Below, piece after piece: positions 1 through 32,432 of a stretch of 32,432 nt of DNA. Within the stretch, counting starts at the first letter, position 1. The number at the start of each line of letters is the position of its first letter. The position numbers and the translations under genes were made by a program. The stretch comes from a virus. Location of the stretch: the IMG/VR virus record IMGVR_UViG_3300010368_000051, positions 1-32,432 of that record, one strand, 5' to 3'. The notes under the pieces were generated by a model. That model searched no databases and was not told the origin of the DNA. It saw only the letters and a list, made by a program, of their open reading frames with translations.

Positions 1-15
1 GCTCTTCAAAATTAA

Positions 16-1143
16 TCATTCGTTACTCCAACCTTTGACGTACTCATCCGAAAAATTATATCGGGAGAATTCCTGACGGCGGATGAACTTATACCGGCGG
101 GTCTTTGAAAGTTCACAAACAAATCCCTCACTTAATATAGGAGTTCTCTCTCCGGGGTTCTCCACATTGCGTTTGCGCTCGACATATGCGGTATTCAAGT
201 CGTCTGCAAATACATCTTCCAGTGTATTTATAATAGAATGTTTTACTCGGATCAGATTGGCGTATGTCGTCATGATCGCATGAATATGGCGTTTGACATT
301 TGCCATATCTGCCGCAAATCTCTGCTCTCTATTGGTAATGCCCAATGGAGTTTTGAGCTTGGTGACAAAGTTGTTATGTCGCTCTGTCATATACTGGGTG
401 ATGAGATGCAACCAATCATCACCCTCGACATCAACATCGAATTTGATTGTGTAGTTATAGAATGTCTTGATATCGGCGGACATATACTTAGCGAAGGCCA
501 TGGCCTCTTCTGATATCGATCCAATACCACCATTTCTGATGATGTCCCGAATCTTGTCCCGGGTGCCAATTAAGGTCCGGCGATGGTTAGCATACTCGTG
601 CCAACATGTTTGAGTGTCGTCATTGATTGTGACATCACCAACAAATGTGTGCCAGTACATGCCGAGGATCGGCGGCTTCCGACCGCTCTCGCAGTCCCGG
701 AAGTGATCAACCGGAACCTGATATTTGATGACGTTCGGGCGATACTCATATACTAGTATTGGATTGCCGATCTTGGTGTGGCCAATCACCTCAAGTTTGA
801 TGGCATATTTGTCCCATAGCATGTCACCAACAGCCCATCCGTTTTCAATATTGCCTTCGAGGCACATAAATGCGAGCACAAGCTTCTCGGCAAGGCCCGG
901 ATGCATCCCGGGGTTATTTCTGATTTCTCTGGCGGAATAGTATCGCAACGGGGTCTTTGATAGAGCGGCCTTTGTCCCAACAAAGAATTTACCGGTGTCG
1001 GGGCAGATACCCGCCGCAATTGCCGGGGCGCCGTCGATCTTTTCGGACCATATACCTTCTGGGATATCACCGAGGAAATCCCCTATCATGGCAGTCGAGC
1101 CACAGAACAGGATATCCTCAAAATGTTCCATATGTTCTTTCAT
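16..1143 (-). CDS. DUF6267-like phage protein with a ligase-type KxDG motif
   Basis: A 375-residue protein of unknown function. Near residues 34-55 it has a Glu-Lys-Ile-Asp-Gly-Ala-Pro-Ala-Ile segment followed by a GKFFVGTKA segment. That pattern matches the conserved phage family annotated as DUF6267, whose KxDGAPA motif recalls motif I of nucleotidyltransferases and ATP ligases. An acidic VGDMLW segment near residue 106 and a YEYRPN segment follow, as in that family. By inference it could form a ligase-like nucleotidyl-transfer fold, but activity is unproven. The stop lies 15 bases inside the window edge. The start overlaps the upstream gene by ATGA, so the two are probably co-translated. 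Confidence 0.75.
   Translation of the reverse strand: MKEHMEHFEDILFCGSTAMIGDFLGDIPEGIWSEKIDGAPAIAAGICPDTGKFFVGTKAALSKTPLRYYSAREIRNNPGMHPGLAEKLVLAFMCLEGNIENGWAVGDMLWDKYAIKLEVIGHTKIGNPILVYEYRPNVIKYQVPVDHFRDCESGRKPPILGMYWHTFVGDVTINDDTQTCWHEYANHRRTLIGTRDKIRDIIRNGGIGSISEEAMAFAKYMSADIKTFYNYTIKFDVDVEGDDWLHLITQYMTERHNNFVTKLKTPLGITNREQRFAADMANVKRHIHAIMTTYANLIRVKHSIINTLEDVFADDLNTAYVERKRNVENPGERTPILSEGFVCELSKTRRYKFIRRQEFSRYNFSDEYVKGWSNE
225..232 (-). promoter_or_regulatory. TATAAATA late-promoter-like box inside a gene
   Basis: An exact TATAAATA on the minus strand, identical to the T4 late promoter core. It lies within the coding sequence of the DUF6267-like gene and would direct transcription out of the left edge of the window. 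Being intragenic, it may be chance. Confidence 0.25.
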
Positions 1144-2078
1144 ATCTTCACCTTGAGCCCTATTCTGGTCGAGCCCGAGGATGGGCCGCCGTATGTTGAA
1201 AGATGGAATTGGGTCAGCATCGGGAAGTCCGGTACGCCCAATAGATTATCCCCATGGCCCGTGAAATATATGTCGGACGTCCGGCTTCCTCTATCATATA
1301 CCACGAAATAGTTGTCTCCGCCATCCCTAAAATGATCGACCAACACATTGCGCATCGAGTGCAGCATGTCCGGACAATCTATTCGAAATTCGCTTGGGAG
1401 TTTGCCGGATTTGCCGACGCCATGATCACCCGCAAATCCTATGGATGGGTCGAGTGATTGGTAATGGTCCATCAGAGACACGAAGGTGTCTTCGGATGTG
1501 CCGTAGATCGACGCCAGACGGTCAAGGAGAGGCGGATAGGATTTTCTGGATGCAGACTTGTCAAACAGCGTGATGGGCGCTGACGGGCTTCCAGTTCCCT
1601 TGATTTCGAATTGCTGGATGGTGCCGTCTATCGACACGACAAGATCGGGGGCGGTCGAACCCGGAGGGGCGCTGGACACGAACTCATAATCGACGGAGGA
1701 GTGTAGAAACTCTGCGACGGAGTTTTGTGCCAGCGCCCCATGAGCGACTCGGCTCTGCCTGTTCCCCGATGGCTTGGCGACTTTCGAGATATGGATGAAC
1801 CCGGCGGCAGGTCCTGTTGGGCCGGTCAGAGAAACTTCCCCGAACACTCCCCGACAATCTGCGCCAGCATTCTCTCGGTCAGCCAATTCCGTTGATGTGA
1901 ACCACACCGGCGTGCCCGGTGCAAGTTCATGGCCATCGGGGAATAGGCATGCTGCACCGACTACGTCATAGCCATCAGGAGAGGAATGGCAGGTGACGTA
2001 GTCGGTGCGTTCCCCTGCGCCGGAAAACCGTATGTTGTTTTCTGTCGCTGGGAAATTCTTGGCTGTGAATGTAGCCAT
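1140..2078 (-). CDS. Hypothetical protein with a possible PD-(D/E)xK nuclease motif
   Basis: A 312-residue protein I do not recognise as a named family. Residues 144-160 read Pro-Asp, twelve residues, then Glu-Ile-Lys in a beta-strand-like context (LVVSIDGTIQQFEIKG). This is the spacing of the PD-(D/E)xK nuclease core, so a restriction-endonuclease-like fold is plausible. Only this motif supports it. The N-terminal 100 residues are Gly/Thr/Pro-rich and look beta-structured. It starts in a TAATG overlap with the upstream small gene and ends in an ATGA overlap with the DUF6267-like gene. All three are therefore probably one translational unit. Confidence 0.6.
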   Translation of the reverse strand: MATFTAKNFPATENNIRFSGAGERTDYVTCHSSPDGYDVVGAACLFPDGHELAPGTPVWFTSTELADRENAGADCRGVFGEVSLTGPTGPAAGFIHISKVAKPSGNRQSRVAHGALAQNSVAEFLHSSVDYEFVSSAPPGSTAPDLVVSIDGTIQQFEIKGTGSPSAPITLFDKSASRKSYPPLLDRLASIYGTSEDTFVSLMDHYQSLDPSIGFAGDHGVGKSGKLPSEFRIDCPDMLHSMRNVLVDHFRDGGDNYFVVYDRGSRTSDIYFTGHGDNLLGVPDFPMLTQFHLSTYGGPSSGSTRIGLKVKI

Positions 2079-2386
2079 TAGATCGGATCAGACATCGCTT
2101 CGAGGCCGCATGTCATGAATGGGATGAATGCTTTCCACTGATCGTCCGGACCCTCGGGATCGCCATACTTTTCGGCAAGAGCTTTTGCGGCGAGGATGAT
2201 ACGATCCTGTGTGGCAATCACATATCGGGGGTGAAGTGAGGCGGGCCGGGCTGGCGAAATAATACCATCGTCCGCCAACCGTTTGAAGATTGTGTCCTTG
2301 GACAGCCACGATTGATCACCGTATTCGATTGTTGAACCATAGCTCGGGGAGCTGCCCCATCCTCCATCACCTTCCATATCCATCAT
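2078..2386 (-). CDS. Small paralogous protein A (AKALAE...W domain)
   Basis: About 102 residues of unknown function. The C-terminal half (AKALAEKYGDPEG, then DDQWKAFIPF and LEAMSD) matches, position by position, the C-terminus of the next gene upstream (AKALAELYPSDPE, then ADEWKGFVPL and MDAMKDD). The two are adjacent diverged duplicates. The start is ambiguous: ATG codons lie at 2386, 2383 and 2377. The AAGG ribosome site has its best spacing to 2377, which would give a protein starting Met-Glu-Gly-Asp. It overlaps the upstream gene by about 10-20 bases. Confidence 0.65.
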   Translation of the reverse strand: MMDMEGDGGWGSSPSYGSTIEYGDQSWLSKDTIFKRLADDGIISPARPASLHPRYVIATQDRIILAAKALAEKYGDPEGPDDQWKAFIPFMTCGLEAMSDPI

Positions 2387-2762
2387 CCTTCATTGCGTCC
2401 ATGACAAGTTCCACAAGTGGAACAAAGCCCTTCCATTCATCAGCCGGGACTATTTCCGGGTCACTTGGATATAGCTCGGCGAGTGCCTTGGCTATATTGA
2501 TTTTCAGAAAGGCATCACCAACATAGACAGGTCTTTGCGAACTATCTTGACCATCGAGCGTCATTTTGCCGGTGGCCTTGTTGAATGTGCCACTGATAGT
2601 TCCACTCATGACGTTTGCGTTTTCGGCTTCGACAAGTTCGGCACGGCTGCCCGCCGCCGCCGCCGCCAACGCTCTGAGCCAGAAACCCTCCGGCATGGTT
2701 GACATGGCCATGTCAACGTCACGGGATTCGTCCCACCATGCTTTGGTTGGCTCAGACAGCAT
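2367..2762 (-). CDS. Small paralogous protein B (AKALAE...W domain)
   Basis: 131 residues, unknown function. An N-terminal helical region with an Ala-rich run near residues 32-37 leads into the C-terminal domain shared with the neighbouring protein A. The extra 50 or so N-terminal residues are not shared. A GAGG element lies 8 bases before the ATG, inside the end of the preceding gene, so translation is probably coupled. Confidence 0.7.
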   Translation of the reverse strand: MLSEPTKAWWDESRDVDMAMSTMPEGFWLRALAAAAAGSRAELVEAENANVMSGTISGTFNKATGKMTLDGQDSSQRPVYVGDAFLKINIAKALAELYPSDPEIVPADEWKGFVPLVELVMDAMKDDGYGR

Positions 2763-2928
2763 GGCAGATGCCCTCGGAAATTAGATTAGCCGCAGTCCGG
2801 CCATAGAACCCCTGCAGGGACCACACTGTGCCGGTGTTGATCAGGTGCTGCCATGCCTCGATAATCTCATCTTCGTCATTCTCGCCCTCGGCGTCTTCGA
2901 TCAGCATGATTGCATCAAGGTCCGTCAT
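2752..2928 (-). CDS. Small acidic phage protein with LQGxYGRxAxxLIxxGxC motif
   Basis: 58 residues, acidic N-terminus, ending in WSLQGFYGRTAANLISEGIC. The 'LQGxYGR...LI..G.C' signature is one I recall from many small conserved phage proteins of unknown role. I chose the ATG at 2928, six bases after GGAGA, over the ATG at 2934, which touches the ribosome site. The end overlaps the start of paralogue B. Confidence 0.7.
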   Translation of the reverse strand: MTDLDAIMLIEDAEGENDEDEIIEAWQHLINTGTVWSLQGFYGRTAANLISEGICHAV

Positions 2929-2930
2929 GA

Positions 2931-3344
2931 TCATTCTCCATCTCTAATAGAAAACCATTCTAACATAAGAAGTCGTTCGAGTCCATAGGCTTCTACTTCC
3001 CATGGCAGTTGATCGTATTCCGTATCATCCGGAACGTCCACGGAATTCCATGTTGTCAGTCCGGTCAATGGATTTGTGCCCATGCTGCCTCGAACAATCT
3101 GCCAGACATGGATGCATTCGTGTACGAAGTTCTGGATCATGTAATCGTGCTCAAGGCCATTCATGATTATGATCAAGAACACGCCTTTGCGCTCATGCAT
3201 GGTCGCTTCCACGTCACCGATGGTCCGCCCGAATGCAAGCTCGACATTGGTGCCGAGCGGCATTGACAGTCTATCGAACAACCAGTTCCATACAGCGTGA
3301 AGCTCATCTTCGGCATCCGGGCGCTGGTGGACATATAGGGTCAT
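2931..3344 (-). CDS. HExxH zinc-metalloprotease-like protein
   Basis: 137 residues. The central segment NFVHECIHVWQ contains an HExxH zinc-binding and catalytic motif, with hydrophobic residues before it as in minigluzincin and SprT-like peptidases. The later WEVEAYGLE stretch offers a glutamate that could be the third zinc ligand. No signal peptide, so a cytoplasmic or virion-associated enzyme is implied. The substrate is unknown. The start overlaps the upstream membrane gene by ATGA, without a strong ribosome site of its own, pointing to coupled translation. Confidence 0.7.
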   Translation of the reverse strand: MTLYVHQRPDAEDELHAVWNWLFDRLSMPLGTNVELAFGRTIGDVEATMHERKGVFLIIIMNGLEHDYMIQNFVHECIHVWQIVRGSMGTNPLTGLTTWNSVDVPDDTEYDQLPWEVEAYGLERLLMLEWFSIRDGE

Positions 3345-3508
3345 CGGGGATGGGTGATCTTACCGACAAACCAGCCGATACCATATGATCCGACAAGGAT
3401 CGTGAAGAGCTGGGTGAATCCATGCCCGAACATCGCAGTGATGGCGCTGGAATAGCACACGGCCAGACCGGCTACAATTGCGATCATGATGATTTTCTTG
3501 GTATCCAT
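3341..3508 (-). CDS. Small membrane protein (55 aa)
   Basis: Starts MDTKKIIMIAIVAG and carries two hydrophobic segments (about residues 5-22 and 32-50), so it is probably a two-helix inner-membrane protein. GGGGA stands seven bases before the ATG. The ATG shares a base with the stop of the upstream membrane gene (TAATG). Function not recognised. Confidence 0.65.
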   Translation of the reverse strand: MDTKKIIMIAIVAGLAVCYSSAITAMFGHGFTQLFTILVGSYGIGWFVGKITHPR

Positions 3509-3675
3509 TATTTGTCCCCTTTCAGGAAATCGAGAAGGCGGGTTGTCATGATCCACGTCGCAAACAGGTATATCGTGGGCAGGGTGACGATAAGGGACCA
3601 GTATCCATACGCCCCACCTGCGTACCATCCCATGAGCCATGCCACGATGTAGCAGATGGCGTGTCTAACAAACAT
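3508..3675 (-). CDS. Small membrane protein (55 aa)
   Basis: Starting at MFVRHAI, with AAGG eight bases upstream, it gives two long hydrophobic helices separated by a GGAYGYW turn. A second ATG at 3681 is possible but too close to the ribosome site. Longer versions would run into the DNA ligase gene. Paired with the next membrane gene; role unknown. Confidence 0.6.
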   Translation of the reverse strand: MFVRHAICYIVAWLMGWYAGGAYGYWSLIVTLPTIYLFATWIMTTRLLDFLKGDK

Positions 3676-3685
3676 ATTCATATCC

Positions 3686-4576
3686 TTAATCCAAGTCCAG
3701 ACGAATGCCGAGATAAATTGGGAAGCGAGGCCGCCCGTTTGTTCCGACACCCTGAAATTTGAATGTCACCATTTTGCCGATGTAGTCCTCACGGTTATCC
3801 CACATCTCGGCACGTTGCTGCATATCATAGCCGGAGCCGCAATCAAATTCAAGCCCATTCCATGAAATCTTCCATGCGCCCAACAGCCCGGCGGGAATAA
3901 GTCCCTCGGCATGTGTGGATCGCTCGGTCCTGCCGAGATTGTTTGTCACGGCCTCATTGGTATTGTGCATCATCTCGGTGTATCCGATGATCTTGCCTTC
4001 GTCGTCATCGAACTTCTTGATCTTCAAGAGGATTGCCTGTTTCACGCTCGATCTCCCGTATTTGTAAAGACCCTTCGGATCACGGATCATGGTGCCCTCC
4101 CAGCCATCGGCCAGATGTTGGATGGCCAGCTCACATAGTTGGATGACATCATAGACAATCGTATGCGGGACATACACAATGCACTCATGCGCCTTGGACT
4201 TCCGGAACAAATGCTCCAGCCGGTCCTCATATGCCATGTCGGGGTATGTGAAGTCATCAAACGCATGGAAGCGCCAGTATGGCTCACCGGTCGAACGCAT
4301 GACATCCGACTGGACATCATTGAATTCCTTCATCTTGGTGCAGGCCTCATCCCAATATGTGATGATCTCGCCATCCAGATTGTCGGGCACAAAGCGGGCA
4401 AAGCGCTGGATATACACATTCCGGATTGGCTTCAAGCTCCGGGTCTGGAACTCACCCTCACGTTTGAGAATGCGAATCCCGTCGAGCTTCGGGGTTGCGA
4501 TGATCGGGAATTTGAGATTGTCGTAGTCCTCGATTGTCTTGAGGGTTCCGGCGAGCAATGGCTTGAATGGCTTCAT
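3686..4576 (-). CDS. ATP-dependent DNA ligase
   Basis: 296 residues, the compact size of phage ATP ligases. Motif I is TPKLDGIR with nucleotidyl-acceptor Lys30. The segment around LDGEI fits motif III, EGTMIRD is motif IV, and LLKIKKF is motif V. The C-terminal 90 residues fit an OB-fold domain. It seals nicked DNA by forming ligase-AMP, then DNA-adenylate, in replication or repair. An RNA ligase and an end-healing enzyme lie directly upstream in the same direction. Start chosen at MKPFKPLLAG, preceded by AGGAG. Confidence 0.92.
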   Translation of the reverse strand: MKPFKPLLAGTLKTIEDYDNLKFPIIATPKLDGIRILKREGEFQTRSLKPIRNVYIQRFARFVPDNLDGEIITYWDEACTKMKEFNDVQSDVMRSTGEPYWRFHAFDDFTYPDMAYEDRLEHLFRKSKAHECIVYVPHTIVYDVIQLCELAIQHLADGWEGTMIRDPKGLYKYGRSSVKQAILLKIKKFDDDEGKIIGYTEMMHNTNEAVTNNLGRTERSTHAEGLIPAGLLGAWKISWNGLEFDCGSGYDMQQRAEMWDNREDYIGKMVTFKFQGVGTNGRPRFPIYLGIRLDLD

Positions 4577-4587
4577 GGGTAGTCTCC

Positions 4588-5703
4588 TTAAATGCCGCCG
4601 ACCGTGAGCTTGTTGCCGTCAAGCAATCCGTCACGGTGGCTTTCGATCATGACAGCTGTCTTGAGCTGCCGCAGGTATTGTTTGGCGATGAGCGAATATG
4701 CATCCTCACCGGTCTGTCGATACGCAAAGTACGCCGCCCACAGCGGTTTGTCAACCATGGTCTGCACAGCGAACGCAAAATCCTTTGGGGACATGTCAAA
4801 TGCGTTGGCCTTCTCGACAAACCCTGTCAGCTTATCCGCCCGGCCCTGAATGGATGACCGAAGCTTCGACGCATATTCACCGATCCAGACCTTGCGGTCG
4901 TCATCCAGCATCGGGATGAGATCATCCAGCTGGTTGTTCAGAATGACTTCGATGATCCGGCGTTCAGAACCCGCCAAGTCGATGCAGCGGTGAAGGGCGA
5001 CATACTCATCAGCCTTGATCTTCACACGGTGACCATCAGGCCATACAAGGACAACGCCCTCATCACCCTTCAACTCTCGGACACTTTGCACGAAATTCTC
5101 AAGCACAAAATCACACTCGGTGATCAGCTTGATCTGCCGAGGGACGATGGACAGGTAATTACCGGTCACATTGTTGCGAACAGCCAACAGGCGCAGTTCG
5201 GACTTCTCATATGGAAGCACGATACGATTTGTGGGCGAGGTGAATTCATAGATCGGAGTGTAACCGGTTTCCATGTAATTGATCATCTCACGGCGATCCC
5301 ATTCCAGCATGTCAACTTCGTGCAATGCCTGCACAGCGACATCGGACAGACCCTTGCGGGTCATGAAGTGCAGCTCGCCATTGAGCATGACAGGGTGGAT
5401 CATCGAGCCATCGAGTTTGGTCTGGACCGAGATCGGCTCACACCAGTCAAGCGCTTCCATGGAGGATTCCGGGCGCTCATTGAGATTGAAGAATTTGTGG
5501 AATGGCCGAGCAAGAATCTTCCCGTCCAGTCCAAATTTCAGGCCACGGCCTTCAAGATGAATTGGCTTGGTAAAGGTTTCGGGTGAAGAAAACACGTAAT
5601 CGATACATGTGCCCCATTCACGCTCAAGGATAACGAAACCCGGAGTGTCCTTGAACTCATGCACAATGTCATCGAGGTGATTGATGATTGGGAACTTGTT
5701 CAT
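4588..5703 (-). CDS. rnlA: T4 RNA ligase 1-like tRNA repair ligase
   Basis: 371 residues, close to T4 RnlA. RPFHKFFNLNE (66-76) is the hallmark N-terminal motif of the Rnl1 family. TKLDGSM gives acceptor Lys96 (T4 uses Lys99). EGVVLVW and VKIKADEY are motifs IV and V. In T4 this enzyme reseals tRNA cut by host anticodon nucleases, after end healing by kinase-phosphatase, which is encoded directly upstream here. The start at 5703 has GGAGA six bases before it. A strong sigma70-like promoter ends about 30 bases upstream. Confidence 0.95.
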   Translation of the reverse strand: MNKFPIINHLDDIVHEFKDTPGFVILEREWGTCIDYVFSSPETFTKPIHLEGRGLKFGLDGKILARPFHKFFNLNERPESSMEALDWCEPISVQTKLDGSMIHPVMLNGELHFMTRKGLSDVAVQALHEVDMLEWDRREMINYMETGYTPIYEFTSPTNRIVLPYEKSELRLLAVRNNVTGNYLSIVPRQIKLITECDFVLENFVQSVRELKGDEGVVLVWPDGHRVKIKADEYVALHRCIDLAGSERRIIEVILNNQLDDLIPMLDDDRKVWIGEYASKLRSSIQGRADKLTGFVEKANAFDMSPKDFAFAVQTMVDKPLWAAYFAYRQTGEDAYSLIAKQYLRQLKTAVMIESHRDGLLDGNKLTVGGI

Positions 5704-5731
5704 AGGACTTCTCCGGGTTGCGATAGACTTC

Positions 5732-5759
5732 ATATTACAGGATCATGAGATCATGTCAA
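5732..5759 (-). promoter_or_regulatory. Sigma70-like promoter for RNA ligase
   Basis: Minus-strand TTGACA, 16 bases, TAATAT. It overlaps the stop codon of the kinase-phosphatase gene and points at the RNA ligase gene. Confidence 0.75.
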
Positions 5760-6748
5760 CTGATATATTCAAACACAGACACGAATGGGAGATCATCACC
5801 TGCAAGCGCATGTTTCTTGGATGACTGGAATGTCATGTGATGTTTCGTGATGATCTCCGGATTGGTTGTGGTGCTCGATGGATCATAGCTTTTCAGCTTT
5901 TCGTCCAGCGGGCGATCAATGATCACATAGTTCACATTGACTTCACCAGTATCGGCGCCTACAGCCGCAAGAAGTTTCTTGCGATCACCAGCACGGAGAT
6001 TGGTGGCGTCAAACTGGACATCCAGTCCGGCATCAAGCCGAGCCTTGGTAATTGCATGCGCAGCTGTGAATGTCGTATGAAACCCTTCGGGAGTATATGC
6101 CCGCTTGGCATAGTTCACACCACCGAATTGAATGGAGCGGATCGTGTCGGTGGACACGATTGAGCTGCGAGGAAATCCTTGATCTTTGAGCCACGAAGAC
6201 TTCCCGGCGCCGGATGGGCCGATCAGGACACTCAGGAGTGGCTTGCGTGGACGCTTTGGTGCGGCGGGTGCATTGGTATCAAAGTCGCCCGGGGCGACCT
6301 GAAAGCAGGTCACACCCTCTTCACGCCACATATCAACAACACACTGCCGATCATCATAGACGACATCCGGAGCACAGCCGTTCGCCCGGGCTTCATTGAG
6401 CCATTCACGCTTGATCGTGACATCGGATCGATAGTCAGTGCTCGAACGCATGTTCCCGATGAGATCACGGGCTGCAACCATATCCAGAGTGGGGGTGTAG
6501 AGTGTGCCGATATGCTGATCGAGCCAGATCGCCGTCTTGAGCATGACCGCATCGCTGCGGCCTGACCAGATTTCGACATTGTGGCCCATATCAAAGTGTG
6601 CCTGCAGAGCCTTGATCACCGGAATGTTCGGAAGGTCTTTGTCACATGCCTCGAAGAAGCTATCCCAGTCCCGGGCGCCATCACGGACATAGTGTGTCCG
6701 GTGGTCAATCAGGGCAAGGGTGCCATCCAAATCAAACACGAAATTCAT
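5756..6748 (-). CDS. pseT: Polynucleotide kinase-phosphatase, phosphatase domain first
   Basis: 330 residues. The N-terminal domain begins MNFVFDLDGTLA, a HAD phosphatase motif with Asp6 and Asp8 as nucleophile and acid. It continues with WSGRSD and YDDR motifs. The C-terminal domain has a P-loop GPSGAGKSS at 177-185 and a DATN segment typical of phage kinases. It removes 3' phosphates and phosphorylates 5' hydroxyls, preparing broken tRNA for RNA ligase 1. The domain order is reversed relative to T4 PseT (kinase first) and resembles the animal enzyme. The start at 6748 has GGAGA five bases upstream. Longer starts would run into the promoter. Confidence 0.93.
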   Translation of the reverse strand: MNFVFDLDGTLALIDHRTHYVRDGARDWDSFFEACDKDLPNIPVIKALQAHFDMGHNVEIWSGRSDAVMLKTAIWLDQHIGTLYTPTLDMVAARDLIGNMRSSTDYRSDVTIKREWLNEARANGCAPDVVYDDRQCVVDMWREEGVTCFQVAPGDFDTNAPAAPKRPRKPLLSVLIGPSGAGKSSWLKDQGFPRSSIVSTDTIRSIQFGGVNYAKRAYTPEGFHTTFTAAHAITKARLDAGLDVQFDATNLRAGDRKKLLAAVGADTGEVNVNYVIIDRPLDEKLKSYDPSSTTTNPEIITKHHMTFQSSKKHALAGDDLPFVSVFEYIS

Positions 6749-6775
6749 AATACTCTCCAATTCAATTGATGGCCC

Positions 6776-6803
6776 ATCATACAGGACCACTCCCAGATGT
6801 CAA
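6776..6803 (-). promoter_or_regulatory. Sigma70-like promoter for kinase-phosphatase
   Basis: Minus-strand TTGACA, 16 bases, TATGAT. It stands back to back with the plus-strand late box at 6808. Confidence 0.8.
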
Positions 6804-6807
6804 CCGG

Positions 6808-6815
6808 TATAAATA
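6808..6815 (+). promoter_or_regulatory. T4-type late promoter TATAAATA for the virion gene pair
   Basis: Exact TATAAATA on the plus strand, 30 bases before the first codon of the only plus-strand structural genes. It matches the T4 late consensus recognised by the phage sigma factor gp55. Position and gene type agree. Confidence 0.8.
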
Positions 6816-6845
6816 ATAGAAACACATTAACCCCAAGGAATTTAC

Positions 6846-7127
6846 ATGTCAGCTCTCATTACAGGATCATTCACTGGCACCGGCCAATCTAATTCAAAAT
6901 TCATCGTGCGCAATTTCAACGTATCGATCCTGTTTGGTGCTGCGGTCGGCACAGTCCAGCTGCGACGGTCATTCGATGATGGATCGACATGGGAAGTGGT
7001 TGCATCATATACGGGTGACACCGCAACATATGTGTTCGAGCCAGAGCTGCAGGTACTATACGAACTCAATTGCTCGGCATATACATCGGGCACAATCACA
7101 TACAGAATAGGTGGGAGCGGTATCTAA
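6846..7127 (+). CDS. Small beta-rich virion-type protein
   Basis: 93 residues. It reads like the phage family 'TGQS...F.V.NFNVSILFG...GTVQLRRSFDDGSTW...YELNCSAYTSGTITYRI', small beta-sandwich proteins found among tail, fibre or capsid genes. It starts at ATG 6846 after AAGGA. The stop overlaps the next start (TAATG). Being alone on the plus strand behind a late promoter supports a structural role. Exact position in the virion unknown. Confidence 0.7.
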   Translation: MSALITGSFTGTGQSNSKFIVRNFNVSILFGAAVGTVQLRRSFDDGSTWEVVASYTGDTATYVFEPELQVLYELNCSAYTSGTITYRIGGSGI

Positions 7128-7678
7128 TGCAAGAAATAACTCTCACGGATGCTGACGGGAACCGGATAGTTGTTGACAATTATTCCGGCGCTCTATCAGT
7201 TATGGATGTTGCACACTACCACATCCACGAAGGGCTATTCTATACGATATCTCGAACAGAACTAGCGCTGGCCGATAATGCCAGCATTATGTTCTATATC
7301 GTGCCGAATCAACTCCGGCTGCATTTGCGGGTCAGTGCCCTATCAGGCGGCGATGGCATGCTTGAGTTGTTCGAAAATCCAACAGTATCTGCAAATGGCA
7401 CGGCACAGGTTGGCATCAACCGGAATAGATATTCGGCAAATGTTCCGGACTCTGCGATGTACTATGGGCCGACTGTCACCGGCGATGGGACACGAATCTT
7501 TGATGCAATTTCGCCCGGGGGATATAAGAATTTCAGCACAGGCGGTGAGTTCGGACTCACTGGTGAATATGTACTGAACCATGACAGAACGTATCTGGCC
7601 CGTATGACAAATTTGTCAGGACAAGCAGCTCCAATTGCTCTTATCATGGACTGGTATGAGAATCCCGGGTACTATTAG
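7127..7678 (+). CDS. Virion-type structural protein (HYHIHEG family)
   Basis: 183 residues starting MQEITLTDADGNRI. The pattern VAHYHIHEGLFYT, then LELFENPTVSANGTAQ and a NRNRYSAN segment, is one I recall from conserved phage structural or tail-associated proteins of beta architecture. It starts by TAATG coupling to the preceding gene. The stop overlaps the stop of the convergent minus-strand gene by three bases, leaving no room for a terminator. Confidence 0.7.
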   Translation: MQEITLTDADGNRIVVDNYSGALSVMDVAHYHIHEGLFYTISRTELALADNASIMFYIVPNQLRLHLRVSALSGGDGMLELFENPTVSANGTAQVGINRNRYSANVPDSAMYYGPTVTGDGTRIFDAISPGGYKNFSTGGEFGLTGEYVLNHDRTYLARMTNLSGQAAPIALIMDWYENPGYY

Positions 7679-7953
7679 ACCTCGTCATATCCTAGATAGA
7701 TGATGTTCATCATTGTCTGCAAAGCCGCCTTTGTGCGATCATGCATACGTTGATCCTGTTCGAAGATGTCATTGATGATATTGGTCAACAGCAGCGCATT
7801 GACCTGAGCACCGTCATCAAGTGCAACGGACATGTCAAGGGCCGTCGCAACATCAGCAGCATTCAAAATGACAATCTTGTCACGGTCCAGCTTGTATTCA
7901 ATTACAGCTGGGCCGATTTTGCTTGTGTAGTGTTGTGAAAAATCTGCGGACAT
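7675..7953 (-). CDS. Hypothetical protein (92 aa)
   Basis: Starts MSADFSQHYTSKIGPAVIEY, with AGGAG eight bases before ATG 7953. Mostly helical, with an acidic middle and a Met/Asp-rich end. No motif recognised. Convergent with the plus-strand virion gene. Confidence 0.65.
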   Translation of the reverse strand: MSADFSQHYTSKIGPAVIEYKLDRDKIVILNAADVATALDMSVALDDGAQVNALLLTNIINDIFEQDQRMHDRTKAALQTMMNIIYLGYDEV

Positions 7954-7954
7954 G

Positions 7955-8119
7955 TCATTCACTCCTTCGATAAGTGATTTTGAAATTACCGAACATGAAG
8001 TCGATCAGCAGTGCGCCGATAACAGCGAGCCAGATCGGGATCGTTCCGAGTTCGGGGTTGTGAAAGATGACGGCCAAATGGTCGTCCATACAATACCACA
8101 GGATAATAGCAAGAATCAT
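7955..8119 (-). CDS. Small membrane protein (54 aa)
   Basis: Starts MILAIILWYCMDDHLAV and has two hydrophobic segments ending in a short basic tail (FKITYRR). A GAGG site precedes the ATG. Longer starts would overlap the upstream winged-helix gene. Function unknown. Confidence 0.6.
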   Translation of the reverse strand: MILAIILWYCMDDHLAVIFHNPELGTIPIWLAVIGALLIDFMFGNFKITYRRSE

Positions 8120-8123
8120 AACA

Positions 8124-8408
8124 TCAGTCCTCTTTGACCCACCGACGATTTTCGTCCATGTGTACGGTTGGAGAAACGGACCACCGTTGGGTCCAGTTTG
8201 GTAATTGGCCATCGGCCCGGGCTTCGTGGAATTCCAGAGCGCCCTTGTTGACCAGTGATTTCAGAACCAGCTGGACTGCCCGTATATGCTTGACCGAGCG
8301 CTGGCGAGTAACTTCCCACAGATCAACGGCATTGTCGCCGTTCGCAGCATGAGCCACAGCATCCATAACATCAACTTGATTGTCGGTGAGTGTGAAGGAC
8401 TTGGTCAT
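8124..8408 (-). CDS. Small winged-helix-like protein
   Basis: 94 residues starting MTKSFTLTDNQVDVMDAVAH. The helix-helix-helix pattern followed by LKSLVNKGALEFHEA resembles a winged helix-turn-helix fold, suggesting DNA binding, perhaps as a regulator. This is inference from pattern only. GGAGA lies five bases before ATG 8408, and a sigma70-like promoter is directly upstream, so it is probably early. Confidence 0.6.
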   Translation of the reverse strand: MTKSFTLTDNQVDVMDAVAHAANGDNAVDLWEVTRQRSVKHIRAVQLVLKSLVNKGALEFHEARADGQLPNWTQRWSVSPTVHMDENRRWVKED

Positions 8409-8440
8409 GGGCGTCTCCTCGGGTTTCAAACTATGACGTA

Positions 8441-8469
8441 TGTATACCCGAGGAGTTATTCCATGTCAA
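8441..8469 (-). promoter_or_regulatory. Sigma70-like promoter
   Basis: Minus-strand TTGACA, 17 bases, TATACA, 32 bases before the start of the winged-helix-like gene. Confidence 0.75.
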
Positions 8470-8472
8470 GCG

Positions 8473-9882
8473 CTAGATTGCAGCACGTTCCCGAATTTTA
8501 TTCAGGGTCTCGTCGGTCTTGCAAACACCCGGGCGAAGGCCATCGAAGGATGGGTCATATACGTACACATCAACCAGATCGTTGACATATGGCCCATTCT
8601 CATCCCGGGACGTGACACCGGCATATACGGCCTGACGGCCACGCTTGGATGTCTTGCCGCCGTGCACAGGATTCTTGTACACATCCTGCCATGCACCATT
8701 GATGAAAATCGCATTGGCCTTCATGGCGAACTGTAGCGTATCCCGATTGACACCCTGTAGAAGAGCGCCGCCCATTCCGAACACGACATTGTCAGCCGCA
8801 AAACCGGCTTTGGCGAGATTCGCCAAAATGGTATCGATGGAGTCGAGATTGATGCCGTCGCCCTGCAGAACCCGGATGAATGGTGGCAGAACCTTGAAAC
8901 CCTTGGAGTTTTCGGTGGTCCCGAATTTACCGGCCAGAAGCTTGACGCATTTAACCGGAACGATAGTCGGATCACCAGAGTCCGGGCGGACAACCAATCG
9001 AGAGCCACGGTCCCCAAGGGCGACGACTTCATCATACAATTCTTCGCCGTAGATCGTGGCACAGGCATTATAGATATCGTAGCTATCCGAGACGATACTT
9101 ACGATGGCGCCGGGCTCGCAGGATTCAATCATCCGACGATACATGGCCGCCTCGTGTTCTTGGCCCCAGCTGGTGACGGTCGAGTGCTCGGTTGCAATGA
9201 CGCTGTATGCTGGCATCTCTTCGCCAGTGTTGTAGAACTGGCGGGCATATTCAAGACCCTCAAGGGTGTCAGTACCCATGAAGTTCACGATGTGAGCCAT
9301 GCCACCGATACCGGCAGACTCACTTGACGAAACGCCTCGGGCGCCGAAGTCATGCAACATGAAGTCGATTGCACCGGGAGCATCACTGGTGTCTTCCAGA
9401 TATGCGGCCAGAAGCTTCTTGATTTCCCGGCTCTGGGTGCAGACAGTGGTTGGATACCAGATGCTGCGCAGGAGAGCGGTCTCGATGAATGAGGTGAGCC
9501 ATGGCACGGATGGATCGGTGTTCATGACCTGAACCAGACAATTGCGCAGGCCGATTACGGTGCCCTCGGGCAGTGCCTGAATGCGCAAGGGGAGCATACC
9601 GCCACAAATATTGACAATGTACTCCCAGCCTTCACGATTGAAAGGCACGCCATGAGCGGCGGCACGCTCGGCGGCATAGTCAACATCAGCTTGGGTGAGC
9701 GGTGTCGTCAGATAGTTCTTGATGAATGCCTGAATGCCAAGAAACACTGTTTCCTTCCATCCGGCATCACACCCCCGGGCCTCGATATACGAACTCACAT
9801 ATTGGGCACCATCCGGCAGTTGTTGGAAGTGTCCGAGTTTATAAGAATCGGCACGCATAAGGGGATTTGGAATAAATGTCAT
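8473..9882 (-). CDS. nadV: Nicotinamide phosphoribosyltransferase (NadV/NAMPT)
   Basis: 469 residues, usual NAMPT length. It opens MTFIPNPLMRADSYKLGHF and holds HDFGARG (near 200), GTDTLEG, SVIATEHST and RPDSGDP, all hallmarks of the family. The late GGALLQGVNRDT segment is typical too. It makes NMN from nicotinamide and PRPP in the cytoplasm. The NMN adenylyltransferase-Nudix gene at 11408 would complete a two-step NAD salvage route. The start at 9882 has GGAGA eight bases before it. Upstream in-frame codons are not protein-like. Confidence 0.96.
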   Translation of the reverse strand: MTFIPNPLMRADSYKLGHFQQLPDGAQYVSSYIEARGCDAGWKETVFLGIQAFIKNYLTTPLTQADVDYAAERAAAHGVPFNREGWEYIVNICGGMLPLRIQALPEGTVIGLRNCLVQVMNTDPSVPWLTSFIETALLRSIWYPTTVCTQSREIKKLLAAYLEDTSDAPGAIDFMLHDFGARGVSSSESAGIGGMAHIVNFMGTDTLEGLEYARQFYNTGEEMPAYSVIATEHSTVTSWGQEHEAAMYRRMIESCEPGAIVSIVSDSYDIYNACATIYGEELYDEVVALGDRGSRLVVRPDSGDPTIVPVKCVKLLAGKFGTTENSKGFKVLPPFIRVLQGDGINLDSIDTILANLAKAGFAADNVVFGMGGALLQGVNRDTLQFAMKANAIFINGAWQDVYKNPVHGGKTSKRGRQAVYAGVTSRDENGPYVNDLVDVYVYDPSFDGLRPGVCKTDETLNKIRERAAI

Positions 9883-9964
9883 TTTGTCAGTCTCCACTGA
9901 TCTAGGGGTTTGCCTTACTGGCGGTATAGCGGATATCAACAATCGAGTCAATATCCGAATTATG

Positions 9965-10468
9965 TTATTTCGGGGCGGCTGCAACCTTGGAGGAGAAATA
10001 GTCCGCCCGGAAGATATCGTCAATTCCCCAGCTGGTATATTTCAGTTCGTTATCGAGGAATTTGTTCATCGTGGCAAGATCGTCAATATGAATCGATGTC
10101 ACGAATGCATTACGGGCGGTATCGACTTCAACTGTGCACGCATCATCCACGATCTTCTGTGCGGCGTTATCAGCGTCGGCTCGGGTATTGGATTCGAGAT
10201 TGATTGCCGCTGCAGCATGTTGGGCAGGGCGCTGATCATCGAAGAAATCGAGGGTGACATCATTTACACCATTCTGCTTGGCAATGAGGGCGTACCAAAG
10301 AATGCCCGCCGATAATGTCGGTGTGACAACAGCATGCTTATATGGCTTTCGGACAACGTCCTTATGCTTGCAATGAACAGCGTTCTTGGCCCGAGACCAT
10401 GCTTGTATATACTGACGGGCAACTTCAACAGTGCGCTCTTCTTCACGGCGGCGTTTACATCCAAACAT
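9965..10468 (-). CDS. Hypothetical protein (167 aa)
   Basis: Starts MFGCKRRREEERTVEVARQY with AAGGA eight bases before. A basic N-terminus is followed by a mixed alpha/beta body with an acidic FDDQRPAQ region and a second half rich in Asp and Ala. No family recognised. In line with the next genes upstream, spaced by ten bases. Confidence 0.65.
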   Translation of the reverse strand: MFGCKRRREEERTVEVARQYIQAWSRAKNAVHCKHKDVVRKPYKHAVVTPTLSAGILWYALIAKQNGVNDVTLDFFDDQRPAQHAAAAINLESNTRADADNAAQKIVDDACTVEVDTARNAFVTSIHIDDLATMNKFLDNELKYTSWGIDDIFRADYFSSKVAAAPK

Positions 10469-10478
10469 ATCAAATTCC

Positions 10479-10817
10479 TTAGATTGCGCCTGCAAGACGC
10501 AGACGGCCTTTGCGGCTGACTTCCACAAACACCTGATCCCCATTGGACCAAGTGTGTTCTTTTACTTCAACGAGGCGCCGACTGATAAGACGGCGAAATG
10601 GTTGCTCGGTAACCCGAGCTTGGCCGAAGCCGTTAAGATTGATGCCACCGTTTGCGGCCAGAAACCGGAGAGCCTCAAGCTCATCCGTGATCGGGGCGGT
10701 GTACTTGACAACGATTGGCGCTGGCTCGATGTGGCGAATGTCATCAATCGTGATCCGAGCCGTCACCACTGCCATGTTGATCATGTCGTGGATCATGTTG
10801 CGAGCTTGGTTCATCAT
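10479..10817 (-). CDS. Hypothetical protein (112 aa)
   Basis: Start chosen at MMNQARNMIHDM because AGGA is eight bases upstream. The C-terminal half (FLAANGGINLNGFGQARVTEQPFRRL...) resembles a small winged-helix-like or beta-hairpin fold, but no family is certain. The first 70 bases overlap the end of the next upstream gene in another frame, a long overlap for this genome. Confidence 0.6.
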   Translation of the reverse strand: MMNQARNMIHDMINMAVVTARITIDDIRHIEPAPIVVKYTAPITDELEALRFLAANGGINLNGFGQARVTEQPFRRLISRRLVEVKEHTWSNGDQVFVEVSRKGRLRLAGAI

Positions 10818-11016
10818 GGCGATCATCCTCATACTGCAGTGGGTGCGGGACCATTGGAATATTTGAAGCCATTTGGTATATGCGGTGCTTCATGTCCTGC
10901 GCTGTCAGTACATTACCATATTCATCACACAAGTCAAGTGTGTTGATGCCATTTAATATAGCCTCTTTCATATGGTATTTTCCGAGGAGATAGTTTCGAT
11001 CAAATCGATTAGACAT
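10744..11016 (-). CDS. Hypothetical protein with His/Asp-rich tail
   Basis: 90 residues. The first 65 look ordinary and the last 24 are rich in His, Asp and Ser, which falls exactly where the gene overlaps the following one. The tail is probably a by-product of overlap coding. No strong ribosome site precedes ATG 11016. It overlaps the upstream stop, so coupling is likely. An internal ATG at 10971 is an alternative start. Confidence 0.5.
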   Translation of the reverse strand: MSNRFDRNYLLGKYHMKEAILNGINTLDLCDEYGNVLTAQDMKHRIYQMASNIPMVPHPLQYEDDRHDEPSSQHDPRHDQHGSGDGSDHD

Positions 11017-11407
11017 CTGTAACGTGCCGTATACTCTCTAATATGCTGGTGGCCTCCGTCAAGTATCTGCCATGTACCACAGCTTCCCAGTCATGCCCAT
11101 TTGGGGCAAAAAAGTCAACCTCCTCGGCCCATATTGCGATGTCTGCCCGGTGTGCGAATATGTGATATAACAGCTCCGCAAAATGTTTTTCGAAGAACAT
11201 ATGTTGGGGTCCGGCGTGTCCAGACACAGAATCCATAGAAGACATAAGGGCTACCGCATGATCCATGTATGTGCGATGGACAGTCATGCCCCATACGCCA
11301 CGGTCTGTCCGCTTACACTCGATGATTTCGGCATGCCATTCCTTCACATCGACGGGCGATCCGTACTCGTCAATCAGTTCAGCGGCAAGGCGCTGTAAAT
11401 AGCTCAC
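11009..11407 (-). CDS. Hypothetical protein (132 aa), GTG start
   Basis: Starts with GTG at 11407, directly after the NadM-Nudix stop, preceded by GGGG six bases away. The body is helical, with an NGHDWEAVVHGRYL segment near the end. Not recognised. It is in the same transcription unit as NadM-Nudix. Confidence 0.6.
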   Translation of the reverse strand: MSYLQRLAAELIDEYGSPVDVKEWHAEIIECKRTDRGVWGMTVHRTYMDHAVALMSSMDSVSGHAGPQHMFFEKHFAELLYHIFAHRADIAIWAEEVDFFAPNGHDWEAVVHGRYLTEATSILESIRHVTDV

Positions 11408-12451
11408 TTACATCCCCGCCGTAAGGCGAAGGATCATGAAGGAGTGATCCTCAAAGAAGTCTGCAGGCTTCACTTCACTCAGAGGCATCCAGAATGCCCG
11501 GGCCGCATCATCGCTGCCCTTGACCTTCGGAAGGCTGTCTTCATTCGGAAGATGGATCAGATATGCATTGGTAATAACTCGGGCACGCTTCGACCGGCCC
11601 GGATCATCGAAGACCCGGCTTGTCTTGATGTTGCTCCGCAGAACACGATCAGAGCGATCAATACCGGTTTCTTCCCGCAGCTCACGCAGCATTGCATCTT
11701 CGAGGGTCTCGTGGAGATTGATGTGACCACCCGGGCATGCCAGAAGACCCATGCCGGGACGGTTCTTGCGTTCGACCACAAGGACATGCCCATTCATGAC
11801 AACAACCGCATCAACCGTCACGACATTGACATCGAATTTCTTCGGGTCATAGTTCTGATCAAAGTCCCACTCGGGAGCCAGTTCTCGCAAGATCGCCTGA
11901 TTTTCACGATCCCATATAATCGACGGGCTTCCGAGACCGACAAGATCACGGTTACCATAAAACTGATCGGGCTCCAACCATGGGCATGATTGTCCGAGGC
12001 GCTTGTAGAAGAATTCACGGATGCGAGTGGATGCGAATGTATCGAAGCCAGCCGGAAGCAAATCCGAATCCCATTCAGGAAAGAACCCGAGATAGTTGCT
12101 CGTATGGTCCTTGTTATGGCCGGTGAGGATGAAGGTAGCATCCGGGTCATTGGCGGTCTCTGTGACCCTGTGACGGACGCTGGCGGCCCACTCGGCGTCC
12201 GAGTAGGTCATGTCATCGATTGGACAGAAGGACACACGCTTACTATCAATCCCGTTATGGGGATAGTACATGGCCTTGGTCCAGAACTTGACACGCTCTT
12301 CGTATGTAAATGGGTTGGACGTTCGCCGTCCAAGGTTCGCCGATCCGATACCGATGATAACACGGTCGTGGCGTTCGAGGGCACGTTTGACAACTTGCAT
12401 GTGGCCGATGTGCACGGGCTGAAAGCGCCCAATAAAAACTGCATAATCCAT
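11408..12451 (-). CDS. nadM: Bifunctional NMN adenylyltransferase / Nudix hydrolase
   Basis: 347 residues. The N-terminal nucleotidyltransferase domain has GRFQPVHIGH at 8-17 and the ATP-binding STRIREFF at 141-148. The C-terminal Nudix box runs Gly242 to Ile264 with the exact G-x5-E-x7-REL-x-EE-x-G-I pattern. This is the NadM-Nudix architecture known from Synechocystis and large phages such as KVP40. The first domain adenylates NMN to NAD, and the second hydrolyses ADP-ribose-type compounds. With NadV it forms a complete nicotinamide salvage route. Start 12451 has GGAG eight bases upstream. A TATAAATA box lies 47 bases upstream, suggesting late expression as well. Confidence 0.96.
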   Translation of the reverse strand: MDYAVFIGRFQPVHIGHMQVVKRALERHDRVIIGIGSANLGRRTSNPFTYEERVKFWTKAMYYPHNGIDSKRVSFCPIDDMTYSDAEWAASVRHRVTETANDPDATFILTGHNKDHTSNYLGFFPEWDSDLLPAGFDTFASTRIREFFYKRLGQSCPWLEPDQFYGNRDLVGLGSPSIIWDRENQAILRELAPEWDFDQNYDPKKFDVNVVTVDAVVVMNGHVLVVERKNRPGMGLLACPGGHINLHETLEDAMLRELREETGIDRSDRVLRSNIKTSRVFDDPGRSKRARVITNAYLIHLPNEDSLPKVKGSDDAARAFWMPLSEVKPADFFEDHSFMILRLTAGM

Positions 12452-12497
12452 TGTGCAAACTCCATTGCAACATGAGGGTGACCTTACTGGTCGATTG

Positions 12498-12505
12498 TAT
12501 TTATA
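12498..12505 (-). promoter_or_regulatory. T4-type late promoter box TATAAATA
   Basis: Exact minus-strand TATAAATA in the gap between a small membrane gene and NadM-Nudix, pointing at the latter. Confidence 0.65.
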
Positions 12506-12509
12506 CGAA

Positions 12510-12665
12510 TTATTTTGACTTGTCGAATCTCTTCGAGATGACAACGATCCCGGCCCACAGATACATTGCGACAAATAGCCAGAGCCAAACCGTCGCAAAG
12601 ATTGAAAGAGTCGGGGTGGTCATAATGATAATGAGGAAAATTGCGCCGAGGAACAAATTGATCAT
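12510..12665 (-). CDS. Small membrane protein (51 aa)
   Basis: Starts MINLFLGAIFLIIIMT and contains two hydrophobic helices (residues 3-22 and 24-45) and a basic tail. AGGA stands seven bases before the ATG. Function unknown; the topology fits many small phage inner-membrane proteins. Confidence 0.65.
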   Translation of the reverse strand: MINLFLGAIFLIIIMTTPTLSIFATVWLWLFVAMYLWAGIVVISKRFDKSK

Positions 12666-12681
12666 GAGGGAATCCTATCGG

Positions 12682-12801
12682 TCAAAGTTTGATGGGCTGG
12701 CGGCAGGTTCTGCGCTTGGCCAGCTGCTTCTTGTCCTGTACCACCCGGGGGCGATACTTCGGAGTGCGGATCGACGCATGGTATGGATTGAATTTTTGCA
12801 T
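12682..12801 (-). CDS. Very basic 39-residue peptide
   Basis: Starts MQKFNPYHASIRTPKYRP and has eleven Lys or Arg residues, so it probably binds nucleic acid. Small basic proteins of this kind recur in T4-like phages. AGGAG sits eight bases before the ATG, and a sigma70-like promoter lies just upstream. Confidence 0.65.
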   Translation of the reverse strand: MQKFNPYHASIRTPKYRPRVVQDKKQLAKRRTCRQPIKL

Positions 12802-12828
12802 GGGACACACTCCTCTTTCGTTGTGTCT

Positions 12829-12857
12829 GTTATGGGGCATTACGAGGAGTGTGTCAA
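12829..12857 (-). promoter_or_regulatory. Sigma70-like promoter
   Basis: Minus-strand TTGACA, 17 bases, CATAAC, upstream of the basic 39-residue peptide. Confidence 0.55.
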
Positions 12858-13130
12858 CTACAAAGTCTTCATCCACTGTTTTCGGCAGCGGTGATTGTCT
12901 TTCCAGCTGGTCGCATAATAGCGAGAGTTCGATATATCATCCCACGAGTCTGCTAGATTTGGCGGGCTGCGGCGGGGACGTGGATGAACACCCTGATCTA
13001 TGGAATCATACCATGCACGCTTTTCGGACACAGTTGCAATCGATCTATGGCCACCGGCCCAGCGCATTTCCATTGTATATTCATCACGCCATCTCCATGG
13101 CGCAACATAGTATTGTGATTTTGTCTTCAT
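12858..13130 (-). CDS. Hypothetical basic protein ending RYYATSWKDNHRCRKQW
   Basis: 90 residues, rich in Arg and Trp. The closing pattern (SxYY..SWKd...rkQW) recalls a conserved small phage family of unknown function. GGAG lies seven bases before the ATG. Half of that ribosome site is in the 3' arm of an upstream hairpin (13139-13158), so translation may be controlled by RNA structure. Confidence 0.65.
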   Translation of the reverse strand: MKTKSQYYVAPWRWRDEYTMEMRWAGGHRSIATVSEKRAWYDSIDQGVHPRPRRSPPNLADSWDDISNSRYYATSWKDNHRCRKQWMKTL

Positions 13131-13138
13131 TAGAGGCT

Positions 13139-13158
13139 CCGTTAGTTGTTACTAACGG
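13139..13158 (-). promoter_or_regulatory. Hairpin overlapping a ribosome binding site
   Basis: An 8-bp perfect stem CCGTTAGT/ACTAACGG with a four-base loop. On the minus strand its last two G bases are the first two of the GGAG ribosome site of the next gene. Confidence 0.5.
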
Positions 13159-13202
13159 ACCCCCGAGCCCCCATCTATCATGGCGCAATATCCGTTGGTT
13201 AT

Positions 13203-13434
13203 TTATGTTCGGGCAGTTGGCCCGAGCGATACGTGGAAACTGGATTGATCGACTCGGAATGGATCGTATATCGCCAATGCCGTTTTAAGCGCCAGTTCAA
13301 CACCGCTCTCCATATCCCAGTCCGAGCCGGTCATGGCGCAGCTAGTGGCTTCCACAACAGCGGCTGCTACGCATAGCATCTCGCTGCAATGGCGTGAGTT
13401 TGCAGATGGTATCTGTGTATTCTTCGTGTGTCAT
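13203..13434 (-). pseudogene. Small gene split by a +1 frame change
   Basis: An ATGA-coupled reading frame starts at 13434 (MTHEEYTDTICKLTPLQRDAM) but stops after 30 codons at 13342. The next frame continues from about 13379 to 13203 with protein-like sequence (CVAAAVVEATSCAMTGSDWD, then MESGVELALKTALAIYDPF). Joining the frames near ATG-C-GTA at about 13372 gives a sensible protein of about 77 residues. It may be a broken gene, a sequencing error, a programmed frameshift or two overlapping genes. Function unknown. Confidence 0.4.
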
Positions 13435-14123
13435 AATTCAATAATCCTTGGAATGATGACAGGTTCAAATTGGTTCTCGCCGGGATACCCGACTGGATTA
13501 CAGACTACCCAACATCCATCCTTCGTGTATGCGAAGCGATTATGGGTGTGCCCATGAATCCAGACTTTGGCACCAAGGGCGCTATCCCTGTCATTGACGA
13601 AATATGGATTGGCGCTGTCACCGGCATAATCCGGATGCTCGCTTTCAATGAATGCCGGAAAATGCGTCACAATGACATCAGCTTTGGCATCTTTCAAATA
13701 TTGCCATTGGGCATCATGCACCGCAAGAGTTGTGGCGGCATCCCATTGCTTGATCAGGCGATAATCTGATATACAGCGCTCGGCAAACAGTCCCGAACTG
13801 ACACTATCCCGGAAATTCGACCAGAGGGTTGCGCCCGCAAATACCACGCCGTCTATCTCAACTGTCCATGGGGCGCCCATATCACTGGTTGGATGCTCAT
13901 CTTCCGCACCGTGATAGTAGTCGTGATTGCCCCGCACACCCAGCACTCGGCCATAACGTTCCCGAAGCATGTCCATGATCTCGTCATAGTGCACCGATCC
14001 ATTACCGGCATCACCCGCAAAGATCGCAATGTCTGCATCTTCGGCGGTTTGGCAGATTTTCATTGGCTTGTCATAACGCTTCCATGTGTCGGCATGGGTA
14101 TCACTGATGTATGCAATCTTCAT
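13431..14123 (-). CDS. Calcineurin-like metallophosphoesterase
   Basis: 230 residues with all metal-binding motifs in order: SDTH (7-10), GDAGN (37-41), GNHD (65-68), VTHFP and GHTHN. This is the class of small cytoplasmic phosphoesterases. The substrate (nucleotide, cyclic nucleotide or nucleic acid) cannot be told from sequence. Signal molecules are a fair guess in phage. It overlaps both neighbours by ATGA. Confidence 0.9.
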   Translation of the reverse strand: MKIAYISDTHADTWKRYDKPMKICQTAEDADIAIFAGDAGNGSVHYDEIMDMLRERYGRVLGVRGNHDYYHGAEDEHPTSDMGAPWTVEIDGVVFAGATLWSNFRDSVSSGLFAERCISDYRLIKQWDAATTLAVHDAQWQYLKDAKADVIVTHFPAFIESEHPDYAGDSANPYFVNDRDSALGAKVWIHGHTHNRFAYTKDGCWVVCNPVGYPGENQFEPVIIPRIIEL

Positions 14124-14335
14124 TCGATGTCTCCAAGCAGGCCGATATCATCAATCGATACCAGAACGAGCTTCGTGCCCACAGTCACGGATGCCTCGGC
14201 AAGCGCCAAGAGGGACCGGGTGCGGTATAGTTTTGATGAGTTAAGGATAGGGTCACCCCTCAACATCTGTGCGATGCTGATCTGACACGCTTCGATAATG
14301 GCCTCGGCCTTTAGTGCTGCGGATGTTGTTGACAT
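14120..14335 (-). CDS. Hypothetical helical protein (71 aa)
   Basis: Starts MSTTSAALKAEAIIEACQIS. Probably all-helical, ending in acidic IDDIGLLGDIE. AAAGG lies nine bases upstream. The stop overlaps the metallophosphoesterase start by ATGA. Unknown function. Confidence 0.6.
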   Translation of the reverse strand: MSTTSAALKAEAIIEACQISIAQMLRGDPILNSSKLYRTRSLLALAEASVTVGTKLVLVSIDDIGLLGDIE

Positions 14336-14336
14336 A

Positions 14337-14702
14337 TTAAGGAGCCTTTGGTTTGTATTCAAATACGAAATATGGGTAGTAGTCGTCCGCATCATTAGTA
14401 CCGATGCGGAGCCATACATGCCCGGTGCGGTCTTCCATATAATACCCGGGATGCCGTGCGCCGTCATCAGCCTCCGCAATCTTGACATATGCAATGGGAT
14501 GATGCTGGAAGATCAAATTAGTTGCATTCTCGGGTGGCACAGATTCCACGCCATCAAGCATGGATCGATATCCATCGTCCTCATCCTCAACGGCCTCAAA
14601 CACAATCTGGCCGATCTTGAATGTACAGTTATCCACGCCATAGAATGCATAGTAATTCTCATTCACGAATTCATCAAGACTTACCTTGCGTTCATATGTC
14701 AT
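14337..14702 (-). CDS. Conserved phage hypothetical protein (GHVWLRIGTxxxDDYYPxFVFEY)
   Basis: 121 acidic residues. The end GHVWLRIGTNDADDYYPYFV matches a pattern I recall in small conserved phage proteins of unknown function. It overlaps the upstream PH-domain gene by ATGA. Confidence 0.7.
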   Translation of the reverse strand: MTYERKVSLDEFVNENYYAFYGVDNCTFKIGQIVFEAVEDEDDGYRSMLDGVESVPPENATNLIFQHHPIAYVKIAEADDGARHPGYYMEDRTGHVWLRIGTNDADDYYPYFVFEYKPKAP

Positions 14703-15091
14703 GTCGAAAACCTTTTGGAATTGATAAGGCGGCGGATATCGTTCGGGTTGCGTACACCGCTGACCACGATCTCACATGTATCAGTCGCTGCCGAGCCGAT
14801 CTCGATATCACCGACACCAAGCATGCGATCAAACACACTCCGGGTCACATTGATGACCGTCACGTCAACATGATATACTTGTGAGTCATGATGCCGGAGA
14901 ATACCCTCCCGATAGAGGGTGAACTTGTCGGTCATGAACAGTGTCTGGGCCAGCGTTTCGATCCACCATAATAGCAGAAGGACAATACCGATACCAACCG
15001 GGATCAGAATGACGCATCCAAGAAACGTGAACGGTTTGTTCCGAAACATGGCTGGTCTGATTTTGAGAATTTCTGAATCTTCGGGTAGCAT
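14699..15091 (-). CDS. Membrane protein with bacterial PH domain
   Basis: 130 residues starting MLPEDSEILKIRPAMFR. A hydrophobic helix pair (about residues 25-50) is followed by a soluble domain ending GVGDIEIGSAATDTCEIVVS...NPNDIRRLI. That pattern is typical of the bPH2 (DUF304/YdbT-type) domain. It probably sits in the host inner membrane; role unknown. AAGGA precedes ATG 15091 by seven bases. An upstream ATG at 15115 lacks a ribosome site. Confidence 0.75.
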   Translation of the reverse strand: MLPEDSEILKIRPAMFRNKPFTFLGCVILIPVGIGIVLLLLWWIETLAQTLFMTDKFTLYREGILRHHDSQVYHVDVTVINVTRSVFDRMLGVGDIEIGSAATDTCEIVVSGVRNPNDIRRLINSKRFST

Positions 15092-15113
15092 TGTACTGTC
15101 CTTATTTGATACC

Positions 15114-15142
15114 ATTATACCACAGGTAATTTGGGCTGTCAA
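15114..15142 (-). promoter_or_regulatory. Consensus sigma70 promoter
   Basis: Minus-strand TTGACA, 17 bases, TATAAT: a perfect consensus, 23 bases before the PH-domain gene. Confidence 0.85.
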
Positions 15143-16068
15143 CCCGGTGAATGCATTTTCACTTCACCGGCTGCAACAGCGTCCTTGAACATTTCCGAGT
15201 AGTTGGGCATGTGGGCATACATGCCCATCACGGCGTCATAGTTTTCCCATGCAAACTCTCGGAACCAACCGGACGTGATTGAGGTGCAAACCTTCATCAG
15301 AGCCATGGCGAAGCTATCATCAGCGTGCACATGTGGGAATGGGATTTGGCTGCGTTCGAGCGCCAGAACACACGACTCCTCATATACTGCCGAGAGCCGG
15401 ATATCATAGATACACGCATCAAACAGCTCACGGCTGCATTTGACATCCTCGCCCGGGACCTTGAAATACTCATATGCCGGTTGATGACGCACCTTGACGA
15501 CCTGATGGATCGAGTCGTGATCATACACATATGGAACGCCATCACCGGCAAAGAAATCCTTCTTGGACTGTGACAGGCTCGGATGGGCGTAGTCATATGT
15601 CTCGGCGGTACGAGCCTTGTACCAGTCCACAAGATTTTCGGGAATTTTTGCACCAAGGTCCCGTAGGATTTTGGTATCCGACATGGTCTTGAGAAAGTGT
15701 GGAGAGTTCCGGAGAAATCGGTGGCTCATTTTCAGGGTGTACTGAACATCAAGAGATGCATACACCAATAATCCGCCATCACAGATACTCTCAGGATCGT
15801 CCAACACATACTGATACAGTTCGGCGGCCAAAGAGTCCGGCCATGCAATCTCGAATTCATAGATGGCGCCATGGTCAGCCTTGGTCACAATCTTTTTCCC
15901 GCCGTGGAGATATTCAATCGGATAGCCGAGATTCTTGACCACATTGTCAACTGCTGACCATGGGGCAATATAATCAATGTCCCGGGGCTTCCGGGTGGCG
16001 GCGAGCTGGGATGCATGTCGCAACATTGCCCGGCTACCAATAACTACAAGCTTCTCGGTATTATCCAT
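15139..16068 (-). CDS. Nucleotidyltransferase-like protein (DUF7275-like)
   Basis: 309 residues starting MDNTEKLVVIGSRAM. The opening IGSRAM...PRDIDYIAPW gives the G-S-x(n)-D-x-D pattern of polymerase-beta-type nucleotidyltransferases, as in phage proteins labelled DUF7275. The rest is helical, with an HPSLSQSKKDFF segment. It may transfer a nucleotide to a protein or RNA. The target is unknown and activity unproven. GGAGAG lies four bases before ATG 16068. Its promoter region holds an inverted repeat. Confidence 0.7.
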   Translation of the reverse strand: MDNTEKLVVIGSRAMLRHASQLAATRKPRDIDYIAPWSAVDNVVKNLGYPIEYLHGGKKIVTKADHGAIYEFEIAWPDSLAAELYQYVLDDPESICDGGLLVYASLDVQYTLKMSHRFLRNSPHFLKTMSDTKILRDLGAKIPENLVDWYKARTAETYDYAHPSLSQSKKDFFAGDGVPYVYDHDSIHQVVKVRHQPAYEYFKVPGEDVKCSRELFDACIYDIRLSAVYEESCVLALERSQIPFPHVHADDSFAMALMKVCTSITSGWFREFAWENYDAVMGMYAHMPNYSEMFKDAVAAGEVKMHSPG

Positions 16069-16088
16069 AGGTCTCTCCATCAATGATT

Positions 16089-16124
16089 AGGCTCCACCCT
16101 ATATTAGAGCGGAGCCTGTGTCAA
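16089..16124 (-). promoter_or_regulatory. Promoter overlapping an inverted repeat (possible operator)
   Basis: Minus-strand TTGACA at 16119-16124 with a weak TAGGGT or TATAGG at the -10 position. The 7-bp inverted repeat AGGCTCC/GGAGCCT (arms at 16089 and 16111) spans the spacer and runs past the -10. In minus-strand RNA it extends to 13 bp with two G-U pairs. Confidence 0.5.
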
Positions 16125-16130
16125 TGTACT

Positions 16131-16532
16131 TTATGTGACGGATGCTGCCATCCCCAGAAGTTTGTGCACAACCCATACCTCGGGATAGAAAATCCCGGCC
16201 CATCGAAACACATTGAGGAATGTCGATAGGAAGATAATGATTGATATTACATATGATACAAACCGAATACAGAATGTTGCGACATCCCACCCGCTGTCCA
16301 TGGCCCGGCCATTACCCTCAAGGTATTCCTCGTGATATCTGGCGGCGCCATCGGCCATGATTGCTCCGAACGTATACACGATCAGGATTGCAAAGAAGCC
16401 CGATACAATCAGGGATGCTGCATCAACCCGGGCATACAACAGGGCAAGATCAATTCCGGCCTGCGCATTCTCGGCGACGAATGTCTCGAATACCGTCAGG
16501 TAATCGGACAGGTGTTGGGTGAACGTCTCCAT
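16131..16532 (-). CDS. Two-helix membrane protein (133 aa)
   Basis: Residues 1-35 are soluble and acidic. A hydrophobic segment follows at about 37-57, an amphipathic loop with GAARYHEEYLEGNGRAMDSGW, then a second hydrophobic segment at about 85-110. Unknown role. It starts in a TGATG overlap with the upstream gene. Confidence 0.65.
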   Translation of the reverse strand: METFTQHLSDYLTVFETFVAENAQAGIDLALLYARVDAASLIVSGFFAILIVYTFGAIMADGAARYHEEYLEGNGRAMDSGWDVATFCIRFVSYVISIIIFLSTFLNVFRWAGIFYPEVWVVHKLLGMAASVT

Positions 16533-16792
16533 CAGCAGCTCTGGGAGCTGGCGGCCCAGCCGTATAGCGGCTCGCCATAGCCGTCAGCGGCCTCTGGATC
16601 ATTGTCACCACAGCCCGTATACCATCCACCCATGCCATATGCAGGCTCGATGGAGAACGATAGGCCATGTTTGTCGGCATGGAGTTCAGCCGCACGCAGC
16701 GCAGCCTCTGATACCGATACCAAACGGGAGAGTTCCCGGTCTGGGTCGATCTCTGTGATCGTTTTATTGGAATCTGTCATATATGAAGTCAT
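16532..16792 (-). CDS. Small SSxxC-tail paralogue 1
   Basis: 86 residues. The core ALRAAELHADKHGLSFSIEP, then AYGMGGWYTG, and the tail GWAASSQSC align with the next two genes upstream. All three share a helical segment with an Asp/Gly-rich middle and a terminal Ser-Ser-x(1-2)-Cys. Function unknown. The conserved final Cys suggests an exposed thiol. Confidence 0.65.
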   Translation of the reverse strand: MTSYMTDSNKTITEIDPDRELSRLVSVSEAALRAAELHADKHGLSFSIEPAYGMGGWYTGCGDNDPEAADGYGEPLYGWAASSQSC

Positions 16793-16800
16793 TTCGGTGG

Positions 16801-17019
16801 TTAGCAGGATGCTGAACTAGCGTTCCATCCATGTTTAATGTATCCGTCATGCGAATCGTCGGCGCCTTCATAGCGGCCACCCATTGCATATGCCGGGCGA
16901 AACGAGAATCCGATATCATGCGTGTCCGCAAATGCCTGTGCGGTTCGCAGGGCACGCTCAGCCTTCTCGACCAGAGCTGCCATCTGTTGATCGGTTGTTG
17001 GGCGGGCTGTTCTGGACAT
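16801..17019 (-). CDS. Small SSxxC-tail paralogue 2
   Basis: 72 residues. ALRTAQAFADTHDIGFSFRP, then AYAMGGRYEG, and the tail GWNASSASC are close to paralogue 1. It starts one base after the stop of paralogue 3 with little ribosome site of its own, so coupling is likely. Function unknown. Confidence 0.65.
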   Translation of the reverse strand: MSRTARPTTDQQMAALVEKAERALRTAQAFADTHDIGFSFRPAYAMGGRYEGADDSHDGYIKHGWNASSASC

Positions 17020-17020
17020 C

Positions 17021-17539
17021 CTAGCAGATCATGCTGGAAGATGACCAGCTGTCATCGAACTCTTCTTCGTCCGCAGACTCATCCCAGCCATCATTATCAT
17101 CGGCATTCTCGCCGGTGAACAGAGTGTCCATCGAGATGTTGTTAGATACCGCAAAATCATGGGCATCCTTGATTGCCTGTACGGCAGCGGCTTGTAGGCG
17201 GGCCATTTCGGCGAGCGTGGTCTGGTTCATTTGATGGTCTCCTTGTTGACGACCGCAGGTGTCTGGGTCAATTCTGAAAGTTTGCACAGATTCATAGTTG
17301 AATGAGCGCCATTCCATGATGTCGAAATCGACACATCGGATTTGATCGGTATATGCATGAGACTGTTCGGCAAGAGTTCCGCCGGTTGGTTCCAATGCAG
17401 CGTCGATCAGAGTTGGATTTGTGGTGCACATCATTGTGCGCAGCGAGCCATCCTTCTTGCGGAAGGTGACTTCGACAAGGCCAGCGTATAGCGCACTGCG
17501 CATGGTTTGGCGGCTGATTTCCATCGGCTTGGGTGTCAT
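17021..17539 (-). CDS. SH3-like (DUF2693-type) domain fused to SSxxC-tail paralogue 3
   Basis: 172 residues. Residues 1-95 contain VEVTFRKKDGSLRTMMCTTN and FDIMEWRSFNYESV, a pattern I recall from T4-like DUF2693-type SH3-barrel proteins. Residues 104-172 (MNQTTLAEMARLQ... ending SWSSSSMIC) are the third member of the small paralogue family. A strong AAGGAG sits eight bases before the internal ATG at 17230, so the short 69-residue protein is probably also made on its own. The start at 17539 overlaps the upstream gene by ATGA. Confidence 0.65.
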   Translation of the reverse strand: MTPKPMEISRQTMRSALYAGLVEVTFRKKDGSLRTMMCTTNPTLIDAALEPTGGTLAEQSHAYTDQIRCVDFDIMEWRSFNYESVQTFRIDPDTCGRQQGDHQMNQTTLAEMARLQAAAVQAIKDAHDFAVSNNISMDTLFTGENADDNDGWDESADEEEFDDSWSSSSMIC

Positions 17540-17808
17540 TGTGAGATCACCCGTGTTTGGCGGATCGTGGTGCCCTTGAAGAGACCAGCGCAAGCAACGC
17601 CTTCAACCCGGGCGCCGGTGACAGATGTCGCCGTCCAGCCGGTATGGAACGAATCATCTTTCGAGCATCCGAAGAAGTTGTATCCCGTGATATCAACTTC
17701 CGTATAGCCCTGCGATTCCAGCATGGATACTGTTGCATCCGGGCGTGTGCAGCCAGACACTGCGATTGCGGCAAGAAAGACTGCCGTGACAAATAGTGAT
17801 TTTTTCAT
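17536..17808 (-). CDS. Small lipoprotein (TGYNFFGC family)
   Basis: 90 residues. A signal peptide MKKSLFVTAVFLAAIAVSGC gives a lipobox with Cys20. The mature part (GYTEVDITGYNFFGCSKDD... GARVEGVACAGLFKGTTIR) has two further conserved cysteines and matches a small family I recall from phages and proteobacteria. It would be anchored in the cell envelope. Role unknown; a host-surface or exclusion role is only a guess. Confidence 0.75.
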   Translation of the reverse strand: MKKSLFVTAVFLAAIAVSGCTRPDATVSMLESQGYTEVDITGYNFFGCSKDDSFHTGWTATSVTGARVEGVACAGLFKGTTIRQTRVISQ

Positions 17809-18182
17809 GATATATCCTGTGCAAATGTTGCGTCAACATCAATGCCCTTATGGTCAACGATGTAGTCAATTACCCGTTGAGCTTCCCAGCGTTCCGGGTC
17901 TTCCTGTTCATCCGGGAACCCCCAGACTTCATAATGCGAATACCCAGCTTCCGGTGGGGTATCTTCCCGGGGAAGCGAGTAGTGAAACTTTGATGCCTGT
18001 ACACTGATGGACGTGCCATCACCAAGGATCATCGCCCGAGCCCTCCAGTCAGAATACCCGGTGGGCTTGTTATATGTGCGCAGCGCCATAATGACGTCTG
18101 ACATCGCCTTCTGATTAGGCGGGGTTGATCTGAGGACTTCGCCCTGCGAAGATACGATCACCGGAACATTTACCTTATTCAT
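17805..18182 (-). CDS. Conserved phage hypothetical protein (SVQASxxHYxxPR)
   Basis: 125 residues. The central ISVQASKFHYSLPRED, then SHYEVWGFPDEQE, is a pattern I recall in a conserved phage family of unknown role. GGAGA lies seven bases before the ATG, and a good sigma70-like promoter is 38 bases upstream. Confidence 0.7.
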   Translation of the reverse strand: MNKVNVPVIVSSQGEVLRSTPPNQKAMSDVIMALRTYNKPTGYSDWRARAMILGDGTSISVQASKFHYSLPREDTPPEAGYSHYEVWGFPDEQEDPERWEAQRVIDYIVDHKGIDVDATFAQDIS

Positions 18183-18219
18183 GGGACATCTCCACTTTCG
18201 TTGTGACTATTGAGCCCTA

Positions 18220-18248
18220 TGTATATCCTAACCAGATTTGTATGTCAA
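18220..18248 (-). promoter_or_regulatory. Sigma70-like promoter
   Basis: Minus-strand TTGACA, 17 bases, TATACA, upstream of the gene at 17805-18182. Confidence 0.8.
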
Positions 18249-18251
18249 CAT

Positions 18252-18788
18252 CTATCTACCGTAAAATTCAGAATATCCGGGATGACGTTTCGCCTGATCG
18301 AAAAGATACCATGATGCATTGTCCTTACCGGTGTGCTTCGAATCCTCGATCCACTTTACCCGGCCAATGGAAACGATCTTGTGGCAATATTCCAGATACG
18401 GTTTCGCCTGTACGGTCGATGCCCAGTCATTATCGAACAGCAGCCATGTAGGCGCTTGTGCCGATAGGTTGTCAATGATGGGGTGTAGGAGCTTGCGATC
18501 CCATGGCGGATTGGTGATAAACATCATAGTGTCTTGATGTGCCCTATAGTCCGATGTCATAGCATCAGCAATCATCCAGCCAAACTCCGGGTCGATATCA
18601 TATGCGCCGACGCACTTATGGCCAGCCTCGCTCTCAATATGATCGATCAATCGTCCATCACCGGCACATGGCTCGATGAAGCGAGTCCCGGGTGCAAGAT
18701 GCGGGAGGAGCGGGAGGACAGCCTTGATCGGGGTGGGATAAAAATCACGCTCAACTCGCTCGAATGTCCCGTCTGATCTCTTGCCCAT
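18252..18788 (-). CDS. Adenine-specific DNA methyltransferase-like protein
   Basis: 178 residues. DFYPTP near the start, EPCAGDG at 39-45 (the SAM-binding loop), DID at 64-66 and NPPW at 93-96 make an N6-adenine methyltransferase core. It is short, with no target-recognition domain visible, so specificity is unknown. It might protect phage DNA or methylate RNA or protein. It starts by TAATG overlap with the small gene upstream. Confidence 0.85.
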   Translation of the reverse strand: MGKRSDGTFERVERDFYPTPIKAVLPLLPHLAPGTRFIEPCAGDGRLIDHIESEAGHKCVGAYDIDPEFGWMIADAMTSDYRAHQDTMMFITNPPWDRKLLHPIIDNLSAQAPTWLLFDNDWASTVQAKPYLEYCHKIVSIGRVKWIEDSKHTGKDNASWYLFDQAKRHPGYSEFYGR

Positions 18789-18949
18789 TATCCACGTCCC
18801 GATCCGGAGTCTTTCACAAAGACTGGCTCGAACACTCGATAGTATCCATCGGCTGCCTGTGATTGCGCTTCGGCTTCATACTCGGAGAAGGAGCATTGAA
18901 CTTCCTTCTCCGATCCGGTGTCTTTGTGTCTGAATGTATACAATGCCAT
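18788..18949 (-). CDS. FmdB-like small protein lacking CxxC
   Basis: 53 residues starting MALYTFRHKDTGSEKEV. It resembles short phage FmdB-like proteins that begin MPxYxFK(N/D)xxTG, but has no CxxC zinc ribbon. The stop overlaps the methyltransferase start. No strong ribosome site precedes the ATG. Confidence 0.55.
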   Translation of the reverse strand: MALYTFRHKDTGSEKEVQCSFSEYEAEAQSQAADGYYRVFEPVFVKDSGSGRG

Positions 18950-18957
18950 GGTTAATC

Positions 18958-19269
18958 CTACATGCAGTGGTAACGCTCATATGATGGATCGCATGCATAT
19001 GGCGTTGTGATTGGTGAAACGAATTCTTTCTCGGTGAGAGAGTTCTTCCGAACCTCGGTGATGGTCGGGGCAACAATGTTCACAAGGTCCATGGCTTCCC
19101 GCATATTCGGACATTCCTTAGACAGGCGCACGTCCTTGCAGTCATCGCCCGGGCCATAGATGCAGGCAGCCCATCCACCGCTGAACTTGGCGACAATACC
19201 CTTGTAGCCGTATGCGAAATGTTGGATGTATGTGCCAGCTTGAATGCGATCAAATCCGTTGGTTGCCAT
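18958..19269 (-). CDS. Hypothetical protein (103 aa)
   Basis: Starts MATNGFDRIQAGTYIQHF with AGGA nine bases upstream. The first half is beta-like (YGYKGIVAKFSGGWAACIYG). Four cysteines are scattered; no motif recognised. It has its own promoter. Confidence 0.65.
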   Translation of the reverse strand: MATNGFDRIQAGTYIQHFAYGYKGIVAKFSGGWAACIYGPGDDCKDVRLSKECPNMREAMDLVNIVAPTITEVRKNSLTEKEFVSPITTPYACDPSYERYHCM

Positions 19270-19303
19270 GATGAAATTCCTCGGTTGCTCAAATCAGAAT
19301 GTC

Positions 19304-19332
19304 TATATAGGGCACTCGAAATGATATGTCAA
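19304..19332 (-). promoter_or_regulatory. Sigma70-like promoter
   Basis: Minus-strand TTGACA, 17 bases, TATATA, 35 bases before the gene at 18958-19269. Confidence 0.75.
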
Positions 19333-19727
19333 CCTACTTGCTGTTCAATTTCTGCGTTGCAGACGATAATGAGCACATCCAGAACGGTTTCGAGCGCTAG
19401 CTGAAATTCGATGGTCATAACATCGTTCGGAAATGTGCTTGGATTGTAATCGAGCGTTGTGGCGAAGCTCAGAAACTCTTCCCCGGGGTTGACTTGAAGT
19501 GCCCGAAAGATTTCGACCAGCCGAGGAGCATGAGTTTCATATCCGGCGCCGTTCTCGACATAGAGATCGAAATATGCATTCTGAAATACTCGGAACATCT
19601 CAAGGAATGGTGCGTCGTCCGATACCGGGCCGTTGTCCGGAATCAAATCGGATAGAGAGTTGATCTCGTCCGCCCGGCGACCCGCCCATCCGAAAATTCC
19701 TGATTGATCTTCTGGTGCATAATCCAT
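19329..19727 (-). CDS. Hypothetical acidic protein (132 aa)
   Basis: Acidic and probably mostly helical (EMFRVFQNAYFDLY, then FQLALETVLDVLIIVCNAEI). Starts in a TAATG overlap with the upstream gene. Unknown function. Confidence 0.6.
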   Translation of the reverse strand: MDYAPEDQSGIFGWAGRRADEINSLSDLIPDNGPVSDDAPFLEMFRVFQNAYFDLYVENGAGYETHAPRLVEIFRALQVNPGEEFLSFATTLDYNPSTFPNDVMTIEFQLALETVLDVLIIVCNAEIEQQVG

Positions 19728-20158
19728 TAGGTAATATCCAGTTCAATAGCATCCGTGGTTCGGGTTGTGACCTCACGAATAATTGACATACCGATGACAG
19801 AGAATTCAGTCCGGGAATTTGCCCATGTCGGCGCAAGGCGACTAAACTCAGCCGGGAATGCTTTCGCCCGTCTAACCAGAACGGTGATCTCATTATCATT
19901 CGGCATGCTGTTAAAGTGCAACATGATGTCGTTACACTCACCATCGGCGTTATGTGCGATATCATGTGAGGCATCACCATATTCGGTGTGGATATACCCA
20001 ATATCAAAGCATGTATCTGGCTCCTCTACGGCGAAGATTTCCGCATATTCCATCCCGACATTACATTCCCCATAGGTGCCGGTCATGTATGCAACCATTT
20101 CCCTGTGAAAATTTCCGGAATACGAGTCGGTCGCAATATGAAGGATGTATTTGATCAT
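19727..20158 (-). CDS. Conserved phage hypothetical protein (IATDSYSGNFxRE)
   Basis: 143 residues opening IKYILHIATDSYSGNFHREM, then an ECNVGMEY segment. This opening is one I recall from conserved phage proteins of unknown function. AGGAA lies before ATG 20158. A tRNA gene precedes it. Confidence 0.7.
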   Translation of the reverse strand: MIKYILHIATDSYSGNFHREMVAYMTGTYGECNVGMEYAEIFAVEEPDTCFDIGYIHTEYGDASHDIAHNADGECNDIMLHFNSMPNDNEITVLVRRAKAFPAEFSRLAPTWANSRTEFSVIGMSIIREVTTRTTDAIELDIT

Positions 20159-20175
20159 GATAAATTTCCTATTGT

Positions 20176-20263
20176 TGGTGGGTAGGGAAGGATTCGAACC
20201 TCCAGCGCCCTTTCGAGTCCAAATTTACAGTCTGGCAGTGTCCACCGTCTCACAAGCCTACCC
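20176..20263 (-). tRNA. tRNA-Tyr (anticodon GTA), CCA encoded
   Basis: Type II tRNA with acceptor GGGTAGG/CCTACCC, anticodon stem CCAGA/TTTGG and loop CTGTAAA. It has a long variable arm as expected for bacterial Tyr, T-arm GGAGG-TTCGAAT-CCTTC, A73 and an encoded CCA. Confidence 0.92.
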
Positions 20264-20275
20264 ATTTGTTACATC

Positions 20276-20722
20276 TTACTCGGTCGATAAACTTTGGTCA
20301 ACCCAAATCTTCACATCCGGGAACTTAAATCTTCCCCGAGCGGCCTTCATGACCACAGCCGCAATCTTGTTCGGATTTTCTTCATCCGTCACATCCCGGA
20401 CATGTGCAACCAGTTCGGGTCCACTCATGTTGGCGAATGGATCAGATGGGATGTATTCCTCGACCATCGCAATCTCGGCCATGAACTGCACCAGAGATGC
20501 CTCTGGACGGGCCGTCAGAGCTTCCACACACGTCTCGGCGTTCTTCTTGAACTTCCGGGCGGTCTGGATGATATCGGCGTCTATGACATCCCTTTGCTCA
20601 TCCTTGGCCAATCTCTCGGCCTCTGACATGAATGTCTGCATAAACGGAACCCATGCCGAATGCTGGCCGCCAAGTTTACGCATGCGATTGATGTCGTCTT
20701 TCAGTCTCTCGTACAGGGTCAT
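20276..20722 (-). CDS. YqeY-like (GatB tail domain) protein
   Basis: 148 residues, the length of YqeY. It starts MTLYERLKDDINRMRK and has EIAMVEEYIPSDPFANMSGPEL and a later NPNKIAAVVMKAARGRF, matching the YqeY/GatB C-terminal helical domain, which in GatB contacts tRNA. It sits between tRNA-Tyr and tRNA-Trp genes, which suits a tRNA-binding role. Free-standing YqeY has no proven activity. The ribosome site before ATG 20722 is weak. Confidence 0.75.
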   Translation of the reverse strand: MTLYERLKDDINRMRKLGGQHSAWVPFMQTFMSEAERLAKDEQRDVIDADIIQTARKFKKNAETCVEALTARPEASLVQFMAEIAMVEEYIPSDPFANMSGPELVAHVRDVTDEENPNKIAAVVMKAARGRFKFPDVKIWVDQSLSTE

Positions 20723-20737
20723 AATATTTCTTTCGTT

Positions 20738-20813
20738 TGGCACCACCGCCCGGGATCGAACCGGGGACACACGGTTTTGGAGACCGTTGCTCTACCAGCT
20801 GAGCTACGGTGAT
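20738..20813 (-). tRNA. tRNA-Trp (anticodon CCA), CCA encoded
   Basis: Acceptor ATCACCG/CGGTGGT (one U-G pair), D-arm TAGCTCAGCTGGTAGAGC, anticodon stem ACGGT/ACCGT with loop CTCCAAA, T-arm CCCGG-TTCGATC-CCGGG, G73 and encoded CCA. Confidence 0.93.
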
Positions 20814-20817
20814 GCAA

Positions 20818-21135
20818 TTACATTAGCAGTTGGGCAACCCACATAAATCCAAGCGTGACGGTCCACAGAAGGAACGAATATAGGATCAGGATGCCCGGGG
20901 TAACCTTGCTGGGTGTTACTGCCGGATCGGTATCCAGAACCGTGCGACATGTGTCACCGGCCCGGGTCAGCAGATGCGGTAGTGTCATGATCGATAGCAG
21001 CGCCCATGCATGGACAATCGAGATGTCCGGGAGACCGAGCGGTGTGAGGAACCATCCCCAGATAATCGAGAACACAAAGGCGCCGTAAATTCCGACAGCG
21101 AGCGCAAATACAAATCGTACAATGAATGTCAGCAT
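20818..21135 (-). CDS. Membrane protein (105 aa)
   Basis: Three hydrophobic stretches: residues 1-30, 40-58 and 82-104. A soluble loop with RAGDTCRTVLDTDP lies between the last two. Probably a three-helix inner-membrane protein. GGAGA precedes the ATG. Unknown function. Confidence 0.65.
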   Translation of the reverse strand: MLTFIVRFVFALAVGIYGAFVFSIIWGWFLTPLGLPDISIVHAWALLSIMTLPHLLTRAGDTCRTVLDTDPAVTPSKVTPGILILYSFLLWTVTLGFMWVAQLLM

Positions 21136-21136
21136 A

Positions 21137-21628
21137 TTATTTATCTCCTACAAGATAGGCCGGAAGGCCGAAATGAACCTCACCATATTCTACATACCAG
21201 TCGCTGTCAGGCCGTCCGGGTGTAAATAGTTCGGGGCTGATGCCGCATGTGATGCATACAGCATCATGAATTTCACGCTGCGACGGTTTCGTGGCAGCAA
21301 GTTCGATTTGTTTCCGGACGCCAGCAACGAGTCGTTCAAGCGCAGGCGATGGCCGGGCATTTTCAATCATGCGTTCGCTGTCAGCGATGTATTTCTCTCG
21401 TGCAGCATCATCCGGAAACGGCGCATAGATGAGCTGACCGAAATCATCTGGATGTAGATCGATAGCACGCATGGCGGCATCAAGCTCATCAATGTATCGG
21501 CCAATCCTAGCATCAAGCATGGACACGGCCCGCTTGGCATCTTCTCGGTCCTCGACGGCAAAGAGCTGGCGCTCCCACGTTCCGTCATACTGACCGCCGC
21601 CGCCAAATGAAATCACATACAACATCAT
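21137..21628 (-). CDS. Hypothetical protein (163 aa)
   Basis: Begins MMLYVISFGGGGQYDGTWER and continues with an acidic helical middle and VCITCGI near the end. AGGAGA lies before the double ATG at 21628. No family recognised. It lies just downstream of a tRNA gene. Confidence 0.65.
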   Translation of the reverse strand: MMLYVISFGGGGQYDGTWERQLFAVEDREDAKRAVSMLDARIGRYIDELDAAMRAIDLHPDDFGQLIYAPFPDDAAREKYIADSERMIENARPSPALERLVAGVRKQIELAATKPSQREIHDAVCITCGISPELFTPGRPDSDWYVEYGEVHFGLPAYLVGDK

Positions 21629-21646
21629 GAAGTCTCCTCTTAAATT

Positions 21647-21724
21647 TGGTGGGCAGAGTAGGACTCGAACCTACTAATCAACCGGTTATGAGCCGGTGGC
21701 CTCGACCACTTTGGCTTCCCGCCC
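21647..21724 (-). tRNA. tRNA with CAT anticodon (elongator Met or Ile2), CCA encoded
   Basis: Acceptor GGGCGGG/TCTGCCC, anticodon stem ACCGG/CCGGT with loop CTCATAA, T-arm GTAGG-TTCGAGT-CCTAC, A73 and CCA. A G1-C72 pair rules out an initiator. Met and lysidine-modified Ile cannot be told apart by eye. Confidence 0.88.
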
Positions 21725-21735
21725 AAAAAATATGC

Positions 21736-21880
21736 GTATGCTCGTGAGTATGAATGTTCCGGTGACATCTAGGCTGTATACCCGCCTGATGGTTTTGGGT
21801 TAACCCCGCCGCTTTCGCAGCGTTCATTCAAACCGCCCTGACCGTTGTTGGCTTTACACCACACTTGCTCACGAGCATAC
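21736..21880 (-). ncRNA. Candidate structured RNA closed by a 13-bp stem
   Basis: No gene lies here. A perfect 13-bp inverted repeat (GTATGCTCGTGAG) closes a 145-base element. On the minus strand the inside folds further: CGCTGC-GAAA-GCGGCG, AGGC/GCCT, GGTTT/AAACC and a long-range TGAATG/CATTCA. It follows a protein gene and leads directly into a tRNA gene. Family not recognised; compare the stable RNAs C and D of T4. Confidence 0.55.
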
Positions 21881-21882
21881 TG

Positions 21883-21898
21883 ACGCCCTGCAGGGCGT
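21883..21898. repeat. 16-base perfect palindrome
   Basis: ACGCCCTGCAGGGCGT, between a gene stop and the structured RNA. It could be a processing or protein-binding site. No U-run follows, so it is not a simple terminator. Confidence 0.5.
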
Positions 21899-21911
21899 GT
21901 TCCGTTATAAC

Positions 21912-22202
21912 CTACCAGCTAACATAGATTGAAATCGACTCGGATGGATCAATCCCATGATTGGCTGCATCCAGTGCTTCCCGGCCCTCGGCGAGAGTGG
22001 TGTAGAGCTTCGAATATTTGGCATCATCCCGCAGGTCTTCCGCAGTTCCGAGGGTCTGGTATGAGTCATTGCTGACTTCATATGCTGCCATGAAGGCATC
22101 CCCAAACTCATGGGTCTTCTGCTTTGACCAGCCAAGATTTTCAAGGGCCGGAAAGATGTCATCAAAGAGTTCGAAGAAATCTGGTGCTTTGCGAGGTGTC
22201 AT
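21912..22202 (-). CDS. Hypothetical acidic protein (96 aa)
   Basis: Starts MTPRKAPDFFELFDDIFPAL, with GGAGA five bases upstream of ATG 22202. Helical and acidic, ending SESISIYVSW. The earlier ATG at 22214 contains the ribosome site and is unlikely. Function unknown. Confidence 0.65.
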   Translation of the reverse strand: MTPRKAPDFFELFDDIFPALENLGWSKQKTHEFGDAFMAAYEVSNDSYQTLGTAEDLRDDAKYSKLYTTLAEGREALDAANHGIDPSESISIYVSW

Positions 22203-22215
22203 GTCAGTCTCCATA

Positions 22216-22427
22216 ATGAAATTGGTGGAGCTGGCGCTCTCCCAAGTGAGCTACAACCCCGAATTTGGTTTTAGAGCCAACCATCGTCCTGTATCCGGCC
22301 TACTGGAAATCTCCCTGTTGGTGGGAAGGGGAGGTAATTAATCCCCCCGTATCTTTTTAACGCTCTCTAAACTTGGTAGTCAGTGGGAATTTCGAAATCC
22401 CGACTGGACATATACTTATACCGAAAA
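22216..22427 (-). other. Noncoding stretch with tRNA-like debris
   Basis: About 210 bases without a convincing gene. On the minus strand it contains a D-arm-like GTAGCTCACTTGGGAGAGC, a T-arm-like GGGATTTCGAAATTCCC, and three separate ACCA endings (at about 22372, 22318 and 22226), but no complete cloverleaf. Probably remnants of decayed or recombined tRNA genes. Confidence 0.4.
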
Positions 22428-22565
22428 TTAATCCAGCGCAAGCAGAAATGCAAGGAATACCAGCCAACCGGCCAATTCCGTGCCCGGGGCGAAGATCGCC
22501 AACAGCACGGCGCCTGTGATCACAGATGCGACCAGCACGGCTTTCTTGAGCCATTTATCACTCAT
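22428..22565 (-). CDS. Small membrane protein (45 aa)
   Basis: Starts MSDKWLKKAVLVASVITGAV. A charged N-terminus is followed by two hydrophobic stretches split by FAPGTELAG. It overlaps the upstream gene by eight bases. Unknown function. Confidence 0.6.
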   Translation of the reverse strand: MSDKWLKKAVLVASVITGAVLLAIFAPGTELAGWLVFLAFLLALD

Positions 22566-22734
22566 TGACCCACACCTCGATTGTATCGATGTCAACATAC
22601 ACCATCATCTCTTCGTCTGCGTTCGCTTTCCGATAGTCCATGGCCAGATCATCATCCGCCGTCACGAATTGCTCGACAGTGTGAAACCCCTTACCACGAC
22701 TGAATGTCTTTTTGGTTACAAGAAACATGTCCAT
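22558..22734 (-). CDS. Hypothetical acidic protein (58 aa)
   Basis: Starts MDMFLVTKKTFSRGKGFHTV and ends in DIDTIEVWVNE. An AAGG element favours the third-residue ATG at 22728. It starts in a TAATG overlap with the next gene upstream. Unknown function. Confidence 0.6.
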   Translation of the reverse strand: MDMFLVTKKTFSRGKGFHTVEQFVTADDDLAMDYRKANADEEMMVYVDIDTIEVWVNE

Positions 22735-23105
22735 TATCCTTTTCCGAGTTCATCCAATGGAAAGCCAAGAGCTTTCAGCTGAGTTTCGATATCAGTAATC
22801 TGATCGTCCATCGCCGCATTGGCGAATTTTTCGGTGACCGTAAATTTGACTACATTCACTGGCTTCCATGCACCGGCGTGAGCGCTGGCGCCAACATCCC
22901 ACATCGGTTCAGAGATTACAATCTCGATGACCGGCAGAGGCGGCTCCCCAGAATTACTATCCCGGCTCTTATACCCAGTCGCAAATCTCCCGGAAGTATC
23001 ACCGGACTTTTCGATTGCGGCATTGTACAAATTCCGGACGGTGTTAAGAGCATTCCATTCCCGGACCAGATTAAGGGTCTGGTGCATTTCATCAACTCGG
23101 CTCAT
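22734..23105 (-). CDS. Hypothetical protein (123 aa)
   Basis: Starts MSRVDEMHQTLNLVREWNAL with AGGA seven bases before. A helical N-terminus, a central Ser/Asp-rich loop and a helical end (ITDIETQLKALGFPLDEL). No motif recognised. Confidence 0.65.
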   Translation of the reverse strand: MSRVDEMHQTLNLVREWNALNTVRNLYNAAIEKSGDTSGRFATGYKSRDSNSGEPPLPVIEIVISEPMWDVGASAHAGAWKPVNVVKFTVTEKFANAAMDDQITDIETQLKALGFPLDELGKG

Positions 23106-23114
23106 GGCATATCC

Positions 23115-23549
23115 TCAATTTATGGCGGAAGGTGACCAATCAGAAATTCTTCCGAGTTCGGTATACACCTTCCGGCGATCCTTATTCTTATTGACTTGAT
23201 TGCCGCCAGAAGTAAGTCTAAATGAAAATGTGCGCTTTTCCATATCAACATCATCCTTTCCGACATATACAACACTATCAATCTCCGGGCAGTACACTGC
23301 CCATCCGTCGATCAATTCAAAATTAATTGGAACCTTCTTTCCATTAATCGTGGTAGAGAATTGTATATCTATCATACCCCTGTTCAGCGTTCTATATTTT
23401 ATTTGCAATCGATATATCTTGGAATCTTTCATTGCTATTAGATCGACGGCGCTGTAGTCGTGCATGGGTAGAAATATCTCATACCCAAGCTTTGCCAAAT
23501 CCCGAATAACTTCGATTTGTCCGATATTACCCTTTTCATTCGTATTCAT
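23115..23549 (-). CDS. PD-(D/E)xK homing-type endonuclease
   Basis: 144 residues. KGNIGQIEVIRDLAKLGYEI holds Glu13, SAVDLIAMKD gives Asp36 and YRLQIKYRT gives Gln49-x-Lys51. This is the core of the PDDEXK_5 family, which includes the cyanobacterial intron endonuclease I-SspI-type enzymes. It is more A/T-rich than its neighbours, a sign of mobility. Start 23549 has GGAGA five bases before it, but that site lies in the loop of a 12-bp hairpin that overlaps a late promoter. Expression is therefore probably limited to late infection. It has no intron around it, so it is free-standing. Confidence 0.82.
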   Translation of the reverse strand: MNTNEKGNIGQIEVIRDLAKLGYEIFLPMHDYSAVDLIAMKDSKIYRLQIKYRTLNRGMIDIQFSTTINGKKVPINFELIDGWAVYCPEIDSVVYVGKDDVDMEKRTFSFRLTSGGNQVNKNKDRRKVYTELGRISDWSPSAIN

Positions 23550-23582
23550 AAGAATCTCCAATCGTTCTTATGAATATTTATA
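23543..23582 (-). promoter_or_regulatory. Late promoter built into a ribosome-site-masking hairpin
   Basis: A 12-bp perfect inverted repeat TATTCATAAGAA/TTCTTATGAATA (23543-23554 and 23565-23576) with a ten-base loop CGATTGGAGA that holds the ribosome site; the start codon is in the 3' arm. TATAAATA at 23575-23582 would start transcripts within the 5' arm, near 23569, destroying the hairpin. Confidence 0.75.
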
Positions 23583-24069
23583 CAAATGCGGCAGTCACCG
23601 TTTCAGTCGCATATTGTTGTGCGATCAGACCATACATGCGCAGAACATTGGCATGCCGAAGGCGGAAGAACTCAAGGCCCATCTCATACTTCATTTTGTT
23701 CTTGGCCGATGGATTGTTGGACAGATTTTCTGTCATGTCCAGAAACTTGCAGAGGATGCCGAGTTCAGACTTGAACTCCCAGAGATATTCCATGTAGCTG
23801 ACATCCGGCTCATGTGTCATCTCAACAACCGCAGTGACTACAAGGATAGGCATCCGAGCCTCGATCAAATCTTGGGGAGTGACCGATGTGTCCTCGATGA
23901 CATCATGAAGATAGCAGACGGCCTCAAGCATCGGGCAGAACGCAAGGCTGGCACGAGCCCGGGCAGCAACCTTTTCGACATGGTTGATGAAGTATGGCCC
24001 TCCATCATAGAGCTGACCTTCATGGGCAGTCTCGGCAATGGCCTTGGCAGTCTTAACAAAATCATTCAT
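23578..24069 (-). CDS. HD-domain ppGpp hydrolase-like protein (SpoT/MESH1 type)
   Basis: 163 residues. AHEGQLYDGGPYFINHV (His16, His30), then LHDVIEDT (His55-Asp56, Glu59-Asp60), then KFLDMTENLS give the ordered metal and catalytic motifs of the RelA/SpoT hydrolase domain. There is no synthetase or regulatory domain, as in MESH1. It may hydrolyse (p)ppGpp or a related alarmone made in phage defence. The substrate is inferred. GGAGA lies five bases before the ATG, with a sigma70-like promoter upstream. Confidence 0.85.
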   Translation of the reverse strand: MNDFVKTAKAIAETAHEGQLYDGGPYFINHVEKVAARARASLAFCPMLEAVCYLHDVIEDTSVTPQDLIEARMPILVVTAVVEMTHEPDVSYMEYLWEFKSELGILCKFLDMTENLSNNPSAKNKMKYEMGLEFFRLRHANVLRMYGLIAQQYATETVTAAFV

Positions 24070-24095
24070 GGCGCTCTCCGTTTTTCGATCTTCAT

Positions 24096-24124
24096 AATCT
24101 ACAGGACCCGTTGATCAGAGTCAA
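24096..24124 (-). promoter_or_regulatory. Sigma70-like promoter
   Basis: Minus-strand TTGACT, 17 bases, TAGATT, 27 bases before the HD-domain gene. Confidence 0.65.
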
Positions 24125-24345
24125 GTGGAATCTGCAGTGAATGTCATCCCGATGAAATCAGCGTCCAGTAATGCCGGTGCCACCCGATAATACGGCGAAT
24201 TGTCATGCACATAGTTTTCATCATTATGTGTGATGCAGAACAATTCGGCGACTTCCGGATCAGAGAATGTCCGGCCCACAACTTCCGTGAACGTGTCAAG
24301 ACCGTTAAAGGTGTCGGACACGATCACATATATCTGAGTTCCCAT
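24121..24345 (-). CDS. Hypothetical protein (74 aa)
   Basis: Starts MGTQIYVIVSDTFNGLDTFT with GAGGA four bases upstream. The opening resembles small 'MxxYVVVSD' phage proteins. Unknown function. Its start lies 10 bases after the stop of the next gene. Confidence 0.6.
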   Translation of the reverse strand: MGTQIYVIVSDTFNGLDTFTEVVGRTFSDPEVAELFCITHNDENYVHDNSPYYRVAPALLDADFIGMTFTADST

Positions 24346-24355
24346 GGTATCCTCC

Positions 24356-25084
24356 CTAGTGGTCATAGGTGTGTTCATTGGCGACCATCCAATCGATCAA
24401 GGCATCAAGGGTATCAAACTTGCGGATGATCTCGATGCTGTGATAATAGAGGCGCCCATATGTGTACCCGGAATGATCCTTGGCCGCAGTGATGAATTGA
24501 CAGCCATCATCGGAACACCTCCGGGTGAAGATGTTGATCATGACATGATCGCTCGGGACATCACCCTCATCAAACTTTTGTCCGACAATGGACTCGAACA
24601 ATGGCGTCGAGGCATCCGTCGCAATGCGCACGGCGCTGGCGAATGTCGCTCGATCCTCGGGCGAAACCGTGCCGGGAGCCTCGCATGTATCATCGTCATC
24701 CCATGTACTTCCGGACTCGTATCCTGTGACTTTCAGGGTGAGCCGGAATGCGAATGCGGTTTCATTGGTCTTGAAATCCCGGTAGTTGGCGATGCTGACC
24801 CGTTCGCCGCCAAACAGCGTATTGATCTTCTCGTCCACCTGATTACGGTCAATGCTGCGGGGAGATGCCGATCCTTGACTTGTGACATACTCCCAGTCCA
24901 CGAACTGTGGATCGGTTGCACTCAGGAATGCGGTGTACTTGTCAGCGGTTGCCTCTCGGCCCAATTTCGTGAGCTGGGTATAACACGCCTGAATCTTGCG
25001 AGTCAGGGTGGCGTTCTGTGCATTCAAATCGACAAGCTTGGCTTCTTGGAATGCGATCTTCTCTGCAATGGTTTTGGTTGCCAT
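24356..25084 (-). CDS. Hypothetical protein with N-terminal coiled coil (242 aa)
   Basis: Residues 1-45 (MATKTIAEKIAFQEAKLVDL...) form a heptad-rich coiled coil. The body is mixed alpha/beta with acidic patches (WDDDDTCEAP) and a helical end. No family recognised. GGAGA lies five bases before ATG 25084; it is the first gene after a strong terminator and has its own promoter. Confidence 0.7.
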   Translation of the reverse strand: MATKTIAEKIAFQEAKLVDLNAQNATLTRKIQACYTQLTKLGREATADKYTAFLSATDPQFVDWEYVTSQGSASPRSIDRNQVDEKINTLFGGERVSIANYRDFKTNETAFAFRLTLKVTGYESGSTWDDDDTCEAPGTVSPEDRATFASAVRIATDASTPLFESIVGQKFDEGDVPSDHVMINIFTRRCSDDGCQFITAAKDHSGYTYGRLYYHSIEIIRKFDTLDALIDWMVANEHTYDH

Positions 25085-25112
25085 GGGACTCTCCGTTAAT
25101 TTCCATTGATAC

Positions 25113-25141
25113 ACCTTACAGTATCCGGGAATGGGTGTCAA
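25113..25141 (-). promoter_or_regulatory. Sigma70-like promoter
   Basis: Minus-strand TTGACA, 17 bases, TAAGGT, placed directly after the intrinsic terminator of the SPFH gene. Confidence 0.65.
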
Positions 25142-25167
25142 CAAAAAAGGAGGGCCGAAGCCCTCCT
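25142..25167 (-). terminator. Intrinsic terminator after the SPFH gene
   Basis: A perfect 8-bp stem AGGAGGGC/GCCCTCCT around a TTCG loop, followed on the minus strand by six T bases. The only textbook terminator in the window. Confidence 0.95.
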
Positions 25168-25192
25168 AATTCATCACATCGATACGGTGCGG

Positions 25193-26071
25193 TTACTGAA
25201 CCGGGCGCATGAAGAATGGAAGACCACTCGACTCGCCACCAGATGAGCTGTACTGTGAAAGAGCACCATCCCACTTCTCGATTGCATTCAGCATCAGGAT
25301 ATCCGGATTTTCCCGGAGTGCCGCACCCTGAATGCGAAGGGCATCTGCCTCGGCAGTGGCCTCCAGAATTCGAGCTTGGGCTCGACCAGTGGCTTCCGCA
25401 ATCTCGATCTGAGCTTGGGCAGTCGCCGTTGCGATTTGATTTTCTCGCTGGGCGGCTTCTTGATCGGCTTCGACCTTCATCTCAATGGCTCGTTGAACCT
25501 GTGGAGGAAGACGGAGGGACCCGATCCAGTAGATGTCATTCACTTGGATACCTTGGGGTGCAAGGCGTTCTCGAACAGCCTCTTCAACATCTTCCATGAT
25601 GTCAACTCGACCGGCGCCGTAAATGTATGCGGCGTTGTGTGCGGATGCCGAGTTGTTCAGGGCATCCCGGACAATATTGCGGATGCGCTGATCCGTGATC
25701 TCTTCGATGCCAAGACGATATGTCTCGAACAGGTCAGATGCACGATCCGGGATGATTTGATATGAGATGCCAATGTCGGCATTGATATCCAGACCATCGG
25801 AGTCTTGGAAGCTGAACGATTCGTTGTTTGGCGAGCCCTCATCAATGGCGGCGGTCCAAACATAGTTCTGTTCGAACGTTGGGAACAGGTACATGTCAGT
25901 ACCCATGCCGAGCCATTCATAGCCGACACCGATTTCTTCGGCCTGAACGCCGGAATCGGAACCGAGATTGTGGACCTTGACACCGACATAACCGGCATGA
26001 ACCTGACCACAAGCGGCGAGAGATAGAAGGGATAGCCCAACAATGGCGCCCTGTACAAATTTCTTCATCAT
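25193..26071 (-). CDS. SPFH/prohibitin-family lipoprotein
   Basis: 292 residues. A signal peptide with lipobox LSLAAC (Cys21) leads into an SPFH/Band 7 domain (about 25-215: GYVGVKV, DINADIGISYQI, RLAPQGIQVNDI). A long Ala/Glu/Gln helix follows (215-265), typical of oligomerising SPFH proteins, with a Gly/Ser-rich tail. It would form membrane-bound rings in the cell envelope. Phage SPFH proteins are known but their role is unclear; lysis timing or superinfection effects are possibilities. A strong terminator ends the transcript. Confidence 0.9.
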   Translation of the reverse strand: MMKKFVQGAIVGLSLLSLAACGQVHAGYVGVKVHNLGSDSGVQAEEIGVGYEWLGMGTDMYLFPTFEQNYVWTAAIDEGSPNNESFSFQDSDGLDINADIGISYQIIPDRASDLFETYRLGIEEITDQRIRNIVRDALNNSASAHNAAYIYGAGRVDIMEDVEEAVRERLAPQGIQVNDIYWIGSLRLPPQVQRAIEMKVEADQEAAQRENQIATATAQAQIEIAEATGRAQARILEATAEADALRIQGAALRENPDILMLNAIEKWDGALSQYSSSGGESSGLPFFMRPVQ

Positions 26072-26077
26072 GATATA

Positions 26078-26275
26078 TTAGCCTTTCGCAAGCATTTTGG
26101 AAATTTTGGTGAATGCAAATACATTTCCGATGAGTGCAAACACCAAGATCACGGGGATCATAGCAACAAGCACGCTCGAATTTGTATTCATGAGGAATGA
26201 CAGCAGGACATTACACATCCAGATGTCGGCGGTGATAAGTGCTGCAATCAGCACCCATGGTAGATATTGTTTCAT
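26078..26275 (-). CDS. Two-helix membrane protein (65 aa)
   Basis: Starts MKQYLPWVLIAALITADIWM. Two hydrophobic helices and a basic KISKMLAKG tail. GGAGA is before the ATG. It directly precedes the SPFH lipoprotein and could be its partner. Confidence 0.65.
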   Translation of the reverse strand: MKQYLPWVLIAALITADIWMCNVLLSFLMNTNSSVLVAMIPVILVFALIGNVFAFTKISKMLAKG

Positions 26276-26300
26276 TATGTAGTCTCCATTATATAAAATT

Positions 26301-26382
26301 TGGTCCGGGGGGCAGGGCTCGAACCTGCACTCTAAAAGTTCCGGCGTCAATGCCGGGGCGTCTACCATTCCGCCACCCCCGG
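26301..26382 (-). tRNA. Type II tRNA, unusual 6-base anticodon loop
   Basis: Acceptor CCGGGGG/CCCCCGG, a Leu-like D-arm GCGGAATGGTAGACGC, T-arm GCAGG-TTCGAGC-CCTGC, a variable arm and encoded CCA. The anticodon stem CCGGC/GCCGG leaves only ATTGAC, six bases. Placing U33 at the first T would give anticodon TGA (Ser). Identity uncertain. Confidence 0.8.
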
Positions 26383-26397
26383 ATGGGGTAGAAAGTG

Positions 26398-26482
26398 TGG
26401 TGCGAGTAGAGGGAGTCGAACCCACACGAGTTACCTCGACGGCACCTAAAGCCGTTGCGTCTACCGATTCCGCCATACTCGC
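26398..26482 (-). tRNA. tRNA-Leu (anticodon TAG), CCA encoded
   Basis: Acceptor GCGAGTA/TACTCGC, anticodon stem ACGGC/GCCGT with loop TTTAGGT, long variable arm, A73 and CCA. Confidence 0.93.
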
Positions 26483-26488
26483 AATATG

Positions 26489-26562
26489 TGGAGCGGATAG
26501 TCAGAATCAAACTGACATCCTCAGATTGGAAATCTGCTGCACTATCGTTGTGCTATACCCGC
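26489..26562 (-). tRNA. tRNA-Gly (anticodon TCC), CCA encoded
   Basis: Acceptor GCGGGTA/TATCCGC, Gly-like D-arm, anticodon loop TTTCCAA, T-arm GTCAG-TTTGATT-CTGAC, T73 and CCA. Confidence 0.9.
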
Positions 26563-26573
26563 CCGGAAATTAT

Positions 26574-26648
26574 TGGTCTGAAACCCGTGAATCGAACACG
26601 GCTTCCGATCTTCCAAAGATCAGCGATGACCCAGCCTCTTCGCCTCAG
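26574..26648 (-). tRNA. tRNA-Pro (anticodon TGG), CCA encoded
   Basis: Acceptor CTGAGGC/GTTTCAG with two G-U pairs, anticodon loop TTTGGAA, T-arm CCGTG-TTCGATT-CACGG, A73 and CCA. Confidence 0.9.
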
Positions 26649-26656
26649 ATGAATTG

Positions 26657-26664
26657 TATTTATC
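26657..26664 (-). promoter_or_regulatory. Late-promoter-like GATAAATA before the tRNA cluster
   Basis: One base off the TATAAATA core, nine bases before tRNA-Pro, the first tRNA of a run of four. Weak evidence by itself. Confidence 0.3.
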
Positions 26665-26682
26665 AGAACTTACCGTTCTGGT

Positions 26683-26748
26683 TTACGATGTCTTGAAATG
26701 CGTCAAGCGATTCGTCATCGTATAATCTTCCCAGACAAAATCATTCAT
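26683..26748 (-). CDS. 21-residue leader-like peptide
   Basis: MNDFVWEDYTMTNRLTHFKTS with GGAGA six bases before the ATG, between a sigma70-like promoter and the tRNA run. It may be a translated leader or a gene remnant. Confidence 0.4.
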   Translation of the reverse strand: MNDFVWEDYTMTNRLTHFKTS

Positions 26749-26779
26749 GATGCATCTCCGTGTGCGTTTCAATATACAC

Positions 26780-26807
26780 ATAGTACCAGATGCGCAGGCC
26801 ATGTCAA
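26780..26807 (-). promoter_or_regulatory. Sigma70-like promoter for the Pro-Gly-Leu tRNA run
   Basis: Minus-strand TTGACA, 16 bases, TACTAT. It would transcribe the 21-codon frame and then four tRNA genes. Confidence 0.7.
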
Positions 26808-26861
26808 GCAAATAAACCGGGGTATTCTGTTGCAAGGATTATAAATCATATAAGTAGTTGT

Positions 26862-27443
26862 ATGATCACCAAACCTTTTACATATTTATTATACCACATC
26901 CCCTCGGGAAAATGGTATTATGGCGTAAAGTATGCCGTTGGGTGCAACCCAACCGATCTTTGGACCACGTATTTTTCTTCGTCTGAGCCGGTTAAGGCGC
27001 TTATAGAAGAATATGGTAAGGACTCGTTCAAAGTCGAAGTTAGACGAACTTTTAATACTACAGAAGAAGCATTATATTGGGAAAGCAGGGTTTTGTGTCG
27101 TATGAAAGTTGTAACCAATCCAATGTGTCTTAATCGATCAATCGGGGGAGGCACTGGATTTTATAGCAATGAGCGTAGTGCAGAAACCCGCCAGAAAATT
27201 TCTGACGGTGTTAAGAAATTTAATAAATTGAATCCTTCTAAAGTTAGCCGAGCAAGAACCAAAGGTGCAAAAACTTTCTGGAAGAACATGTCACCCGAAA
27301 CACGGGAACAGATTTTACGACAACGCAGAAATCAGAAAAATCCTATGAAAGGGAAAAAGCAAAGACGGGTTTCGTGTACAAAGTGCCGCCTAGAAACATC
27401 AATTAATGCTTTTACACGCCATATAAAAACGTGTAAAAATTGA
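26862..27443 (+). CDS. GIY-YIG homing endonuclease with C-terminal zinc finger
   Basis: 193 residues on the plus strand, against the direction of its neighbours. YLLYHIPSGKWYYGVKY is the GIY-YIG core in a known phage variant. YFSSSEPVKALIEEYGKDSF continues the domain, and Glu in LYWESRVL is the likely metal ligand. SAETRQKISDGVKKF is a NUMOD3-like DNA-binding repeat. CTKCRLETSINAFTRHIKTC near the end is a C2H2/C2HC-type finger. A/T-rich, so probably acquired. A TATAAATC box lies 15 bases before the ATG. The stop abuts the tmRNA gene, a likely insertion point. Confidence 0.88.
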   Translation: MITKPFTYLLYHIPSGKWYYGVKYAVGCNPTDLWTTYFSSSEPVKALIEEYGKDSFKVEVRRTFNTTEEALYWESRVLCRMKVVTNPMCLNRSIGGGTGFYSNERSAETRQKISDGVKKFNKLNPSKVSRARTKGAKTFWKNMSPETREQILRQRRNQKNPMKGKKQRRVSCTKCRLETSINAFTRHIKTCKN

Positions 27444-27445
27444 CG

Positions 27446-27880
27446 GGATTATGTTCCAACGCTCCCGCCGGGCGTGTATGACCTTACGCTGCTAGAGCAT
27501 AATCCATAGGTGCATTATCGTTAGATGCTGCATTTACGTTTGTTGAACCTGTAACGGGCTTCACCCGGCACTCTCAGATTTACCTACTCATACCCCGTCG
27601 ATCCCATTTCGCCCCCATCAAGAACACTTGGCACCCTTCAACGGGCTGAGCGCCACTTACTTAAGGAGGCCGATCACGTCTGATCGGGGTCTTAAGCTTG
27701 ATCCAAGTGCTCATGGTGGAGGCGGGGAACTTCGATGTCCCCGTCCGGCTGTATTTTCGCTCGTCCTCAAACGAGTGCAGTTATTACGGATTTCTCCGCA
27801 ATTCTATTGGTACTGGGGCGAGGTACTGATCCTCATTCTCTTGGCTCACAACCAAGCGCATCACCTTTATGCTTGTCCCA
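27446..27880 (-). ncRNA. ssrA: Two-piece (circularly permuted) tmRNA
   Basis: Read on the minus strand. The acceptor piece comes first (about 27880 to 27714) and ends T-arm-like GGGGACATCGAAGTTCCCC, then CGCCTCC-A-CCA. After a 97-base spacer, the coding piece starts at 27616 with GGGGGCG, then AAATGGGATCGACGGGG, the usual tmRNA 5' signature. GGGGGCG pairs with CGCCTCC over 7 bp, including the G3-U70 pair that specifies alanine. The tag frame (27531-27484) encodes AASNDNAPMDYALAA and TAA, a classical proteolysis tag. GGATTATG/CATAATCC closes the tag helix. It rescues stalled ribosomes with SmpB. The outer ends are approximate. Confidence 0.93.
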
Positions 27881-27890
27881 GCATTGTTAT

Positions 27891-27967
27891 TGGTACGTGC
27901 ACTAGGACTCGAACCTAGACTCTACAGATTAGAAGTCTGTTGCATTGTCCAGTTATGCTATGCACGT
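27891..27967 (-). tRNA. tRNA-Arg (anticodon TCT), CCA encoded
   Basis: Acceptor ACGTGCA/TGCACGT, anticodon stem ACAGA/TCTGT with loop CTTCTAA, T-arm CTAGG-TTCGAGT-CCTAG, A73 and CCA. A TATAAATA (27967-27974) touches its 5' base, too close to make the full tRNA; it could serve the tmRNA that follows. Confidence 0.93.
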
Positions 27968-27977
27968 ATTTATAATG

Positions 27978-28084
27978 TTGAATGGCTGGGTCGCTAACTC
28001 CCGTGTAAAGGGCAGGCCGCCAACTTGAAATCATCCGCCTAACCGAGGCCGTCGCCTTGAAATCTATGATGATCCGCCATTCAA
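27978..28084 (-). ncRNA. Candidate structured RNA closed by a 9-bp stem
   Basis: TTGAATGGC/GCCATTCAA encloses 107 bases between tRNA-Thr and tRNA-Arg. Inside are two near-repeats (GATTTCAAggcgaCGGCC and GATTTCAAgttgGCGGCC) and a CCC-TTTACAC-GGG hairpin like an anticodon arm. No T-arm and no coding frame. Unknown RNA or a rearranged tRNA. Confidence 0.45.
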
Positions 28085-28089
28085 TTCTG

Positions 28090-28165
28090 TGGTGCCGCCA
28101 CGAAGATTCGAACTCCGCACATCCTGATTACAAGTCAGGCGCTCTACCAACTGAGCTATGGCGGC
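28090..28165 (-). tRNA. tRNA-Thr (anticodon TGT), CCA encoded
   Basis: Acceptor GCCGCCA/TGGCGGC, D-arm TAGCTCAGTTGGTAGAGC, anticodon stem CCTGA/TCAGG with loop CTTGTAA, T-arm CGGAG-TTCGAAT-CTTCG, A73 and CCA. Confidence 0.93.
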
Positions 28166-28166
28166 G

Positions 28167-28574
28167 TTATTCTTCGCAGTTGAGCCAGACTCCGAGATTG
28201 TCATATCTCATATACTTGATCCAGCGCAGATTGACACCGGTGAAATGCTTGGGTGTTCGCTCATTATTGTCAAGCACCCATGATGTCTGCAGTTCAAGGT
28301 CATCGACCAAACATACAAGATGGAAGCCAACCCCGGGAATTTCACACAGCATGATGCTGATGTCCGTTGGATCAATTCCAAAATGAATACACAGCTCGGC
28401 ACATGTCAGGGCAAACCCATCACAATCATCATCGGCCCGGTATGTCTGGTCGGCCAGAATTCTGGTTGCATGCGATTGCCAATGCTCGGGCTTCCCCATG
28501 GTATCCTGATCCGCTGTCCATGTGATGGCTTGATCGGTCATGGTCTTGGCCCGGCGGGCGGTCTCATGAATCAT
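28167..28574 (-). CDS. Transglutaminase-like cysteine protease (BTLCP type)
   Basis: 135 residues. DCDGFALTCAELC holds Cys51, GFHLVCLV holds His85 and SWVLDNN holds Asp102, the Cys-His-Asp triad of bacterial transglutaminase-like cysteine peptidases. No signal peptide in this form. Substrate unknown; it could be a cell-wall or protein amide. AAGGA lies eight bases before ATG 28574. It overlaps the lipoprotein gene upstream by 11 bases. Confidence 0.85.
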   Translation of the reverse strand: MIHETARRAKTMTDQAITWTADQDTMGKPEHWQSHATRILADQTYRADDDCDGFALTCAELCIHFGIDPTDISIMLCEIPGVGFHLVCLVDDLELQTSWVLDNNERTPKHFTGVNLRWIKYMRYDNLGVWLNCEE

Positions 28575-28749
28575 CGGTGGTATCCTTCGGCGGGCAATGA
28601 ATTTCTGACGTTCGGGCTGGATCATCACACATGTCAACATATCCCCATGGGGCGGATGTTGGGTTTGATCCATGCGGTAACATGGTGGGTTCGTCGGTCG
28701 CACATCCCCGAAGAAATACGGCGGCGATGAATGCGAGCATAAACTTCAT
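28564..28749 (-). CDS. Small lipoprotein (61 aa)
   Basis: Signal peptide MKFMLAFIAAVFLRGC with lipobox Cys16; a short Pro/Asp-rich mature part with two more Cys. AGGAG lies eight bases before the ATG, and a TATAAATA late box is 20 bases upstream. It could be an outer-membrane spanin-type or surface protein; the evidence does not decide. Confidence 0.7.
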   Translation of the reverse strand: MKFMLAFIAAVFLRGCATDEPTMLPHGSNPTSAPWGYVDMCDDPARTSEIHCPPKDTTDDS

Positions 28750-28768
28750 ATCACAATCTCCTCGACGT

Positions 28769-28776
28769 ATTTATAC
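28769..28776 (-). promoter_or_regulatory. T4-type late promoter box TATAAATA
   Basis: Exact minus-strand TATAAATA, 20 bases before the lipoprotein-protease pair. Confidence 0.7.
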
Positions 28777-28779
28777 ATC

Positions 28780-28960
28780 CGCCGGTATGGGTACTCATAC
28801 GCCACCCCCTATCGTCGGGGGCTGTGAACATCATATACACCCTAGGGTTCGGTGGTTGCAACCACCGTGGTGGGGATCATATGTTCCATTTACCAAGACT
28901 GATCCAAGTGCACTCGTCCAATCTGTCACGCATATAAGTGCCGATATCGGCGGGATGTAA
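28780..28960 (-). other. Noncoding stretch rich in inverted repeats
   Basis: No gene seen. It contains GTATG/CATAC and CCCCC/GGGGG hairpins and a perfect 18-base palindrome CGGTGGTTGCAACCACCG at 28850-28867. No U-run follows any hairpin. It may be a terminator region, a protein-binding site or an unknown RNA. Confidence 0.45.
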
Positions 28961-29185
28961 TTACGCAGCGGCGATCTGGGCCAGCAGGGTGATGATCGTC
29001 AGGATGGCCGCCCAGATGAGCGATCCAGCCAGCCCGACACAGAAACCCCAGAGGGCGCCGAGAAGGCCGAACACATATGACTTGGCGCCCATATTAGCAA
29101 ATAGTGATAGCCCGGTCACAAGGACGTATCCGAGGATCGTGGAGATGCTGGCCAGAACAATGAATGTCTGAAAGAAAATTTCCAT
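28961..29185 (-). CDS. Two- or three-helix membrane protein (74 aa)
   Basis: Almost wholly hydrophobic, with Gly/Ala-rich helices at about residues 4-30, 35-50 and 52-72, and few charges. GGAGAG lies before the ATG. The topology would suit a holin, and a cysteine protease and a lipoprotein lie downstream, but this is a guess. Confidence 0.65.
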   Translation of the reverse strand: MEIFFQTFIVLASISTILGYVLVTGLSLFANMGAKSYVFGLLGALWGFCVGLAGSLIWAAILTIITLLAQIAAA

Positions 29186-29220
29186 AATATGTACTCTCCG
29201 TGTTTGATTGAATTTGGAAC

Positions 29221-29664
29221 CTACACTACGCCGTTGACGAAGTCAAGCTCCTTTTTGTTGAATGCCGCAACATATGCAGCAGCCTCATCATCGTCAAAGA
29301 TCGCATGAATATCATGCCAGCTTAGCTCAATCATCTGACCGGTGTCCGCAACAATGAACACATAATCAGTTTCCCAACTGTCCTGCGGCCCGTAATTCTT
29401 CATGGCCTTCTCGACATATTCATCGAGACCGAAGAACTGGGCGTGCACACATCCGATATAGATCAGCTTGCGGGCATACTTCTCATGAACACCAGTCTCG
29501 TAACGGAACCAATCAACACCATCGATTATCTGAGATATCTTCTTATGGGTCGGTGTGATCAGTGCCCGGATATCCCATAACTCGGCACCGGGTTCGATCT
29601 CGACTTCGATATGGTCGGCATCCCATTTGTAAGGGAGTGATGTATCAAGCGTAATGAGTTTCAT
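29221..29664 (-). CDS. Hypothetical acidic protein (147 aa)
   Basis: Starts MKLITLDTSLPYKWDADHIE; mixed alpha/beta with an acidic C-terminus. No family recognised. It overlaps the upstream gene by ATGA. Confidence 0.65.
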   Translation of the reverse strand: MKLITLDTSLPYKWDADHIEVEIEPGAELWDIRALITPTHKKISQIIDGVDWFRYETGVHEKYARKLIYIGCVHAQFFGLDEYVEKAMKNYGPQDSWETDYVFIVADTGQMIELSWHDIHAIFDDDEAAAYVAAFNKKELDFVNGVV

Positions 29665-30041
29665 GTTGTAATCCTGATGTTTGCATCACCGGCCATCTCA
29701 CAGAATTCCTTGAGGGGCATTTCGGTCGCCCATGCTGGCGCAACGACATCCCACAAATCTTCTGAGGCGGTGGTCAACAGTTTGTTGCAATCCTCGTCCC
29801 ACTCCTGCCATGCGCCATGCGAAACCCACGTTTCCTTGACATCACCGACTCGGACGGTGCCTAGTTGGGTGCCGCCCCGGTGATAACATTTCGCATCATC
29901 GCCTTCCATGATTTTCGACGGCTGATCGAATGACAGAACATGGGCATATCCATGCTGAGTATGATAGTTGTGGGCCGGACGAAAGAGATACCCGCCGAAA
30001 CGAGCATACAATCCATGGCCATCTTTTCTGATCTTCGACAT
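29661..30041 (-). CDS. Hypothetical protein (126 aa)
   Basis: Starts MSKIRKDGHGLYARFGGYLF with AGGAGA eight bases before. Trp- and His-rich middle (ETWVSHGAWQEWDEDC). Unknown function. Confidence 0.65.
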   Translation of the reverse strand: MSKIRKDGHGLYARFGGYLFRPAHNYHTQHGYAHVLSFDQPSKIMEGDDAKCYHRGGTQLGTVRVGDVKETWVSHGAWQEWDEDCNKLLTTASEDLWDVVAPAWATEMPLKEFCEMAGDANIRITT

Positions 30042-30052
30042 AATAAATTCTC

Positions 30053-30352
30053 CTAGATGTGGGTGTATCCCATGTCGGCCAATGCATCCTTGGGGATATA
30101 CTCCCCACAGGTAAGCATCACAAAGCTGCGGCGGGCTCGATCCGGTGCATCATCACCGAAGAAATCCTTCTCCATGCCATGATCGTCATTGCCGGTTACC
30201 AGAACTCTCCACCCGGCGGGCCGGTCTGAACATGGCTGTAGCTTGACCGTTTCGATACACACAAAATCTTTGTGGGCGAATGCGGCAGCATCCTCAATCC
30301 GAAAATTACCGTGCCAGTCTTCCGGTGTTTGTCTGAATACCATACGTTCCAT
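30053..30352 (-). CDS. Hypothetical protein (99 aa)
   Basis: Starts MERMVFRQTPEDWHGNFRIE; AGG lies seven bases before the ATG. Beta-like with conserved-looking RVLVTGNDDHGMEKDFFG. Not recognised. A degenerate tRNA gene precedes it. Confidence 0.6.
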   Translation of the reverse strand: MERMVFRQTPEDWHGNFRIEDAAAFAHKDFVCIETVKLQPCSDRPAGWRVLVTGNDDHGMEKDFFGDDAPDRARRSFVMLTCGEYIPKDALADMGYTHI

Positions 30353-30380
30353 AGCTATACCTCGGAGTCAAATGCATAAT

Positions 30381-30457
30381 GGCGGAGAGGGTGGGATTCG
30401 AACCCGCATTATCCACAGTGAAAGTGTGGTTTCCTATTCCATTTAGAAGATGGTTCC
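30381..30457 (-). tRNA. tRNA-Glu (anticodon TTC), acceptor stem degraded
   Basis: D-arm TTCT/AGGA, anticodon stem CCACA/TGTGG with loop CTTTCAC, a T-arm with one mismatch (GCGGG/CCCAC), G73 and CCA. The 5' GGAACCA pairs with 3' CCTCTCC at only three positions, so this may be a pseudogene. Confidence 0.6.
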
Positions 30458-30462
30458 AAGAT

Positions 30463-30540
30463 TGGCTGGCCCGGACAGATTCGAACTGTCCTTCATCTCG
30501 GTTAACAGCCGAGTGCGATCACCTAGATTGCTACAGGCCA
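30463..30540 (-). tRNA. tRNA-Asn (anticodon GTT), CCA encoded
   Basis: Acceptor TGGCCTG/CGGGCCA, anticodon stem CTCGG/CCGAG with loop CTGTTAA, T-arm GACAG-TTCGAAT-CTGTC, G73 and CCA. Confidence 0.93.
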
Positions 30541-30548
30541 ATAATCTA

Positions 30549-30923
30549 TTACGAATATTGAGTGAACACAAAAAGCTTGATGTCATCCAAAATTGCGGCG
30601 GAGGTCCCGTTCACAAACACAGCAAAGTTGTCCTCAAGCCTGCGAATTCCATGATGAGCCGTCAGTTGGGATTCCGCAATCACTTGACATGGAGTTGCGA
30701 AGTCTACCAAGTCGCTACAATCAAACTTGTCGGTCTCATCTAGAAGCTCCCCGATATGGGTGAACCCGTCCATGCCCCATGATGCAGCCAATCCACACTC
30801 TTTGAGGATTTTTGGAGTTTCATCATAATCAGTTTCTTCATACAATTCTCTGAGAATTTTTTCAAACTCCTCGTTCGAAATCCGCATACCAATAATTGTA
30901 ACAGTCTGTGTACGAACGCTCAT
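30549..30923 (-). CDS. Hypothetical protein (124 aa)
   Basis: Starts MSVRTQTVTIIGMRISNEEF with AGGA eight bases before. Acidic helical middle, then a strand-rich end. Unknown function. Next in line after the AAA+ ATPase gene, 16 bases apart. Confidence 0.65.
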   Translation of the reverse strand: MSVRTQTVTIIGMRISNEEFEKILRELYEETDYDETPKILKECGLAASWGMDGFTHIGELLDETDKFDCSDLVDFATPCQVIAESQLTAHHGIRRLEDNFAVFVNGTSAAILDDIKLFVFTQYS

Positions 30924-30939
30924 ATCAAATATCCTTTAC

Positions 30940-32052
30940 TTATGCCAGAAGTCGGCGGGCCATGTCCGTATACCCGATTTTCTTCATCTTGAGATCGACA
31001 TATGTGTCATTGTGACCCGGAAGTCGATATGTGAATGTCTCGTCCTTCTCACAGTACCCAAACAGATGATTGGATTCTACCACAAGATCGCCATGGCTGT
31101 CATCTTCGTTACATTCCAAGAAGGTGTTCCAGAGTGCCTGATCTTCGGCGGATAACCCACGAATGGAGTTGCTGTTGAGATAATAGTCCGTGTCATTGAT
31201 GTCATTCATCTCGAACTCTTTTGAAAGAATGTGCTTCTTCCCGGCCAGTTCGACTGTCACTTCATACGAGCCCGCAACGGTCTCGGGAATGATATTCAGA
31301 TACTCGACCACTTCGGCCAGTGTCTCGGAATATCGGTTCATCTCTTCGACCGAAGCCGCCAGCATGTCGAAATTGAATGCCGAGAAGACAGATGCATACC
31401 GGACGATCTCTTCGATGTTGTCCTTGTTGTCAAGACGATCTTGGCAGTATTCCCGAACAAACCGAGCGTCGAGATTCTTGAATGAGAGGGAATAATACAT
31501 CCGGCCCGGGCGGTTCTTGAGAAACTCAGAAACCTTCCATGTGGCATTTGTCGTGATGACAAACATCTTCTTGGTCGGATACACCCCGTCGAACAGCGTC
31601 AGAATTTTCGACTGGTCTGGATAGACCTTCTCGAACTCATCGAACAAGATGATCGCCGCAGCGTCGATGTTCTGGATGAACTTGTTGAACGTCTCACCGA
31701 AATACGGCTGGTTGATGACGATTGTTGGATACCCAAGCTCGGCGCCCTTGGCGGACAGAAGCTTCGCCAACAGGGTCTTACCGCTGCCCTTGATGCCATC
31801 GAGATGAACGCCGGTGGAAAGCTTGCGCTGGGCGAATGTGTTAAGGATACGATCAGCCTTTGCGGAACAGTCACCGTACAGTTTCTCGGGCAGCACAAAG
31901 TCGCTGATGGGCTGCAGGGAATACTTGTCTTGACGTTCGTCATACACCACCGAATAGGTCCGCACCGGGAGCGTATCGTGGATCGTGAAACTCTCACCCG
32001 AAAAGATTTCGAAGTTGTTACCGGACTGCAGAATGTGGGATTTTTCGGTCAT
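30940..32052 (-). CDS. AAA+ ATPase
   Basis: 370 residues. Walker A GIKGSGKT at 86-93, Walker B IILFDEF at about 134-140, then TTNATWK (sensor 1) and a LKNRPGRMYYSL arginine-finger-like segment. This is the single AAA+ core used by many phage and host remodelling ATPases. The C-terminal 130 residues are specific to this protein. The substrate is unknown. GGAGA lies seven bases before ATG 32052. A structured leader and a tRNA gene lie upstream. Confidence 0.88.
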   Translation of the reverse strand: MTEKSHILQSGNNFEIFSGESFTIHDTLPVRTYSVVYDERQDKYSLQPISDFVLPEKLYGDCSAKADRILNTFAQRKLSTGVHLDGIKGSGKTLLAKLLSAKGAELGYPTIVINQPYFGETFNKFIQNIDAAAIILFDEFEKVYPDQSKILTLFDGVYPTKKMFVITTNATWKVSEFLKNRPGRMYYSLSFKNLDARFVREYCQDRLDNKDNIEEIVRYASVFSAFNFDMLAASVEEMNRYSETLAEVVEYLNIIPETVAGSYEVTVELAGKKHILSKEFEMNDINDTDYYLNSNSIRGLSAEDQALWNTFLECNEDDSHGDLVVESNHLFGYCEKDETFTYRLPGHNDTYVDLKMKKIGYTDMARRLLA

Positions 32053-32088
32053 GATATAGTTCTCCATTAATGTAATTAAAAGGCGTGT

Positions 32089-32212
32089 CCGGGAGATGAT
32101 CGATGGTGCCTGTAATTATACAGCTCCAATAAACCGATCTCCCGGGATCAAATTATCATGATCATTATGCGACTGCTCATACAGCGGATGGCGATCTAGT
32201 CCCACGCATAAT
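32089..32212 (-). promoter_or_regulatory. Nested inverted repeats in the leader of the AAA+ gene
   Basis: Arms CCGGGAGAT/ATCTCCCGG (32089-32097, 32137-32145) enclose CTGTA-ATTA-TACAG, whose minus strand contains TATAAT. A second pair ATTATGCG/CGCATAAT (32164-32171, 32205-32212) follows. This may be an operator-controlled promoter or an RNA leader. Confidence 0.45.
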
Positions 32213-32225
32213 CCACGTCTGTCTA

Positions 32226-32296
32226 TCAACCGAGATGGGATCGAACCACCGACCGCCCCGGTTCAGGGGCTGCTTTACCAATTAAGCTACCGGTTA
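32226..32296 (-). tRNA. tRNA, probably Phe (anticodon GAA), no CCA encoded
   Basis: Acceptor TAACCGG/TCGGTTG (U-G pairs at both ends), D-arm GCTT/AAGC, anticodon stem GCCCC/GGGGC leaving a six-base loop TGAACC, T-arm GGTGG-TTCGATC-CCATC, A73. Opening one pair gives CTGAACCG with GAA after U33. Identity uncertain. Confidence 0.7.
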
Positions 32297-32321
32297 TTCA
32301 CGAGTGCCTCGGAGGTTAGCC

Positions 32322-32432
32322 CTAATACACAACGCAGTTTTCTGTCTCAAGTCTTGTGTCCTGTAAATATAAGGGTATTTTCACTAATTGAACACGGCGG
32401 TCTCCAATCGTTTCCATCCTAAAATCTTGCAA
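32322..32432 (-). CDS. C-terminus of a gene running off the window
   Basis: The minus-strand frame from the right edge stays open for 36 codons (ending DTRLETENCVVY) and then stops at 32322. Possibly only a 31-residue frame from the ATG at 32417. Product unknown. Confidence 0.45.
   Translation of the reverse strand: MQDFRMETIGDRRVQLVKIPLYLQDTRLETENCVVY

Follow-up and report, generated by a model that had tools for sequence, protein, structure and literature searches.

A free-standing PD-(D/E)xK homing endonuclease gene with a putative late-only translation switch in an uncultured phage with T4-type late boxes

In phage T4, the genes for I-TevI, I-TevII and I-TevIII carry a late promoter in the 5' side of a hairpin that sequesters the ribosome binding site, and early and middle read-through transcripts are silent (PMC2988022). 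The same late-only translation logic governs T4 e, soc, 49 and 26, late genes that lie in early or middle transcripts and that, unlike the gene described here, are not homing-type mobile nucleases. Among free-standing genes, the arrangement is found in T4 segB, for which the review gives a predicted, not a mapped, late promoter, and in mobE of the Aeromonas phage Aeh1. Late-only switches are thus already known on HNH (I-TevIII and Aeh1 mobE) and GIY-YIG nucleases, free-standing ones included. I-Ssp6803I, a member of the PDDEXK_5 family whose target is a tRNA gene, differs from the present nuclease in being intron-encoded and cyanobacterial, and we know of no such switch for it. Here we describe the leader of a free-standing homing endonuclease gene of the PD-(D/E)xK type, which we read, with a probability of about 0.83, as a late-only translation switch. 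Because switches on HNH and GIY-YIG nucleases are already known, what is new is the PD-(D/E)xK family as carrier, how widely the switch is conserved and that its stems are replaced; a partial literature search found no earlier report of a late-only switch on a PD-(D/E)xK nuclease family.

The window, that is, the whole stretch of DNA analysed, is IMG/VR record IMGVR_UViG_3300010368_000051 (32,432 bases), the entire record and itself a fragment. The free-standing homing-type endonuclease gene (PDDEXK_5, I-Ssp6803I-type) lies at 23115-23549 on the minus strand. Its 144-aa product matched Pfam PDDEXK_5 (PF11645) with an E value of 1.5e-14 and 54.6 bits, versus a cut-off of 26.1; Pfam gave this domain only, and no GIY-YIG domain was found in the product. 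A profile of 26 family members matched PDB 2OST (E 9.2e-6), which we take to be I-Ssp6803I, a tRNA-intron homing endonuclease. Nuclease activity is presumed from this family membership and from the candidate catalytic residues D...QxK, which the product shares with I-Ssp6803I and of which D36 and K51 are the same in all of 26-27 sequences and Q49 in at least 90% of them.

The earlier note had placed the gene in a setting unrelated to T4. That part of its account must be given up, since the contig carries T4-type late boxes and T4-type genes for an RnlA-like RNA ligase (RNA ligase 1), a polynucleotide kinase/phosphatase and a DNA ligase. Two further products known from T4-like phages are encoded, a bifunctional NMN adenylyltransferase/NUDIX protein and NAMPT, and the contig has 11 tRNA-like genes. 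The late box TATAAATA was seen six times in the window against 0.34 expected, with none of 100 shuffles getting to six, and three or four of the copies other than that of the nuclease leader sit just upstream of genes. One exact copy (27967-27974, minus strand) covers the first base of a tRNA-Arg(UCU) gene (27891-27967), and a late start from it would land within that tRNA. No gp55 homologue was found in the 32-kb fragment, which may merely reflect its incompleteness; homologues were found in the contig of the relative L092 (E 6e-26) and in Synechococcus phage Sf-FR1. Window positions 13001-32432 had no DNA-level relatives in the phage collection, and an exact search of IMG/VR with TATAAATATTCATAAG gave 82 loci that are apparently unrelated chance matches.

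On the minus strand the leader reads, 5' to 3', TATAAATA, TTCAT, A, AGAACGATTGGAGATTCTT, ATG and AATACG, with TTCATAAGAACGATTGGAGATTCTTATGAATACG directly 3' of the exact late box. A 12-bp hairpin with GGAGA in its loop and the ATG in an arm had been described in the earlier note, and the sequence contains it: the 5' arm, TATTCATAAGAA (23565-23576), and the 3' arm, TTCTTATGAATA (23543-23554), form a perfect inverted repeat (12 bp, 100% complementary) around a 10-nt loop, CGATTGGAGA (23555-23564). The Shine-Dalgarno sequence GGAGA occupies 23555-23559 of the loop, and the ATG lies at 23547-23549 within the 3' arm. The window has 13 inverted repeats with arms of at least 10 nt no more than 40 nt apart, this one among them. 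Also as described, the late box is exact (TATAAATA, 23575-23582, minus strand). As a sequence test for the T4-type promoter position, we noted that the box overlaps the 5' arm; by the T4 numbering, T(-13)...A(-6) (PMC2988020), the predicted +1 is 23569, six nucleotides beyond the last A and inside the 5' arm, in agreement with the earlier note. The upstream gene, of the metal-dependent phosphohydrolase family (phrog_990; 23578-24069, minus strand), is co-oriented with the nuclease gene, and 28 bp separate its stop codon from the ATG. Its TAA (23578-23580) falls within the late box; since the gene ends there, any RNA reading through from it would include both arms. A transcription terminator was ruled out as a reading of the hairpin, the stem having no T-run after it.

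We propose that RNA reading in from the upstream gene holds both arms and would form the 12-bp stem, which would pair the start codon and keep the Shine-Dalgarno sequence in the loop, so that ribosomes should initiate poorly, as judged from the calculated opening cost. Late in infection, a phage gp55-type polymerase would start at about 23569, and the late RNA, from which the outer half of that arm is missing, could not form the stem, so that the nuclease would be made.

The strength of such a switch was calculated for any gene with a late box as a difference between two RNAs: from the energy needed to open the ribosome site (-13 to +4) when transcription reads through, that needed in RNA beginning at +1 was subtracted; the energies are those of secondary-structure models at 37 C, which ignore ribosomes and co-transcriptional folding. 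For the window nuclease gene, the calculated cost was 11.9 kcal/mol for the read-through RNA versus 4.4 kcal/mol for the late RNA, which retains weak residual structure, giving a switch of 7.6 kcal/mol. The result is robust to the exact start: with +1 moved anywhere between 23566 and 23571, the late opening cost stayed at 4.2-4.6. The 62-nt leader folded at -11.3 kcal/mol (z -2.7), and 3 of 200 shuffles were equally good. In a stricter test the sequence from +1 on was held fixed and only the part missing from the late transcript was shuffled; 11.9 kcal/mol was then reached in 8 of 2000 shuffles. These models bear out the earlier suggestion that read-through RNA would be folded and late RNA open. 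Other genes with an exact late box in the window gave switches of only 1.2-1.8 kcal/mol. When T4 genes were ranked by the same measure, the top six were segB, e, I-TevII, 49, 26 and I-TevI, for all of which structures sequestering the ribosome binding site have been described (PMC2988022, PMC3014915). The measure is imperfect, because T4 soc (1.6) was not picked up. A second free-standing homing-type gene in the window, a SegE-like GIY-YIG gene with NUMOD3 (26862-27443, plus strand), likely starts at 26862, and in its start region (26840-26880) the ATG lies in a 9-bp hairpin just after a one-mismatch late box, TATAAATC; its switch of 5.4 kcal/mol was equalled by 22 of 400 shuffles and is suggestive only.

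By sequence comparison, the closest match to the window switch is T4 segB rather than I-TevI, given that the device is already known outside GIY-YIG genes and on free-standing ones. As in the window gene, the segB start codon belongs to the 3' arm (TATTTATGTTC), the loop holds GGAG and the 5' arm a late box, CATAAATA; by the measure used here, the segB switch is 10-14 kcal/mol. Like the window family, segB is free-standing and tRNA-linked, lying in the T4 tRNA cluster; it differs in having a GIY-YIG rather than a PD-(D/E)xK fold, and no tRNA adjoins the window gene. I-TevI, I-TevII and I-TevIII lie in group I introns and are GIY-YIG or HNH enzymes, whereas the window gene is free-standing and PD-(D/E)xK. 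Aeh1 mobE is a free-standing homing nuclease gene embedded in a larger transcript, with a hairpin-sequestered ribosome binding site, as is proposed for the window gene, but it is of the HNH class, sits at the ribonucleotide reductase locus and uses the late box [A/G]CTAAATA.

Homologues were gathered from protein sequence alone, the leaders being ignored in the selection, and a further homologue scan gave no additional loci. The main set, the MN[TV]NEKG clade, comprised 21 non-redundant leaders, in which a late box was counted if TATAAATA, a one-mismatch form of it or the Aeh1-type [A/G]CTAAATA lay within 70 nt. A box was present in 17 of the 21 leaders versus 75 of 444 ORFs, called with a simple script, in two of the same phages (Fisher p 7e-10); it was missing in four relatives (L093, L096, L136 and L138), and the Aeh1-type box was used by several PDDEXK_5 relatives (L137-L144). 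The median switch of the homologues was 8.05 kcal/mol; late-box genes of T4 gave 1.45 (p 5e-7), and genes of the same phages as the homologues gave 1.36 (p 4e-6). In 12 of the 17 box-bearing leaders, the window's included, 0-7 of 400 shuffles were equally good; the figure was 18-63 of 400 for L131, L135, L137, L144 and L146, and the switch was weak or close to shuffle level in L131, L144, L145 and L146.

Different subgroups have different stems, of which at least four types are well supported. Examples are CATTCAT/ATGAATG; TCTGCT/AGCAGG in L139, L141 and L142, which covers the Shine-Dalgarno sequence and has the late box in its loop; CTATCT/AGATAG in L143 and L147; and CATAAA...CTCC/GGAG...TTTATG in L129. 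Among others, TACATTCATA pairs with TATGAATGTA across the ATG in L133, L092 and L132, and GTATTTATAAAT pairs with ATTTATGAATAC in L097. With few exceptions, the predicted late start lies downstream of the 5' arm or cuts it. Compensatory changes, which the earlier note had proposed looking for in relatives, do occur: within the group whose stem has the ATG in an arm, five pairs are altered on both sides, e.g., T-A to C-G at codon 3. Geometry, energetics, shuffles, the T4 calibration, the homologues and the compensatory changes all agree with the note's central proposal, an I-TevI-type switch on a homing-type PD-(D/E)xK nuclease, and point to it as the probable function of the leader.

The distant HTKNKGD clade (cyanophage, Sf-FR1 type; L086, L098-L106, L108-L111, L113, L114 and L116) was considered as a carrier of the same switch and rejected, since most of its leaders do not exceed shuffles. 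Here TATAAATA lies inside a hairpin that is conserved, shows a G-C/C-G swap and stops some 15 nt short of the ATG; because the ribosome site is not significantly hidden, this hairpin, which recalls that of seg43(25) (PMC2988022), was not counted as a late-only switch. The HTKNKGD hairpins, GTCTTAT/ATAAGAC or CTCTTAT/ATAAGAG, differ by a two-sided change and are located behind tRNA-Arg(UCU). In contig G008, the phage and region of L142, an HNH-type gene (L173:12628-13065, minus strand) has an exact GCTAAATA in a stem over its ribosome site and a switch of 11.9 kcal/mol, so that a further class of nuclease carries the device. A GH19-type endolysin gene (G008:C1:139588-140202, minus strand) has the late box AATAAATA together with a hairpin at its ribosome site; with a switch of 6.2, it parallels T4 gene e.

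Signs of mobility, namely cassette edges and a tRNA-Ser neighbour, are seen in the relatives. In the locus pairs L131/L092, L139/L142 and L143/L147, the genes are 79-85% identical, the homology spans only about -43/-63 to +455/+501, and the flanks are mostly unrelated; the late box and hairpin fall inside the shared mobile cassette. Since such a cassette brings its own late box and hairpin, expression would stay late-only wherever it is inserted. The earlier note had suggested that the switch arose or spread independently. An independent origin is likely, because the homologues use different stems, yet transfer of the cassette clearly spreads the switch too. At its 3' end, the nuclease gene adjoins or overlaps a tRNA-Ser(GCU) gene in 16 loci (L129, L131, L132, L133, L092, L135-L137, L139 and L141-L147); in three more (L093, L096 and L097), this tRNA gene lies just upstream of the nuclease gene. 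The overlap reaches 39 nt, and several of the nuclease genes have their stop codon in the anticodon loop. This adjacency makes the tRNA-Ser(GCU) gene the candidate homing target of this PDDEXK_5 clade. No tRNA gene was found at the window nuclease gene, the 3' tail of which (23115-23153, minus strand) codes for GRISDWSPSAIN and matches GSVDEWFKSAPC of L129, itself encoded within the tRNA-Ser(GCU) gene at that locus. Together, the match and the missing tRNA suggest that the window nuclease has probably lost its tRNA neighbour, this tail being the likely remnant and the only one of the mobility signs that the window keeps.

Many relatives (L137, L139, L141, L142, L143, L144, L146 and L131-L133) have a separate 15-bp dyad beside the late box, about 25-45 nt upstream of the start, e.g., CAGATGGCTCATCTG, which in some of them resembles the tRNA-Ser anticodon arm, CAGATTGCTAATCTG; the L137 dyad matches the arm at 13 of 15 positions, as did 1 of 300 shuffles. 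I-TevI represses itself at an operator over its own late promoter, and by analogy the dyad of the relatives could be an operator copying the homing site. Such dyads lend some weight to the idea that the inverted repeat of the window is mainly a DNA operator, a dyad over the late promoter to which the endonuclease binds to repress itself, with the RNA fold incidental. We nevertheless think this improbable: the stem varies in sequence, yet covers the Shine-Dalgarno sequence or the ATG with its 5' arm before the late start, and an operator need not follow the ribosome site. Further, the dyad that looks like an operator in the relatives lies upstream of the hairpin, is distinct from it and is absent from the window. 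The two roles, operator and RNA switch, could coexist. Slightly less probable again is that the hairpin hides the ribosome site always and keeps expression low, TATAAATA being there by chance or for some other use. AT-rich leaders do raise the odds of such boxes, and homologues without the box exist, such as L093 with its 14-bp stem, but the box is enriched ahead of the nuclease family (p 7e-10 to 5e-11) and the box-to-stem geometry is consistent. An accidental self-complementarity of the AT-rich start region is the least credible explanation and already disfavoured, for while several other window genes without a late box have equally costly start regions, and a comparable hairpin at the start of the GIY-YIG gene reaches only 22/400, the nuclease leader stands at 8 in 2000 shuffles and the arrangement is repeated independently in homologues with different stems.

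A late-only translation switch thus remains our preferred reading of the window leader. A broader and tentative proposal, which we rate somewhat below even odds, is that mobile phage nucleases have in the late-only hairpin a portable module that has been repeatedly rebuilt. Within this one PD-(D/E)xK family, aimed at the tRNA-Ser(GCU) gene, the cassette would then preserve the logic, with the late box before or within a stem that covers the ribosome site, while the stem is replaced in nearly every subgroup; an operator imitating the tRNA anticodon arm would have been added in part of the family, giving by convergence a two-layer control like that of I-TevI. Late-only translation would be a general answer among the mobile nucleases of T4-type phages and no peculiarity of T4 introns, with unrelated nuclease folds having the switch and one family keeping the logic while changing the hairpin. 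The large natural set of hairpins may serve to test why early expression of homing nucleases is selected against, and the link of this nuclease family to the tRNA-Ser(GCU) gene would offer a concrete, testable homing target.

Follow-up and report, generated by a model that had tools for sequence, protein, structure and literature searches.

A divergent permuted tmRNA gene in a phage contig, with a GIY-YIG homing endonuclease gene abutting its 3′ end

Two-piece tmRNA genes have already been described in phages: the Methylophilales phage Melnitz carries a two-piece ssrA, and among 133 unique tmRNA structures from phages, 53 have been called two-piece (PMC9004378). Alpha-, beta- and cyano-type sequences went into the merged Rfam model of permuted tmRNAs, RF04321, whose underlying tmRNA database counts 79 bacteriophage tmRNAs among its entries (PMC11915505). 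The Melnitz gene (MZ577097.1; PMC9004378) resembles the gene analysed here in being phage-encoded, permuted and of alpha type, in its tag ending DYALAA, and in that SmpB was not found in the phage record. It differs in scoring above the alpha_tmRNA cutoff (106.7 bits), in its GGCAGUA T-loop, in an intervening segment (IVS) with a small open reading frame (ORF) and a reported glutamine riboswitch, and in having no homing endonuclease gene (HEG) adjoining the tmRNA in the annotated region. Rhodobacter phage RcSimone-Hastad (L220), an alphaproteobacterial phage, likewise has a permuted gene with a non-standard T-loop, UGCGAUA; unlike the present gene, it exceeds the alpha_tmRNA cutoff (97.7 bits), and no tRNA or HEG is annotated in the 3-kb stretch viewed. 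The RcSimone-Hastad tmRNA (MW677525.1:32190-32477, minus strand; 108.7 bits, tag read as ANDNVRMDAQALAA) is absent from the record annotation.

Since such genes are known, and are abundant among related contigs (26 of 50), the novelty implied by the initial annotation for a permuted phage tmRNA does not hold, and the gene is a divergent addition to a known kind rather than a new kind. What is unusual in this copy is a long T-arm, a GIY-YIG gene abutting the 3′ end and, probably, a second tmRNA 3′ end beyond that gene.

Identity and structure of the tmRNA gene

The window, the whole 32,432-base IMG/VR record, carries phage genes for Rnl1, Pnkp, NAMPT, NadM/NUDIX, a DNA ligase-like protein and a phage ATPase. 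On its minus strand, positions 27807-27442 form a circularly permuted (two-piece) tmRNA gene, as identified by RF04321 and by a reading of the structure. RF04321 matches over its full model length (window 27778-27484; 79.5 bits, cutoff 47, E 6.9e-14) and exceeds the cutoff in only 1 of 14 control genomes, which, together with a structure that is conserved in relatives through compensatory changes, indicates more than a chance match. The individual type models do not accept the gene: alpha_tmRNA (RF01849) gives 32.9 bits against a cutoff of 50, as a partial match of positions 86-169 only, beta_tmRNA (RF01850) gives 21.4 bits against 84, and cyano_tmRNA (RF01851) yields no match in the window gene. 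The initial annotation had looked to the alpha and cyano models for confirmation; with the first below its cutoff and the second without a match, it is only the merged permuted model that upholds the call. ARAGORN, run on the window, reported no tmRNA and missed the adjacent tRNA-His gene; two-piece phage tmRNA genes can escape this program. The features of the gene and of the tRNA genes in front of it are as follows; L040 and L107 are phage contigs described below.

27891..27967, minus strand: tRNA-Arg(TCT), next upstream gene of the array (ARAGORN and Rfam)
27808..27883, minus strand: tRNA-His(GTG), directly upstream, its CCA abutting the tmRNA (RF00005, 31.6 bits)
27714..27807, minus strand: tmRNA acceptor piece, CCA end at 27714, 5′ end approximate at about 27807 (RF04321; alignment with L040 and other alpha-type phage genes)
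27802-27783, minus strand: 5′ hairpin of the acceptor piece
27773..27778, minus strand: P2 strand GCACTC, pairing with GAGTGC 27573-27568 and linking the two pieces (covariation)
27725..27742, minus strand: T-arm GGGGACATCGAAGTTCCC, 18 nt against the usual 17 (alignment with other phage genes)
27617..27713, minus strand: IVS of 97 nt, predicted to be removed in the mature RNA (z -4.1)
27712-27703 and 27631-27622, minus strand: pairing of the IVS ends, GAGCACTTGG with CCAAGTGTTC
27442..27616, minus strand: tmRNA coding piece, with 5′ acceptor strand, D-like motif, P2, PK1 region, tag, P5 and 3′ hairpin
27616-27610 and 27724-27718, minus strand: 7-bp acceptor stem GGGGGCG/CGCCTCC with G3-U70
27603-27593, minus strand: D-like 5′ motif GATCGACGGGG
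27484..27531, minus strand: tag reading frame, resume codon GCA to stop TAA, AASNDNAPMDYALAA
27477..27508, minus strand: P5-like helix at the tag end, TATGG 27508-27504 with TCATA 27481-27477 (placed as in L040, L107 and Melnitz by direct reading; energy test)
27442..27469, minus strand: 3′ hairpin of 7 bp, GGCGGGA 27469-27463 with TCCCGTC 27448-27442 (folding energy)

The order of the parts is permuted, with the acceptor half and its CCA first, the IVS between and the coding half, beginning GGGGGCGAAATGGGATCGACGGGG at 27616, after it; the acceptor strand CGCCTCC runs on into ACCA, ending at 27714. A phage-encoded two-piece tmRNA within the tRNA cluster, as initially proposed, is thus borne out, as are the acceptor stem with its alanine determinant, the 5′ motif and an intact tag frame and stop with an Ala-rich end. 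The interval first given, 27446-27880, does contain the tmRNA; it also takes in tRNA-His. The tag codons (GCA GCA TCT AAC GAT AAT GCA CCT ATG GAT TAT GCT CTA GCA GCG TAA) predict a peptide with the C-terminal end NDNAPMDYALAA, a DYALAA ending in which the ALAA end is kept. Pairing of the IVS ends, with different bases, is also found by direct reading in L040, RcSimone-Hastad and L107. The T-arm has one base more than those of the other aligned genes, and its loop, AUCGAA, matches neither UUCGA nor the alpha-type GGCAGUA or GGCGGUA; this odd arm could reflect divergence, beginning decay or an assembly error.

At the 3′ end, two layouts compete. In the alpha-type phage relatives compared, P5 closes the tag end beside the stop codon and is followed by a 3′ hairpin with the loop GNAACAGAA. 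The window has a 7-bp hairpin at the expected position, with GGAACAUAA in place of that loop (loop motif GGAACATAA); an nhmmer profile of the relatives' 3′ ends matches window 27473-27435 (E 0.017), and the hairpin is offset by 159 from the coding start, against 122-158 in the tabulated relatives. The tag-closing helix of the initial annotation, GGATTATG 27505-27498 with CATAATCC 27453-27446, exists as sequence; however, it is not conserved and competes with the P5 and 3′ hairpin common to the relatives, at nearly equal energy (-20.4 versus -20.0 kcal/mol). The layout with P5 and the 3′ hairpin was chosen from the comparison with relatives.

Relatives, distribution and host

The closest relative found is L040 (IMG/VR 3300022200_000111), whose tmRNA gene is clearly of alpha type (103.1 bits with RF01849). 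Its PK1 region and 5′ hairpin are near-identical to those of the window, its tmRNA has the same orientation, it encodes a related ATPase (49% identity), and adjoining its tmRNA is a gene weakly homologous (31% over 90 aa) to window gene 29221-29664. It differs in a standard 17-nt alpha T-arm, the tag ANTPAYNEGFALAA, an IVS of 136 nt and the lack of an HEG at the 3′ end. Pairs of the acceptor stem, P2a and P2c are kept between phages through compensatory changes. The acceptor stem is GGGGGCG/CGCCTCC in the window and GGGGACG/CGTCTCC in L040, P2a is CCG/CGG and CTG/CAG, respectively, the helix closing the IVS shows compensatory differences by direct reading, and the T-stem is largely altered with its pairing retained. 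In P2c, which joins the two pieces, 59 of 84 pairs are formed over 14 distinct rows, a value reached by none of 2,000 partner shuffles.

RF04321 scores above cutoff in 26 of 50 related IMG/VR records, defined as holders of relatives of the window ATPase (30940-32067) or of the protein at 25193-26071. When the type models were applied to 28 records, 16 scored above the cutoff of the beta model and 24 above that of the alpha model, with many in both sets; most of the permuted tmRNAs of the related records score higher with the beta than with the alpha model, so that tmRNA type differs between phages of the related group. A DNA-level search of the phage collection with a 22-kb stretch of the window gave no near match, and a plasmid search with the region returned only short pieces of tRNA-gene size, about 6-7% of the query among the matches listed. 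An exact 20-mer core match in Bacteroidales (L182) was rejected, as it lies in a protein-coding-like stretch without a tmRNA.

Several phage IVSs contain ORFs. In L107 (IMGVR_UViG_3300037458_000459, 9820-10400), the permuted tmRNA has an IVS of 551 nt with an ORF for a 193-aa protein resembling HNH endonucleases (phrog_10820, E 7e-4; Pfam HNH at 15.1 bits, under its cutoff); this ORF starts about 11 nt past the CCA, behind AAAGGA, and extends 39 nt into the coding piece. Smaller ORFs lie within or start in the IVS of L027 (97 aa), L004 (77 aa) and L219 (Melnitz; 54 aa), which suggests that the precursor may double as an mRNA.

The tmRNA was also expected to point to the host group. It does so in part: the order of the type scores (alpha 32.9 bits, beta 21.4, cyano none), taken with protein relatives that are mostly from alphaproteobacterial phages, lends moderate support to an alphaproteobacterial host. 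The nearest named phages are Ruegeria/Phaeobacter phages (Roseobacter group) for NAMPT and Caulobacter phages for Rnl1; for the ATPase, Ochrobactrum phage OC is among the best named matches at 49%, and a Microbacterium phage covers more at 45%. The RNA repair pair (Rnl1, Pnkp), NAMPT and NadM/NUDIX lie at window 4588-12598 on the minus strand, a set that other large phages are known to use for mending cleaved tRNA and for NAD salvage.

The homing endonuclease gene and a probable second 3′ end

Free-standing Seg endonucleases have been described beside phage tRNA genes (PMC2988022, PMC13096335), and boundaries of exchange are marked by phage nuclease genes (PMC10448857). Two features of the window lie beyond the coding piece:

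26862..27443, plus strand: SegE-like GIY-YIG homing endonuclease gene with NUMOD3 (PF19835, 37.1 bits, cutoff 25; PF07460, 26.3 bits, cutoff 20.4)
26817..26839, minus strand: probable second, displaced 3′ end of a tmRNA, ATCCTTGCAACAGAATACCCCGG (21/23 identity with the L040 3′ hairpin region)

The endonuclease gene, with both its GIY-YIG Seg domain and its NUMOD motif above the Pfam cutoffs, is antisense to the tmRNA and ends with its stop codon directly against the tmRNA 3′ end. Like T4 SegB and other free-standing Seg GIY-YIG genes (PMC2988022, PMC13096335), it is a Seg-type HEG in a phage tRNA cluster; it differs in being SegE-like by Pfam, in abutting a tmRNA and in the probable second tmRNA 3′ end beyond it. 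No report of a Seg-type endonuclease at a tmRNA was found in the literature searched, none of the 12 HEG relatives found has a tRNA or tmRNA called nearby, and Rfam gave nothing for a group I or II intron in 26650-27620 up to E 10.

On the far side of the endonuclease gene, ATCCTTGCAACAGAATACCCCGG is probably a second tmRNA 3′ end, judging from its similarity to L040; the window's next-best match to the same L040 region reaches 16/23. Insertion of the HEG inside the tmRNA gene, considered from the absence of the GCAACAGAA motif, was rejected, since the window's own 3′ hairpin is at the expected place. Because the profile of the relatives' 3′ ends finds this local hairpin, nothing is missing from the tmRNA gene, and the copy on the far side is an additional one. 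It is conceivable, as a tentative reading, that the GIY-YIG gene entered the tmRNA 3′ end together with a replacement end that restored the RNA, displacing the original 3′ end to the far side.

The 7-mer ATAATCC at 27452-27446 is repeated at 26842-26836. A sigma-70-type promoter-like match, TTGACA-16-TACTAT, lies at 26807-26780 on the minus strand, just past the probable second 3′ end and before the next tRNA group; promoter-like matches of this type are no commoner in the window than in shuffles.

Proposed function and alternatives

Taken as a whole, the gene is very probably a phage ssrA, permuted and alphaproteobacterial-like, working as a rescue RNA dependent on host SmpB; the RF04321 score, the conserved pairing between the pieces, the kinship with L040, the spread among related records and the ALAA end all argue for this, and the alpha_tmRNA score below its cutoff and the atypical T-arm count against it. 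By analogy with tmRNA biology, it would probably be co-transcribed with the preceding tRNA-Arg and tRNA-His genes, and host tRNA-processing enzymes would cleave behind the CCA (27714) and ahead of G1 (27616). The resulting acceptor and coding RNAs would be held together by the acceptor stem and P2 helices, whose pairing is conserved. Host AlaRS would charge the tmRNA through G3-U70, and host SmpB and EF-Tu would carry it to stalled ribosomes, where a tag with a DYALAA end, an ordinary type of degradation signal, would be added. The likely benefit would be ribosome rescue maintained during host shut-off or destruction of host RNA. The suggestion that the phage supplies its own ribosome rescue cannot be fully correct: searches of the window and of 38 phage records, complete genomes among them, turned up no SmpB, and host SmpB is presumably used.

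The same absence of a phage SmpB would suit a decoy that inhibits host trans-translation by competing for host SmpB, for which there is a precedent in the TLD-only tmRNA of mycobacteriophage DS6A, proposed to act in this way (PMC11915505, PMC4131195). A decoy would need neither the full tag frame with its degradation-type end nor the tag-proximal structures, all of which are kept; the intact tag module makes such a role improbable. Somewhat less improbable, though still unlikely, is a decaying gene, functional in an ancestor and reduced by the extra T-arm base and the HEG event at the 3′ end to a pseudogene or to a locus that carries the HEG. Decay would agree with the aberrant T-arm, the GGAACAUAA loop, the HEG abutting the 3′ end and an RF04321 score below those of all 26 above-cutoff relatives (99.9 bits or more). 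However, every stem still pairs, including the altered T-stem and the 3′ hairpin, and the tag frame and its stop are intact; the compensatory changes may, for their part, predate the arrival of the endonuclease. That the gene is a bacterial ssrA on a misassigned contig can be given almost no credence: the sequence is alpha-like, but it lies among phage genes (Rnl1, Pnkp, NAMPT, the phage ATPase, the homing endonuclease), L040, another phage contig, has the same tmRNA in the same orientation, and a 20-mer core search of GTDB genomes gave no tmRNA, its one match, L182, lying inside a protein-coding-like stretch.

Previously met mainly in marine and aquatic isolates, phage two-piece tmRNAs occur often in one large phage group (26 of 50 related contigs), in both beta-like and alpha-like types. 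As SmpB was not found, phages of this group seem to borrow host SmpB while bringing their own tag. Were the tentative account of the GIY-YIG gene true, a homing endonuclease would use a tmRNA as its site, as integrase islands do; together with the HNH-like gene in the L107 IVS, it suggests that phage two-piece tmRNAs may be recurrent homes for endonucleases. With the probable second 3′ end beyond the endonuclease gene, it becomes testable whether tmRNA genes serve homing endonucleases as safe sites.
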